From Zygnema cylindricum (taxonomy: Eukaryota > Streptophyta > Zygnematophyceae > Zygnematales > Zygnemataceae): 64,000 bases of DNA. Where the stretch lies: contig JBBHKE010003537.1 of NCBI GenBank assembly GCA_037447655.1, positions 39,144 through 103,143 of the forward strand, read 5' to 3'. Every line of letters starts with the position of its first letter. Position 1 is the stretch's first letter. A program made the translations under genes and the position numbers. Below are positions 1-64,000 of this stretch, piece by piece. The notes under the pieces are model-generated. The model was not told where the DNA came from. It saw only the letters and a list, made by a program, of their open reading frames with translations, and made no database searches.

Positions 1-1560
1 ACACAATTTCATGACTCTGGCAAGCACCTTTTCCCGAACAAAATGTAACCTGATATCTATATGCTTACTTTTAAAGTGATGGTTGGGATTGGAGGCTATG
101 GAATGGCTGCATGGTTGTCACACCAGATGACTTGGGATCTAGTTTATATGTACCCAAGTTCCAGTAGAAGTGCCTTTACCCATAGGAGTTCTTTAGGGCG
201 GAGCTTGCTGCTATATATTCCGACTCCATTGTTGATTGAGATGTGACCATTAAGAGCTTGATGCTCCAACAGCATGTTGCAATTCCAATCTGCAAGACAA
301 AACCAATCGTCAAATTTCTCCTAGTTATGGCGCTATAATAGGCATCGCTCGAAGTCTTCAGTTACACCTCTCCTCATTTGAGAACAAGTTTGAGGTTTCG
401 AGTCACTACCAAGTATCTCAAATCCCTCTTTGCGGCTTCCCTGTCAAATTTCTTCGGGTTCTGCAAGCTTGTACTTAGAACACCAACAACAGCTGCAATA
501 TCCGGCCTTGTGCAATTCATGAAATAGATAAGGCTACTTGCTACGTGCTTGTATGGTTTAGAAGCCATAAACTCCTCCTCCCCTGATTATAGACTCTCAC
601 TCACAAAAATCTCACTCACAAATATACCAGAATTTGAGTCATCTCCCTCCAATTTTTGCCAAAACTCTATAGGAGTTACACACCATTTTACTTCCTTCAT
701 TTCAAACTTTTCAAGCATGTTTCCTATAGCCTCTTTCTGAGTTAGCATTATTAATTTCTGTTTCTATCTCTCTCTACTTGTATTCCCAAGATGTACTTGG
801 CCTTACCTAGGTCTTTCATCTCAAATCTTGATTTCAAGGTTGCCTTAATACGGTTTGTTTCACTCATAGATTTGTTGATAAGTAATAGAATATCTACATA
901 TACTGCAATATAAAGTAATCCAACTTCCCTTTGCAGCACATACACAAAATGATCTGAGCTAATCCTTTTAAAGCCCAGCCCAGTCAGAAACTCATCTAGC
1001 TTTAGGTTCCATTGTCTAAGGGCTTGTTTTAGCCCATACAAAGATTTTAACTATTTGCACACTAACTTCTCCTCTCCTTTTTCTTCATACATTTCTAGTT
1101 TCTGCGTATATATAGTTTCCTCTAATTCTCCATGCAAAAAGATTCTTTTGACGTCCATCTGATGTACTTCCATATTCTCAATTGCAGCTAAACTTAATAG
1201 AATTCTAACAACTAGAAATATTACAACCGCAGAGAGACTCTCCTCAAAATCAATTCCCTCTTTTTCTACCCTTTAGCCACAAGTTTGGCCTTATACTTTT
1301 CAATGGTGCCATCGGAGTTCAATTTTACCTTTAACACCTATGTATTGCCAATGGCTTTTCTATTCGGAGGAAGATCTACCTACTCCCATGTTTGAGCCTC
1401 CATAATAGATTTTATTTCGTCATTTGCTGCCTCAATTATGTGAGTTTTTTCCGGTGATGAGAAGGCCTCCCAAATGGTCAGAGGTTCCTTCGAGGCGGTA
1501 GAGAATGCAAAGTGGAATCTTGATTGCATATGACTGCTAGATCTCCTTCCCCCCTGCAAA
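1..1560 (-). pseudogene. Element A reverse transcriptase/RNase H, broken
   Basis: Conceptual translation on the minus strand gives the copia reverse transcriptase and RNase H in several frames. Around 1041-751 it reads MYGLKQA..RQWNLKLDEFL and then AVYVDILLL, so the second catalytic Asp of the YVDD box has become Ile. Around 568-374 it reads YFMNCTRPDIAA, which connects the polymerase to RNase H. Bases 1-370 carry the RNase H end in other frames and align by eye with the same part of element C (20217-20460). Frameshifts and stops make this inactive. It would have been the 3' half of a Gag-Pol polyprotein. Confidence 0.85.
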
Positions 1561-2822
1561 TTTTAAGGCGGAGACCGATGGATATTTGGCGTTCCTTGTC
1601 TATCTTAAAAATGGTTGTGTGTGCTCCTTTAGAGGGAGAGTAAGCTCTGTTCGATCCATGAGAGGGACTTAAAAGTACGTTGTTTTTTTTGTGTCAAAGA
1701 TGACATATTTTTGCAATTTTTCTTCCGCTTGTTAATTTGTAAATTTGAAAAAGTCAACTGATTAGCCTTCATCTTTTATAATGACGGTCCTTCAAACAAC
1801 TACATTTTGTTTATCAAGAACATATAGTCTATATCCCTTAGAGTTATCATCATATCCCATAAGAATATCCGGTAAACCTTTCAGTTCCATTTTGAAGTGT
1901 TTTGTGATGTGTTTAGGATAAAACATTTACCACCAAATACTTTGAAATGACTAACTAGAGGCTTTCTCCTTGTCTATAGTTCAAAAGGTGTTGTACTAAC
2001 TAATCTAGATCCAATCCTATTGTTAATATAAACTGCAAAATTAAGGGCATGAGCCCCGAATTTCAAATCTATTTCTTTGTCTGCTAGCATGGATCTAGCA
2101 CTTTCTGTGACTGTTCTATTTAACCTTTTTGAGACACCATTTTGATGAGGTGTATATGGGACTGTTAGCTGCCTGCTAATGCCCTCATCCAGAAGAAACT
2201 TTTCAAACTCTTTAGACATATACTCCCCCTCATTGTCCAATCTGAGTTCCAAAATCAGAAACCATTTAGATTTTTATGCCCGTGCTTTGTAGTGTTTCAA
2301 GTGTCCGAACACTTCACTCTCTCCTTCATGATATATACTTTTGTAAATCTTGAGAAATCGTCTGTAAATGTGACCATAAAGCAAACCTCTCATGGCACCT
2401 CTTGAGGAAACTGTAATGTGTGATTTTTTCCTAAAGAGCAACCATCATACTAGCTGATCTGTGAAAGAAAGAAGCTCTACTTTGCCAACATTTACCATTT
2501 TTCTCAAGGTATCATAATTAACATAACCTAGTCTCTTATGCCATAACTTATTTTCAGACAAAACACTGGAGTAGAGAACATCATTTTCCTTAGAATTAGC
2601 CATATCTATGCGGTACATTTTGCTTTCATTTCTATTTCATGTGACTGCTACCATGCCTAGCTTGCTAAAAACTTGCCTACCCCTTTTAAGGGTGACCTCA
2701 AAGCCTTTGATTTCAACAAGTGAAGTAGAAAAATATTATTTTTGAATTCCAATACATACAAAACGTTATCAAGTGGCCTTTCAACTGACTTCCCCCCTAC
2801 ATCAACTAGCAATGCAACATCA
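1561..2822 (-). pseudogene. Element A integrase and pre-integrase region, broken
   Basis: The stretch 2252-1974 translates to a copia integrase core with LDNEGEYMSKEF and then PYTPHQNGVSKRLNRT. The usual catalytic Glu in NGV-x-ER is replaced (SKR), and DNGGEY has become DNEGEY. Bases 2660-2845 give the pre-integrase part (VALLVDVGGKSVERPL, then NVLYV). The reading frame is lost between these blocks. The segment stops abruptly at about 2822, where the unexplained insert begins; the missing piece resumes near 3732. Confidence 0.8.
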
Positions 2823-3731
2823 CTATTGTTGACCCGAATGCTCATATCTCTCAGTAGTAAAAACTATGAGAAAGAGAGAGAAGTTTAAGACTCAATATAT
2901 TTTATGAAGGATAAACTTCAATATGTACCTAAATTAGTATGACAGTGAACAATGTAACATCCTAGTTAACTGAGTCCCTACGTACGTGTTCAAATGTCAT
3001 TTGACAAGAACACATGAAAAGTCCGCAAAGATCTAGAGGAATCTTTACCGAAAGATCTGAGCGACACGCGCACATTAAGACGACGCACATTTTGTCGCAA
3101 ATATGTAAAATTATGGAAAGATTTTGTTTCGATAAACGGTCATGATTTTGACAATTTAAATATTCAATTTGTTGGCGTTGAAATCGGATGAACGACATTC
3201 AAACTTAAATCAAACAAATTCGGTGAAAATCTGGAGATTGCACAACCGCACGTATTCCTAATTCAGTCACAAATATTTAACAATATGTTGTTAGGGTTTA
3301 AACACGCGTAAACGTACTATACCGTAGACGCAAACTAATAGTACAAATTAACAAGTGTCAGTTTCACATTGGTGTATAGTCACTAATAGGTTTTGTAAGT
3401 ATAAATAAGACTTTGACATTTTCAGCTTGAGAAAATCTTCTAACTTTATTTTTGCAACTGATTATTGCAGATTTGCAAGTTTTATATCTTTGCTATCTGA
3501 GTTACACAATGCATGATACCTTGTGAGTATATTCTGTATATGTTATCTACCTTGGTGTAGATTTGATGTGCCTAATTCTTTATTGCTACATGTAGTAGTT
3601 TGATAAACTTATTATTAATCTTAAGAGAATTTAGAGAGCTTCTGGCTGAGTTTTGAGATATGGGAACTGCTTCATAAACTGGCACAAGTACTTCACCATT
3701 TGCTACTGTACCAGTTATCTCAGAAAGAAAA
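2823..3731. other. About 0.9 kb insert inside element A protease region
   Basis: In elements C and J the protease motif MSVQT-x-A-x-G runs straight into DVSLLVD. In element A these two halves are about 910 bp apart, so this block is extra. It has no copia coding motif. Its left edge contains TGTTGACCCG (from 2827), which resembles an LTR start, but I find no matching CA end or clear target duplication. The right part (3572-3731, minus strand) has an open frame ending near an AATAAAG. It may be a solo LTR, another insertion or a recombination scar. Confidence 0.5.
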
Positions 3732-4873
3732 CCCTGAGCAGTAGTTTGAACACTCATACCACAGGCATAGTATATATTTCGTGCAAGTGTAGCCTTCAGA
3801 TTAGTGAAAGTCGCCTTGTTCTAACACATGTGGCCGATGCCCGGGTGTCCATAATCCATCCGACGTCCTTTGAGCCCTCCATTACTGCCGCCATAGCAAA
3901 TAGTTCCGATTCATTCTGATCATGGAAGCTCAAAGACTCCTCTTTTTGAGTTGTAGATGAAAAAAACATTGAATTGTTTTGAGCTTGATTTCTAGAGAAG
4001 CCTTGGTTAAACTAACTTTGTTGCTAACCCGACCTATTTAACCTTGTTTCATTTGCCTTTTTATCTATATCCATGACCACGTTCCGAATAATAAAAGTAT
4101 GCAGACAAAGACTGTCTATTATGACCCTGATTGAGCTGTTTAAAATAGATTTGATTCTAGTTAAACTGATTTCACAGCTGATTAACGAATTTCTTGGTTG
4201 GTTAAACAGACCATTCTTGCCAAAATTTGTGTTAAATGCTTCTACCTGTTTTTCTCCATTAAGAATCTTTGATGTAGCTTCTTCCTCTAGAATAATATTG
4301 ATAGCTAACTGAAGTGTCCAGCTAGATTTATCATGTTTCTTGAGTTCTACAGATATATCTTTCATACTGCTACGAAGACCTCTAATATCCAAAGCAGCTT
4401 GCTGAAACTCACGAAAAGAGCCACCAGCACATGCATAAGAATCAATGAGAGTTTTGAAGTTATCAGTATATTTTGCCATTATTCCCCCCGAGTACTTGTA
4501 TTCCCAAATATTCCTTGCCAATAAGAATTCCTCCTGAACATTTGCCTTTTCATAAGAGGATTTGAGTGAATTTCAGATGTCGATCACATTATTGATTTTG
4601 ATGCGTGACATAAACAAGTTCTCCAAGAGACATAGTTTTGGAGTGTCACGAGCTTGTGAATTCTTTTTTGCCTATGTTTGATCAACTTCATTAAGTGATC
4701 CATCCAGAATCTCTAGCAAACCTGTATTTTCAAAGTATGACTCAGCCATATCCGCCCAGTAAGCATATTTTTGCTTGTTAAAGATAGGAATCCTTAAATA
4801 GAAGACCCATAACATGTAATTCTATGACTATCGGTATAGGTGGAGCTATAGCAGTAGTTGTAAAAGTAGACAT
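3732..4873 (-). pseudogene. Element A gag and protease start, broken
   Basis: Gag begins at the ATG complementary to 4871-4873 (MST..), which lies inside the LTR. The Gag body (4521-4024) reads NIWEYKYSGGIMAKYTDNF, then LIDSYACAGGSFREFQQAA and AINIILEEEATSKILNGEKQ, the same pattern as Gag of C, I and J. A frameshift follows in the basic, zinc-knuckle end. The protease start with its pre-active-site acidic stretch lies at about 3980-3800, ending at MSVQTTAQG near 3735. Gag would form the virus-like particle and the aspartic protease would cut the polyprotein. Several frame breaks make it non-functional. Confidence 0.8.
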
Positions 4874-5808
4874 GATTCTCAGCAGAAGCTAACAAGTATC
4901 CTTATAAACAGCAGTTTTCCAAACACTATAGAATCAGACTCACAAGTCCAATTAAAACCAAATTCAACATATATACAAATTACAATACACACTCTCAATT
5001 CCCAAATTTACAGCATAGCTAGTCTAGTAAACCATAGGATATAGAGTTTGCAAGTTTCCCAAAAACTTTTCTTTTGTTTTCCATATTCCCAAAACTCGAT
5101 TTCCAAATTTTACTAAGTCTTAAACTTTATACACTGAGTAAGTATCTACTGCTACCTACCAAATCAAATGTAGACACTTAACACTGTAGTAGTGTAGGGT
5201 AACATGACAAAGTACTAAAATTGTACGTTATTGTACTCTAAGTAATTCCAAAACCCTATTTGTTACTTGCCGTAATCCAAATAGTAACACACTAAATAAT
5301 AATCTTCTAAACTACAACACATTTTTTTTCAGATTTTTATAAAGAGAAGCTGTACAAAATAATGCATTTTTCTTTTAGTCCATGTCGGTCATAGAAGTTT
5401 AGAAGAATGTGGTCCTGAAGTACGGACCACCTGAGCGCGTACCGTACGCTTAGTCATTTGTGGTCCCTGTACAAATCTCGTCCGACGACTTGATTCATAT
5501 CAACAATACATGTTGTTCCGTACATAACATCTTTCCCAGACGCCCGCCTTCGAGCGTGTGCGTCCAATCCTAAGAGTCCGATCGTTCAATGGTCAACACG
5601 TGTTAGTTATTATTGGCGCCATTCCGGAATATTTGCACAGGTTTTAGATGCTGACGCGTGTCTTTATAGAAGTAGAATACACTCTATTGTTCTTCTGCTA
5701 TTGTATCACTAATAAACTTAAATATTACACTTTGATTTAGATAAAAATATTCTAAGTTCTAAACTCCTCAAAGTTCTATCTACTGAGGACAAAGCTTTAA
5801 ATTCAACA
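4815..5808 (-). repeat. Element A 5' LTR (994 bp)
   Basis: On the minus strand the LTR starts TGTTGAATTTAAAGC at 5808 and ends at 4815, just before TGTTATGGGTC (4814-4804). It aligns by eye with the two LTRs of element C (19132-20094 and 24234-25197), including the actgagga and tttatacactgagt blocks. The gag ATG (4873) lies inside it, 59 nt from the inner end, exactly as in element C. Confidence 0.85.
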
Positions 5809-6315
5809 GTAAGAACTACCTTCCCATCACTCCTCTTACTTCCTAATCAATTTCAAGCTTCAACCACATTTTTCTTTGCACAATATTAGTTTAAGAGCAA
5901 AAATAGGCTTTGTCATTGTATTTGCTACCATTTCTCCATCTGGTTTGTACACCAACTTAATTATTTTATTTTCTACCTTCTCTCGCACAAAAATTAATCT
6001 TATGTTTATATGTTTTGCTTTAAAATAATATTTGAGAATAGTTGCAATTACAATGGCATCTCAATCATCACAAAAAACATTATGTACACCAGTTATCATA
6101 AATCTAAAGCAAGGATTTCACCCACATCAATTATTTTAATTGCAGCACAAGAAACCATGTACTCATCCTCTATTGTGGACTGAGCTGCAACTTTTTGGTG
6201 TTTACTACTCCTGCAACTATCTGTTGTTTACTACTCCAACAACAATCTCCAAACCAAACTTGCAAAACATATTCAAAAGTACATCTTCTCATTTGCACAT
6301 CTCTATAACCGGCAT
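5809..6315 (-). pseudogene. Old copia RNase H remnant between A and B
   Basis: There is no open gene here. On the minus strand the stretch 5880-6190 follows the layout of copia RNase H ends: a block like the KHIDI..HF region near 6010, a (C)DN-type block near 6060, and a STMEDEY-like block near 6175 (ctattgtggactgag on plus). It is much more diverged than the same region of element C. It is probably the older element into which A and B inserted. GGCAT at 6311-6315 directly precedes the LTR of B. Confidence 0.55.
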
Positions 6316-7178
6316 TGTTGTTTTTGTAAAGCTTTAGTCCTCTCTATGCCTCACCTGTGAGGGAGAGAGAGCTGTTCAGGACTTAAGCTATTTTTGGTTC
6401 AGTTTGGTTTAGTACTTACCAAAATTAGTGTGACGGTGGAGTTAGGAGTTCACGGTTCATTCACACTTGGGACACGAGTCATCACTTGAGAGAATGCGTG
6501 AGTATGTCCTCTGTGGACGTTCGGAAATTCAGCAAGACCACGGGACTTCGTGAAGTCAATTCTACGGTGCCAAATCCTCTAATCGGACGGTTGACAGCCA
6601 CCGCCAACAAATACTGACGAGGCGTGACTAGATCACTATCACTTTACGTTGTCTGAACTTCGGTGTAAATATTTGGTAGAATAGAACTTTGTTTGTAGTG
6701 AATTAGTTGTTTAGTGTTGAGAATGTGGTTTATGACATACCTTCAGTACACAGGTATACTCACAGTGTGTTATGTTAGAATGTTAGATGTACGATTGGAA
6801 TGCCTCCGCATAGTTTAGTGTAGTTTCGTTGTATAGAAGTAGGACGCAGTGAATTTGATTATTTAGGACCAAATAATATGAAAACTGTACACTCAGTTTT
6901 ATGTAATTTCATTTCTTCATATCTCACAGGTTTGTCAGCGGAGCTGATTCAAAATTTGTGTGTGTGTTTATTTGTATGCTACATACACTCTTGTATATTT
7001 CCAAGACCATTAAAGCATTTTAATGAAAGTTAGAGTTTGTCAAAGTCACTGTTCAGCCATCGGTATTTGTGGAAGCTTCCTCTCTTGATTTGTTTTACGA
7101 TGACTACTGCTGCATCTTCTTCATCTTCAGTGCTGCATCTTCTTCATCTTTAGTGCCAGCAGTAGTCTCAGAACAACA
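6316..7178 (+). repeat. Element B 5' LTR (863 bp)
   Basis: It starts TGTTGTTTTTGTAAAGC and ends GAACAACA, giving TGTTG/CAACA inverted ends. It aligns along its length with the LTR at 27727-28565 (839 bp). The gag ATG (7100) lies inside the LTR, 79 nt before its end. A duplication of about 20 bp (tgctgcatcttcttcatctt, repeated around 7110-7150) is absent from the other copy and shifts the gag frame. Confidence 0.85.
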
Positions 7179-7915
7179 AGTCACGGGCCCGCCTTCACGA
7201 ATTCCAGTCTTTGATGGACGCGAATATCTATATTGGGCTGATTTGGTTAAGTCTAACTTCAAGCAAGTGAAACTTATTGATGTGTTAAATGGATCACTTG
7301 CAGAACCTGATGCCACCTTTGATCACAAAAATAACCAATCTTTGCATTTAGTAAAGCTTATGATATCAAAAGAATTGCATATGACATATATTAATGTTAA
7401 AAAGGCATCAGAATTATTGGATGCATTGAAATCTTCTTATGTTAAAGCTAGTGACCAGCATGAGATTATAACTGCTGGTCAAATCTATGAGTATAAGTAC
7501 ACAGGTGGTAGCATGGTGGAATACACTAATCGGTTTCAAATGTTACTGTCAAAAATTGCATGTTCTGGGGGGACTTTCTCCCCTTATCATCAGGCCATGA
7601 TTCTCTTAAAGGGGCTTCCTAATGAATATAAAGGAGCCTCAGATTAAATGAAAAAATTGTATAAACCTCTTTGGAATTTGCAAAAAGCTATAGAGTTTAT
7701 CTTAGCAGAAGAGGGTACTCACACAATTTTAGGATTTGGAAAACCAGCTGTAGCATTTACGGCTCAGTTTAAGAGGGAAAGTAGATATCAAGGGAATCAG
7801 TTTAATCCTCAATTTGAGAAATGTGTTTATTCTTATACTGATGGTCACTCCTCAAGAGCTTATCCCTTGTATATAAAAGCCCTTGAAATAGGTACCTTTC
7901 GGAAAGGATGAAGAC
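7100..7915 (+). pseudogene. Element B gag, broken
   Basis: The original start is ATG at 7100 (MTTAASSSSS), inside the LTR. The short duplication just after it puts the start out of frame with the rest. The body reads PPSRIPVFDGREYLYWADLV, KASDQHEIITAGQIYEYKYT and YHQAMILLKGLPNEYKGASD, the Gag type of this family. A TAA at 7645 replaces a sense codon found in G (GAA). The zinc knuckle near 7825 reads CVYSYTDGHSSRAYP: the second Cys is Ser and the last is Tyr, so it should not bind zinc normally. The capsid role is inferred from the family. Confidence 0.85.
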
Positions 7916-9120
7916 ACCACGGACCTCCCAATTCCCAAAAACCTCCGAATAAAACTGTTGCATTTTCAGCGGAGGATACAAAATTGAAGAAGAAAACGAC
8001 CGAGGAAACGACATCTGATGTGATCAATTTTTCAAAAACTGATGACAAAGAGTTCTTTGCTCTTGCCAAACTCGACATGATGGAAGGAGAAAAGGACCTC
8101 GGATGGATAATGGATTCCGGCAGCTCATCACACATGTGCTGGAACAAGTCTTAGTTTAAGAAGTGTCTTTTATTCCTTTACGTCAGATCTTTTATTCTTG
8201 TGGCTCTGCCATTAAATCAAATGCAAAAAGAAACATAGATCTAGATTTTGTGATAGATGAAAAGGTTGTTAAGAGAACTTTGTATGATGTCTTGTATGTT
8301 ACAAAGTTGAAGAAATATTTGTTTTCTACGTTTGTAGGTGAAAGCAAAGGCTTTCAGGTTCTCCAAAAATGGCAAGAAAATAGTGAGCAAGAATAGAAGA
8401 GTAGCTCTAGTAGGAACTAGAGGCCAAAACGTTTTGTACCGCATGGACCTGGCTATTAAAATTGATATTGCGTACTCCAGTGTCTTATGTGATAATGTTT
8501 TGTGGCATAAAAGGCTTGGTCATGTGCATCATGAGAGACTTACTAAGATGATAACGCATGATATGATAGAGGGAGTCAAGCTTGGTCAATAAGAGTCTCA
8601 TGTGTGTGATGGTTGTGCTCTCCAAAATCTTCACAAGCTTCCCTTATCACAAGTTTCTAATCACAGAGCCACAGATGTTCTTGGCGTTATTCACTCTAAT
8701 GTTTTCGGCCTTTCTAAATTTCCTTCTCTTGGTGGCAGCCGCTTCTTTGTCACCTTTACAAACGATTACTCTCGGTATAGTTGCTTATACTTCATGAAGG
8801 AGAAGAGAGAAGTCTTCACTCACTTTAAACACTACAAAATCTGGGCCGATAAACTTCATGGCAAATCTATTCTTGCTTTGGGGACGGATAATGGTGGAGA
8901 GTATGTATCTCATGCCATTGCTGATTATTTGAAAGAAAATGGCATCTCTCGTGAATTTACTGCTCCGTACACACCGGAAGAAAATGGCGTTGACAAGAGA
9001 CATAATGGGACTTTGACTAAATGTGCTCGATCTATGATGGCCGATAAAGGTGTGGATCCTAAGTTTTGGGGGGGAGCTTTTCATTGTGCTTCCTACATCA
9101 GAAATAGAGTGCAAACTTGA
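7916..9120 (+). pseudogene. Element B protease and integrase, broken
   Basis: The aspartic protease active site is visible as GWIMDSGSSSHMCWNKS near 8103-8153, followed by a TAG where the family has Gln or another residue. The pre-integrase block near 8500 reads VLWHKRLGHVHHERLTKM and CDGCALQNLHKLP (an HHCC-type zinc region). The integrase core (8740-9117) reads NDYSRYSCLYFMKEKREVF and GTDNGGEYVSHA. The catalytic Glu position in PEENGVDKRHNGT is replaced by Lys, whereas G keeps VAERLN. The last frame ends at a TGA (9118) where Arg is expected (CGA to TGA). Frameshifts separate the blocks. Confidence 0.85.
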
Positions 9121-10096
9121 GCTAATACGGGTACGACATCTTATGAAGTGTGGACAGACAAAAAGCCAAATGTAAGTCATTTTAGAGTTTTGGTAGCAAA
9201 TGTTTTATCTTGGATAATCTTCCCAATTGGAAGCTTAGTCCAACATCTGTACCTGATGTCTTTTAAGACAATGATGATAAATTTGACGGTTATAGAGTGT
9301 ATAATCCTTAGAGAGGATGCCTTCAAACAGCCAAGAATATTCAGACTAAAGAAAAAAGTCAATCTATTGACGTTTTTAGCATGGATGCAGCTGAAAAGAA
9401 TGAGAAAATACAAGAGTATATCATTCTTGAGCAAGTACCTTTTACTCCTACCTCTTCTACTTCTTCTACCTCTCTCCCAAATGCCTAGGGGTTGTCTAAT
9501 ACTCCTTCTGGAGCTCCTCTTTCTGTTGATGCTCCTCCCAATACACGCCCTGTGAGGCAATCTAGGGAACCAACTGTTCCCACGTCAGATTTTTCGCTGG
9601 GAAGAAGGCACAACAGCCGCCTTTGAGGCGATCGAGATGAGAGTGTTTTTTCTGCAAGCACAATGGAGCTGCTCACTATTCATGAACCTTTTTTTGTTCT
9701 TGAAAAGGATCATTGGATCTCTGGTGCAAATGAAGAGATAAATTCAATTATAGAAGTCCAAACTTGGAAACTTGTAGAGCTCCCACCGAACCGGAAAGCT
9801 ATCGGTTGTAAGTGGGTCTTCAAATTAAAATTGAATCCTGATAATACAATTGATAGATATAAAGCTAGACTGGTGGCCAAGGGATTTAGCCAAAAGAAGG
9901 GAATTGATTATGAAGAGACCTTCCCTCTGTTGTTCGCTTTCCTACTGTTAGTGTTTTGCTAACTCTTGCTGCAATAGAGGATATAGAATTGCATCACATG
10001 GATGTTAAGACTGATTTCTTGCATGGTGATTTAGAGGAAGTAATTTATATGAAGTAGCCAGAGATGTATGCAGAAAAAGGGAAGAAAATATGGTTT
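9121..10096 (+). pseudogene. Element B integrase tail and reverse transcriptase start
   Basis: After the stop at 9118 the integrase C-terminal part (TSYEVWTDKKPNVSHFRV near 9140) continues with frameshifts. A variable linker follows, and the reverse transcriptase starts at about 9690 (HWISGANEEINSIIEVQTW, then AIGCKWVFKLKLNPDN). The [20 protein letters not shown] block at about 9855-9920 is in frame. Around 9985-10020 the (M)DVKT-x-FLHGDLEE block, which carries the first catalytic Asp, is visible. The element is then cut at 10097-10101 (GTAAA), the target site of chromovirus D. Confidence 0.8.
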
Positions 10097-10101
10097 GTAA
10101 A

Positions 10102-10589
10102 TGTAAAAGGGAAGTAATGCACTCAACACGCCACAATGCACAGCGGAAAACACTAAGGATCTTCCCGTAGCAATAGTAGGATCACACAGCATTGACAGAC
10201 AGTGTTGCCCTTTTATCACTTGGAAGAAAGTACAAGGTTGCGCTCACTGAGAAGATGTATTCGAAGAGTGTCCCCTATTCACTAGGCCTAGTTGACTATT
10301 TAAACTAGCTAGCTGTTAGTCAACCTAGTACTGTACAACTGTACACGTGGACCTTCACGGTCAACCCAGACCTATCTAAACATTCTTATAGAACTATACC
10401 AATCAATCTACATTCTGCGGCGTTGCTATGCTACGCTGCTATGTTGCTGCGCTACTAAGTTGTTACACTGCTAAGTTGTTATTCTGCTACGCTGCGCTAA
10501 TCTGGGATCGCAGCTTCGTTGCTCTGTAACCGCAACCATAGCAGCCTAGCCCTAGCCACTAAGTACACAAATCCTATAACCCACTTACA
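10102..10589 (-). repeat. Element D 3' LTR (488 bp)
   Basis: It reads TGTAAAAGGG at the left and ends CCACTTACA at 10589, and aligns closely with 16906-17390. It contains a run of GCTGC/TGCTATG-type motifs at about 10417-10510. Confidence 0.88.
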
Positions 10590-10634
10590 GTGCCTCCCAC
10601 TAAAAATTCAGCGTCCCGCTGAACCTCAACTGAC

Positions 10635-11974
10635 TCAGGGAAATTGCAGCTGCCGGAGTATATCGTATGTTTCTTCCCGATACACCTCAAACTCCTGGCG
10701 AAGGGCGTCGAGCTGATTTTGGAGCTCCTCGTACCAGGTCTCCAGCAGGGCAATGTGATGATCTACCACTCCCAACGGCCTCCGGGTGATTCGCTCCCGA
10801 ACTAGGTCTTTTCCCTCCTCCGGTGCAAAGTCGGGTGCTTCGGATTGCAGCGGAATGGCCGCCAGTTCAGGTTCCTCCGATGTCGAAATCTGGGGTTCTT
10901 CGGTTTTAATCACTGGGGGAGCTTCCTCCGCTTCTTCGTCCGCCGGTTCCCACCGAGGTACTTTCCGTAGCTTGAAGGATACGTGTTTTCTTGCAGCTCG
11001 CGCCCGTTGTAGAGAATTCTTTCGTGCCAGCTTGAGGGCCCCTATATCAGCAGTAACCTCCGCCTTAGAGATGATGTCATGGAGGCGGACATCCCACGGG
11101 TGGTATTGACGGAGTAACCCAGGAACATCTATCCTGTACCGGTAGTTGTCCTCCACTACATCCACAAACGGTAGAATGTGCGGCTTTAGCAGCACATAAC
11201 CCTTGTGATTGTTCCCCAGGTCCTTTGTCTGCATAAAATTCCACGCTGGGTGTGACGGTGCGTTGGCGGGGATATTGATAGGATCCCCAGGCTTTCCTAT
11301 ACGCCACTCCTCGATCACTCCGAGGGATCCCAATAGAACCGTTTAGCATAACTGAAAGTGAGGTCCAAATACCGGGTGTCGACAGGGAGTGGGAAGAGGT
11401 AATCGGGAATTTCCTCTTCCTGTTCACTTTCCTCCTCCGTATCCCTTTGGTCCCTTCGAAGGAGGAACACATCGTCGCCACTAGGGTATTGTGCTTCTGC
11501 CTTCTTCTCTGCACTTTCACACGACTGCTCGTCCGCTGTGCTCTCCATATTTGGGTCCCTCATCACCTCCAGATCTGAGGCACTCTCCTCAACTGGTGGG
11601 GGTGTGGGTTCCCGCTCCGACTCCTCTGCGTTCGAGAGCTCATGATCCTCCTCATCCTCCTCATCTCCTACCTGTAATGGATTGCACTCGGGGTCCTGTG
11701 AATTCTCCGACCCCTCCCCTCCACTGGTGTTTGTTGGCCCTGCCTCGCTACTAGCAGTTTCCTCAGGTTCCGGCCTTGCTTCTACCTCCCTTCTCCAGTT
11801 TGCTTCCACCATGGCCTCCGCCGCCATTAATAATCTCTCGGGGCGGGTCACATCTTCTTGCCCCACTTGTACAAGTCTCCTCCTCTTCGCGTTGGAGAGG
11901 ACGACGACGCTATAGACACCGTTGTGTAAGACAATTCCGGTAATTCTAGAACTGAAGGCAAACTGACTTTGCAC
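10635..11974 (-). CDS. Extra 3' open region of chromovirus D, unknown function
   Basis: Two overlapping minus-strand open frames lie between the chromodomain and the 3' LTR. The first (11974-11315, 219 aa) starts MQSQFAFSS and has a strongly acidic middle (EEDEEDHELSNAEESERE). It ends DLTFSYAKRF. The second (11333-10635, 232 aa) carries IEEWRIGKPGDPINIP, a basic stretch ARKNSLQRARAARKHVSFK, and a C-terminal heptad-like helix (LLETWYEELQNQLDALRQE) that could form a coiled coil. They overlap by about 20 bp in different frames, which looks like one original frame with a single frameshift. I do not recognise the protein. It is in the sense direction of pol, so it may be an added ORF of the element or a captured host sequence. 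Confidence 0.55.
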
Positions 11975-11989
11975 AGGGAAGCAATTTCC

Positions 11990-13693
11990 AAACTGCCGAG
12001 ACTAGGTTGGTCGCGAGGGCGGATGATGGCTTTATCAACGAGGGTTGAGGGTTTCACTTTTAGGCTCTGCGAAGCGTTGCAGCGTGAGAAGGTATCGCAG
12101 CATCCAACATTTATAAGACTGCGCAGTTGCGGCGAAATCGAGGGTTCGGTGTTAACAAGGTGGTGAAACACAATTGCGCCGTTGGGCTTTCTTGTCAACG
12201 CAGCGTTGGCGCTGCATTCCTCTGACGGCATTGTGACCGTGCTGTGCTGCGGTGGCTGCGCTGCTACATTGCTGCGGTGCGGTGACATCGCCGCATCTTT
12301 TCTTTGCCGCTTCCCCAATATAATTGCGATGGTTGCAACGCTGGGCTTCGCTCCTTGAATGCGGCCGCTGCGATTGCCCCTCCGGTGCAGTCGAGTGTCC
12401 TTACTCTGCTGAAACCGGCGCAGCAACTCTGGGAAATTCATGTCCTCCTCGTCCACCCAAGAGACATCCTCAGCACCGTAGCCCTTCCATACCAAATATT
12501 GGCGTGAGTTGGAATTTTGATAGTTGACGACCGAAGGATCTCTTCCACCTCATACTCGTCCGAGGTACCCCGCAAAGGTGGCAAGGGAGTATTCTGTCGT
12601 CGATTAGGAAACATCGAATCAGGGTCGCGAAATGGTTTAAGGAGAGAAACATGGAAAACATAATGGATATGCCAGTCTTGCGGAATATCCAACTTATAAG
12701 CCACTTCGCCCACACGTGAAAGAATTGTGAATGGGCGCGTGAATTTCGGTGCCAACTTTTTACACAGGGCGCCGGGCAAGGAGAGGTTGGTCATATTTAG
12801 TCGAACTTTTTCCCCCACGTTAAAATCGGTGTCCTTTCGATGATTGTCGGCTTGCGCCTTTTGGCGATCTTTTGCTAATTGTAAGGCCTTGGTCGCCTTT
12901 TTCAGATTTTCTTGCAGCGTTTTGGCAAAATCTAGAGCTGCCGGCGTATGGCAATCCGCTACCAATAAGTTGTGAGGAAGAGTGGGCGGGCGTCCATTTA
13001 GTGAGAATGGCGTAGCATTGGTTGACGAGTGTACCGCACTGTTGTACGCCAGCTCAATCGCTATTAAATGGTCCACCCAACCCTTTTTATGCACTAAGAC
13101 ATACGCCCGCAACTCTTCCTCTAAAGTTCAATTCACCCTTTCAGTCTGACCATCAGTTTCAGGGTGGTAAGCTGTGGACATTGCCAACTGCGTGCCACAC
13201 AGCGCAAATAGATTTCGCCAAAAGTGACTCACGAATTTGCGATCGCGATCACCGAGGCTCCTCTTCGGAAGTCCGTGATGGCGGAATATCTTCCGAAAGA
13301 ATAAGTTCGCTATATCCCGTGCTGTGGCTGTGGTGGAGGTGGGTAAGAAATGGGCCATTTTCGTCAAGTAATCCACGACGAAGAAGATTGAGTCGTAGCC
13401 CTCCTTGGTCAGCGGAAGGGCTACAATAAAATCCATCGAAATCGCCTCTTAAGGAACAGATGGTATGGGAAGGGGTTGTAACAGACCTTGTTGTGGCCTG
13501 GTTCTGATTTGTTCCTGTTACAAGAGTCGCACGTCCAGACATACTCCGCAGTGTCGCAAGTCATGTTTGGCCAGTAATACGCCTCAACGACACGTGCGGT
13601 TGTCTTATCCCGCCCAAAATGTCCACAAAGCGGCTCATCGTGACTCATTTTAAGGATCGTATGACGTAACTCCATATTCGTCAGAACGTACAA
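11990..13693 (-). pseudogene. Element D integrase and chromodomain, frameshifted
   Basis: The zinc-binding part of integrase (13693-13421) reads MSHDEPLCGHFGRDKTTARV and CDSCNRNK, an HHCC finger. The core (13436-13128) reads MDFIVALPLTKEGYDSIFFV, GDRDRKFVSHFW and HPETDGQTERVN, so D-D-E residues are present, although the second Asp motif starts GDRD instead of SDRD. A stop follows, then AYNSAVHSSTNATPF and a GPY/F-like module (KFTRPFTILSRVGEVAYKL near 12740). The chromodomain is split by a frameshift: EYEVEEILRSS in one frame, then VWKGYGAEDVSWVDEEDM (12495-12440) in another. Chromodomains of this group guide integration to chromatin. The readable tail continues towards 11990 without a known domain. 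Confidence 0.85.
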
Positions 13694-13738
13694 TCGTATT
13701 GTTTAACTCGGTCTGTAACCCCACATACCATTGGTGGT

Positions 13739-15321
13739 TCAAACTAGTACCTTCCGTTTCATGAGTTCCTTTAGTGTGTCCTCGTCGCGGTAGGTGGCCT
13801 TTATCTTACTTAACCACTGTTCGTCCACTTGAATCATACTGGTAACTGCGCTGAGTTTCCGATCTTGCGCTGCGGTCGATGTTGCGGTGCTCTCTTTTGC
13901 AGCGCTTACGTTTACAAGGTGCAATGCTTGCGGTTGTTGCTTCGCTGCTGGCGCAAGGATTGCGGGTCTTTGTGACAGCGCATCCGCTGGGTTCGTCTTG
14001 CCCGGTTTATACTCAATGACCAGTTCCGATCCGAATGTCTGGAGAAACGTCACCCATCACACTTGCTTCTTGGACAACTTCGGTTGTGTTTGTAAGTATT
14101 GGAGGGCGTGGTGATCTGTGATAACCGTGATCCGTTTCCCTTGAACGTAACACTTCCAAACCTCTAGTGTATTAATGATAGCGATTGTCTCTTTCTCACA
14201 GGTGGCCCAATTAAGCTCCGCCACCTTTAGTTTTCGACTATCGTAGGCAATGGGTTGAAGACCTTTTCCTTGATCTTGCATAAGGATCGCTCCAATAGCT
14301 GTATCGCTGGTGTCGGTGATTATCGTTCAAAGTAAGTTTGGGTCGGGAACAGCTAACACAGGGGCGGTAACCAACCGCTTCTTTAGTGTGTGAAAGGCTG
14401 CCCCCTGCGCTGACTTCCATTCATAGGGCGCTTCATTCTTGAGTAATTATGTGAGCGGTGCAGCGATTTTTGCGAAACCCTCGACAAAATGTCAATAGTA
14501 AGAGCATAATCCTAAGAAGCTCCATAACTCTGTTATATTCGCTGGCTGCGGCTACTCTTTTATTGCCCTTGTTTTGTTCAAATCCATTGCGATTCCATCT
14601 CGACTCACCACATGGGCCAAAAAATCAATTTTCTCTTTTCACATCTACATCTCTTTGCGAACAACTTATTTTTCCCAAGGATTTGTAGGACCGTGCGTAG
14701 ATGCTTTATATGATCATCTAGCGTTTGGCTATACACCAAGATGTCGTCGAGAAAGACGATTACAAACGCGTCCAAATATTGCTGAAAGATGGAATTCATT
14801 AAATGCATAAAAGTTGTGGGTGCGTTAGTTAACCCGAACGGCATTACCCAAAACTGGAAATGACCATACCGAGTTCTAAACGCAGTTTTTTCCAAATCTC
14901 CCTCTGCAATTCTAATCTGGTGCTAGCCGCTCCGTAAGTCTATCTTCGAAAAATATTTAGCACCTCGAAGTCGATCCAATAACTCGTCTATCCTCGGTAA
15001 AGGGTACGCATTCTTCACCGTTAATTTATATAGCGCTCGGTAGTCTATACAATAACGAACACCTCTATCTTTCTTGTTTACGAAAAGAACAGGGGCTCCA
15101 TAAGATGACTTGCTCGGTTCGATTGCTCCGACTTCCACCAACTCCGCGAGTTGCTTTATGAGTTCGTCCAACTCGGTGTAACTCATCTTGTACATCCGAT
15201 TAGCCGGGGGTACCGCTCCGGGAACAAGCTCTATCTTATGGTCTACTTCGCGCTTCGGAGGTAATCCTTCGGGGAGCCTTGGGGGAAATACATCTGCGTA
15301 CTCCTCGAGAAGTTTTGTCAC
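13739..15321 (-). pseudogene. Element D reverse transcriptase and RNase H, broken
   Basis: The 15321-14923 frame reads [58 protein letters not shown] and then [11 protein letters not shown], followed by a stop. The next frame (14895-14605) reads [15 protein letters not shown] and [18 protein letters not shown], so the FLDD catalytic pair is intact. RNase H follows with YDSRKLKVAELNWATCEKE and TVITDHHALQYLQTQP (14281-14057), then EYKPGKTNPADALSQRP (14000-13960). This is the gypsy order. One stop at about 14920 and frame changes near 14600-14300 make it inactive. Confidence 0.88.
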
Positions 15322-15439
15322 GACTTCCGGGCCTCTTCGGAAGTCCTTCCAATGTCGTCACTTTCTTTTGAGTCGAATTCGGAGTCCTACTTCTTCCATT
15401 CCTCTGGAAACTCCTTCTTCGCCTCCTCCATTCGCTAGA

Positions 15440-16871
15440 CGACCGCCATAAGAATCGTTTCCCTTTTCTTGAGTGCCTTCTTAAGCTGTAAGGCCAAAAG
15501 TAGGCGCCCCTCTTCCTCTCCCTTACCAGCCGCTTCGCTTTTACCCCAAACTCTTCTTCATCTTTCTTCACTCTCATGGCGCCACTTCTCCAATCGATCA
15601 TCGGGTTCCATTTTTGCAGCCATAGCTTACCCAAGATTACCTCATGGTCCCCAAGAGGTAATACATGAAGCGTGTCATACCATCGAAACTTTCCAATTCC
15701 GACGCGTAACCTTGGAGTACGATGGGTAATTGACAAGGAACTTCCGTCGGCCAATTGTACCGACTGGTGATCTTTTAGCACTACGAGAGGAAGTTTCAAC
15801 CTATTCACCGTGGCCTCATTTATGAAGTTCCACGATGCTCCGGAGTCCACCATGAAGTTAGTTGCGTTTCCTCCGATTTGACCCCGAAATATCAAAGGGT
15901 CTCCTCCTTCTCCGGCTAACCTCATGACATTAAGTTTTCCCTTTTTGGAACCTTTCCATTTTGGACATTCTCGAGCCATATGATCTTGGGAGCCGCACAG
16001 GAAGCATAGGCCATTTTGCCTCCTCCGCTGGAGCTCCTCGCAGATAAGTCATTGGTCTTGGTCTTGGTAGGTTTCTTCTTTCTCCGCAGGACGCTAACCA
16101 CTTCCTTATCCTCCTCAATTGCGCCGAGCTCCATGGGGGTTGGACCATCGTCTCGCCGGTTCCCTCCGCTGCTGCTCGACTCGTATTGATAGGGTCTCCG
16201 AAGGTTAAAGTCGACTGAATCGGTCCGCTCCGCAAACTGGATGATTGCCAAGAGAGTAGGAGTCGTGCTTTCCTGAGCAAGCCACTGTTCCACATCCTCA
16301 CGAATAGATGATTTAAGTCCCTTCACGTAGCGATCCACGGCTTCATCCTCCGTCATCGTAGGTATTTGAACTTTGCACTCCAAGAAACCGTTGCGTAAAC
16401 TCCAAAAACCTAGGTTGGTTGCTTCAATACTGCGATCTTATCTCTTGCCGCCTTCACCGTGTTAACAGGCTGCTAAGCGTCGCAGAGAAGTTGAACGAAA
16501 AGTGCCCATACGGTTAATTTCTCATCGTCCTCCACCAATGTCCTTCACCACGCTCCTGCTGCCCCTTTCAGAAGACCACCCGCGTAGTGAACCTTCTCAG
16601 GGTGTGATAGGCTAGGAAAATTCTCGAGATAGTTCGCAACGGAGAATAGCCATGTGTCAAGGTTCTTGTGTCTTGCAGGGTTAAACTCGTCAAGAAGTCT
16701 TAATTTCAGTCTCCTCAAGTCTCTCTCCATGCCTCCATGAGGTCGCTCTCTAAGACGCAATTCCAAAGCTGCGACGGTGTTGCTCAGCTGCGCGTTCTGT
16801 AATCTAACACTTTCCAGTTCCCTGAGAACTTGCGCTAACATTTCTCTAGTGGATACGCCGTGTTCATCCAT
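15440..16871 (-). pseudogene. Element D gag and protease, broken
   Basis: Gag starts at ATG 16871 (MDEHGVSTREMLAQVLREL), about 33 nt after the primer site, with an N-terminal coiled-coil-like helix. It continues LDTWLFSVANYLENFPSLSH and stops at 16545. The second part (16383-15922) reads DRYVKGLKSSIREDVEQWL and PTPMELGAIEED. A perfect CCHC knuckle, CFLCGSQDHMAREC, is encoded at about 16004-15963. The protease follows, with FMVDSGASWNFINEATV (about 15860-15810; DSGA active site) and GDHEVILGKLWLQKWNPMID. Frameshifts separate the blocks. Gag packages the RNA and the protease matures the particle. Confidence 0.85.
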
Positions 16872-16892
16872 GCTGTCGAGTCACGAGAACTA

Positions 16893-16904
16893 GCTCCGAT
16901 ACCA
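16893..16904 (-). other. Element D primer-binding site (initiator Met tRNA)
   Basis: On the minus strand, one base after the LTR end, the sequence reads TGGTATCGGAGC. It matches the complement of the plant initiator-Met tRNA 3' end (TGGTATCAGAGC) at 11 of 12 positions, with a G that can still wobble-pair. The same G variant occurs in the miniature element at 58723. Confidence 0.85.
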
Positions 16905-16905
16905 G

Positions 16906-17390
16906 TGAAAAAGGGCAGTAATGCACTCAACACGCCACAATGTACAGCGGAAAACACCACGGATCTTCGCGTAGCAACAGTAGGATCACACAGCGCTGAC
17001 ACACAAGGTTGCGCTTTATTACTTGGAAGAGAATACAAGGTTGCGTTCACCGAGAAGATCTAATGGAAGAGTGTCCCATATTCACTAGGCCTACTTGACT
17101 ATTTAAACTAGCTAGCTGCTAGTCAACCTAGAACTGTACAACTGTACACGTGGACCTTCACGGTCAACCCAGACCTATCCAAACATTCTTCTAGAACTAT
17201 ACCGCTCAATCTACATTATGCGGCGTTGCTATGCTCCGCTACTATGTCGCTGCGTTACTAAGTTGCTACACTGCTAAATTGCTATGCTGCTGCGCTGCGC
17301 GGGTCTAGGATCGAAACTGCGCTGCTCTAAAACCGCAACCATAAACCTAGCCCTAGCCACTAAGTACTCAAATCCTGTAACCCTTTTAGA
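16906..17390 (-). repeat. Element D 5' LTR (485 bp)
   Basis: It spans TGAAAAAGGG to CCCTTTTAGA and aligns with 10102-10589. The two differ at scattered positions, so the insertion is not very recent. It contains the same GCTGC/TGCTATG-type cluster (about 17215-17330). GTAAA at 17391-17395 is the right target duplication. Confidence 0.88.
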
Positions 17391-17395
17391 GTAAA

Positions 17396-17827
17396 CTGTT
17401 GAAGTCCCTACATGGTTTGAAACAGGCTTCAAGATAATGGAACATAAAATTCCATGAGTTTTTAACCAATCTTGGATTTACCAAGATCAGTTTAGATCAG
17501 TGAGTCTATGTAATGCAAGGTGATGATGGAGTGATTTATGTGGCACTAGATGTAGATGATTTGCTACTGATTAATAAATCCATCAATGAGATTAATAAAA
17601 AAAAATCAGCTATGAATTCCCAGTTTAAAATTAAAGACTTGGGTTAGGCTAAGTATATTCTAGGAATTCAAGTAGAAAGAGACACGAAACATAAATTTAT
17701 TTATTTAACTCAAAAAGAAGCAATCAAGAACATGTTAGAAAAGTTTTGCATGTTAGAAGCAAAGGGGAGTGCCACTCCTATGGAGTTCATGCAAAAATTA
17801 GAGGGCACGGAAAAGAATGGAGGTTAT
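17396..17827 (+). pseudogene. Element B reverse transcriptase, middle part
   Basis: Element B pol resumes exactly where it stopped at 10096: KLLKSLHGLKQA-like sequence (ctgttgaagtccctacatgg), then GVIYVALDVDDLLLINKS. The catalytic box reads DVDD instead of YVDD. The block YILGIQVERDT then LTQKEAIKNMLEKFC follows, and then MEFMQKLEGTEKNG, ending at the GAGGT target site of the solo LTR. Frames are broken. Confidence 0.82.
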
Positions 17828-19050
17828 TGAAATTTATGTATTTTTTGGGTCTGTATTGGAAAAATAAATAGAGTAAGTCAGCAAAGGCAAATTGCTTCTC
17901 GCTCAACTCTCTCCGTTCCCCATACTTGTTGCTGTCACTTAAGACCAGAGAGAGAGCTAAAGCCATGGCTGTCTCAAGAAGATAGGCTAATTCGTAGTTT
18001 GTACCAAAATGATTAGGCCGGATCCTGGTACCTACATCCTATAATAGACGTTAGCTTTAGCCTTTACCTTAGAGTCAAAGATGGCATATGTAGGGTACAA
18101 TAGGTATTTATAAACATACAAGAAGAGAGTTCTAACTAACTAAACAAATAACCAAAAACTGCCCTACACCAGATTTGGACCGGGGTCTTTGGTTATTTTT
18201 GTAGAGGTATGCCTTATCCAACAAGGCGTTAACAAAAAGATACACGTCACGGGTTTCATAAATATATAAACATTAACGCAACAGCTAATTAACAGCAGAC
18301 TAACCAAAAGGAGCAATTCCTGCATGTACGCGAATCTGAACCGTGTAAAATATGTTTTGATCGGACGGCCGCCATTATAGCCACCACGCGAAGTGAGCTT
18401 TTGGCGGCATACGGAGATAGCGTCACGCGGTGCCACGTGGCGCTACATTATTTGATACCGGAGAAGATGGGAAGAGGAACCATGGCTTCCGATTTGATAG
18501 GTGTCACCTTATAGACCTTGTCGTACAATGGTCGTACAACAAGTACATCGCCCATTTTACCTTCTTGTACTATATAGTGTTCCTATTGGACTAGGGTTTA
18601 GTAGTAGGTAGTCGTGAGTAGGCAGACCAAGACTTAGTGATATTTCGGTACCTCTCTCTAAGAGAGCTTGTAACTATAAAGGTCATCTTTGACCAGCCAT
18701 AACTTACTGCTCAGGTGAGCAAATTCAGTGATTCTTTTTGCTGCGGACTCAGGGGAGTCTAGGCTACACAGGGGTGTAGTCGGTCAGAGGTTTTTGCGTG
18801 TCAGGGTGGCACTTATTCAATGGGAAAGTCTTAGTGGGGAATAGTGTCCAAAACACATATTCAAGCTTTGCATTCTATGGTGGAACTGAGCAAACACAAG
18901 GTCTTATCTTCACAGGGGTGAATTTGTATTGGGGTTTTGATTATCAAGGGATCATTCATTTGGGTTTATATCAACTAGGAGTCGGCACTATCTAGATTAG
19001 CTTCTTTTGGATCTTCGAATTCTGTGGGCAGTGGAGCCCATAGAATTTCA
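17828..19050 (+). repeat. Solo LTR of a second family (about 1.22 kb)
   Basis: It begins TGAAATTTATG and ends CATAGAATTTCA, imperfect inverted ends with TG..CA. GAGGT lies at 17820-17824 and again at 19051-19055. Three extra bases (TAT) lie between the left GAGGT and the TG end, so the exact left edge is uncertain. It contains a TATA box (TATAAA, 18675-18680) and GCTCAGGTGAGC (18709-18720). It is related to the truncated copy at 25681-26138 and, in its TATA and downstream region, to the LTR of element E (37421-38262). No coding capacity is seen, so the internal part was lost by LTR-LTR recombination or was never here. Confidence 0.8.
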
Positions 19051-19131
19051 GAGGTATTTTGGTTGATGATTTCTTAGATTCGAGGAGGCAGATTCTATGG
19101 CCTCCATTCCTTACAAATAGATTGTGGGAAG
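19051..19131 (+). pseudogene. Element B reverse transcriptase, short middle piece
   Basis: Only about 80 bp of element B pol lie between the solo LTR and element C. They match the same stretch of G (31955-32035): gttgatgatttcttagattc and ccattccttacaaatag. The piece ends at GGAAG, the target site of element C. Confidence 0.8.
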
Positions 19132-20094
19132 TGTTGTTCTATGACTATTGGTACAGGAGCTGCAGCACTAGTGGTAGAAGTAGACATAACTTAAAAAGAA
19201 GCTGACCAAGAAACCAATCAAACACTGATGTTTCACTCACTATAAAACCTGATCCACTTGTAAAATTTACACCAAATTAAGCACAGAATATCACTATTAA
19301 ACACACTATCAATTCTCAAAATTACGAGCACAATTGAACCAGTAAACCATAAGATATGACATCTGCAAGTTTCACAAAAACTGCATTCAGATTTGCATTA
19401 TCTCAAAATTGGTTAACAAAATATTTCTAAGTCCTAAACTTTTATACACTGAGTGTCTATCTACTGATCCTTTTGACCAAACAGATTGTAGTATCGGAAT
19501 AGTCGTACTGTACTATAGTACGACAGAGTACCTAATGTACTTCCAAAAAATCATGTTTGCCACTAACCTAAATCAAGCAGTATCACACTAAATTTAAATT
19601 CACTAAACTCCAGAAAACATTTGTTCAGGTTTTCTTCATTTGGCGCCGTATACACAATGTTCGTGCTTAGTTAGCAGTAGTCAAATAAGTCCAACCGGCT
19701 GTGGTTAATCTTGTACGAATATTTGGAGTGCTTACGGAGTATTTCGTCACCTATGTCCACACTCAAATCGTAACCGTTAGTTCAGTTCAAATCGACGTCA
19801 TGTATTTATTCTTCACACTTGTTTTCCCAGATGTCCGGTATTCCTTTTCGTCCGTCCGATGCGCCGGTTTGACTTTGTTCGATGTGTTACATGTGTCAAG
19901 ATTCATTCCACCTTTTCTGTATTGTCCCTCATACTGACGCGTGTCTATCAGACCGTACACTACACTCCAAAGTTACTCATCCACTGTCACACTATACAAG
20001 GTAAGTATTACAACTTCAAAGACCCAAAAATATTCTAAGTTATAAACCTCCCCTCACAACCCTATCTACTGAGGATAAAGATTTGAAACTAACA
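19132..20094 (-). repeat. Element C 3' LTR (963 bp)
   Basis: On the minus strand it runs from TGTTAGTTTC (20094) to GAACAACA (19132). It contains the same ATG and gag N-terminal codons as the 5' LTR (gtagacat, about 19180-19190). It confirms that the LTR includes the start of gag. Confidence 0.9.
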
Positions 20095-20109
20095 CTCCCC
20101 TAAAGGTTT

Positions 20110-20564
20110 AGACTCAGCTATTCACTTAAACGAATAGCTTGTCTACATAAATGTAATTTAGGTGCAGGCAGAACTTTAGTAAGCATGTCTGCAACCATGT
20201 TTTCATCAGGCAACTAACACAATTTTATGACTTTAGCAAGCACCTTCTCTTTGACAAAATGATGTCTGACATCCATGTGCTTACTCTTGAAGTGGTGGCT
20301 AAGATTGGAGGCAATTGCAATTGCTTCCTGGTTGTCACACCAAATCACCTGAGGACCAGTTTGCATCTATCCCAATTCTTGTAAAAGGGCCTTCACCCAT
20401 AGGAGTTCCTTGAGGGCAGAGCATGGTGCCATATATTCTGATTCCATTGTTGACTGAGCTGTGATTTTTTTGAAGTTTGCTGCTCCAATAGCAAGTTCCA
20501 TTTCCAATCTGCAAAACAAAACTTGTAGTAGATTTCGTGTTAGGCATGTCACCATAGCTAACAT
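20110..20564 (-). pseudogene. Element C RNase H end, frameshifted
   Basis: After the frameshift in the long pol frame, RNase H continues in another frame as STMESEYMAPCSALKELLWV (20470-20400), with the catalytic Glu in MESEY. It then continues in further frames with a CDN-type block, ending before the polypurine tract. RNase H would remove the RNA strand during reverse transcription. The frame break near the run of A bases at about 20460-20467 suggests a slippage-type indel. Confidence 0.8.
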
Positions 20565-21624
20565 CGCTCCAAGTTTGCAGTTTTACTTCTTCTCCCCCAA
20601 GGACAAGCTTGAGATTTCGGGTTCCTACCAGGTATCTCATAACTCTCTTTGCAACCTCCAAGTTTGCCTTTCTCGGATTCTGCAGACTTCTACTTAAAGA
20701 GCCAACAGCAGCTGCAATATCAGGCCTCGTGCAATTTATAAAATAGACGAGGCTACCGACTACCTGCCTGTATGGTTTTGATGCCATAAAGTCCTCCTCC
20801 CCTAACTTTAGGCTCTCGCTGACTAGAATTCTTAAATGAGAGTCACTTCTGTCAAAATTTTGTCGGAATTCCATAGGAGTTACACACCTTTTTACTTCCT
20901 TCATTTGAAATTTTTCAAGCATGGAACCTATGGCTTCCTTTTGAGTTAACATTATTTGTCTCTTATTTCTATCTCTCTCTACTTCTATCCATAATATATA
21001 TTTGGCTTCACCAAGATCCTTCATCTCAAATATAGAGTTTAAGGCTCCCTTAATGCGATTTATTTCATCCATAGATTTGCTGATAAGCAGCAGATCATCT
21101 ACATATACAGCAATATAGAGTATCCCATCATTTCCTTGTAGAACATACACAGAATGATCTGAACTTAATCTTTTAAAGCCTAGTCTAGTAAGGAACTCAT
21201 CCAATTTCAAGTTCCATTGTCTAGAGGCTTGTTTCAGCCAATTCAAAGATTTCAGCAGTTTACAGACTAGTGTTTCCTTTCCTGTCTCTTCATACATTTG
21301 TGGTTGCTTCATATAGATAGTTTCTTCAAGCTTTCTATGAAGAAAAGTTGTTTTAACATCCATTTGATGAACTTCCATATTTTCTATTGCAGCTAGACTT
21401 AACAAAATTCTGACAGTTGGAAACCTTCCCACCGGAGAGAAGGTTTCCTCAAAATCAATTCCCTCCTTTTGATTGTAACCCTTTGCCACAAGTATGGATT
21501 TGTATCTCTCGATTGTTCCATCCAAATTAAACTTAACTTTGAACACCCATTTGCTGCCAATAGCTTTCCGGTCCGGAGGAAGATCAACTAACTCCCACGT
21601 TTGAGCCTCCATTATCGATTTCAT
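20335..21624 (-). CDS. Element C reverse transcriptase (pol fragment, 429 codons)
   Basis: This is the best-preserved polymerase frame here. Residues 22-60 read GSKWVFKVKF to EGIDFEE; residue 89 is the catalytic Asp of HQMDVKTTFLH; YVDD is at residues 174-177 (AVYVDDLLLISKS), so both catalytic motifs are intact. The connection block YFINCTRPDIAAAVG and the start of RNase H (TWSDVSYGDMPNTKST) follow. The last 50 or so residues are out of frame with RNase H. The ATG at the start is internal to the original polyprotein, so this is a fragment and not an independent gene. The role is copying of element RNA into DNA in the particle. Confidence 0.8.
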   Translation of the reverse strand: MKSIMEAQTWELVDLPPDRKAIGSKWVFKVKFNLDGTIERYKSILVAKGYNQKEGIDFEETFSPVGRFPTVRILLSLAAIENMEVHQMDVKTTFLHRKLEETIYMKQPQMYEETGKETLVCKLLKSLNWLKQASRQWNLKLDEFLTRLGFKRLSSDHSVYVLQGNDGILYIAVYVDDLLLISKSMDEINRIKGALNSIFEMKDLGEAKYILWIEVERDRNKRQIMLTQKEAIGSMLEKFQMKEVKRCVTPMEFRQNFDRSDSHLRILVSESLKLGEEDFMASKPYRQVVGSLVYFINCTRPDIAAAVGSLSRSLQNPRKANLEVAKRVMRYLVGTRNLKLVLGGEEVKLQTWSDVSYGDMPNTKSTTSFVLQIGNGTCYWSSKLQKNHSSVNNGIRIYGTMLCPQGTPMGEGPFTRIGIDANWSSGDLV

Positions 21625-21649
21625 CTCCTCATTTGCTGCCTCAATCTAG

Positions 21650-23386
21650 TGAGTTCTTTTAGTTGATGAGAAGGCCTCACTGATGGTCAGAGGTTCTATT
21701 GAAGTTGAAGAAAATACAAAGTGTGAACCTGATTGCAAACGGCTGCTAGATCTCCTACCCCCGGGAAATTCTGAGGCGGAGATCGATGGTTGTCGTGTGT
21801 TCCTTGTCTGTCTTGTAATCTCCCGTGGCTGCTCTTAGAGCCTCCCAGCCTGCTCATGCTGATGCTGTATATGATCTTGCTGATTAGAAGAAACTTGCTC
21901 TGGAATAGATTGCTGAACCACTGGAAAGTAAATTGTTTTGAAAGTATCAAAAATGACATATTCCTTAGATTTCATGTCAGCCTGTTTGTTAGTCATTGTA
22001 AATAAATCTGCTGAATCTCCTTCATCTTTTACGATAACATATCTGGACACCACAATCTTGTCCTTTTCTAGAATATATACCCTATACCCTTTTTAGTAAT
22101 CATCACAACCATGAGGATTCGCGGTAACCCTTTCGGCTCCATTTTCCACGTAGACTGAGAAGTATGTAGGATAAAGCATTTACTCCCAAACACTTTAAAA
22201 TGACCGACCTGGGGTTTTCTACCTGTCCATAGTTCAAAAGGTGTTGTGCTAACGGATCTAGACCCAAGTCTATTTTTTATTTACACTGCACAATTTAGGG
22301 CCTCAACCGAGAATTTCATAACTTTACTTTTATCAGCAAGCATAGTTCTAGCACACTCTGTAACTGTTCTATATAACCTCTCTGAAACACCATTTTGTTG
22401 AGGTGTGTAAGGAGCAGTCAGCTGACGACTGATGCCTTCATCGAAAAGAAACTTCTTAAATTCATTTGACATATACTCGCCTCCATTATCCGATCTTAGT
22501 TCCAAAATTGAAGTACCATATAGCTTTTCCGCCCAAGCTTTGTAGTGTTTAAAGTGTGAAAAAACCTCACTTTTCTCTTTCATGAAATACACTATAGAAT
22601 ATTTGGAAAAATCATCAGTAAAAGTCACCATGAAGCGGACCCCCCCAGCAAATGGTACCTGAGCGGGCCCAACACATCAGAATAAACGAGTTGTAAGACC
22701 CTGTTGATTTGTGCTCCGATTCTTTTGAAAAGTCATCTTGTGAATCTTCCCTAAAGAGTAGCCATCACATGTTTTAACTGGGTGATCTGTTAAAGTAACA
22801 CCCTCTATTTTGCCAGATTTCACCATTTTGTGCAAACTGTCATAATTAACATGACCTAGCGTTTTATGCCATAATTCATTCTCACACATTACACTCGAGT
22901 AGAGAACGTCATTTTTATTAGAATCCGCCATATCCATGCGATACATTTTGCTTTATCTCTAGTTCCTGTAACTGCTACTTTTCCCAACTTGCTTACAACC
23001 TGTCTACCCCCCTTAAGGGTCACTTCAAAACCTTTGCTTTCAACTAGAGACGTAGGAAACAATTTTTTTTTGAATTCCGGAACATACAATACGTTGTGTA
23101 AGGTTCTTTCAACCGACTTGCCTCCTATATCTACTAGCAATGAAACATCACCCTGAGCAGAAGTTTGGACACTCATGCCACAAGCATAGTATATATTCTT
23201 TGCAGGTGTAGTCTTTAGAGTAGTAAAAAGGCCCTTGTTCCAACACATGTGAGCCGATGCTCCTGTATCCATGATCCACCCGGCGTCCTTTGATCCTTCC
23301 ATCGCTGCCACCATTGCAAATAACTCCGATGTATCCTGCTCATCGAAATCAGAGGACTCAACTTCCTGAGTTACGAAAGAACACAA
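21650..23386 (-). pseudogene. Element C protease and integrase, broken
   Basis: The frame 23386-22889 contains the protease, with DAGWIMDTGASAHMCWNKG (DTGA active site), then GMSVQTSAQGDVSLLVDIGG and LVESKGFEVTLKGGRQVVSK. The pre-integrase block (22946-22677) reads ENELWHKTLGHVNYDSLHKM. The integrase core (22631-22281) reads FTDDFSKYSIVYFMKEKSEV, LRSDNGGEYMSNEFKKF and PQQNGVSERLYRTVTECART, so the D-D-E residues look intact. A stop follows at about 22281. The region 22280-21650 carries the integrase tail and the variable linker to the reverse transcriptase with more breaks. Confidence 0.85.
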
Positions 23387-23399
23387 GAATGAGTTCTTT

Positions 23400-24292
23400 T
23401 GTAAACGAATACCAAAAAAGCCCTGATTAAACTATTTTTGCTGCCACACTGGCCTATATAAACCAGTTTCATTTACCTTCTTGAGCTTATGACAGTACCT
23501 AAATCCATGACCTTTCTCTGAACACTAAAAGCATGTAGTAAAAGACTGCCTATTTTGCCCTTGATTAAACTGATTAAACTGTCCTGGATTTTTAGGACCC
23601 TGATATCTGAGCTGATTAAACAAATTCTTTCACTGATAAAACTATCCTCTTCTGACAAAATATGTGTTAAAAGCCTCTATTTGCTTTTCTCCATTTAGCA
23701 TTTTTTATGTAGACTCTTCATCCAAAATAATATTGATAGCTAACTGAAGTGTCCAGTTAGACTTATCATGCTTTTTCAATTCAGCAGATGCATCTTTGAT
23801 ACTACTAGGAAGACCTCAGATGATTAAAGCAGCCCGCACAGCCACCAAAACACGCATGAGAATCAATAAGAGTTCAAAAGTTATCAGTGTATTCCACCAT
23901 TGTTCCCTCGAGTATTTGTAATCGCAAATTTTTCTTGCCAACAAAAGCTCCTCTTGAACATTCGCTTTCTCTTAAGACGATTTGAGTGAAGTCCAAATAT
24001 CAATCGCCTTCTTCATTTTGAATCGAGACATCACCATGTTCTCCGAAAGGCAAAGCTTCAGAGCGTTCCAAACTAACCGATTTTTCTTTGCCCATGATGG
24101 ATTAGCTTCCTCAAGAGATCCATCTATCACTTTCAGCAAACCTGCAGTTTCAAAATATGACTCAACCATATCTGCCCAGTAAGCATACTTCAGCCCATTA
24201 AAAACAAGTATTCTAGGAGACACGCCCATAACCTGTTGTTCTATGACTACCGGTACAGGTGGAGCTGCAGCACTAGTGGTAGAAGTAGACAT
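23400..24292 (-). pseudogene. Element C gag, broken
   Basis: Gag starts at ATG 24292, inside the 5' LTR. It reads MSTSTTSAAAPPVPVVIEQQ, then VMGVSPRILVFNGLKYAYWA, crossing the LTR end (24234) and the primer site without a frame break. The first frame stops at 23972 (SLKSS followed by a stop). The rest (AIN..LDEEST and the basic end) is readable in pieces to about 23400. The zinc-knuckle part is not intact. No separate promoter is needed, since the element RNA is the messenger. Confidence 0.85.
24217..24233 (-). other. Element C primer-binding site, half-tRNA type
   Basis: Directly after the LTR end the minus strand reads GGTTATGGGCGTGTCTC. The first ten bases (GGTTATGGGC) are the complement of the anticodon arm of initiator-Met tRNA (GCCCATAACC). 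Drosophila copia is known to prime from an internal fragment of this tRNA. I see no normal 3'-end site (TGGTATCAGAGC) beside the LTR. Confidence 0.65.
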
Positions 24293-25197
24293 AACTTAAA
24301 CAGAAGCTGACCAAGAAACTAATGAAATAGTGATGTTTCACTCACTATAAAACCTGATCCACAGGTACAAATTACACCAAATTCAGCATAGAATATCACC
24401 AGTATACACACTGTCAATTCCCAAAATTACAGTACAATAGAATCTGTAAACCATAAGATATGACATCTGCAAGTTTCACAAAAACTGCATTCAGATTTGC
24501 ATTATCTCAAAACAGGATATCAAAATATTTCTAAGTTCTAAGCTTTATACACTGAGTGTCTATCAACTGATCCTTTCGACCAATCAGATTGTAGCATATG
24601 AATAGTCGTACTGTATTATAGTACGACTGAATACCTAATGTACTTCCAAAAAATCCCGTTTGCCACTAACCTAAATGAAGCAGTGTCACACTAAATTTAA
24701 ATTCACTAAACTCCACAAAGTGTTTGTTCAGGTTTTCTTCATTTGGCGTCGTACACACAATGTGCTGCTTAGTCAGCAGTAGTAAAATAAGTCCAACCAG
24801 CTCTGGTTAATCTTGTACGAATATTTGGAGTGCTTACGGAGTACTTCGTCACCTGTGGTCCACACTCAAATTGTCCCCGTTAGTTCAGTTCAAATTGACT
24901 TCAAGTATTTATTCTTCACACTTGTTTTCCCATATTTCCGGTATTCCTTTTTGTCCGTCCATTGCGCCGGTTTGACTTTGATTGATGTGTTACATGTGTC
25001 AAGATTCATTCCACCTTTTCTGTATTGTCCCTCTTATTGACGCGTGTCAATCAGACCGCACACTACTCTCTAGAGGTAATCATCAACAGTCAAACTATAC
25101 AAGGTAAGTATTACAACTTCAAAGACCCAAAAATATTCTAAGTTATAAACCTACCCTCACAACCCTATCTACTGAGGATAAAGCTTTGAAACCAACA
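24234..25197 (-). repeat. Element C 5' LTR (964 bp)
   Basis: On the minus strand it runs from TGTTGGTTTCAAAGC (25197) to GAACAACA (24234). It holds the gag ATG (24292) and the first 19 codons. It aligns by eye with the 3' LTR over the full length with scattered differences. Confidence 0.9.
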
Positions 25198-25680
25198 AGA
25201 AGCTTCATTTATTTCATCAACTGTACTCTTCCCGACATCGCAGCAGCGGTTCGAGCCTTAAGCTGAAGCCTGCAAAATTGAAGGAAGTTGGACTATGAGG
25301 CAGCAAAGAGAGTTCTTCATTATCTTGCTGGAACTCGAAATCTTAGAATCTCTCTCTGTGGAGAGGAAGTCAAAATTCATACATGGAGCGATGCGAGCTA
25401 CGTAGATATACCCAGCCGACGCTCCACCACCGGACACATTTTGAACATAGGAAGTGGAACTTGTTGTTGGACAAGCAAACTTCAAAAGGTAGCAACTCAG
25501 TCTACCATGGAGGCTGAGTACATGGCTGCCAGCTCGTTGTTAAGGAGTTACTTTGGGGAAAATCTCTTCTCTAAGAGCATCTCTTTATGCAATCTGAAAC
25601 ACAAATAGTGTGGTATGATAATCAGTCAGCAATCGCTATTGCATCTAATCCCTGTCATCACTTTAAGTGTAAGCATATTC
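25198..25680 (+). pseudogene. Element B RNase H, after element C
   Basis: Element B resumes with (S)FIYFINCTLPDIAAAVRALS-like sequence, then DYEAAKRVLHYLAGTRNL and HTWSDASYVDIPSRRSTTGH (catalytic Asp in WSDAS). QSTMEAEYMAASS (Glu) and WYDNQSAIAIASNPCHHFK follow. Frame changes lie near 25265 and 25540. The sequence stops in KHI at about 25680, where a truncated LTR begins, so the RNase H end, polypurine tract and 3' LTR of B are missing at this point. Confidence 0.85.
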
Positions 25681-26138
25681 CGTTGGATCGAGGAATCTCC
25701 GGAGATTATGGTACCGAATCCGGATATGACATGTGTCGACATTTAGGCCATGTCGTACACTGTCCGTACCTAAAGTACATCGGCAGCTGTACTTTTGCGT
25801 ACGGAACTCAATTCTGATTGGTTCCGTACATCAGTAGATAGAGTCTGTGAGAGAGATAGGACTTAGAAAAATTTAGAAGATAGGACCCTCTCTCCCAGAG
25901 AGCTTCTGTATAAAAGGTCAACTTTGACCCTCCATAACTTACTGCTCAGGGGAGCAAATTCAGAGATTCTTTTTGCTATCGACTCAGGGGAGTCTTGCCT
26001 TCACAAGGGTGCAGGTGGTCAGGGTTTTTGTCTGCCAGGGTGGCAGTTATTTTTGTTGGAACACAAAGGGGTCAGGATTATCCTAGAGGCTTCTTGGAAG
26101 CTGTCTACTCTGAGGACTTATGGAGGTCTCAGAGTTTC
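25681..26138 (+). repeat. Truncated LTR of the second family
   Basis: This piece matches the 3' half of the solo LTR at 17828-19050. It has a TATA box (TATAAAA, 25909-25915), then GCTCAGGGGAGC (25944-25955), then a gactcaggggagtc block, and it ends near GAGTTTCA (26138). The left third of the LTR is absent. The junction with element B on the left and with a new reverse transcriptase start on the right suggests recombination or deletion after insertion. Confidence 0.7.
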
Positions 26139-27726
26139 ACCGCTGATTATTCATGAAGCTTTTTCCGTTCCTGAAAAGGATCATTGGATCTCTGCTGCAA
26201 ATGAAGAGATACAGTCAAATATGGAAGCCCAAACTTGGAAACTTGTGGAGCTCCCACCGAACCGGAAAGCTATTGGTTGTAAGTGGGTTTTCAAATTAAA
26301 GTTGAATCCTGATAATACAATTGAGAGATATAAAGCTTGATTGGTGGCTAAGGGATTTAGCCAAAAGGAGGGAATTGATTATGAAGAGACCTTCTCTCCT
26401 TTGGTTCGCATTCCTACTGTTAGAGTTTTGCTATCTCTTACTGCAATATAGGATATGGACATACATTAGATGGATGTTAAGATAACTTTCTTGCATGGTG
26501 ATTTAGAGGAAGTAATTTATATAAAGTAGCCAGAGATGTATGCAAAAAAAGAGAAAGAAAATCTGGTCTGTAAACTGTTGAAGTCCTTGTATGGTTTGAA
26601 ACTGGCTACAAGACATTGGAACCTGAAATTAGAAGTGTTTTTAACCAATCTTGGATTTACCAGGATCAATTCAGATCACTTAGTCTATGTATTGCAAGGT
26701 GATGATGGAGTGATTTATGTGGCCGTGTATGTAGATGATTTGCTACTGATTAGTAAATCCATCAATGAGATTAATTAAATAAAATCAGCTTTGAATTCCC
26801 GATTTGAAATGAAAGACTTGGGTGAGGCTCTACGAATTGAAGTAGAAAGAGATAGGAACATAAAACTATTTATTTAACTCAAAAAAAAGCAATGAATAAC
26901 ATGTTAGAAAAGTTTGGCAAGTCAGAAGCAAAAGGGAGTGTCACTCCTATGGAATTCAAGCAAAAATTGGAGGGCACAGAAACGGATGGTGGTATTTTGG
27001 TTGATGATTTCTTCGATTGAGTGGAGGCAGATTCTATGTCCTCCATTCCTTACAGGCACATTGTGGGAAACCTTATTTATTTCATGAACTGTACTCGTCC
27101 TCACATCGCAACAGCGCTTAGAGCTTTACGCTGAAGCCAGCAAAATCCAAGGAAGTCGGACTATGAGGCAGCAAAGAGAGTTCTTCATTATCTTGCAGGA
27201 ACTCGAAATCTTAGACTCTCTCTCGGTGGAGAGAAAGTCAAAATTCATACATGGAGCGATGCGAGCTATGTAGATATACCCAGCCGACGCTCCACCACCG
27301 GGAACATTTTGAACATTGGAAGTGGAACTTATTGTTGGAGCAGCAAACTTCAGAAGGAAACAACTTAGTCTACCATGGAGGCTGAGTACATGGCTACCAG
27401 CTTGGTAGTTAAGGAGTTACTTTGGGGAAAGTCTCTTCTCCAAGAGCTTCTCTTTATGCAATCTGGAACACAGATAGTGTGGTTGATAATCAGGCAGCAA
27501 TCGCTATTGCATCTAATCCCAGTCATCACTTTAAGAGTAAGCACATTAATATCAAGCTACATTTTGTAAGAGAAAAGGTGATGGGAAAAGTCTTGAAGTT
27601 GAGTTATTTACCTGATGAGCAAATGTTGGCTGATATGATGACAAAACCCTTACTTGCTCCCAAATTGAAGTTTTGTAGAGAGGCATGTGGATTGAGTGAC
27701 TAGTAGAGTCTAAAGCTTTAAGGGAG
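26139..27726 (+). pseudogene. Copia reverse transcriptase-RNase H piece before the shared LTR
   Basis: This is a second copia pol 3' half. It starts IIHEAFSVPEKDHWISAANE and AIGCKWVFKLKLNPDNTIER, then a TGA (26338) in place of Arg. It continues LLKSLYGLKLATRHWNLKLE and VIYVAVYVDDLLLISKSINE (YVDD intact), with a TAA at 26776. RNase H follows in frames around 27060-27560, and the end (KVLKLSYLPDEQMLADMMTK, CGLSD, stop at 27701-27703) is preserved. The polypurine tract CTTTAAGGGAG (27716-27726) sits directly before the LTR. It could be the displaced end of element B or part of another copy. Confidence 0.85.
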
Positions 27727-28565
27727 TGTTGTTTTAGAAAGCTTTAGTCCTCTTTATGCCTCAGCTGTGAGGGAGAGAGAGTTGTTGAAGACTTAAGCTA
27801 TTTTTGGTTCAATTTGATTTAGTAGTTACCAAAATTAGTGTGACACTGAAGTTGGGAGTTCACGGTTCATTCACACTTGGGACACGCGTCATCACTTGAG
27901 AGAATGCGTGAGTATGTCCTCTGTGGACGTACATAAATTCAGCAGGACCACAAGACTTCGTGAAGTCAGTTCTACGGTGCCAAATCCTCTAATCAGACGG
28001 CTGACATCCGTCGCCAATAAATACTGACGAGGCGTGACTAGATCACTATCACTTTACGTTGTCTGAACTTCGGTGTACATATTTGGTAGAATAGAACTTT
28101 GTTTGTAGTGAATTAGTTGTTTAGTGTTGAGAATGTGGTTTATGACATACCTTCAGTACACAGGTATACTCACAGTTTTTTATGTTAGAATGTTAGATGT
28201 ACGATTGGAATGCCTCCGTATAGTTTAGTGTAGTTTCGTTGTATAGAAGTAGGACGTAGTGAATTTGATTATTTAGGAACAAATGATATGAAAACTGTAC
28301 ACTCAGTTTTATGTAATTTTATTTCTTCATATCTCACACGTTTAAATGCGGAATTGATTTAAATTTTGTGTGTGTGTTTCTTTATATGTTGTCTACACTG
28401 TTGTATATTTCTAGGACTATTGGAGCATTTTATTTAAAGTTATAGTCTGTCAAATTCGCTGGTCAGCCATCGGTATTTGTGGAAGCTTCCTCTCTTGATT
28501 TGTTCTACGATTACTACTGCTGCAACTTCTTCATCTTCAGTGCCAGCAGTTGTCTCAAAACAACA
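27727..28565 (+). repeat. Copia LTR shared by two elements (839 bp)
   Basis: It begins TGTTGTTTTAGAAAGC after a polypurine tract and ends CAAAACAACA before a primer-site-like AGTCACGGACCC. It is therefore both the 3' LTR of the piece on its left and the 5' LTR of element G on its right. It aligns with the LTR of B (6316-7178). The gag start codon inside it has changed from ATG to ATT (28510-28512). Confidence 0.85.
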
Positions 28566-29280
28566 AGTCACGGACCCGCCTTCACGAATTTCGGTCTTCG
28601 ATGGACGCGAATATCTATTTTGGGCAGATTTGGTTAAGTCTTACTTCAAGCAAGTGAAACTTATTGATGTGTTAAATGGATCACTGGCAGAATCTGGTGC
28701 CACCTTTGATCAGAAAAATGATGCCACCTTTGATGAGAAAAATGACCAGGCTTTGCATTTAGTTAAGCTTATGATATCAAAAGAATTGCATATGACATAT
28801 AATAATGTTAAAAAGGCATCAGAATTATTGGATGCATTGAAATCTTTTTATGTTAAAGCTAGTGACCAGCATGAGATTATAACTACTGGTCAAATCTATG
28901 AGTATAAGTACACAGGTGGTAGCATGGTGGAATACACTAATCAGTTTCAAATGTTACTGTCAAAAATTGCATATTTTGGGGGGACTTTCTCCCCTTATCA
29001 TCAGGCCATGATTCTCCTACAAGGGCTTCCTAATGAATATAAAGAAGCCTCAGATGAAATAAGAAAATTGTCTAAACCTCTTTGGAATTTGCAAACAGCT
29101 ATAGAGTTTATCTTGGTAGAAGAGGCTACTTAGACAGTTTAAGGATTTGCATAACCAGCTGTAGCATGTACGGCTCAATTTCAGAGAGAAATTAGATATC
29201 AAGGGAATTAGTTTAATCCTCAGTTTGAGAAATGTGTTTATTGCTATACTGATGGTCACTCCTCCAGAGCTTACCCTTTC
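28510..29280 (+). pseudogene. Element G gag, start lost
   Basis: The start codon position reads ATT instead of ATG, so gag has lost its start. The body is long and open (to 29133): SRISVFDGREYLFWADLVKS, KASDQHEIITTGQIYEYKYT and LLQGLPNEYKEASDEIRKL. A direct repeat encodes DATFDQKN then DATFDEKN (about 28700-28745), a small internal duplication absent from B. A stop follows at 29131, and the zinc knuckle (CVYCYTDGHSSRAYP near 29236) keeps the first two Cys and the His but has Tyr for the last Cys. Confidence 0.85.
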
Positions 29281-30690
29281 TATATAAAAGCTCTTAAAAC
29301 AGACACCTTTCGGAAAGGATGGAGACACCGCGGCCCTCTCATTTCCCAAAAACCTTCGAATAAAATTGTTGCATTTTCAGCGGAGGATACGGAATTGAAA
29401 AAGAAAACGTCTGAGGAAACGACACCTGATGTGATCAGTTTTTCAAAAATTGATGACAAAGAGTTCTTTGCTCTTGCCAAACTCGACATGATAGAAGGAG
29501 AAAAGGACCTCGGATGGATAATGGATTCCGGCAGCTCTTCACACATGTGCTGGAACAAGTCTTAGTTTAAGGAGATGTCTTTTATTCCTTTACGTCAGAT
29601 CTTTTATGCTTATGGCTATGCCATTAAATCAAATGCAAAACGAAACATAGATCTAGATTGTGTGATAGATGGAAAGGTTGTTAAAAGAACTTTGTATGAT
29701 GTCTTGTATGTTACAAAGTTCAAGAAAAATATGTTTTCTACGTTTGTAGGTGAAAGCAAAGGCTTTGATGTTCTTCAAAAAAATGGCAAGAAAATAGTGA
29801 GCAAGAATGGAAGAGTAGCTCTAGTAGGAACTAGAGGCCAAAACGTTTTGTACCGCATGGACATGGCTAATAAAATTGATTTTGCGTACTCCAGTGTCCT
29901 ATGTGAAAATGTTTTGTGACATAAAAGACTTGGTCATGTGCATCATTAGAGACTTACTAAGATGATAAAGCATGATTTGATAGAGGGAGTCAAGCTTGGT
30001 CAACAAGAGTCTCATGTGTGTGATGGTTGCGCTCTCAAAAAGCTTCACAAGCTTCCCCTATCACAAGTTTCTGATCACCGAGCCACAAATGTTCTTCGTA
30101 TTATTCACTCTGATGTTTTCGGCCCTTCTAAAGTTCCCTCTCTTGGTGGCAGTCGTTTTTTTGTCACCTTTACAAACGATTACTCCCATTATAGTTGCCT
30201 ATACTTCATGAAGGAGAAGATAGAAGTCTTCACTCACTTTAAACACTTCAAAATCTTGGCGGAGAAACCTCACGACAAATCTATTCTTGCTTTAGGGAGG
30301 GATAATGGTGAAGAGTATGTATCTCATGCCTTTGCTAATTATTTGAAAGAAAATAGCATCTCTCGTGAATTTACTGCTCCGTACACACCGGAACAAAATG
30401 GTGTTGCCGAGAGACTTAATTGGACTTTGATTGAATGTGCTCCATCTATGATGGCGTATAAAGGTGTGGATCGAAAGTTTTCGAGGAAGCTTTTCATTGT
30501 GCTTCCTACATCAGAAATTAAGTGGAAACCTGATCTGTTAGGGGTAAGACACCTTATGAAATGTGGACAGGCAGAAAGCCAAATGTCAGTCATTTTAGAG
30601 TTTTTGGTAGCAAATGATTATCTAAGATAATCTTCCTAATTCGAAACTTAGTCCAAAATCTGTACATAGTGTCTTTTTAGGCTATGATGA
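29281..30690 (+). pseudogene. Element G protease and integrase, broken
   Basis: The protease active site reads GWIMDSGSSSHMCWNKS near 29515-29563 and is followed by the same TAG as in B, so this stop may be ancestral to both copies. The next frame (29575-29919) encodes VIDGKVVKRTLYDVLYVTKF and GTRGQNVLYRMDMANK, then a TGA where Trp is expected. The integrase frame (29962-30630) reads CDGCALKKLHKLPLSQVSDH, IHSDVFGPSKVPSLGGSRFF, RDNGEEYVSHAFANYL and PEQNGVAERLNWT. The catalytic Glu of VAER is kept, while DNGGEY is DNGEEY. Frameshifts follow. Confidence 0.85.
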
Positions 30691-32456
30691 TAAATCTGCA
30701 AGTTATAGAGTGTATAATCCTCAGAGAGGATACCTTAAAACTGCCAAGAGTATTCAGATTAAAAAAGAAAGTGAATCTGTTGACGTTTTTAGCATGGATG
30801 CAGCTAAAAGAATGAGAAAATATAAGAGTATATCATTTTTGAGCAGGTACCTTTTACTCCAACCTCTTCTAATTCTTCTACCATCTCTCCCAAATGCCTG
30901 TGGGCAGTCTAATACTCCTTTTGGAGCTGCTCCTTCTGTTGATGCTCCTCCCAATACACGCCCTTTGCGGCAATCTAGGGAACTAACAGTTCTTGCGTCA
31001 GATTTTCCGAGTGAAAAAGGTAAAGCAACCGCCTTCGAGGCGATCGAGTTGAGAGTGCTTTTTCTATAAGGACAAGGGAGCGGCTTACTATTCATGATGC
31101 TTTTTACGTTCCTGAAGAGGATCATTGGATCTCGGCTGGAAATGAAGAGATAAAGTCAATTATGGAAGCCCAAACCTGGGAACTTGTGGAGCTCCTACCG
31201 AACCAAAAAGTTATTGATTGTAAGTGGGTCTTCAAATTAAAATTGAATCTTGATAATACAATTGAGAGACATAAAGCTAGACTGGTGGCTAAGGAATTGA
31301 GCCAAAAGGAGGGAATATATTATGAAGAGACCTTTTCTTCGTGGTTCGCTTTCCTACTGTTAGAGTTTTGCTATCTCTTGTTAAAATAGAGGATATAGAA
31401 TTGCATCAGATGGATGTTAAGACGGCTTTCTTGCATGGTGATTGGGAGGAAGTAATTTATATGAAGCAGCGAGAGATGTTTGTAAGAAAAAGGAAACAAA
31501 ATCTGGTCTCTAAAGTGTTAAAGTCCCTGTATGATCTAAAACAGGCTCCGAGAAATTAAAACCTGAAATTATATGAGTTTTTAACCAATCTTGGCTTTAC
31601 CAGGATCAGTTCAGATCACTTCAGATCACTCAATCTATGTAATGCAATGTGATGATAAAGTGATTTATGTGGCAGTGTATGTAGATGATTTGCTACTGAT
31701 TAGCAAATCCATCAATGAGATTAATAAAATAAAATCAGCTCTGAATTCCCAGTTTGAAATGAAAGACTGGGGTGAGGCTAAGTATATTCTAGGAATTCAA
31801 GTAGAAAGAGACAAGAAACAGAAATTTATTTATTTAACTCAAAAGGAAGCAATCAAGAACATGTTAGAAAAGTTTGGCATGTTAGAAGCAAATGGGAGTG
31901 CCAGTCAGATGGAATTCAGGCAGAAATTGGAGGGCACGAAAACGGATGGTGGTGTTTTGGTTGATGATTTCTTAGATTCGAGGAGGCAGATTCTATGTCC
32001 TCTATTCCTTACAGGCAGATTATCGAAAGCCTTATTTATTTCATAAAATGTACTCGTCCCGACATCGCAGCAACGGTTGGAGCCTTGAGCCGAAGCCTGC
32101 AAAATCCAAGGAAGTCGGACTATGAGGCAGCAAAGTGAGTTCTTCTTTATCTTGTATGAACTCGAAATCTTAGACTCTCTCTCGATAGAGGGGAAGTCAA
32201 AATTCATACATGGAGCGATGCAAGCTACGGAGATAGGCCTAGCCGACGCTCCACCACCGGATACATTTTGAAGATCGGAAGTGGAACTTGCTGTTGGAGC
32301 AACAAACTTCAGAAGGTAACAGCTCAATCTACCATGGAGGCTGAGTACATGGCTGCCAGCTCGGCAGTTAAGGAGTTACTTTGGGTAAATTCTTTTCTCC
32401 AAGAGCTTCTCTTTATGCAATCTAGACCATAGATAGTGTGGTGTGACAATCAAGCA
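30691..32456 (+). pseudogene. Element G integrase tail, reverse transcriptase, RNase H
   Basis: After the integrase tail and a low-complexity linker, the reverse transcriptase begins near 31100 (HWISAGNEEIKSIMEAQTWE). The catalytic Asp block MDVKTAFLHGDWEE is at about 31410-31445 and YVDD is intact (VAVYVDDLLLISKSINEINK, about 31667-31725). A tandem duplication of tcagatcact (31608-31630) causes one frame change. RNase H pieces are readable (SDASYGDRPSRRSTTGYILK-like, then STMEAEYMAASSAVKELLWV) up to the break at 32456. Confidence 0.82.
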
Positions 32457-33580
32457 TGTCACGCCCCATCGTGTCGGCTGCTCGCGCGCACGTTATCATG
32501 CATGCACGCGCGGTATTCTGCACGTACGCGCAGTATTTCTCACGCACGCGCGGTATTCTGCACTCACGCGCTGTATTGTGTATGTACGCGCAGTTTAAGG
32601 CACGCGCGCCCGCGGTTTTATGCATGCACCCACGATTTTGGCACGCGCGCATAATTTTCGTTCGCACGTGCAATTTTAATCCGATTCATATTTTCAGTTT
32701 TTCGTTGAAAGGTACTTATTTCGTGCGATATGTTTTATTTCGTGCGTAGGTACACGATTTTCCAAGTTGGATGCGAAACATCGTTTGGGCGACTTGACGC
32801 GATTTCGAGTATTTCGTGCTAGACCTTTTATTTCGTGCGATATGCTTCGATTCGTGCGTATGCACGCGATTTCGAAGTATGTACGCGGAGTATTGTTGGA
32901 GGCGCATCGCAATTTTTGGGCGACGCTTCGATACACTATCTATTTATTTAAGTCGCGAACCCATGTAGGTTTGCGCGCACATGTAGTTAGGGAGGGTTTT
33001 TACCCTCGTGCAGTGGATTTTGTCGGGCGTACGGCAGACGATGTTGGTCGCCAATTGGCCAACATCTTAAGTAGTTTCATGCATGTGAAGTAGACTAGAC
33101 GTAGGCTAATTTTGCTTAGGCCTAGCGTAGCTCGTACTTAGCCTTATTGTCAGACTTAAAGAATTTAGCTTTTGGACAAGAATTTTCTCTTGGCAGCTTG
33201 CTTTTCTCTTGCTCTCTCTCTCACCGATTGCCCAAGTGTCTTTCTTCTCCTTGCTAGCTAGCTGTAGAGTCTAGATAGGTTAAAAATATTTCCCTTTATA
33301 TTTCTGCCCACGTTTTTAATCCACACGGCCTAAGGCCACGTCCGGAAGGTTTCCCTCCAAACTTGGTCTTTTGGTGGAAGTGTGGAATTGGAGATCGTGG
33401 GGAAGCACATCTGTACCTTGCTGTGCCTTCCTCGGGCAGCTTGATTGTTTGGTTGTGTGTTTGTGTCTTGTTTGTATTTCGGTTGGCTTGAAAGGAGTGT
33501 ATTTTTGATCGGATTTGGATTTTCCCTTGTTCCGGTTGGAATATTTCTTGCTTTGCTGTCGTAACGGGATAACCATCAAT
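32457..33580. repeat. CG-rich LTR-like block of unknown family
   Basis: The block starts TGTCACGCCCC, a common LTR start, directly at the break in element G. It contains a CG-rich 20-bp tandem repeat (32501-32677), then a TATA-like stretch (ccctttatattt, about 33290-33302) and pyrimidine-rich sequence. A possible end is gggataaccatca near 33577. I find no matching 5-bp duplication, so it may be a truncated or rearranged LTR. There is no coding potential I can support. Confidence 0.45.
32501..32677. repeat. 20-bp tandem repeat with alternating CG cores
   Basis: About nine consecutive units follow a 20-bp period that drifts to 19-22 bp: CATGCACGCGCGGTATTCTG, CACGTACGCGCAGTATTTCT, CACGCACGCGCGGTATTCTG, CACTCACGCGCTGTATTGTG and four to five more diverged ones. 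Each has an alternating purine-pyrimidine CACGCGCG-type core followed by a T-rich half. Its boundaries are inside the LTR-like block. Confidence 0.85.
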
Positions 33581-36500
33581 AATAATTACCCTTACTTCTA
33601 AGCTCCCCTCAAAAATCTTCTTTTGATCCATAGAAGTAGAAGATCCATTTTTTTTCTCCATCTGGAAATTTAACAACATGTTTTCTTATTCCTTGTTTCT
33701 CAATTCATTTGATTATTTTATTCTCTTTATCCCTTTCCATTTTAATTCCTATAATTTATCTAGCCTCCCCTAGATTCTTCATATCAAACTAATTAATTAA
33801 AATTTGTTTTGATTTATTTATATTTTCTAATGATTTTCTTAGTATTAGTAAATCATCAACATAAATTGCAATGAAAATCACACCATTTTCATCTTCAAAT
33901 AAATAAATAGAATGATTAGATTTGATTTAAATGTTTCCATGTTTCGTCAAAACTCATCGAATTTGATGCTTTATTAACTTCGAACTAGCTAAAGTCCATA
34001 TAATGACTTTATCAATCTACACACTTTGCTTTCTTCTCTTTTCTCCACAAAGCCTTCTGGTTATCTCATGAAAACTTCCTTTTCTAGTTCCCCATGTAAG
34101 AAGGCTCTCTTGATATCTATCTTATGAATTTCCATGTCTTCTGTTGCTGCCAACTTTAAGAGGATCTTGACTAAGGGAAATTTGACTACTCGAGCAAAGA
34201 TTTCCTCATAATCAATTCCATTTTTCTAAATGTATCTTTTTGAAACTAGACTTGCTTTATATCTCTCTATTCAGTTATTTAGGTTAAGTTTTAGCGTAAA
34301 TACAAACTTGCATCCAATTGGTTTTCTATTAGGTGTAAGTTTTAGCGTAAATACACACTTGCATCCAATTGGTTTTCTATTAGGTGGGCAGTCTTCCACA
34401 CTTGCATCCAAATGGATAGTCTTCCACTCTTGCTTCAAATTGGTTTTTTGTCAGGTGGGTAGTTTTTCAGATCTCAAGTGTTTGCCTCCATGATAGATGC
34501 CATATATTTTTTTATAACTGTAATCCATCTACTACTCCTACGGATATTTATGGCCTTAGAGTATCTTTGTGGCTCATTTGGGTGTGATATTTTGGTGAGT
34601 TTGCTGTTTACTTGCCTTTCAAGGATTATCTTGTTGTCCTTCTTCCATTTTCAAACTCTATCGTTGGTATGGAGGGCATCCTCGGATTTCTCCTTGGCTC
34701 GTCTTCAACTCCCTTGTCCTCACAACCAGTTTGAGAATCTCCTTCTCTCCTCTCTTTTGAGATAGGTAGAAGCTGCTCTTCAAGCTAGATTTCTTCTTCT
34801 TTCAACTTGTCATATTCGCGGGTATTGTTTCGGTGCATTACCTTTTGTGACACAATGTCTTCATCAAGGTTCTAGTTTGCCTCATTTTGAAACGATGAAC
34901 ATATTTCCCTTCATCCATGATTGTAAGGTGCCTGACCAAAATTATATCTTTCTTTCCCATATCATATACTATATATCCGTTTATATTCTCATCATATGCC
35001 ACTAAGTATTCAGGCTTTCCCTTAGCTTCCATTTTCTATTTAAATGTGTCAGTATGTAAGTCGTACACCTAACTTCGGAAGACCTTTAAGTGTGATACAT
35101 CTGGTTTCCTTCCAACCCACCTCTAATAGGGTGTTTTTTCAATAACAACTGAGGTAAGGACTATTTTTTAGGTAATTTGTGCAGTTTTTTGCTTCTACTC
35201 AAAACTGCTTTCCTATTATCTTTTCATTGAGCATGCTTCTAGCACTGTCCCGTAGAGTTCTGTTGAGTCTCTCTGCTACACTATTATGTTATGGATCATA
35301 TGGGACAATGTTCTAATGTTGGATTCCCTCTTCCCTTAAAAATTCCTCAAACTGTTTGGAAGTATAATCCCCCCATTATCACTTGTGATTCTTTCTATAG
35401 AAGTGTCATGTAGATTCTCACTCCATGCCTTATATTTTTTATGGTTATCAAGAACTTTATATTTAGATTTAAAGAAGTAAACACGAGAATATCTTGACCA
35501 ATCATGTGTAATATTTAACATTTACCTTTTTCCTTCAGATGATGGAACTGAAGCTGACCCCCACACATCAGTGTGAACTAATTCCAAAAAAAAATCTCCC
35601 TTAAACGTTGCATTTCTAGAAAAAGGTAGTTTGTTTGTTTTTCCTTGAGCACACCCACTACAATCATCCAAGTGTTGAACATCCTCAAACTAAACTCCTT
35701 CCACTACTTCTTTCCTTTCCATTAATTTTAATTTGTCTAAATTTATATGCCTTTGCCATTGGTGCCGTATCATCTTTTCATTTACACATGCATACAAAAC
35801 TACTTTGCTTCCATTGCTTAAAAAAATCTCAAACATTCCATGACTTCCGTTTTCAGTTGTAAAGTATGCCTAATCCTCAAAGCTAGTTGTAAACACAACT
35901 TTCCTAGTTAACAAATTCATTATTATTTAATACAACTGTAAAGATGAGGTTTTTTTTCAGCTGAGGAATATATAATACATCAAAAAAAGTTATAATATAC
36001 ACTTTCCCATCCACTAAGACGTTGAGGTCAACTGACCTTACTATGCTAGTGGTAACTACCTTGCCATCCCCATACTCTATGTCTATTGAAGATATCTTTC
36101 TAAGCTTAGTGAACCATCTTTTGTCTTTACACAAGTGTATGGACCCCCCGAAATCAATAATCCATCCATCCTCGGGTGTTTCTTTCACACCTCCAAAAGC
36201 ACATTTTTGCATTCTTAGATTTTTTGTCTCTTTTTCTTTTCTCTCCAACATTTCATTGAGGAGCAGCTTCTCAATCTCCTCATCAGGTGTCTTTTCTCTT
36301 TCCTATTGTTCTTCATTCACCTATTTGGCTAGAAGAGCCTTTTTTTTTCCTATTTGGCTCAAATTTGCCTAGCCATGGTTGATTCTCAGCTTCTCCAGCC
36401 TGGTGCAGTCTGCCATAAAATGGCCTGGTTTCTTACAAAAGTGGTTGAATCCTCCTCATCCTCCTCTCGGAAATCCCCTCCCCTGTCCACCAGGCTAGCC

Positions 36501-37420
36501 TCCTCTTCCTTCTCCTCAAAATGTTTGATATAGCTTCTTCTTATTACATTTGTGTCAGTTTGTCCCTATTCCCTATTCTTCATGTGAGTATGTGGGGACT
36601 TCCTCTTCAAATTTCCAGAGTGTTTTCTTTGACCAAGATCATCCCCAAGATCATCCCCACGGTCGTATTCTAGTTACATAAACTATTGCCCAGATAGTTT
36701 TTCCTGTTGATGATGTTTTCATTCTCATCCGAAAGCTTCATGATCATAGTACTTACTTTCTTCTTCTTTGTTTCAAATTTGCTTGCACTTTTAAGCTCAA
36801 CAAACAATGTAGGTAGATCATTACATAATTCAATCATGTTGCCTCCCTTATACACATATGTTGTTATTTTTTGAACAGTTAGCTTTTGCTGCTAAATGGT
36901 TCCACTTCTATATGTGTTGACAAGAGACTCCCATATCTCTACACAGGTAGTTAAGTTAATAAGTGGTAGTGCTATTGACTTAGTGACGCTTCTAAGTTTT
37001 AAATGTTTAGCAATATTGTTTTTATAATTCCATATTTTGTTGTCTTTAATTCAACTAATGTCACTGCAGCTCATGTTGCCGCCGGTTTTGCTCTCTTTTT
37101 CCCTTTTCTCCCTCCATGACAATTGTCTCTCCAATATCATCAGTTTCCTCTGACACTCTCGTTCTTCGTCTAGTGAATCTAGATGATTTTGAGAACCGAG
37201 CTCCTCGAAACCAAGTGGAGGTCATCTCACAACTCCTCACTCTATACCTCAAAGGTGCTTTTCAGATTGAGCACCTTACATCATTGTCTCCTTGTAAATG
37301 AAGCATGATCTATCAAAAATGGGTACCCTAGATGGTGGGCCTATAACTTGAAATTTTGTGGACTCCATAGTTGTATAGAATATAGAGCTCAAAGATTGCC
37401 ACTATGATAACCCCGACCCA
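33581..37420 (-). mobile_element. Degenerate Ty1/copia element E
   Basis: E is a separate, older copia lineage on the minus strand, with its LTR at the right (37421-38262) and pol running left. Readable blocks are a gag part (36855-36670), protease (36251-35904), integrase (35521-35336 and 35032-34838) and reverse transcriptase (about 34250-33590). The reverse transcriptase is identifiable from short blocks such as NMLLNFQMEKKNGSSTSMD near 33680-33620. The 3' end with RNase H and LTR is missing. It is clearly more diverged from A, C and J than those are from one another. Confidence 0.75.
34838..36855 (-). pseudogene. Element E gag, protease and integrase remnants
   Basis: The Gag piece reads YKGGNMIELCNDLPTLFVEL, the MIEY-type block that precedes the CCHC region. 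The protease piece reads EDGWIIDFGGSIHLCKDKRW, so the active-site DSG has become DFG, which abolishes catalysis. The same frame ends FFDVLYIPQLKKNLIF. Integrase is seen as THDWSRYSRVYFFKSKYKVL and ERITSDNGG, and its tail as EYLVAYDENINGYIVYDMGK. Frames are broken between all blocks. No functional product is expected. Confidence 0.75.
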
Positions 37421-38262
37421 AGCTTATTCACATAATCACTTCTTTCACCTTGGCAGCCATTAGCTCAATAGAACTTCACCTCTGAGAAGGCAGAATCGTA
37501 TGAGTCGAACACAAAAGAAATCTTCAAATTTGCTCACCTGAGCAGTTAAATATAGTTGATTGAAGTTAGCTATTATATAAAGATGCTCTCTAGGAGAGAG
37601 AGAGTTAAAAACTTCCTAAGTCGTAAAAACCTACTCAAAGCGTTTTTCTACTAAACCTTCAAAACACATGATAGCACCTATCAAAACAATACCGACGCCA
37701 TGGTTTTCTCCACTTCTCCTCCGACATTCTTTAGGATTCCGCCACCTGTCAATATGTGGCGCTTGTGGCGTAAGCCGCCAAAAGAGCCATTCCGGGCAAT
37801 CGGCGTTAATTTTGGCAGTCTGATCAAATGCTTACTTAATTGTCGACCTTTCGTTTATGCGGCGCGCAGATTGTACTGCGCGTATTCCTTTCGTTTCCAT
37901 GTTTGATATGTTGCTCCATTCTGTTAGATGGTATTTCCCTATGTGGACTCTTTATTACGGAATAACAATCCATATAGGTATATGCATCTTCTATGTAAAT
38001 GGATACCGACGTGGGCTACGGCAGCTGCTACGGACTTTGTAGGACCGTGGATCAAATGTAAGACCGTAGATCAAATCCTGGTCAGTTCAGTCCACCCTTT
38101 TTGTGAGAGACTACTCTGTCTCTCTCTCTCTCTCCTTCCTTAGTTTGTCACCTTGACTACCAAAGAGTCAGCCATGGTTTACCTCTCTCTCTCTCTCTCT
38201 CTCTCTACTGCCCTTAGAGTTTGGTAAGGAGAGAAGAAAAAGTAAGAATTACCTTTTCAACA
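37421..38262 (-). repeat. Element E 5' LTR (about 840 bp)
   Basis: On the minus strand it begins TGTTGAAAAGGTAATTC at 38262 and ends near GGTCGGGGTTATCA (about 37418-37431); the inner edge is uncertain. It carries a TATA box (about 37579-37573, minus) and GCTCAGGTGAGC (37543-37532, minus), the same arrangement as in the solo LTR at 17828-19050, so both belong to a common family. A degenerate primer site may follow (TTATCATAG). CT-microsatellite runs occur at 38118-38205. Confidence 0.7.
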
Positions 38263-38704
38263 ATGGTGATATGCTAAGCCGACGCTCCGCAGCCGCTTTT
38301 TTTTTTGCAAATTGGAAATGGGATATGATGTTGGAGCAACAAACGTTAATAGGTGACAGCTCAATCAACCATGGAGGCACAAGATACGGCGGCAAATTTT
38401 GCGGAAAAAGAGCTTTTATGGGTGAAATCTCCTCTTCACGAATTTAGTTTTATGCAATCGGGACCTCAAATAGTGTGGTGTGATAATCATGTTGCAATCT
38501 TTATTCCCTCTAATCCGAGTCATCACTTTGAAAGTAGACATATTGACATTAAATTACATTTTGGGAGGGAGAGAGTGATGGCTAAAATCTTAAAGTTGAG
38601 CTAAGACCGGATGAGAAAATGGTGGTAGACATGATGACAAAAGCGCAGTTTTGCAGGGAGGCTTGTGGTCAAAGTGGCTAGCATAGTCTAAAGCTCTATG
38701 GGAG
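38263..38704 (+). pseudogene. Copia RNase H 3' fragment
   Basis: Plus-strand copia RNase H begins in mid-domain right at the edge of the LTR of E (gatatgctaagccgacgctcc, the YGDM-SRRS block). An open piece (38353-38604) reads TMEAQDTAANFAEKELLWVK, GPQIVWCDNHVAIFIPSNPS and HIDIKLHFGRERVMAKILKL. A stop at 38602, then the family end (CGQSG, stop) and a polypurine tract-like ctctatgggag follow. The upstream part of this element is not next to it, so the LTR of E appears to have landed in it and a rearrangement removed the rest. Confidence 0.75.
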
Positions 38705-38815
38705 TATTGTTTTAAAACCTTAGTAGTAGGCTGTGAGAGAGGGTAACCAGGACTTAGAATATTTTAGGACTGTTTTGGTTCGCCGTGTACCAATATTAGA
38801 GTTAGAGTGAGGCTC
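38705..38815 (+). repeat. Truncated copia LTR start
   Basis: TATTGTTTTAAAACCTTAG follows the polypurine tract and aligns with the first 110 bp or so of the LTR of B (TGTTGTTTTTGTAAAGCTTTAG). Similarity fades after gaggctctatg near 38815. Confidence 0.6.
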
Positions 38816-40908
38816 TATGTTAGATTTAGTTTTCAGTTTTTTATCTAAGGTTTAAGCTTGTCTATGTTTTCTTTATTTACTGTTTGTTTTTTTATTGAAG
38901 ATTTAGGATTTCGTAAAAGTTTTGAGAATTTTGCCTATTTTTTTTCTTTTTTTGTCGAAGGTTTAAGTTTTTTTTTTTTTTTTTTTTTAGGTTTAGGGCT
39001 TTGTTTAGAATTCTCACTCGAAATTTTTACACTAATTTTTTCTTATCTTTTAAGTATTTTTGAATGCATGGCAATTACCAAATTCTATTTTTTTTAATTA
39101 TTTTCCACAAATGTAAATGCCATTCACTTTTAACTATTATTTTTAAAAACGTTTTAACGTAATAAAAACACTCGATAGTAAACTTAAAAAGTCCATTTCG
39201 GTAATAATTTAAACTTGGAAACACTAAATGGGTTTGGAAATTTACGACACATTTTATGGAAAAAAAAAAATGTTATTTCTGCGAATTATATTTTATTTTC
39301 TATTTTCCGTTTTTTTATTCCGTATTTTTATTTTCAAATTTCTGAAAGCTATTTAATAAGCTGTTAAAAAAGATTTAATGTCACATCAACTTTTTATTTA
39401 TTTTTTTCGGTTTGGGGAAAATCTAATTTAATAACCTCAAAAACTTTCAAAGATTTATTCATAATAACAAAACCATAAAAATATTAAAAAATAATAATAA
39501 ATAAATAAAAAAAATTCATGCATTGTTTCCAGTTAAAAGAATCGAAAATTGCAAAGTTTAAACGTTTAACAGAACTGATAAAAGCTATATATTTTAAATC
39601 TACCAAATTATTTTCAGTAAATAATGCAATCAAAAACAAAACCAAAAAAAAAAAAAAACGAACGCGACCAAAATTGATACTTGAAAAATATGATTTAAAA
39701 AAAAAAAAAAAAAGGATTAAAGACTTCTACGCAAAAATAATGTTCCACAAAATACAAAAACAACTCCCATTTGATATACACCACTACTTCTGAAAAATAT
39801 ATAATTTCCAAAAAAGAGAAGGAAAAAAAAAAAATCTCATTCAATTATTTTCTCGTAAATCCTCACTGTTTTTGTTTTCCACAATATTATAATATTTACA
39901 GATTGTTTACATGACTAAAATAAAAAAGTTTGTACAAAAAAAATCACAAAATATTAAACTAAAAAATGACCCATGGGCATTGATTTTGAGCAATTTATGC
40001 TACTGAAAAAAAAGGAAAAAAAACAAAAAAAGTACAAACAAACACAAAAAAAAACCTTGAAAAAAAATAAAAAAATCACATATGAGCGTGTGAATTTCCT
40101 TTCAAATAAAAATAAAACATGATTAAAAAATCAAAAAAAAAAAAAACTGTCACTTGGTTAATGGATCCGTGACCGTCTGATTTTACGGACAAGGAATCTA
40201 ACAGAAGTCAATAAAGTCAACGGAAGTCAACAACAGTCACCGAAAGTCAACGGAAGTCAACAAAAGTCAACAGAGCGGAGACAGAACTAAAGAGCACAAA
40301 AATTAAATTAAAAAAAAAAAAAAATCCACAAAATTTACAAAAGCATGCGAGTATTTACAACTGAAATTTTTTCTAAAAATAAAGTCGGAGGGCGTGAAAA
40401 CTAAAAATATAAAATTAGGGCGGCAAAAAAAAAAAAACCAAAAAAAAAGAAATTGTAGGCGAAAAATGAAGAAATTACTGAAAATAAAAAAAATGGAGAG
40501 AATTTAATTTTTTTCGGCACTTTCGAAAATTTCCGCCCGTGGAAAAAAAACTAAATATTTAACTTTTTGTTCTTTTTCCTCCTCACCACTGCCCCCTCCT
40601 TTTTTTATCATTCCTTCATTTTTTTTTGGTTTTTTTTTTTTTTCAACCTTCCCAAAAAAAAAAAAAAAAAAAAAAAAAGGCTGCCTTAGGGGTTCAATTT
40701 TTTCCCCTCCATTGACACCTCCCTTCCCCCCCAAAAAAAAAGCCACCTAAAAAAAAAAAAAAAAAAGGGAGGGGACCTGAAAAAAAAAAAAAAAAAAAAC
40801 TAGCTAAAAAAAAAAAACCCAATCCGAGATTCGTCTCCCTCTACAATGCCCACTTTTTAAAATTCTCAAAAAAAAAAAATATTTCTTTTTTAATTCCCCT
40901 TTTTATCC
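38816..40908. other. Homopolymer-rich AT DNA without genes
   Basis: This stretch has long T or A runs (for example 38969-38991, 39640-39660, 40650-40680) and no supported gene. The only ordered structure I see is the decamer array at 40205-40274. Bases 40500-40860 are a patchwork of A, T, G and C homopolymers, which are prone to assembly and sequencing error. It lies at the 3' side of the small minus-strand reading frame at 40909-41262. Confidence 0.7.
40205..40274. repeat. 10-bp tandem repeat AAGTCAACGG (about 7 copies)
   Basis: Seven GTCA cores occur at exact 10-bp steps from about 40207 to 40267, with variants AGTCAATAA, AGTCAACGGA, AGTCAACAAC and AGTCACCGAA. The reverse complement of the core, TTGAC, is the core of plant WRKY-binding W boxes. 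Whether it is functional is unknown. Confidence 0.85.
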
Positions 40909-41262
40909 TTATTTTTTGTCGAATTTCGCCCTCGGTTTCGCGAAATCTCCCGCGGCGCTCCGAGTTCGATCTTTCACACCGAGTCTTCCCTTCTTTTCCG
41001 TACACCCATCCGTACATTTCGTACTTTTTGTACTTTTTTTGGATTTAGTGACTTCTTCCTGAGTGGCCCAAAGGTACTGCCAATTTTGGAGGGAAGCGGA
41101 ATTAGGGTCCAAAGGGGGTAATTTCCCCTCTTCTTTTTTGATCCAGGGGGGTAGAAGGACGGCTTCCTCGAAAGTCTCAGGGGGGGAGGGAGAGGAAGGG
41201 GAGGGAGGGGAGGGAACTTCTTCTGGAAAAGACGTGAAAGTTCTTAAGAGTCTGAGAGCCAT
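40909..41262 (-). CDS. Hypothetical protein, possible host gene (117 aa or first exon)
   Basis: An open frame runs from ATG (41262) to TAA (40911-40909). It starts MALRLLRTFTSFPEE, has a proline/serine stretch, then ordinary mixed composition: LPPWIKKEEGKLPPLDPNSA and LQNWQYLWATQEEVTKSKK. A lysine-rich tail follows. The composition after residue 30 is unlike the flanking microsatellite, which argues that it is real coding sequence. The N-terminus is basic and hydroxylated enough for an organelle transit peptide, but that is a guess. A CT-rich tract of almost 1 kb precedes it on the same strand, as in a long pyrimidine-rich 5' leader. I do not recognise the family. It could also be exon 1 of a longer gene or a chance frame. 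Confidence 0.4.
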   Translation of the reverse strand: MALRLLRTFTSFPEEVPSPPSPSSPSPPETFEEAVLLPPWIKKEEGKLPPLDPNSASLQNWQYLWATQEEVTKSKKSTKSTKCTDGCTEKKGRLGVKDRTRSAAGDFAKPRAKFDKK

Positions 41263-42150
41263 GGAGGGGAGGAGAGGGAAGTGGGAAGAGGGAGAGGGGA
41301 GAGGGAGAGGGAGAGGGAGAGGGAGAGGGAGAGGGAGAGGGAGAGGGAGAGGAGAGAGGGAGAGGGAGAGGGGAGAGGGAGAGGGAGAGGGGAGAGGGGA
41401 GAGGGAGAGGGAGAGGGAGAGGGAGAGGGAGAGGGAGAGGGAGAGGGAGAGGGAGAGGGAGAGGAGAGAGGGAGAGGGAGAGGGGAGAGGGAGAGGGAGA
41501 GGGAGAGGGAGAGGGAGAGGGAGAGGGAGAGGGAGGGGGAGAGGGAGAGGGAGAGGGGAGAGGGAGAGGGAGGGGACGAGGGAGAGGGAGAGGGAGAGGA
41601 AGAAGGAAAGGGAGGGGAAGAGGGAGAGGGAGGGGAAGAGGGAGAGGGAGAGGGGAGAGGGAGAGGGAGAGGGGAGAGGGAGAGGGAGAGGGAGAGGGAG
41701 AGGGAGGGGGAGAGGGAGAGGGAGAGGGGAGAGGGAGAGGGAGGGGACGAGGGAGAGGGAGAGGGAGAGGAAGAAGGAAAGGGAGGGGAAGAGGGAGAGG
41801 GAGGGGAAGAGGGAGAGTGGAGAGGGAGAGGGAGAGAAAAAGTGGAGGAGAGAAAAAGAAGGTTGTCAAATTAGACAAAAATAGAGAGACGAAAAGCCAA
41901 ATCGAATCTGAGGAAGGAAATCCAAGCGGTAAGGAGAGAGAGAGGGGGAGGGAGAGAGAGAGACAGAGAGAGGGGGACGGAGAGAGAGATACAGAGAGAG
42001 GGGGAGGGAGAGAGAGAGACAGAGAGAGGGGGAGGGAGAGAGTAAGACAGAGAGAGGGGGAGAAGGGAGAGAGGGGTGGAGGGAGGGGATGGGAGGGAGG
42101 GAGGGAAGGGGAGGGATGGAGGGAAGGGGAGGGAGGGAGAGGAAAATAAA
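41175..42150. repeat. GA/CT microsatellite tract (about 1 kb)
   Basis: The plus strand is nearly pure (GAGAGG)n and (GA)n with a few interruptions. A block of about 90 bp (aggggacgaggga to aagagggaga) occurs twice, offset by 171 bp (41571 and 41742), so the tract grew by segment duplication as well as slippage. Bases 41940-42130 have a shorter GA and GGGA phase. All long Arg/Glu, Arg/Gly or Pro/Ser frames here come from this repeat. Confidence 0.92.
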
Positions 42151-43496
42151 CGACTTTAGGGTAGGAGGTACATCTACATTTGTAACATTTGTAAACTTCC
42201 AATTCGCGCGATTCCCAAATGTCAAAACTTTTCCTTTTTTTCCGCGCGGTTTTTTCGGCCGTACGATTATAATTAATTCCAAATGATTCGATACTGTAGT
42301 TCCGGCGTCTTTCGAACCGCGCGACGCGCAGTTTTACCAAACGGCTTGTACTATTTGTAGGGACACGTGGTACAAAATGTACGCTATACGGACACGACGG
42401 TTTGCTCGCCCTTTCTGTCCGTACAGATGTACCAGATCGCATTGAAATATTGAATGTACAAACCCAATCTCTGACGGTTTGGAAATGCCACGTCAGCATA
42501 TTGTACAGTTCACGTGTGGATATTCATCACTCGTACGGATCTCATTTTTCGTGAATTATGTAAAAAAAAAAAAAACGAAATTGAGTGAAATTGAGTGATG
42601 TCACCAATCGACGAGGAGTCAAACTGTACAGATTATTTTCGGCGGTGGCGGTTAGTCATAATCGTACGGAGGCGTTCGGAACCGACTTTTTGTCTTTTCG
42701 TGGATCTGGAGGACTCAACCAAAAAATCTCGTTTCTCATTGGTCCACGTGTCGGCACGTAGATGCTGCCCGCACGTCCGGTCGGAAAAATAGCAGTTCGC
42801 TTACGTCATCCTATCCGCAATTCTTGTCAACGACAAAACGACAAAACGACTGCGCATTTAATGCCCTGTTGATATTCTCCGAGCGAGCGTGCCGTACTGA
42901 CTTGCGTACGGCTACGTGCCAGGAATCGGGGATGAACTATACCGTACAGTACGGTCTACGTTACAACTGTTGGAGTACTGTACTTATAGCTATTGCCTGA
43001 CGTCATTGATTGGACGGCTCAGATAGAAAAACAATTTAAATCAAATAAACTATAATATTTAAAAAACAATTAAAATTTGTGTTTGAAGAGGACGGTTGGT
43101 GACTGCGCGGAAGTTTCCAGCGGCGTCCGTCGGACTTCTCCTGTCCGTCAACGTATGACTATACCGTGTGCATAATAAGATTTTATACCCCCTTTGTACC
43201 TTGATACTATTACTATTACGCACGTTTTGAATTAAATGATTTTCATTTTCAAAATGTGGTCTTACGTCCGTTATTAATTTACGGTTAGGGTAAAGTTCCA
43301 TTAGACGAAAAGTGAGGTTGTATACAGAAATTCGGACATCTCCGTACTAAGCCGTACCTTTTGTTTGTTTTTATGGGGAAAATAACATTCCAGTGAATCT
43401 CGATTATATTCTCCATAAGTCTGGGAGTTAACAAGGACCGTTGGATTTTTTTTCGCGAAGCATTCGCTTCGAAAGCTAAAAAAAAATTGTAATTGG

Positions 43497-43520
43497 TGAT
43501 GTACCTCGCGAGGTACATCA
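43497..43520. repeat. Perfect 24-bp palindrome
   Basis: The sequence TGATGTACCTCG followed by its exact reverse complement CGAGGTACATCA is centred on CGCG. A second hairpin, CGAAGC-ATTC-GCTTCG, lies 26 bp to the left (43456-43471). No flanking gene explains them. Confidence 0.95.
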
Positions 43521-44764
43521 ACAAATTTTTGGAGCCGTGGCACGTTGGATAAGGAACATACGTGTCAAGGTGGCAACCAACGGAAATAAAAAAAAATCTC
43601 ACACGATATACGCATTCAAAAATCCAACAAAAAATACAAACGAAATGTCGTAACGCACTTTCGTCACGCTATTTTTGTTAGCACCCATTAGTCACATTAT
43701 TTCTGGCAGCGCTCATTCGTCACGCGCAAAAACAGGAACCCTAAAAAAATTAGGTATCAGCAAAGAGTACAAAAGTTGTGTGACACTATGACCTGGTACG
43801 CACATACATGGTTTGCAAATGAAGATTTTTGGTCGATGATAAAATCATTGAAAACTCACGTGGTACCACTAAATTATTAACACGTGGATTACAAACTCTC
43901 CTCAATGGAACTTTGTTCAAATTCTAGCATTCTGTAATGTTGGCCATACAATTACAGAATGTCCTAATGGAACTTCACCCTTACACGCACAAAGGAGTAT
44001 TTGTGTACGGACGTCACGAAAGTACAGTATGGGTTTCAAACAAGCCTCAACACGTTGGGGGACCTTCGGCACCTCTTGGGATCGGGCATGTGAAACAGGG
44101 TTTTTTTTTTACGGTTGTTATTTTCATAAAAAAAAAGCAGGTAAAATAAACCCTAAACATACGGTCATGCAAAGAATACGCGCGACATAGGCGCCTTCGA
44201 CAACCCTGTGGGGCCAAAAAGTAAGTTGCAAGATCTAGTATTGTATAATACTTTGCACCTTTTACAATGTTGAACGCTGCCGATTTCCCGCTTTGACGAT
44301 TTCCCATGTGTATGCCATACCGTCATGGTGAATTTTTTGATTCAGTTATTTTTCTTCCTCGCACGAGTGAACAACATTCGAAAACCTACTCTTTCACGTG
44401 TGAATAGTTCACACATCTTCGCGCAAAGTTCTCGAAAGTGTGAACTCACAGTACAGTATTTGTACGGACTACTGAATTGTTCATGTAAGAACAACTTACT
44501 GTTCGATTGGCACAAAACAACACGATTTGGTGCAAAACTTGACCATATTTTTTTGTATTTTTTAGACGTTTTTAGGTGTTGGAATCTAATTGGTTTGCGG
44601 GTATTTTTTTTCTTTAAAAATAATGTGTGGCATGGGAATTGAAACAAATCGGCATAATTGTCCTATTCGAACGGATTTCGACTTTTTTTCCGAAAACTAC
44701 GTAGTATTCGTTGCTTTCATACCGTTTGTTAGTTTTCGTTGTACAACATACGAAAACGTATGGA

Positions 44765-45280
44765 AACCGTCCCCTTAACCCTAAAAAATCCTTAAAAAAT
44801 CCTAAGATTATACGAAAAACATACTGAAATGTACGTCGTTGTACGACATGTGTACCCTAAAAAATTTAGGAGTACGAATAATGTAAGGCAGTTGTACTGT
44901 AATTTACCGGAATGTATGAAATGCACGGGAAGTACCCTAAACACCCTAAAATCCCCCCATTACTAACCCTAAAAGTACTGAAATATACGGACGCCGTACG
45001 TAGATGTACGAAAAAAATGTAAGTCCGTATACTGACATATACGAAAAAGTACGAAAATGTACCCTAAAAATCTCAAAATAATAACCGTCAAAAGTTTGAA
45101 AAAATACGGATACTGTACGTAAATGTACGAATAATAGTTGGTTGTTTAACATAAATATTTGAGAACGCACGAGAATGAACCCTAAAACTCCTCAAACCCC
45201 CTAAAAGTACTGAAATGTACGATAACAGTACGCAAATGTACGAAAATGTACGAAAATGTACGGTTACATAGTCAGGTACG
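44765..45280. repeat. Degenerate tandem repeats led by CCCTAAA
   Basis: Five consecutive segments of about 80-128 bp each begin with ACCCTAAA (near 44780, 44853, 44933, 45061 and 45180) and continue with actgaaatgtacg, then gtacgtaaatgtacgaaaa. The units are diverged but keep this word order. Confidence 0.65.
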
Positions 45281-46040
45281 CATTTAATAACATTTTTTTC
45301 ATCGTTAAATGCGTATCGTGCGTCATATTCGCGCGTTCGTTTCGTGCCTATTATGCGCACGGGACAACTATGTTTTTAACCTATTAATGTACAAAATGGT
45401 ACAGAAATGAACGGTCCGTACGCCGTACTATTTAAAACGTCACTGTATTACAGTTATTGACCCTAATATGAAAGTACCTCAAATAACGTTAAAAAAAAAT
45501 TATAATTATTAACTCTATTTAAAAATTTGGGTAAAAATTTGGGGGCACCGAATTAGCGTTATTAACGCTAATAGCGATTCACGTTGTACTTTAAGACGCA
45601 TTTACATCGAAACAAAACGCTTCTCGTTCCGCAGTTTTATGTAAATGTATGTGCCCCTATAACCATTTAGCAAACAGATATCGTTGTAACAATCATGACT
45701 CTCCATTTGGGGATAAAATAACAATAACAACAAAGAAAAATAAAAATAAATAGACTGACAACATTTATAAGTCCCTGCTCTAAAACTTAAATAAGAAAAA
45801 AACTGAGTCTAACCTTAGAAAAGGTAAAAATGTTTAGACTTCTAGTAAACATTTTATTATTTTGGGACTGTCAGTTTAAACCCAAGGGGTTACAAGCATA
45901 GCGTTTGCACACGTTTTAGCACTTTTCATCTTGGTATAAATACTTTGTACAAGACAACCGAAAAACATTTTTCATTTTTTCCTTTTCTCGAGAATCCTTT
46001 ATCCTTTTCATGAGGCTCTTTTCTCCGCTCGTGCACTCCT

Positions 46041-46919
46041 TGTTGTCTTTTTGGAAAGCTTTCAGTCTCAGAGCAGCGCAGCTGCTATACAACAGAGCAG
46101 CGCAGCTGCTATACAACAGAGCAGCGCAGCTGCTATACAGCAGAGCAACTGCTATACAGCAGAGCAGCTGCTATACAGCAGAGCAGCGCAGCAGCAGAAC
46201 AGCGCAGCAGCGAAGCTGCAACACAGACAGGACAAGGGGTGCTATATAGCAGAGCAGCTACTATACAGCAGAGCAGTGCAGCAGCAGAGCAGCTACTATA
46301 CAGCAGAGCAGTGCAGTAGCAGAGCAGCGCAGCAACAGAGCAGCGCAGCAGCGAAGTTGCAACACAGACAGGACAAGGCAACCACGATTATATTTGATAT
46401 TGTCCGTATGGACAACGCAACGTCTGATATTCTTAATGTGATTCTGTACAGGATAGAGCAACTGCGATAGATACGATTCTAGTTAGCTTAGTGATAGCTT
46501 AGTGGTAGCTTAGTGATAGCTCAATGGTAGCTTAACAGATTAGTGGTAGCTTGGTGGTTTGATGTACCTCTCAAATACACTGGTGTTGCCAGTTCAACAC
46601 AAGTCTAAGACTTAGGACTCATAATATATTATGTATCCAGACTTCTTAGTAGTAAAACTGCAAACAGTTTTTGGGAAACTTCTGAGTATTATATCTTGAG
46701 TGTTGTCGGGTCAATTGTGCTATAACTTTGGGAGTTATTAGTGTTTATTCTACTCTATATTCTGATAGAGTTTTGTGAGGTTCGAATGCTTGTATAAGAA
46801 GTGGTGAGCACTTAAGAACAGCTGTTTGGTAGGATTCTTGATAGCTTCTAAGAGTGTATCATGTCTACTTCTAATACTACTGCTGCTCCTCCACCTGCAC
46901 CGGTGGTTGTAGAACAACA
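46041..46919 (+). repeat. Solo copia LTR K (879 bp), family of element J
   Basis: It starts TGTTGTCTTTTTGG and ends GAACAACA. CTCCT precedes it (46036-46040) and follows it (46920-46924), a perfect 5-bp target duplication. It aligns with both LTRs of J. The last 59 bp (46861-46919) are ATG plus the gag N-terminal codons (MSTSNTTAAPPPAPVVVEQ), although no gag body follows. It therefore proves independently that the gag start belongs to the LTR. Confidence 0.93.
46071..46380 (+). repeat. CAGCTG tandem repeats in LTR K
   Basis: Three copies of the 24-bp unit (CAGAGCAGCGCAGCTGCTAT plus ACAA) are followed by 19-bp variants and (GCA)-rich runs. A larger duplication repeats the gaagctgcaacacagacagg block. 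The array is longer than in the LTRs of J (52391-52588 and 57475-57690). Confidence 0.88.
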
Positions 46920-46924
46920 CTCCT

Positions 46925-47760
46925 ACTGCTTGATGCCCGAAACAAGTGCCACCTTTTCCATCTCTTATTGCTTATAATTACTTCCATTTACAACAATGCA
47001 TATCCGAGCAATTGGCAACGGGTGAATTCAATAATATATTAAACGCGCTACCTTCTACTCAATCGCGTGCTCGTTTACGTTCGTGATTTGGGCCAGGGGC
47101 TAGTGCGTGGTTACAAGCCACACCCTTCGTTTGGGTTTGCCTCACACCCCACTTCTTGGGCGCCCCAACTATATCTACAACCCACTAATTGACTATGACG
47201 ACATTCATTTACTTCGTTGCTCACGCGCTGATGAACGTACAGTCGCACACGATGTGGTTCGTGATGCAATTGCTGCTATTGGTGTCGAAGCACGCTACCA
47301 AGTGAAGCGAGAAGTTTCTTACATCCACCCTCGTCGCTCCCAATCAAGTGGTCTCTAAAGTCCTTGTGTTAACTTGGTTTTCCTCCATGGGACTGGGCGG
47401 ACCTTATGCCATATTGTCCTCGCGAATTCGAATGGGACCTATGTTTCTTCTTGCTTGGCAATGTATACGGGCGTGGCGGCTCAAGATGCAACGAGATTAT
47501 GCTCACCGATACGCGACAGACCAGTTTTTCCCATTTGCGACATAAATATTCAGCTCTTTGGATAAGTATTTCGATAATTTCCTACGCAATTGTGCTAATA
47601 AATATTTTAAATTTAGGGGTCTAGGGAGTCCTCCTTTGAGCCTTCTCGTTGCTTCTACCGACATTATGTATAAGTTGCCCTTCAACGAGTGCAAGCCGAT
47701 GCCCTTCTACGCCGAAGCACGATGGCGGATGACATGCGAGGTCCCATAGACCTTCCAACA
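46925..47760 (+). pseudogene. Broken tail of a non-LTR-type reverse transcriptase protein
   Basis: Reading through frame breaks gives the C-terminal pattern often found in plant and algal RNA-directed DNA polymerase-type proteins: LPSTQSRARLRS, a stop, FGPGASAWLQATPF (47045-47130), then HLLRCSRADERTVAHDVVRD and IGVEARYQVKREVSYIHP (47205-47330). LANSNGTYVSSCLAMYTGVA, AQDATR and RGLGSPPLSLLVAST (47620-47660) follow. The CX2H/HD region resembles a zinc-finger or nuclease-like module of that family. At least three frameshifts and one stop make it dead. The polymerase part itself is not seen. The solo LTR K inserted at its left edge. The family assignment is from remembered motif patterns. Confidence 0.55.
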
Positions 47761-48721
47761 AGGGATCCAATCCACATCCACGATCTTTAAGGGTGTGGAA
47801 TATAGGTTTTTAGGGTTGTGTGGCGTCATATGGAGTAGGTTTTCCCTTTCTGTCTAGTTATCTCTGGTGGTTTTGTTTAGTCTTTCCAATTACTCTAGTT
47901 ACCTTTGGCTTTCTCATTCGGTTGCTTTTCTTTATCACCTTTGCCTTTTGTATTCTTCAACTTTTATTTTCCTTTTTGTTACCCCCTTTTTACCTCAATG
48001 GTTTTTTATCGCACTTTATGTAATAAAGTTTCTCACCTCTTTGTACAGTCATCAAAATTATTTTTCGTAATTGATTAATAGTTTAGCTACATTTAGTATG
48101 CTAGTACTATTATTTGTCATTTGGACCGAGTGAATATTTAATAGCGTAGATAAACTATTATTGGAAAAAAACAAAAAGTGTTTGTAACTATATTTTGGGT
48201 TCAATCGCCTAACTTCAACAAAACATTATCTATAATTTAGTAATTTATACTTCTAACTAGTGTTGGGTATCGATGACCTTTTGCTGATATTCGATATATA
48301 CATTGAATTTCATGTACCCGATATTCGATATATCGCTTCGATATATCGAAAATCAAAATATCGCAATATATCGCCGATATATCAATGCATTAAAAAACTA
48401 AAAAAAAAAAATTCACAGGTCTCCAAAGTCACGTGCCTTCGGACAAGGTGACCGTAAAATATTTGCCGAAAAGAAATACGGTTTTTTCCTTAAAGTCAGC
48501 AGAGTGAAGGAGATCTTTGAGGTACATTGATGCCGTACACTTGCGAAGTACACGTACATAATAAGCAAGTACGGATTTCCATACGAAAATGGTCGGTTTT
48601 CAAATCTTTGACGATTTTAAAGATTTGATCGTCAACTTACAAGGAACCACTCAAATCAAAACACGTATGTAAAAACTTGTTTACATACGATACGCGATGT
48701 AACTGAGGCCTCTGTATTACA
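47761..48721. other. Non-coding DNA before the satellite
   Basis: No gene is supported. Bases 47820-48030 are T-rich. Bases 48285-48385 hold a cluster of CGATATATCG and TTCGATAT words. Bases 48490-48710 are again rich in GTAC-type words and a short repeat of tttgacgattttaaagatttg. The satellite begins at about 48722. Confidence 0.6.
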
Positions 48722-51700
48722 TAAATTAAACAAACAGTTAGCGATAACTAGAATTGTTACCTAAATTACACAAACACTTAGCGATAACAAGAATTGTTAC
48801 CTAAATCACACAAACAGTTAGCGATAACAAGAATTGTTACCTAATTACACAAAGAGTTAGCGATAACATGAATTGTTTCCTAACTTTAACAAACAGTTAG
48901 GGATAACAAAAATTGTTACCTAAATTAAAAAAATGTTAGCGATATCAATAAATGTTACCTAACTTACAAAAACTATTAGCGATAACAAGAATTGTTACCT
49001 AAATTACACAAACAGTTAGCGATAACAAGAATTGTTACCTAAATTTCACAAACACTTAGCAATAACGAGAATTGTTCCCTAAAACACACAAACAAGTAGG
49101 GATAATAAGAATTGTTACCTAAATTACACAATAAGTTAGCTATAACTAGAATTGTTACCTAAATTACACAAACACTTAGCGCTAACAGGAATTGTTTTCT
49201 AACTAACACAAATTGTTAGAGCTAATATGAATTGTTATCTAACTTACACAAACTCTTAGCGATAACAAGAATTGTTAACTAAATTACACGAAAATTAGCG
49301 ATTACAAGAATTATTACCTTTGTTACACAAACAATTAGCGATAACAAGAATTTTTACCTAAATTAAACAAACAGTTAGCGATAACTAGAATTGTTACCTA
49401 AATTACACAAACACTTAGCGATAACAAGAATTGTTACCTAAATCACACAAACAGTTAGCGATAACAAAAATTGTTACCTAATTACACAAAGAGTTATCGA
49501 TAACATGAATTGTTACCTAACTTTAACAAACAGTTAGCAATAACAAGAATTGTTACCTAAATTTAAAAACTGTTAGCGATATACATAATTGTTACCTAAC
49601 TTACAAAAACTATTAGCGATAACAAGAATTATTACCTAAATTACACAAACAGTTAGCGATAACAAGAATTGTTACTAAATTTCACAAACACTTAGCAATA
49701 ACGAGAATTGTTACCTAAAACACACAAACAGTTAGCGATAATAAGAATTGTTACCTAAATTACACAAAAAGTTAGCTATAACTAGAATTGTTACCTAAAT
49801 TACACAAACAGTTAGCGCTAACAGGAATTGTTTTCTAACTTACACAAATTGTTAGAGCTAACATGAATTGTTTTCTAACTTACACAAACTCTTAGCGATA
49901 ACAAGAATTGTTACCTAAATTTCACAAACAATTAGCGATAACAAGAATTGTTACCTTAATATCACAAACAATTAGGGATAACAAGAATTGTTACCTAATT
50001 ACACAAACACTTAGCGATAATAGGAATTGTTATCTAAATTACAGAATCAATTAGCAATAATAAGAATTGTTACCTAAATGACACAAACAATTAGCGATAA
50101 CAAGAATTGTTACTAAATTTTACAAACAGTTAGCGATAACAAGAATTGTTACCTAAATTAAAAAAATGTTAGCGATATAAATAAATGTTACCTAACTTAC
50201 AAAAACTATTAGCGATAACAAGAATTATTACCTAAATTACACAAACAGTTAGCGATAACAAGAATTGTTACCTAAATTTCACAAACACTTAGCAATAACG
50301 AGAATTGTTACCTAAAACACACAAACAGTTAGGGATAATAAGAATTGTTACCTAAATTACACAAAAAGTTAGCTATAACTAGAATTGTTACCTAAATTAC
50401 ACAAACAGTTAGCGCTAACAGGAATTGTTTTCTAACTTACACAAATTGTTAGAGCTAACATGAATTGTTTTCTAACTTACACAAACTCTTAGCGATAACA
50501 AGAATTGTTACCTAAATTTCACAAACAATTAGCGATAACAAGAATTGTTACCTTAATATCACAAACAATTAGGGATAACAAGAATTGTTACCTAATTACA
50601 CAAACACTTAGCGATAATAGGAATTGTTATCTAAATTACAGAATCAATTAGCAATAATAAGAATTGTTACCTAAATGACACAAACAATTAGCGATAACAA
50701 GAATTGTTACTAAATTTTACAAACAGTTAGCGATAATAGGAATTGTTATCTAAATGACAAAAACAATTAGCGATAACAAGAATTGCTATATAAATTACAC
50801 AAAAAATTAGCATTCCAAGAATTTTTACCTTAATTACACTAACAATTAGCGATAACAAGAATTTTTACCTAAATTAAACAAACAAGAATGATAACTGGGG
50901 ACCATTCAAATTACACAAACACCGTCGATATGCTAATCATAACCCAAATCAAAAAAATACCTGAATGCTAACTGTTACCCACCACATAAACAACATGATA
51001 CCAGGAAGTATTAAATTACACAAATATAATGCTAATTGGTACTCAATGAACAAATAACTAATGATAACAGAACTGACCTAATTAAACAAACTGTTAGCGA
51101 TATCAATAATTGTTACCTTACTTACAAAAACTGTTATCGAAAGCAAGAATTGTTACCTAAATTACACAAACAGTTAGCGATAACGAGAATTGTTTCCTAA
51201 ATTACACAAACAATTAGCGATAACAAGAATTGTTACCTAATGACACAAACAGTTAGCGATAACAGGAATTGTTATCTAAATTACACAAACAATTAGCGAT
51301 AACAAGAATTGTTACCTAAATTACACAAACAATTAGCGATAACAAGAATTGTTACCTAAATTACACAAACATATAGCGATAACAAGAATTGTCACCTAAA
51401 TTACATAAACAATTAGCGATAAGAAGAATTGTTACCTAAATCACAAACACTTAGCGATAACTAGAATTGTTACCTAAAACACACAAACAGTTAGCGCTAA
51501 CAGGAGTTGTTATCTAACTTACACAAATTGTTAGAGCTAACATAAATTGTTATCTAACTTACACAAACTCTTAGCGATAACAAGAATTGTTACCTAAATT
51601 TCACAAACAATTATCGATAACAAGAATTGTTACCTTAATAACACAAACAATTAGCAATAACAAGAATTATTACCAAAATTACACAAACAATTAGCGATAC

Positions 51701-52360
51701 CAAGAATTGTTACCTAAATTACACAAACAGTTAGCAATAACAAGAATTGTTATTTAAATAACACAAAAAATTAGCGATAACAAGAATTGTTCCATAAATT
51801 ACACAAAAAATTAGCGATTACAAGAATTAATACCTTAATTACACAAACAATTAGCGATAACAACAATTTTTACCTAAATTAAACAAACAGTTAGCGATAT
51901 CTAGAATTGTTACCTTATTTACACAAATACTTAGCAATAACAAGAATTGTTACCTAAATCACACAAATAGTTAGCCATAACAAGATTTTTTACCTAATTA
52001 CACAAACAGTTAGCGATAACACAAATTTTTATCTAAATTACACAAACAATTAGCGATAACAAAAATTGTTACCTAAATTAAACAAATAGTTATCGATAAC
52101 AAGAATTGTTACCTAAATTATAGAAACATATAGCGATAACAAGAATTGTCACCTAAATTACACAAACAGTTAGCGATAACAAGAATTGTTACCTAAATTT
52201 CACAAACACTTAGCGATAACGAGAATTGTTACCTAAATCACACAAACAGTTAGGGATAACAAGAATTGTTACCTAAACTACACAAAAAGTTAGCGATAAC
52301 TAAAATTGTTACCTATATTACACAAACAGTTAGCCCTAACAAGATTTGTTATGTAACTTA
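48722..52360. repeat. 40-bp satellite array, left block
   Basis: About 90 copies of a 40-bp unit are present, consensus ACACAAACAGTTAGCGATAA followed by CAAGAATTGTTACCTAAATT. Unit lengths vary by 1-3 bp. Within each unit TTAG-CGA-TAAC and GTTA-C-CTAA form an imperfect inverted repeat around AAGAATT. Variant units recur at 636-638 and 596-597 bp, so higher-order repeats exist. About 200 bp (50880-51075) are very diverged. Copia J interrupts the array at 52360. Confidence 0.95.
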
Positions 52361-53127
52361 TGTTGTCTTTTTGGAAAACTTTCAGTCTCAGAGCAACGCA
52401 GCTGCTTTACAGACAAAGCAGCGCAGCTGCTATACAGACAAAGCAGCGCAGCTGCTATACAAGAGAGCAGGGCAGCTGCTATACAGCAGCGCAGCTGCTA
52501 TACAGCAAAGTAGCCGCTATTCAGCAGAGCAGCTGCTATACAACAGAGCAGCGTAGCAGCGAAGTTGCAACACAGACAGGACAAGGCAACCACGATTATA
52601 TTTGATATTGTCCGTATGGACAACGCAACGTCTGATATTCTTAATGTGATTCTGTACAGGATAGAGCAACTGCGATAGATACGATTCTAGTTAGCTTAGT
52701 GATAGCTTAGTGGTAGCTTAGTGATAGCTCAATGGTAGCTTAACAGATTAGTGGTAGCTTGGTGGTTTGATGTACCTCTCAAATACACTGGTGTTGCCAG
52801 TTCAACACAAGTCTAAGACTTAGGACTCATAATATATTATGTATCCAGACTTCTTAGTAGTAAAACTGCAAACAGTTTTTGGGAAACTTCTGAGTATTAT
52901 ATCTTGAGTGTTGTCGGGTCAATTGTGCTATAACTTTGGGAGTTATTAGTGTTTATTCTACTCTATATTCTGATAGAGTTTTGTGAGGTTTGGATGCTTG
53001 TATAAGAAGTGGTGAGCACTTAAGAACAGCTGTTTGGTAGGATTTTTAATAGCTTCTGAGACTGCATCATGTCTACTTCTACTACTACTGCTGCTCCTCC
53101 ACCTGCACCGGTGGTTGTAGAACAACA
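52361..53127 (+). repeat. Element J 5' LTR (767 bp)
   Basis: It begins TGTTGTCTTTTTGG and ends GAACAACA. It contains CAGCTG repeats (52391-52588), five TAGCTTAGTGGTAGC-type words (52690-52765) and the gag ATG at 53069. Compared with the 3' LTR it is very similar outside the repeat array. Confidence 0.93.
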
Positions 53128-53908
53128 CGTTATGGGCTTGTCATCAAGAATTCCTATCTTTTTTGGGGATAAGTATGTTTACTGGGCGGATATGGTGGAA
53201 ACAAATTTTGAAAATGTCAATCTTTTAGATATATTGGATGGTTCGCTGGATGAATCTGATCCGTCATGGTCTAAAAAAAATACGCAAGCTCGGTCTATTC
53301 TGAAATTTTGTATATCTGAGGACTTAGCTATGTCTCGGATAAAGATGAAAAAAGGAATTAATATATGGAAATATTTTAAAAGTGATTATGAAAAGGCCAA
53401 TGTCCAGGAAAAGCTTCTATTGGCTGGAAAAATTTGGGACTATAAGTACACTGGCAATACAATTGCAGAATATTCTAACAAATTTCGTATCCTTATAGAT
53501 GCACATGCTTGTGCATATGGGGTGTTTCCTCCTTTTCAATAGGCAGCATTGCTCATGAGGGGTCTCCCTCGTAGTATGAAAGGAGCATCTGACATACTCA
53601 AACAAAAAGATAAAGCTAGCTGGAATTTACAGTTAGCCATCAATATTTTACTAGAGGAGGAAGCTACATCTAATATTCTCAATGTTGAGCAAGTAGAAGC
53701 TTTTAATTCACACTTTGAGAGAAAAGGACAGTTTAATCAGCAAAGAAATCAGTATAATCAGTTCACACATTTTAATCAAGGTGGAAATAGACAATCCAAC
53801 AATGCATGCTTTTATTGTAGTGAAAGAGGTGATAGATACAAATTTTGTCCTAAACTTAAAAAAGCTAACGATATTGGTTTATACCGGCCGGGATGGCAAC
53901 AAAGCTAG
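53069..53908 (+). pseudogene. Element J gag, two stops
   Basis: Gag starts in the LTR at 53069 with MSTSTTTAAPPPAPVVVEQH, and continues VMGLSSRIPIFFGDKYVYWA across the LTR end and primer site. Downstream it reads EKANVQEKLLLAGKIWDYKY and LQLAINILLEEEATSNILNV. An in-frame TAG (53540-53542) interrupts after PFQ, and the frame ends at TAG 53906-53908 where element I has Gln. The zinc knuckle reads CFYCSERGDRYKFC: both Cys pairs are there but the His is Asp. The family has one continuous Gag-Pol frame, so these stops truncate the polyprotein. Confidence 0.88.
53128..53142 (+). other. Element J primer-binding site, half-tRNA type
   Basis: The bases after the LTR are CGTTATGGGCTTGTC. GTTATGGGC matches the complement of the initiator-Met tRNA anticodon arm. 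It is inside the gag frame (codons for VMGLS). The LTR end is fixed independently by the 3' LTR and by solo LTR K. Confidence 0.65.
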
Positions 53909-54849
53909 TTTTACAAAGACTTCACGGGGACTACACTTCGTGGAAATGCACTATTTTCGACTTCTTCGTCTCTCCAAGACGAGAATTTGACGGTTTCTAC
54001 AGAGGACAATACGGATCTATTCGCTATGGCGGCTGCAATAGAGGGCACGAAGGACCCCGGATGGATAATGGATACAGGAGCGTCAGCCCACATGTGGTGG
54101 AACAAGGCCATCTTCAAAAATCTGAAAGCAACGCCGGAGAAAAATATTTACTATGTTGTGGAATGAGTGTCCAAACTCGTGCTGTGGGTGATGTGTCCTT
54201 ACTAGTTGATATAGAAGGAAAAGCAATTGAAAGAACTCTTCACAATGTCTTATTTGTGCCTGACTTTAAGAAAAATCTGTTTTCTACGTTGTTGGTAGAG
54301 AGCAAAGGCTTTGAGGTTAATTTGAAAAATGGTCGGCAAGTTGTTAGCAAAAATGGCAAGGTTGCGGTTACAGGTACTAGAGATAGTAGCAAGATGTATC
54401 GCATGGATATAGCTTATACCAAAGAGAATGATGTTTTGTACTCCGGTGTTTTACACTCAGATGAGTTGTGGCATAAAAGATTAGGCCATGTTAATTATGA
54501 TAGTTTGAGGAAAATGGTCATTGCTGGAAAAATAGAGGGTGTATCAATCACAGATGGGCCCGTCAAAACTTGCGATGGTTGCGCTTTAGGCAAAATCCAC
54601 AAATTGCCATTTCCTAAGGAATCTGAGCATCGGTCAACGAAACTTTTACAACAAATTCATTCGGATATCTTTGGTCCGGTGAAGGTTCCATCTGCCGGAG
54701 GGATGAAATATATGGTCACCTTCATAGATGATTTCTCCAGGTTTACAAAAGTTTACTTCATGAAGGAGAAGAGTGAAGTGTTTGGTCACTTCAAACACTA
54801 TAAAGCATGGGCTGAAAAACTTGATAATACATCTATTTTACAGCTCTGA
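53909..54849 (+). pseudogene. Element J protease and integrase start
   Basis: The protease active site (GWIMDTGASAHMWWNKA, about 54060-54110) lies in a different frame from the following block, so one frameshift occurs before about 54150. From there GMSVQTRAVGDVSLLVDIEG, VESKGFEVNLKNGRQVVSKN and ELWHKRLGHVNYDSLRKM lead into CDGCALGKIHKLPF, an HHCC-type zinc region. The first integrase block FIDDFSRFTKVYFMKEKSEV is intact. A TGA at 54847-54849 stands where Arg is expected just before SDNGGEY. Confidence 0.88.
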
Positions 54850-55692
54850 TCGGACAATGGTGGTGAATATACATCGAAAGAATTTGAAACCTTTTTACTC
54901 GAGGAAGGCATTAGTCATCTATTGACTATTTCATATTCACCGGAACAAAATGGGGTGTCGGAAAGGTTGAATAGAACTCTCACGGAAAGCTCTAGATCTA
55001 TGCTCGCAGATAAAAATGTGTATATGAAATTCTGGGCTGAGGCTCTAAATTGTGCAGTTTATATTAAAAATAGGATAGGATCAAGATCGGTAGAAACAAC
55101 TCCTTACGAAATCTGGACAGGTAGCAAACTAGATGTTAGCCATTTCAAGGTCTTTGGTAGTCAATGCTTTATATTGGATACGTCTACAGATAAATGGAAA
55201 ATGGAACCGAAGGGATTACCGGGTATTCTGTTAGGATATGATGATCACTCGAAAGGTTATAGAGTCTTTCTGTTTGAAAGGCAGAAAATAGTTGTAGCTA
55301 GAAACATCATTGTTAAGGATGAACTAGACTCCATAGATTTATTTCAAATGACAGAGCAGCAAAAGCAACAAAAAGTACAGAAGTATGTCATCTTAGATTG
55401 CATGCATAAAATTGTCCCGCAGATTCCACAAACTCCGGTAATGACTCCGGCCTTAGACTCTATCCAACTTCCTCACCAACTTCAGGTCCAGACGGACCAA
55501 GAGCAGTCAATACACACGGATTGCAACCAGCGCAATCACGAACACACGGATTGCAACCAGCGTAATCAGCAAGACACGGATCGCAACCAGCGCAATCAGC
55601 GCAATGCGCGACATCCAACGATCTCAACCTCAGAATTTCCGGGGGGAAGAAGATCAAGCAGCCGCCTGCAAGCAAGCTCTCACTTTGCCTAA
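54850..55692 (+). pseudogene. Element J integrase core and linker
   Basis: The same frame continues with SDNGGEYTSKEFETFLLEEG and PEQNGVSERLNRTLTESSRS, so the second Asp and the Glu of the D-D-E triad are present. FWAEALNCAVYIKNRIGSRS and YEIWTGSKLDVSHFKVFGSQ follow, then the integrase tail (LGYDDHSKGYRVFLFERQK). The linker to the reverse transcriptase contains a 30-bp tandem repeat (HTDCNQRNHE units). The frame ends at TAA 55690-55692. Confidence 0.88.
55515..55605 (+). repeat. 30-bp coding repeat in J pol linker
   Basis: Three units encode HTDCNQRNHE, HTDCNQRNQQ and DTDRNQRNQR in frame. The repeat sits between integrase and reverse transcriptase, where the family has a variable linker. A, B, C and G show no such repeat. 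Confidence 0.85.
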
Positions 55693-57287
55693 TCGGCAGT
55701 CTCAGGGGAGCCCTTGACCATCCAAGAGGCCTTCTCATCACCAGAGCGGAATCACTGGATTGAGGCGGCAAACGACGAAATGAAGTCGATCATGGAGGCT
55801 GAAACATGGGAGCTCGTGGACCTTCCTCCAAACCGAAAAGCGATCGGCAGCAAATGGGTATTCAAGGTGAAGTTAAATCTTGATAACACCATTGAACGCT
55901 ATAAGGCTAGACTTGTGGCGAAGTGGTACAATCAAAAGGAAGGAATCGATTTTGAAGAAATATTTTCTTCGGTTGTAAGATTTCCAACAGTTAGGATTTT
56001 GCTGTCCTTAGCTGCTATAGAAGATATGGAAATTCATCAGATGGATGTAAAAACGGCTTTTATGCATGGAGAACTAGAAGAGACCATTTACATGCAGAAG
56101 CCTGAAAAGTATGTGTAACCACGAAAAGAGCACTTAGTATGCGAGTTGCTAAAATCTTTGTACGGCCTAAAACAGGCCCCCAGACAGTGGAATATAAAGC
56201 TTGATGAATTCTTGACTAGTCTAGGATTTCAAAGGATAGGTTCTGATCACTCTGTCTACGTTCTAAAGGGTGAAAATGGGATAGTGTATATAGCAGTATA
56301 TGTAGATGATTTGCTATTAATTAGCAAATCTATGGCTAAAATAAACAAAATCAAAACTGCTCTAAACTCACGGTTCGAGATGAAAGACCTCGGTGAGGCA
56401 AAATATATTTTGGGTATCCAAGTAGAGAGGGACAGAAATAAGAAAATAATAAAATTGACTCAAAAAGAGGCTATTGGAAACATGTTAGAAGAGTACGGAA
56501 TGCGGGGGGCAAAAGGATGTTTAACTCCAATGGAGTTTCGGCAGAAGTTAGAGGGAGAAGAGACAGAACCAGGTGTCATTGTTAGCGAGTATTTAGAATC
56601 AGGGGAGAATGATCCTATGACAATAATACCTTATAGACAGATAGTGGGAAGCTTAATATACTTCATGAACTGTACCCGTCTCGACATTGCTGCAGCAGTC
56701 GTGGTACTGAGTAGGAGTCTAGAAAATCCGAGAAAATCTGATCTTGATGCAGCAAAGAGAGTCTTAAGATATTTGGCAAGAACTAAAGATCTCAAACTCA
56801 CTCTAGGCGGAGGAGAAGTCAAGCTGCAAACATGGAGTGATGCAAGCTATGGCGACATGCCAAGCCGGAAATCCACCACGGGATTTGTTCTACAAATTGG
56901 GAACGGTACTTGCTCTTGGAGCAACAAACTTCAAAAGGTTACATTACAGTCGACAATGGAGTCAGAATATATTGCAGCAAGCTCGGCCCTCAAAGAACTC
57001 TTATAGGGTAAAATCCATGTTACAAGAACTAGGATACATGCAAGCTGGTCCACAGGTGATCGGGTGTGATAACCATGCTGCCATTGTCATTGCTTCTAAC
57101 CCGAGTCATCACTTCAAAAGCAAGCACATGGATGTACGATTACACTTTGTAAGAGAAAAGGTGTACTCTAGAGTGATTAAATTATGTTATTTGCCAGATG
57201 CAAAAATGATTGCTGATATGCTCACTAAATCCCTTCCTACTCCTTAGCTGAAGTATTGTAGGGACGCAGTGAGATTAAGTGAATAGT
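55693..57287 (+). pseudogene. Element J reverse transcriptase and RNase H, stops only
   Basis: It is in frame with the integrase part. It reads HWIEAANDEMKSIMEAETWE, GSKWVFKVKLNLDNTIERYK and HQMDVKTAFMHGELEE (catalytic Asp), then TAA at 56116-56118. It resumes LLKSLYGLKQAPRQWNIKLD and YIAVYVDDLLLISKSM (YVDD intact, about 56301-56312). RNase H shows TWSDASYGDMPSRKSTTG, STMESEYIAASSALKEL and, after TAG 57004-57006 and a frame change, IGCDNHAAIVIASNPSHHFK; the Asp, Glu and Asp residues are present. The end reads CRDAVRLSE then a stop at 57283-57285. Confidence 0.88.
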
Positions 57288-57445
57288 TGAATTGCTGCAG
57301 TGCTATACTGCCACTCTGCGATAATTCCACCATTGTGAGGTAGTGGGACTAGGTGACTTGCTAATTGCTATATTGCTATGCTGCGATGCTGCGCTAGTTT
57401 ATCACCGCAGCTGCGCCGGGATACTGAGTCTAAAGCTTTAGGGAG

Positions 57446-58228
57446 TGTTGTCTTTTTGGAAAGCTTTCAGTCTCAGAGCAGCGCAACTGGTTTACAGACA
57501 AAGCAGCGCAGCTGCTATACAGACAGAGCAACGCAGCTGCTATACAACAGAGTAGCGCAACTGCTATACAGCAGCGCAGGTGCTATACAGCAGAGCAGCC
57601 GCTATAGAGCAGAGCAGCTGCTATACAGGAGAGCAGCGCAGTAGCAGATCAACGCAGCAGCGAAGCTGCAACACAGACAGGACAAGGCAACCACGATTAT
57701 ATTTGATATTGTCCGTACGGACAACGCAACGTCTGATATTCTTAATGTGATTCTGTACAGGATATAGCAACTGCGATAGATACGATTCTAGTTAGCTTAC
57801 TGATAGCTTAGTGGTAGCTTAGTGATAGCTCAATGGTAGCTTGACAGATTAGTGGTAGCTTGGTGGTTTGATGTACCTCTCAAGTACACAGGTGTTGCTA
57901 GTTCAACAGAAGTATAAGACTTAGGACTCATAACATATTATGTATCCAGACTTCCAATTAGTAAAACTGCAGACAGTTTTTGGGAAACTTTTGAGTATTA
58001 TATCTTGAGTGTTGTCGGGTCAATTATGCTATAACTTTGGGAGTTATCAGTGTTTATTCTACTCTATATTCTGATGGAGTTTTGTGAGGTTTGGATGCTT
58101 GTATAAGAAGTGGTGAGTACTTAAGAACAGCTGTTTGGTAGGATTCTTGATAGTTTCTGACAGTGTATCATGTCTACTTCTACTACTACTGCTGCTCCTC
58201 CATTTGCACCGGTGGTTGTAGAACAACA
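57446..58228 (+). repeat. Element J 3' LTR (783 bp)
   Basis: It has the same ends as the 5' LTR. It contains ATG and gag codons (58169-58228) directly before the satellite resumes. Its CAGCTG array (57475-57690) differs in length and phase from that of the 5' LTR. Confidence 0.93.
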
Positions 58229-58493
58229 ACTTCCACAAATTGTTAGAGCTGACATGAATTGTTATCTAACTTAAACAAACTCTTAGTGATAACAAGAATT
58301 GTTACCTAAATTTCACAAACAATTAGCGATAAGAAGAATTCTTACCCTAATAGCACAAATTATTAGCGATAACAAGAATTAATACCTAAATTACACAAAC
58401 AGTTAGTGATAACAAGAATTGTTACCTAAATTAAAAAAATTGTTAGCGATAACGTGAATTGTTATCTAACTTATAAAAACTTTTAGCGATAAC
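58229..58493. repeat. 40-bp satellite, middle block
   Basis: Six to seven units lie between element J and the miniature element. The left edge restores the phase broken at 52360. The right edge ends agcgATAAC, the left target duplication of the miniature element. Confidence 0.93.
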
Positions 58494-58722
58494 TGTTGGA
58501 TTGGCACGTGAAGCCGGTCCAATACGGGGTAGAATATGGAAATATCCATACTCGAGTCGCCCGTAATAAATGGGTACGGACCCGCCAGTCTCAACATCGA
58601 GCTGGTGGCACAGTGGTAGTGCGTTCGCAGCTGAAGTGAAAGGTCCCAGGTTCGAACCCTGGCCGGCTCAATTTTCCCAAGTGTGGGACATGCCGAATCC
58701 CGGATTTCTAGGAAATCTAACA
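58494..58722 (+). repeat. TRIM 5' LTR (229 bp)
   Basis: The LTR holds about 105 bp of leader (58494-58598), the 72-nt tRNA-like unit (58599-58670), a T4 run (58672-58675) and about 47 bp to CTAACA. The inverted ends are TGTTGG/CTAACA. Confidence 0.93.
58599..58670 (+). tRNA. tRNA-like cloverleaf in TRIM 5' LTR (CTG loop, likely not a working tRNA)
   Basis: The unit folds as a complete cloverleaf: acceptor GAGCTGG/CCGGCTC with one G-T pair, D stem GCAC/GTGC with loop AGTGGTA, anticodon stem TTCGC/GTGAA, T arm CCAGG-TTCGAAC-CCTGG, then A as discriminator. The A box TGGCACAGTGG and B box GGTTCGAACCC match Pol III promoter consensus, and TTTT follows two bases later. The anticodon loop AGCTGAA would place CTG (Gln) at 34-36, but base 33 is G, not the nearly invariant T. 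So it is probably a tRNA-derived Pol III promoter and not a translating tRNA. No CCA is encoded, as usual in eukaryotes. Confidence 0.8.
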
Positions 58723-58736
58723 TGGTATCGGAGCCA
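58723..58736 (+). other. TRIM primer-binding site (initiator Met tRNA)
   Basis: TGGTATCGGAGCCA matches the complement of the initiator-Met tRNA 3' end at 13 of 14 positions. It starts at the base after the LTR. The single difference (G for A) is the same as in chromovirus D. Confidence 0.9.
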
Positions 58737-58768
58737 GCGGGATTGCGGATGGTTTGACCGGCTTTCCC

Positions 58769-58779
58769 GTGAGGGGGGG
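58769..58779 (+). other. TRIM polypurine tract
   Basis: GTGAGGGGGGG lies directly before the second LTR, the expected place for plus-strand priming. Confidence 0.85.
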
Positions 58780-59007
58780 TGTTGGATTGGCACGTGAAGC
58801 CGGTTCAATACGGGGTAGAATATGGAAATATCCATACTCGAGCCGCCCGTAATAAATGGGTACGGACCCGCCAGTCTCAACTCGAGCTGGTGGCACAGTG
58901 GTAGTGCGTTCGCAGCTGAAGTGAAAGGTCCCAGGTTCGAACCCTGGCCGGCTCAATTTTCCCAAGTGTGGGACATGCCGAATCCCGGATTTCTAGGAAA
59001 TCTAACA
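58780..59007 (+). repeat. TRIM 3' LTR (228 bp)
   Basis: It is identical to the first LTR except for two substitutions (ccggtcc/ccggttc and gagtcgcc/gagccgcc) and one missing base (caacatcg/caactcg). It is followed by the right ATAAC. Confidence 0.93.
58884..58955 (+). tRNA. tRNA-like cloverleaf in TRIM 3' LTR
   Basis: All 72 bases are identical to the unit at 58599-58670, including A box, B box, CTG loop with G33 and the T4 run (58957-58960). The three LTR differences all fall outside this unit. Confidence 0.8.
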
Positions 59008-60707
59008 ATAACAAGAATTGTTACCTAAATTACACAAACTGTTAGCGATAACAAGAATTGTTACCTAAATTGCACAAACAATTAGCAATAACAAGAATTG
59101 TTACCTTAATTACACAAAGAATTAGCGATAACAAGAATTGTTACCTATATTACACATATAGTTAGCGATAAAAAGAATTGTTACCTAATTACACAAACAT
59201 TTAGCGATAATATAAATTGTTACCTAAATTACACAGTCAATTAGCAAAAACAAGAATTGTTACCTAAATTTCACAAACAATTAGCGATAACAAGAATTGT
59301 AACCTAATTTACACAAACAGTTAGCGATAACAAGAATTGTTACCTAAATTACACAAACAGTTAGTGATAACAAGAAATTTACCTAAATTTCACAAACAGT
59401 TAGCGGTAACAAGAATTGTTACCTAAATTACACAAACATTTAGCGCTAACACAAATTGTTATCTAAATTACACAAATTGCTAGAGCTAACATGAATTGTT
59501 ATCTAACGTACACAAACTCTTAGCGATAACAAGAATTGTTGCCTAAATTACACAAAAAATTAGCAATAACAAGAATTGTTACCTTAATTATACAAATAAC
59601 TAGCGATAACAAGCATTGTTACCTAAATTATACAAACAGTTAGTGATAACAGGAATTGTTACCTAAATTAAACAATCTCTTAGCAATAACAAGAATTGTT
59701 ATCTAAATTACAAAAAAAAATAGCGATAACAAGCATTGTTACCTAAATTACACAAACAGTTAGCAATAACAAGAATTTTTACTTTAATTACACAAATAAC
59801 TAGGGATCACAAGCATTGTTACCTAAATTACACAAACAAATAGCGTTAACAAGAATTGTTACCTAAATTACACAAACAGTTAGCGATAACAAGAATTGTT
59901 ATCTAAATTACACAAACAATTAGTGATAACAAGAATTGTTACCTAAATTACACAAACAATTAGCGATAACAAGAATTGTTACCTAAATTTCACAAACAGT
60001 TAGCGATAACGAGAATTGTTACCTAAATTACACAAACAGTTAGCGATAACAAGAATTGTTTCCTAAATTACAAAAACAGTTAGCAATAATAAGAATTGTT
60101 ACCTAAATTACACAAACAGTTAGCGATAACAGGAATTGTTATCTAAATTACACAAATTTTTTGAGCTAACATGAATTGTTATCTAACTTACACAAACTCT
60201 TAGCGATAACAAGAATTGTTACCTAAATTGCATAAACAATTAGCGATAACAAGAATTGTTGGCTTAATTACAAAAACAATTAGCGATAACAAGAATTGGT
60301 ACCTAAATTACACAAACAGTTAGTGATAACACGAATTATTACCTAAATTAAACAAACTGTTAGCGATAACAAGAATTGTTATCTAACTTACAAAAACTTT
60401 TAGCGATAACAAGAATTGTTACCTAAATTACACAAAAACTTAGCGATAACAAGTTTTGTAACCTAAATTACACAAACAGTTAGTGATAACAAGAATTCTT
60501 ACCTCAATTACACAAACTATTAGCGATAACAAGAATTGTTATCTAACTTACACAAACAGTTAGCGATAACAATAATTGTTACCTAAATTACACAAACAGT
60601 TAGTGATAACAAATATTGTTTTTTAAATTAAACAAACTGTTAGCAATAACAAGAATTGTTATCTTACTTTCAAAAACTGTTAGCGATAACAAGAATACTT
60701 ACCTAAA
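59008..60707. repeat. 40-bp satellite array, right block
   Basis: About 42 units of the same 40-bp repeat, somewhat more regular than the left block. The array ends at about 60707, in taccTAAAGTAGGGACG, where it joins a copia 3' end directly. Confidence 0.93.
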
Positions 60708-60899
60708 GTAGGGACGTAGTGGGATTAAGTGAATAGCTGAGTTGTTGCACTGCTATACTGCTATGCTGCTCTAGTCCAATAACGGGGATATATTGTGACT
60801 ACTTGACTTGCTAAAATTGCTACGTTGCTATGCAGCGATGCTGCGCTAGTTCGACATCGCAGCAACGCTGACATACTGTGTCTAAAAGCTTTAGGGGAG
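60708..60899 (+). other. Copia 3' untranslated end and polypurine tract
   Basis: The sequence matches the end of element J: gtagggacgtagtgggatta (CRD.V.LSE and stop), then a GCTATACTGC/GCTATGCTGC-rich untranslated part, then CTTTAGGGGAG (60889-60899) before the LTR. The rest of this upstream element is missing; the satellite replaces it. Confidence 0.75.
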
Positions 60900-61804
60900 T
60901 GTTGTTTTTGGAAAAATTTTATTCTCATCAAATTTATAAGACGGCCGAAAAATAGATCTATATGGACACGCGTCGTTACTTGAATCACACTGCTGGTTTT
61001 TGAATGATACCGACAACGCAGCTGCGACGCAGATTGAACAAGCGCAGCTGCGGTTATTTTTGATATGGTCTGTACGGACAAACGCAGCCTGCGACGCAAC
61101 GGGTCAAACGAAACTGCGGATATTTTGGTACATGACAACGCAGTTGCTACGCAACAAAACAAACGCAGCTGCGGCTAACTTTTGTATGTGATAACGAAGC
61201 TTCTACGAAGCTACGGATATTTGAATATAATCAAAAATTGGACTGTGCTACTGCGGTTGATCTAAATCAAGTCAACAGACGAGATTCACTTAACCAGGCG
61301 ACAAGTATTTGATCAAATCACCTGTATAGGATTCTCAGTCATATTGAGGGTACAGTGATAGATTAATTCTTTGCGTAAGTAGGAGCACTTAGACCTTAGT
61401 GGCTGTTTAGTTCTTTTGGATGTATCGTTTTGGAACACTTGTATCGGCGGTACAACACTATGTAGTAGGACAACTGAGTGAAGAGTATAAGACTTAGGAC
61501 ATAGAACATTTTATGTATCCAAACTTCTAGACTGTGTAATCTGCAGACTGTTTTTGGGAAACTTCTGAGTTGCATATCTTTGTGTATGTTGGATCAATTG
61601 AGCTGAAACTTTGAGAATTGTCAATCTTCATGATATTCTATATTGTGGTATAGTTTGAAGCAGTTTGATTCATTGTATCAGATTTGGTGAGCTATATTAA
61701 ACAGTTGTTTAATAGGATTCTTGATAAGCTTCTGTGAGTGAGATTATGTCTACTTCCACTACTATTGCTGATGCTCCACCTGCTCCACTGGCTGTAGAAC
61801 AATA
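60900..61804 (+). repeat. Copia LTR before element I (905 bp)
   Basis: It starts TGTTGTTTTTGGAAAAA after a polypurine tract and ends GAACAATA before GGTTATGGGCC. The final CAACA has become CAATA. It contains four copies of a repeat of about 60 bp (61013-61240) with CGCAGCTGCG cores, and the gag ATG at 61746. Confidence 0.82.
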
Positions 61805-62590
61805 GGTTATGGGCCTGTCATAAAGATTTCCTATTTTCTCGGGAGAAAAATACGCGTATTGGGCGGATATGGCGGAAACACACTTCGAAAATGTTAATCT
61901 TTTGGATATTTTGGATGGTTCACTGGCGAAATTAGATCCATCATGGTCAAAGAAAAATTCGCAAGCTCGGTCAATTTTGAAGTTTTGTATTTCAGAAGAA
62001 TTAGCTATGTCACGGATAAAAATGAAAAAGGCGATCGATATTTGGAAATCTCTCAAGGATGATTTTGAAAAGGCTAATGTACAAGAAGAGCTATTTTTGG
62101 CTGGACGAATTTGGGACTACAAATACACAAGTAGCACAATGGCTGAATATTGTAACAAATTTCGAATACTAATAGATTCTCATGCTTGTGCAGGCGGATC
62201 TTTTCCTCAGTTTCAGCAAGCTGCTTTCCTAATGAGGGGTCTTCCTAATACTATGAGAGCAGCGTCTGATAGGCTGAAACAAAAAGATAAAGCTAGCTGG
62301 ACACTAGAGTTAGCTATTAATTTGATATTAGAAGAGGAGGCAGATTCTAAAATTCTTAATGGTGAAAAACAAGTAGAGGCATGTAACACAGAATTTGACA
62401 AAAAATATCATTTTAATCAGCAGAGAAATGAGTTTCATCAGAATCAGAATCATTTTAGACAATTTAATCCAAGAGGAAATAGACAATCTTTCAATGCTTG
62501 TTTTTATTATAATGAAAAAGGTCATGGATACAAATTTTGTCTTAAGCTTAAAAAAGCTAATGAAACAGGTCTATATAGGCCTGGTTAGCA
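61746..62590 (+). pseudogene. Element I gag, early stops
   Basis: Gag starts inside the LTR with MSTSTTIADAPPAPLAVEQ, immediately followed by TAG (where J and C have a sense codon), then VMGLS and TAA. The body from 61869 is open: HFENVNLLDILDGSLAKLDP, LAGRIWDYKYTSSTMAEYCN and LELAINLILEEEADSKILNG, to GLYRPG and TAG (62586). The zinc knuckle reads CFYYNEKGHGYKFC, with the second Cys changed to Tyr. The two early stops would block translation from the LTR start. Confidence 0.87.
61805..61820 (+). other. Element I primer-binding site, half-tRNA type
   Basis: GGTTATGGGCCTGTCA follows the LTR. GGTTATGGGCC is an 11-base match to the complement of the initiator-Met tRNA anticodon arm (GGCCCATAACC), the best match among the copies here. 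Confidence 0.7.
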
Positions 62591-64000
62591 ACAGAGCCAG
62601 TTTCATCATGGCTTCACAGGATCGTCACAACGAGGAAATGCACTATTCTCGGCATCTTCATCTCATCATGACGAGTCTCTCTCACTCTCTAACGAAGAGG
62701 ATGATGATCTATTTGCAATGGCGGCAGCAATGGAGGGCGCTAAAGACAATGGATGGATAATGGACACGGGAGCATCGGCCCACATGTGCTGGAACAAAAC
62801 CGTTTTCAAAAATCTGCAATCAACACCAGAGAAAAATATCTACTATGCATGTGGAATGAGTGTGCAAACGCGGGCTGTAGGTGATGTCTCCTTGCTAGTT
62901 GATTAAGAGGGCAAGGTTGTTGAGAGAACTCTTCATAATGTTCTTTTTGTCCCAGGTTTTAATAAAAATTTGTTCTCAACTTCTTTGGTAGAAAGTAAAG
63001 GGTTTGAGGTCAATCTGAAACACGGCAGGCAGGTTGTTAGCAAAAATGGAAAAATTGCAGTTACCGGAACTAGAGATGCCAGCAAAATGTATTGAATGGA
63101 TTTGCCGGATAATAAAAAAAATGATGTTTTGTATTCTGGTGCATTATCCTCAGATGAGCTGGGAAAAAGGTTAGGCCATGAATTACATGTACGGCAGCGT
63201 AAATTTAAAATAGAAGGCTCACTATGTCAAACAGTCACCAATTTGATGGATGTGCAGAGGAAAGATACAGATACCGTTTCTCAAGAATCTGAACATAGGT
63301 CTACTAAACTTTTGCAACTCATTCATTCTGATGTTTTCGGTCCTGCAAAGGTACCATCTGCCGGGGGGATGAAATATATGGTTATGTTTACAGATGATTT
63401 TTGGAGGTTTATTAAGGTTTACTTCATGAAAGAAAAGAGTGAAGTCTTCACTCATTTTCAAAACTACAAAGCGTGGGTGGAAAAACTACACGGTCTACCA
63501 ATTTTGGAGCTTAGATCGGACAATGGCGGGGAATATACATCAAAAGAGTTTGAAAACTTCTTACTCAAAGAAGGTATAGGTCACAAATTGACTGTCCCAT
63601 ACTCTCCAGAACAGAATATGGTCTCAGAAAGACTAAATACAACTATCACAGAGAGCTCTAGGTCCATGCTTGCGGATAAGGACGTAGATCCGAAATTCTG
63701 GGCTGAAGCATTAAATTGTGCAGTTTATATCAAAAATAGGATAGGTTCAAGATCGATAGAAACCACTCCTTATGAGATCTGGACGGGTAGAAAATTGGAT
63801 ATCAGTCACTTCAAAGTCTTTGGAAGTAAATGTTTTGTTTTGGATAGTCCAATGATAGATGGAAAATGGAACGTAAAGGATTGCCGGGCATTTTGTTAGG
63901 ATATGATGATCACTCTAAAGGCTATAGAGTGTTTGTTTTTGAGAGACAGAAAATCATTGTGGCAAGGAATATCATTGTGAAAGATGAACTAGACTCGATA
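62591..64000 (+). pseudogene. Element I protease and integrase, cut by window end
   Basis: The protease active site is intact: GWIMDTGASAHMCWNKTVFK (about 62749-62808), then MSVQTRAVGDVSLLVD and a TAA (62905). A TGA at 63093 interrupts KMY-MDLPDN. The pre-integrase zinc region is garbled by frameshifts near 63160-63280. The integrase core reads FTDDFWRFIKVYFMKEKSEV, LRSDNGGEYTSKEFENF and PEQNMVSERLNTTITESSRS, so the D-D-E residues are present, though NGVSER has become NMVSER. It continues to DCRAFC and a stop at 63897, after a frameshift in WKMEPKGLPGILLGY, and runs beyond 64000. Confidence 0.87.

Follow-up and report, generated by a model that had tools for sequence, protein, structure and literature searches.

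Structure of the element and of its insertion site

The window, i.e. the whole 64-kb stretch of Zygnema cylindricum DNA that was analysed, harbours a 514-bp element of the TRIM type at 58494-59007. Only one such locus is seen, and no further copy of the element was found elsewhere in the window. The features that delimit it are as follows.

58489..58493, + strand: left copy of the target-site duplication ATAAC, inside a 40-bp satellite
58494..58722, + strand: 5' LTR, 229 bp, TGTTGG...CTAACA (from LTR comparison)
58723..58735, + strand: primer-binding site (PBS) TGGTATCGGAGCC, directly adjoining the end of the 5' LTR
58769..58779, + strand: polypurine tract (PPT) GTGAGGGGGGG, G-rich, with a T as its sole interruption, abutting the 3' LTR
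58780..59007, + strand: 3' LTR, 228 bp, TGTTGG...CTAACA (from LTR comparison)
59008..59012, + strand: right copy of the target-site duplication ATAAC

The first-pass annotation of this DNA had described a miniature LTR retrotransposon here, and its anatomy is borne out. The two LTRs differ only by two transitions (58519 C/58805 T and 58557 T/58843 C) and a 1-bp indel, base 58596 of the 5' LTR being absent from the 3' LTR. They enclose an interior of 57 bp, which leaves no room for a retrotransposon gene. The Met-tRNA primer site claimed directly after the first LTR does start there with TGGTATCGGAGCC, which is presumably of the plant initiator-Met type. In the same way, the G-rich polypurine tract claimed directly before the second LTR ends at the LTR boundary. 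A PBS after the 5' repeat and a PPT before the 3' repeat are the arrangement expected of a TRIM, and the dimensions of the element (514 bp, LTRs of 229 and 228 bp, interior of 57 bp) agree with the definition of TRIMs given in PMC6934838 (less than 1000 bp, with terminal direct repeats of 100-250 bp).

The perfect ATAAC duplication and its location within a satellite, also pointed out in that annotation, were verified by excising the element in silico. The two flanks (100 bases each, 200 bases once joined) align without any gap to the 40-bp satellite unit and the phase of the satellite is restored.

Repeats surrounding the element

Copia- and Gypsy-type domains abound in the window. A Copia-type stretch comprising an LTR and the first gag codons occurs three times, at 46296-46919, 52497-53127 and 57601-58228, in copies that are about 93-94% identical and have spacings of 6208 and 5101 bases; their left ends were set by the query and may extend outward. 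The three look like an LTR-interior-LTR-interior-LTR chain. Two arrays of the 40-bp satellite are found at 48717-52351 and 58234-60707, the second of which starts about 60 bases past the ATG that opens a truncated Copia gag and appears to have replaced the remainder of this Copia element. No clear source of the satellite unit was found in the neighbouring Copia copy (53000-57700). Two further regions, 6445-9837 and about 27856-31248, lie approximately 21.4 kb apart, have many exact 30-mers in common, both carry Copia-type gag and integrase domains and probably stem, as two copies, from a single Copia family. GGAGAG-type arrays occupy 41271-41836 and 41933-42141, the 871-base stretch 41271-42141 being 96% purine.

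Other sequence collections were also searched. The element has no blastn match among plasmids and phages, and its exact patterns gave 0 matches in viral, bacterial and archaeal contig collections, which hold no plant or fungal genomes, so that these misses say little. The pattern of the 40-bp satellite unit likewise gave 0 matches in the viral contig collection, which may omit kin of the window. The pattern of the Copia reverse transcriptase of the window matched five stretches of the viral contigs, none of which was confirmed as a relative.

A tRNA-like unit in each LTR

Each LTR contains a 72-nt sequence that has the features of a tRNA.

58599..58670, + strand: tRNA-like unit of the 5' LTR, 72 nt (ARAGORN, Gln, anticodon ctg; Rfam tRNA)
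58884..58955, + strand: tRNA-like unit of the 3' LTR, same sequence as in the 5' LTR (ARAGORN; Rfam tRNA)

These are the only two tRNAs that ARAGORN calls in the 64-kb window (both 'Gln', anticodon ctg), and at the gathering threshold nothing else in this window matches any Rfam family. They score 53.6 bits against the tRNA family, where 29 are required, with an E value of 9.9e-9 over the window. All four stems are paired. When the 3' LTR was shuffled with preservation of its dinucleotides, none of 5000 sequences yielded an ARAGORN tRNA, whereas the same command recovered the unit in both real LTRs used as a positive control. The folding energy of the isolated 72-mer is unexceptional (z of -0.66; 48 of 200 shuffles are at least as stable); the case thus rests on the combined sequence and structure pattern of a tRNA and not on stability. 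This ordinary stability is the one point in favour of a chance cloverleaf or of an assembly artefact. The Rfam E value and the absence of any tRNA among the shuffled LTRs lead to the rejection of a chance cloverleaf, and the clean duplication and the restored satellite phase add to the evidence against either explanation, the probability of which is negligible. The cloverleaf previously noticed in each LTR is thus upheld. With the Rfam threshold relaxed to E values up to 1, tRNA is still the sole family reported within 58494-59007, which rules out 5S rRNA or another Rfam family as the source of the LTR unit.

The first-pass annotation went further and proposed a full tRNA-like gene unit. The cloverleaf and the Pol III signals (see below) are indeed present, but production of a working tRNA is improbable. 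The anticodon loop reads AGCTGAA and has a G at position 33, where working tRNAs nearly invariably have U33; decoding by this RNA is therefore unlikely. That the LTRs might hold a working Gln-CTG tRNA gene, the element thereby spreading decoding tRNAs, would fit the complete cloverleaf, its fully paired stems and the anticodon called by ARAGORN. Given G33, this explanation was rejected and would now seem highly improbable; moreover, according to Kojima 2024 (PMC10886601), a capacity to encode tRNAs is predicted for only a few bivalve and fungal families of Helenus, the group of TRIMs with tRNA-like LTRs discussed below.

The position of the unit is the same in the two LTRs, and the 126 bases of the stretch around it are identical between them. 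In LTR retrotransposons, a single RNA template yields both LTRs of a new copy. Therefore, short of gene conversion between the LTRs, the unit was already present in the parent element. This rules out, with the same proviso, a late insertion of a tRNA or SINE into this copy, one of the outcomes that the annotation had named as fatal to its claim. It is compatible with an older event, in which a tRNA-derived SINE or a tRNA gene would have entered the LTR of an ancestor and would later have been copied to both LTRs. The arguments concerning this origin leave it about evenly poised. A 5-bp CTCAA sequence flanks the unit (58590 and 58667), but a SINE would usually leave a duplication longer than 5 bp, the right copy extends into the acceptor stem and the unit lacks a long A- or T-rich tail. 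Such an origin was proposed for Helenus by Kojima 2024 (PMC10886601).

Pol III-type signals around the unit

Several sequences resembling signals of RNA polymerase III (Pol III) lie in or next to the units.

58592..58594, + strand: CAA triplet of the 5' LTR, first base 7 nt before the unit; Pol III is predicted to start here
58606..58616, + strand: box A-like sequence TGGCACAGTGG in the unit of the 5' LTR
58649..58659, + strand: box B-like sequence GGTTCGAACCC in the unit of the 5' LTR
58672..58675, + strand: TTTT of the 5' LTR; putative minimal Pol III terminator
58878..58880, + strand: CAA triplet of the 3' LTR, first base 6 nt before the unit
58957..58960, + strand: TTTT of the 3' LTR; the genomic RNA is predicted to end here

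Judged against the consensus sequences of the two boxes, TGGCACAGTGG fits box A (minus an optional base) and GGTTCGAACCC fits box B. The TTTT located one base downstream of each unit is the sole run of at least four T in its LTR, and the 514 bp contain no others. In shuffled sequences, a TTTT falls within 6 nt downstream of the unit in 1.8% of cases and a CAA falls in the 10 nt before it in 13%; the placement of the TTTT is thus suggestive, that of the CAA is not. Among the tRNA genes of flowering plants, according to PMC11700998, 36-45% have a CAA in the 10 nt that precede them, 22-32% have TATA motifs and 67-73% are followed by a poly(T) whose length starts from 4 and averages 5.0-5.4. The four T found here are therefore the shortest length given in that source.

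Taken together, these signals point to a tRNA-derived Pol III promoter that probably drives the element from within its LTRs. The alternative is that Pol II transcribes the TRIM from U3, so that the unit would be either a passenger or a cis signal of the leader (packaging, primer handling or escape from small RNAs) instead of a promoter. Each LTR has an AATAAA that precedes the unit (58565 and 58851), which speaks for Pol II, as does the view of Kojima 2024 (PMC10886601), who terms ordinary TRIMs TRIMp2 and calls the use of Pol III by Helenus unproven. Conversely, no match to TATAWA was found in either LTR, hence none upstream of the unit, and an intact box A and box B with a single TTTT one base past the unit suit Pol III better. 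Transcription by Pol II is accordingly considered rather unlikely, although it keeps an appreciable share of the probability.

Proposed transcription and mobilization

If the unit does act as a Pol III promoter, the lifecycle of the element can be pictured as follows. Pol III would start at the CAA at 58592 in the 5' LTR, would frequently read through the minimal four-T signal of this LTR and would stop at the TTTT of the 3' LTR (58960), giving an RNA of 369 nt (58592-58960). The tRNA-like unit with its signals would then constitute R (84 nt at the 5' end of the RNA and 83 nt at its 3' end), so that the 5' LTR would be partitioned into a U3 of 98 nt, this R and a U5 of 47 nt. Reverse transcription would be primed by initiator tRNA-Met, as judged from the presumed type of the primer site. 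The enzymes of a helper autonomous LTR retrotransposon would copy the RNA and integrate the product with a 5-bp stagger. The predicted 369-nt RNA is more stable than 200 mononucleotide shuffles (z of about -4), which are a lax control.

The TTTT that follows the first unit could equally end the RNA after 84 nt, and such an RNA would be useless as a template for a new element. In a more specific, tentative proposal, the unit would make up the whole repeated end R, the 369-nt Pol III RNA would bear the same cloverleaf at both ends and a leaky first terminator would choose between an 84-nt tRNA-like RNA and a copyable genome. The exact limits given above for R are put forward with similar caution. 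As the CAA and the sole TTTT of each LTR bracket the unit, both ends of the RNA are predicted to the base, which is deemed the fresh part of this model. If the model is true, the element illustrates how an LTR retrotransposon may come to be rebuilt around a tRNA gene. Its small size, its near-identical LTRs and the presence of one TTTT per LTR make the question of a full-length Pol III RNA directly testable.

Concerning the primer, the longest exact match by which the tRNA-like unit could pair with the PBS is 5 nt, a value equalled or exceeded in 1281 of 2000 shuffles; self-priming by the tRNA-like unit of the LTR was thus rejected. Concerning the helper, the window also contains a degenerate Gypsy-type element (10102-17392, minus strand) in which the Pfam domain SH3_Tf2-1 scores above the cut-off and Chromo slightly below it. 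One base after its 5' LTR lies TGGTATCGGAGCTAG, 14 of the 15 bases of which are equal to the primer site of the TRIM. These two elements hold the only sites of the window with at most two mismatches to the primer sequence, and none was found in 100 shuffles of the window. A translation of the interior of the Gypsy-type element in one frame meets many stops. Such an element may possibly represent the type of the helper. Initiator-Met primer sites are common in plant LTR elements, which makes a common primer site weak evidence for a helper. What the match does show is a primer common to two different elements, from which it does not follow which autonomous family moves the TRIM.

Comparison with Helenus, Cassandra and SINEs

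The first-pass annotation presumed that a TRIM bearing a tRNA-like unit would be a novelty. This does not hold: TRIMs with tRNA-like LTRs were named Helenus by Kojima 2024 (PMC10886601), who also designates TRIMs of this type as TRIMp3 and reports them from Pucciniales, some Agaricomycetes, six animal phyla and one plant, Selaginella moellendorffii. Among the matches listed in a search of the open-licence literature, PMC10886601 is the only one whose title or first abstract lines announce TRIMs with tRNA-like LTRs.

Of five features of Helenus that were compared, four are found in the element of Zygnema and one is found in part. Helenus elements carry a tRNA-like sequence in each LTR that is not complementary to the PBS, measure 311-1263 bp and, in plants and fungi, are flanked by 5-bp duplications (PMC10886601); here, ARAGORN and Rfam detect the unit in both LTRs, its pairing with the PBS is no better than in shuffles, the length is 514 bp and ATAAC lies on both sides. 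The partial agreement concerns the promoter boxes, as most Helenus families have a box A with TRGCY and YGG and a box B with GGTTC (PMC10886601), whereas the element matches YGG (as TGG) and GGTTC but has TGGCA in place of TRGCY, the Y being unmatched. A PBS and a PPT, which Helenus elements also have, are likewise present. These data make it very likely that the element is a Helenus-type TRIM (TRIMp3), non-autonomous and mobilized by the enzymes of another element. The only plant family described, Helenus-1_SMo of S. moellendorffii, has an LTR of 120 bp, an interior of 85 bp and a 5-bp duplication (PMC10886601). The element studied here (LTR of 229 bp, interior of 57 bp) differs from it in these lengths. 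It therefore probably belongs to another family, if it belongs to a family at all, and may represent a second Helenus family in plants.

Elements of this kind inflate the counts of annotated tRNA genes (Table 2 of PMC10886601). The annotation of Isoetes sinensis, for which PMC10541799 gives 8,975 tRNA genes, could hide Helenus-like elements, which is a lead and not a result.

The parallel with Cassandra that the annotation had drawn, with a Pol III-type unit resembling a tRNA in place of the 5S unit of each LTR, is supported. According to PMC7215508, each LTR of the Cassandra TRIMs of land plants contains a promoter and a terminator for Pol III, as is predicted here. In the account of Cassandra included in PMC10886601, transcription begins within the 5S unit of the 5' LTR and finishes within the 5S unit of the 3' LTR, the same unit-to-unit course as that proposed here, with an end repeat of 18 bp versus the 83-84 nt predicted for the Zygnema element. 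The nature of the unit also differs, since Cassandra carries a 5S rRNA sequence whereas Rfam reports tRNA alone in the present LTRs. SINEs derived from tRNAs (SINE2) have a tRNA-derived Pol III promoter as their head. The element thus has a Pol III-type head sequence in common with them, but its unit lies within LTRs that are accompanied by a PBS and a PPT and is devoid of a long A- or T-rich tail. It adds one more case to the few LTR elements that have a promoter of the Pol III type.
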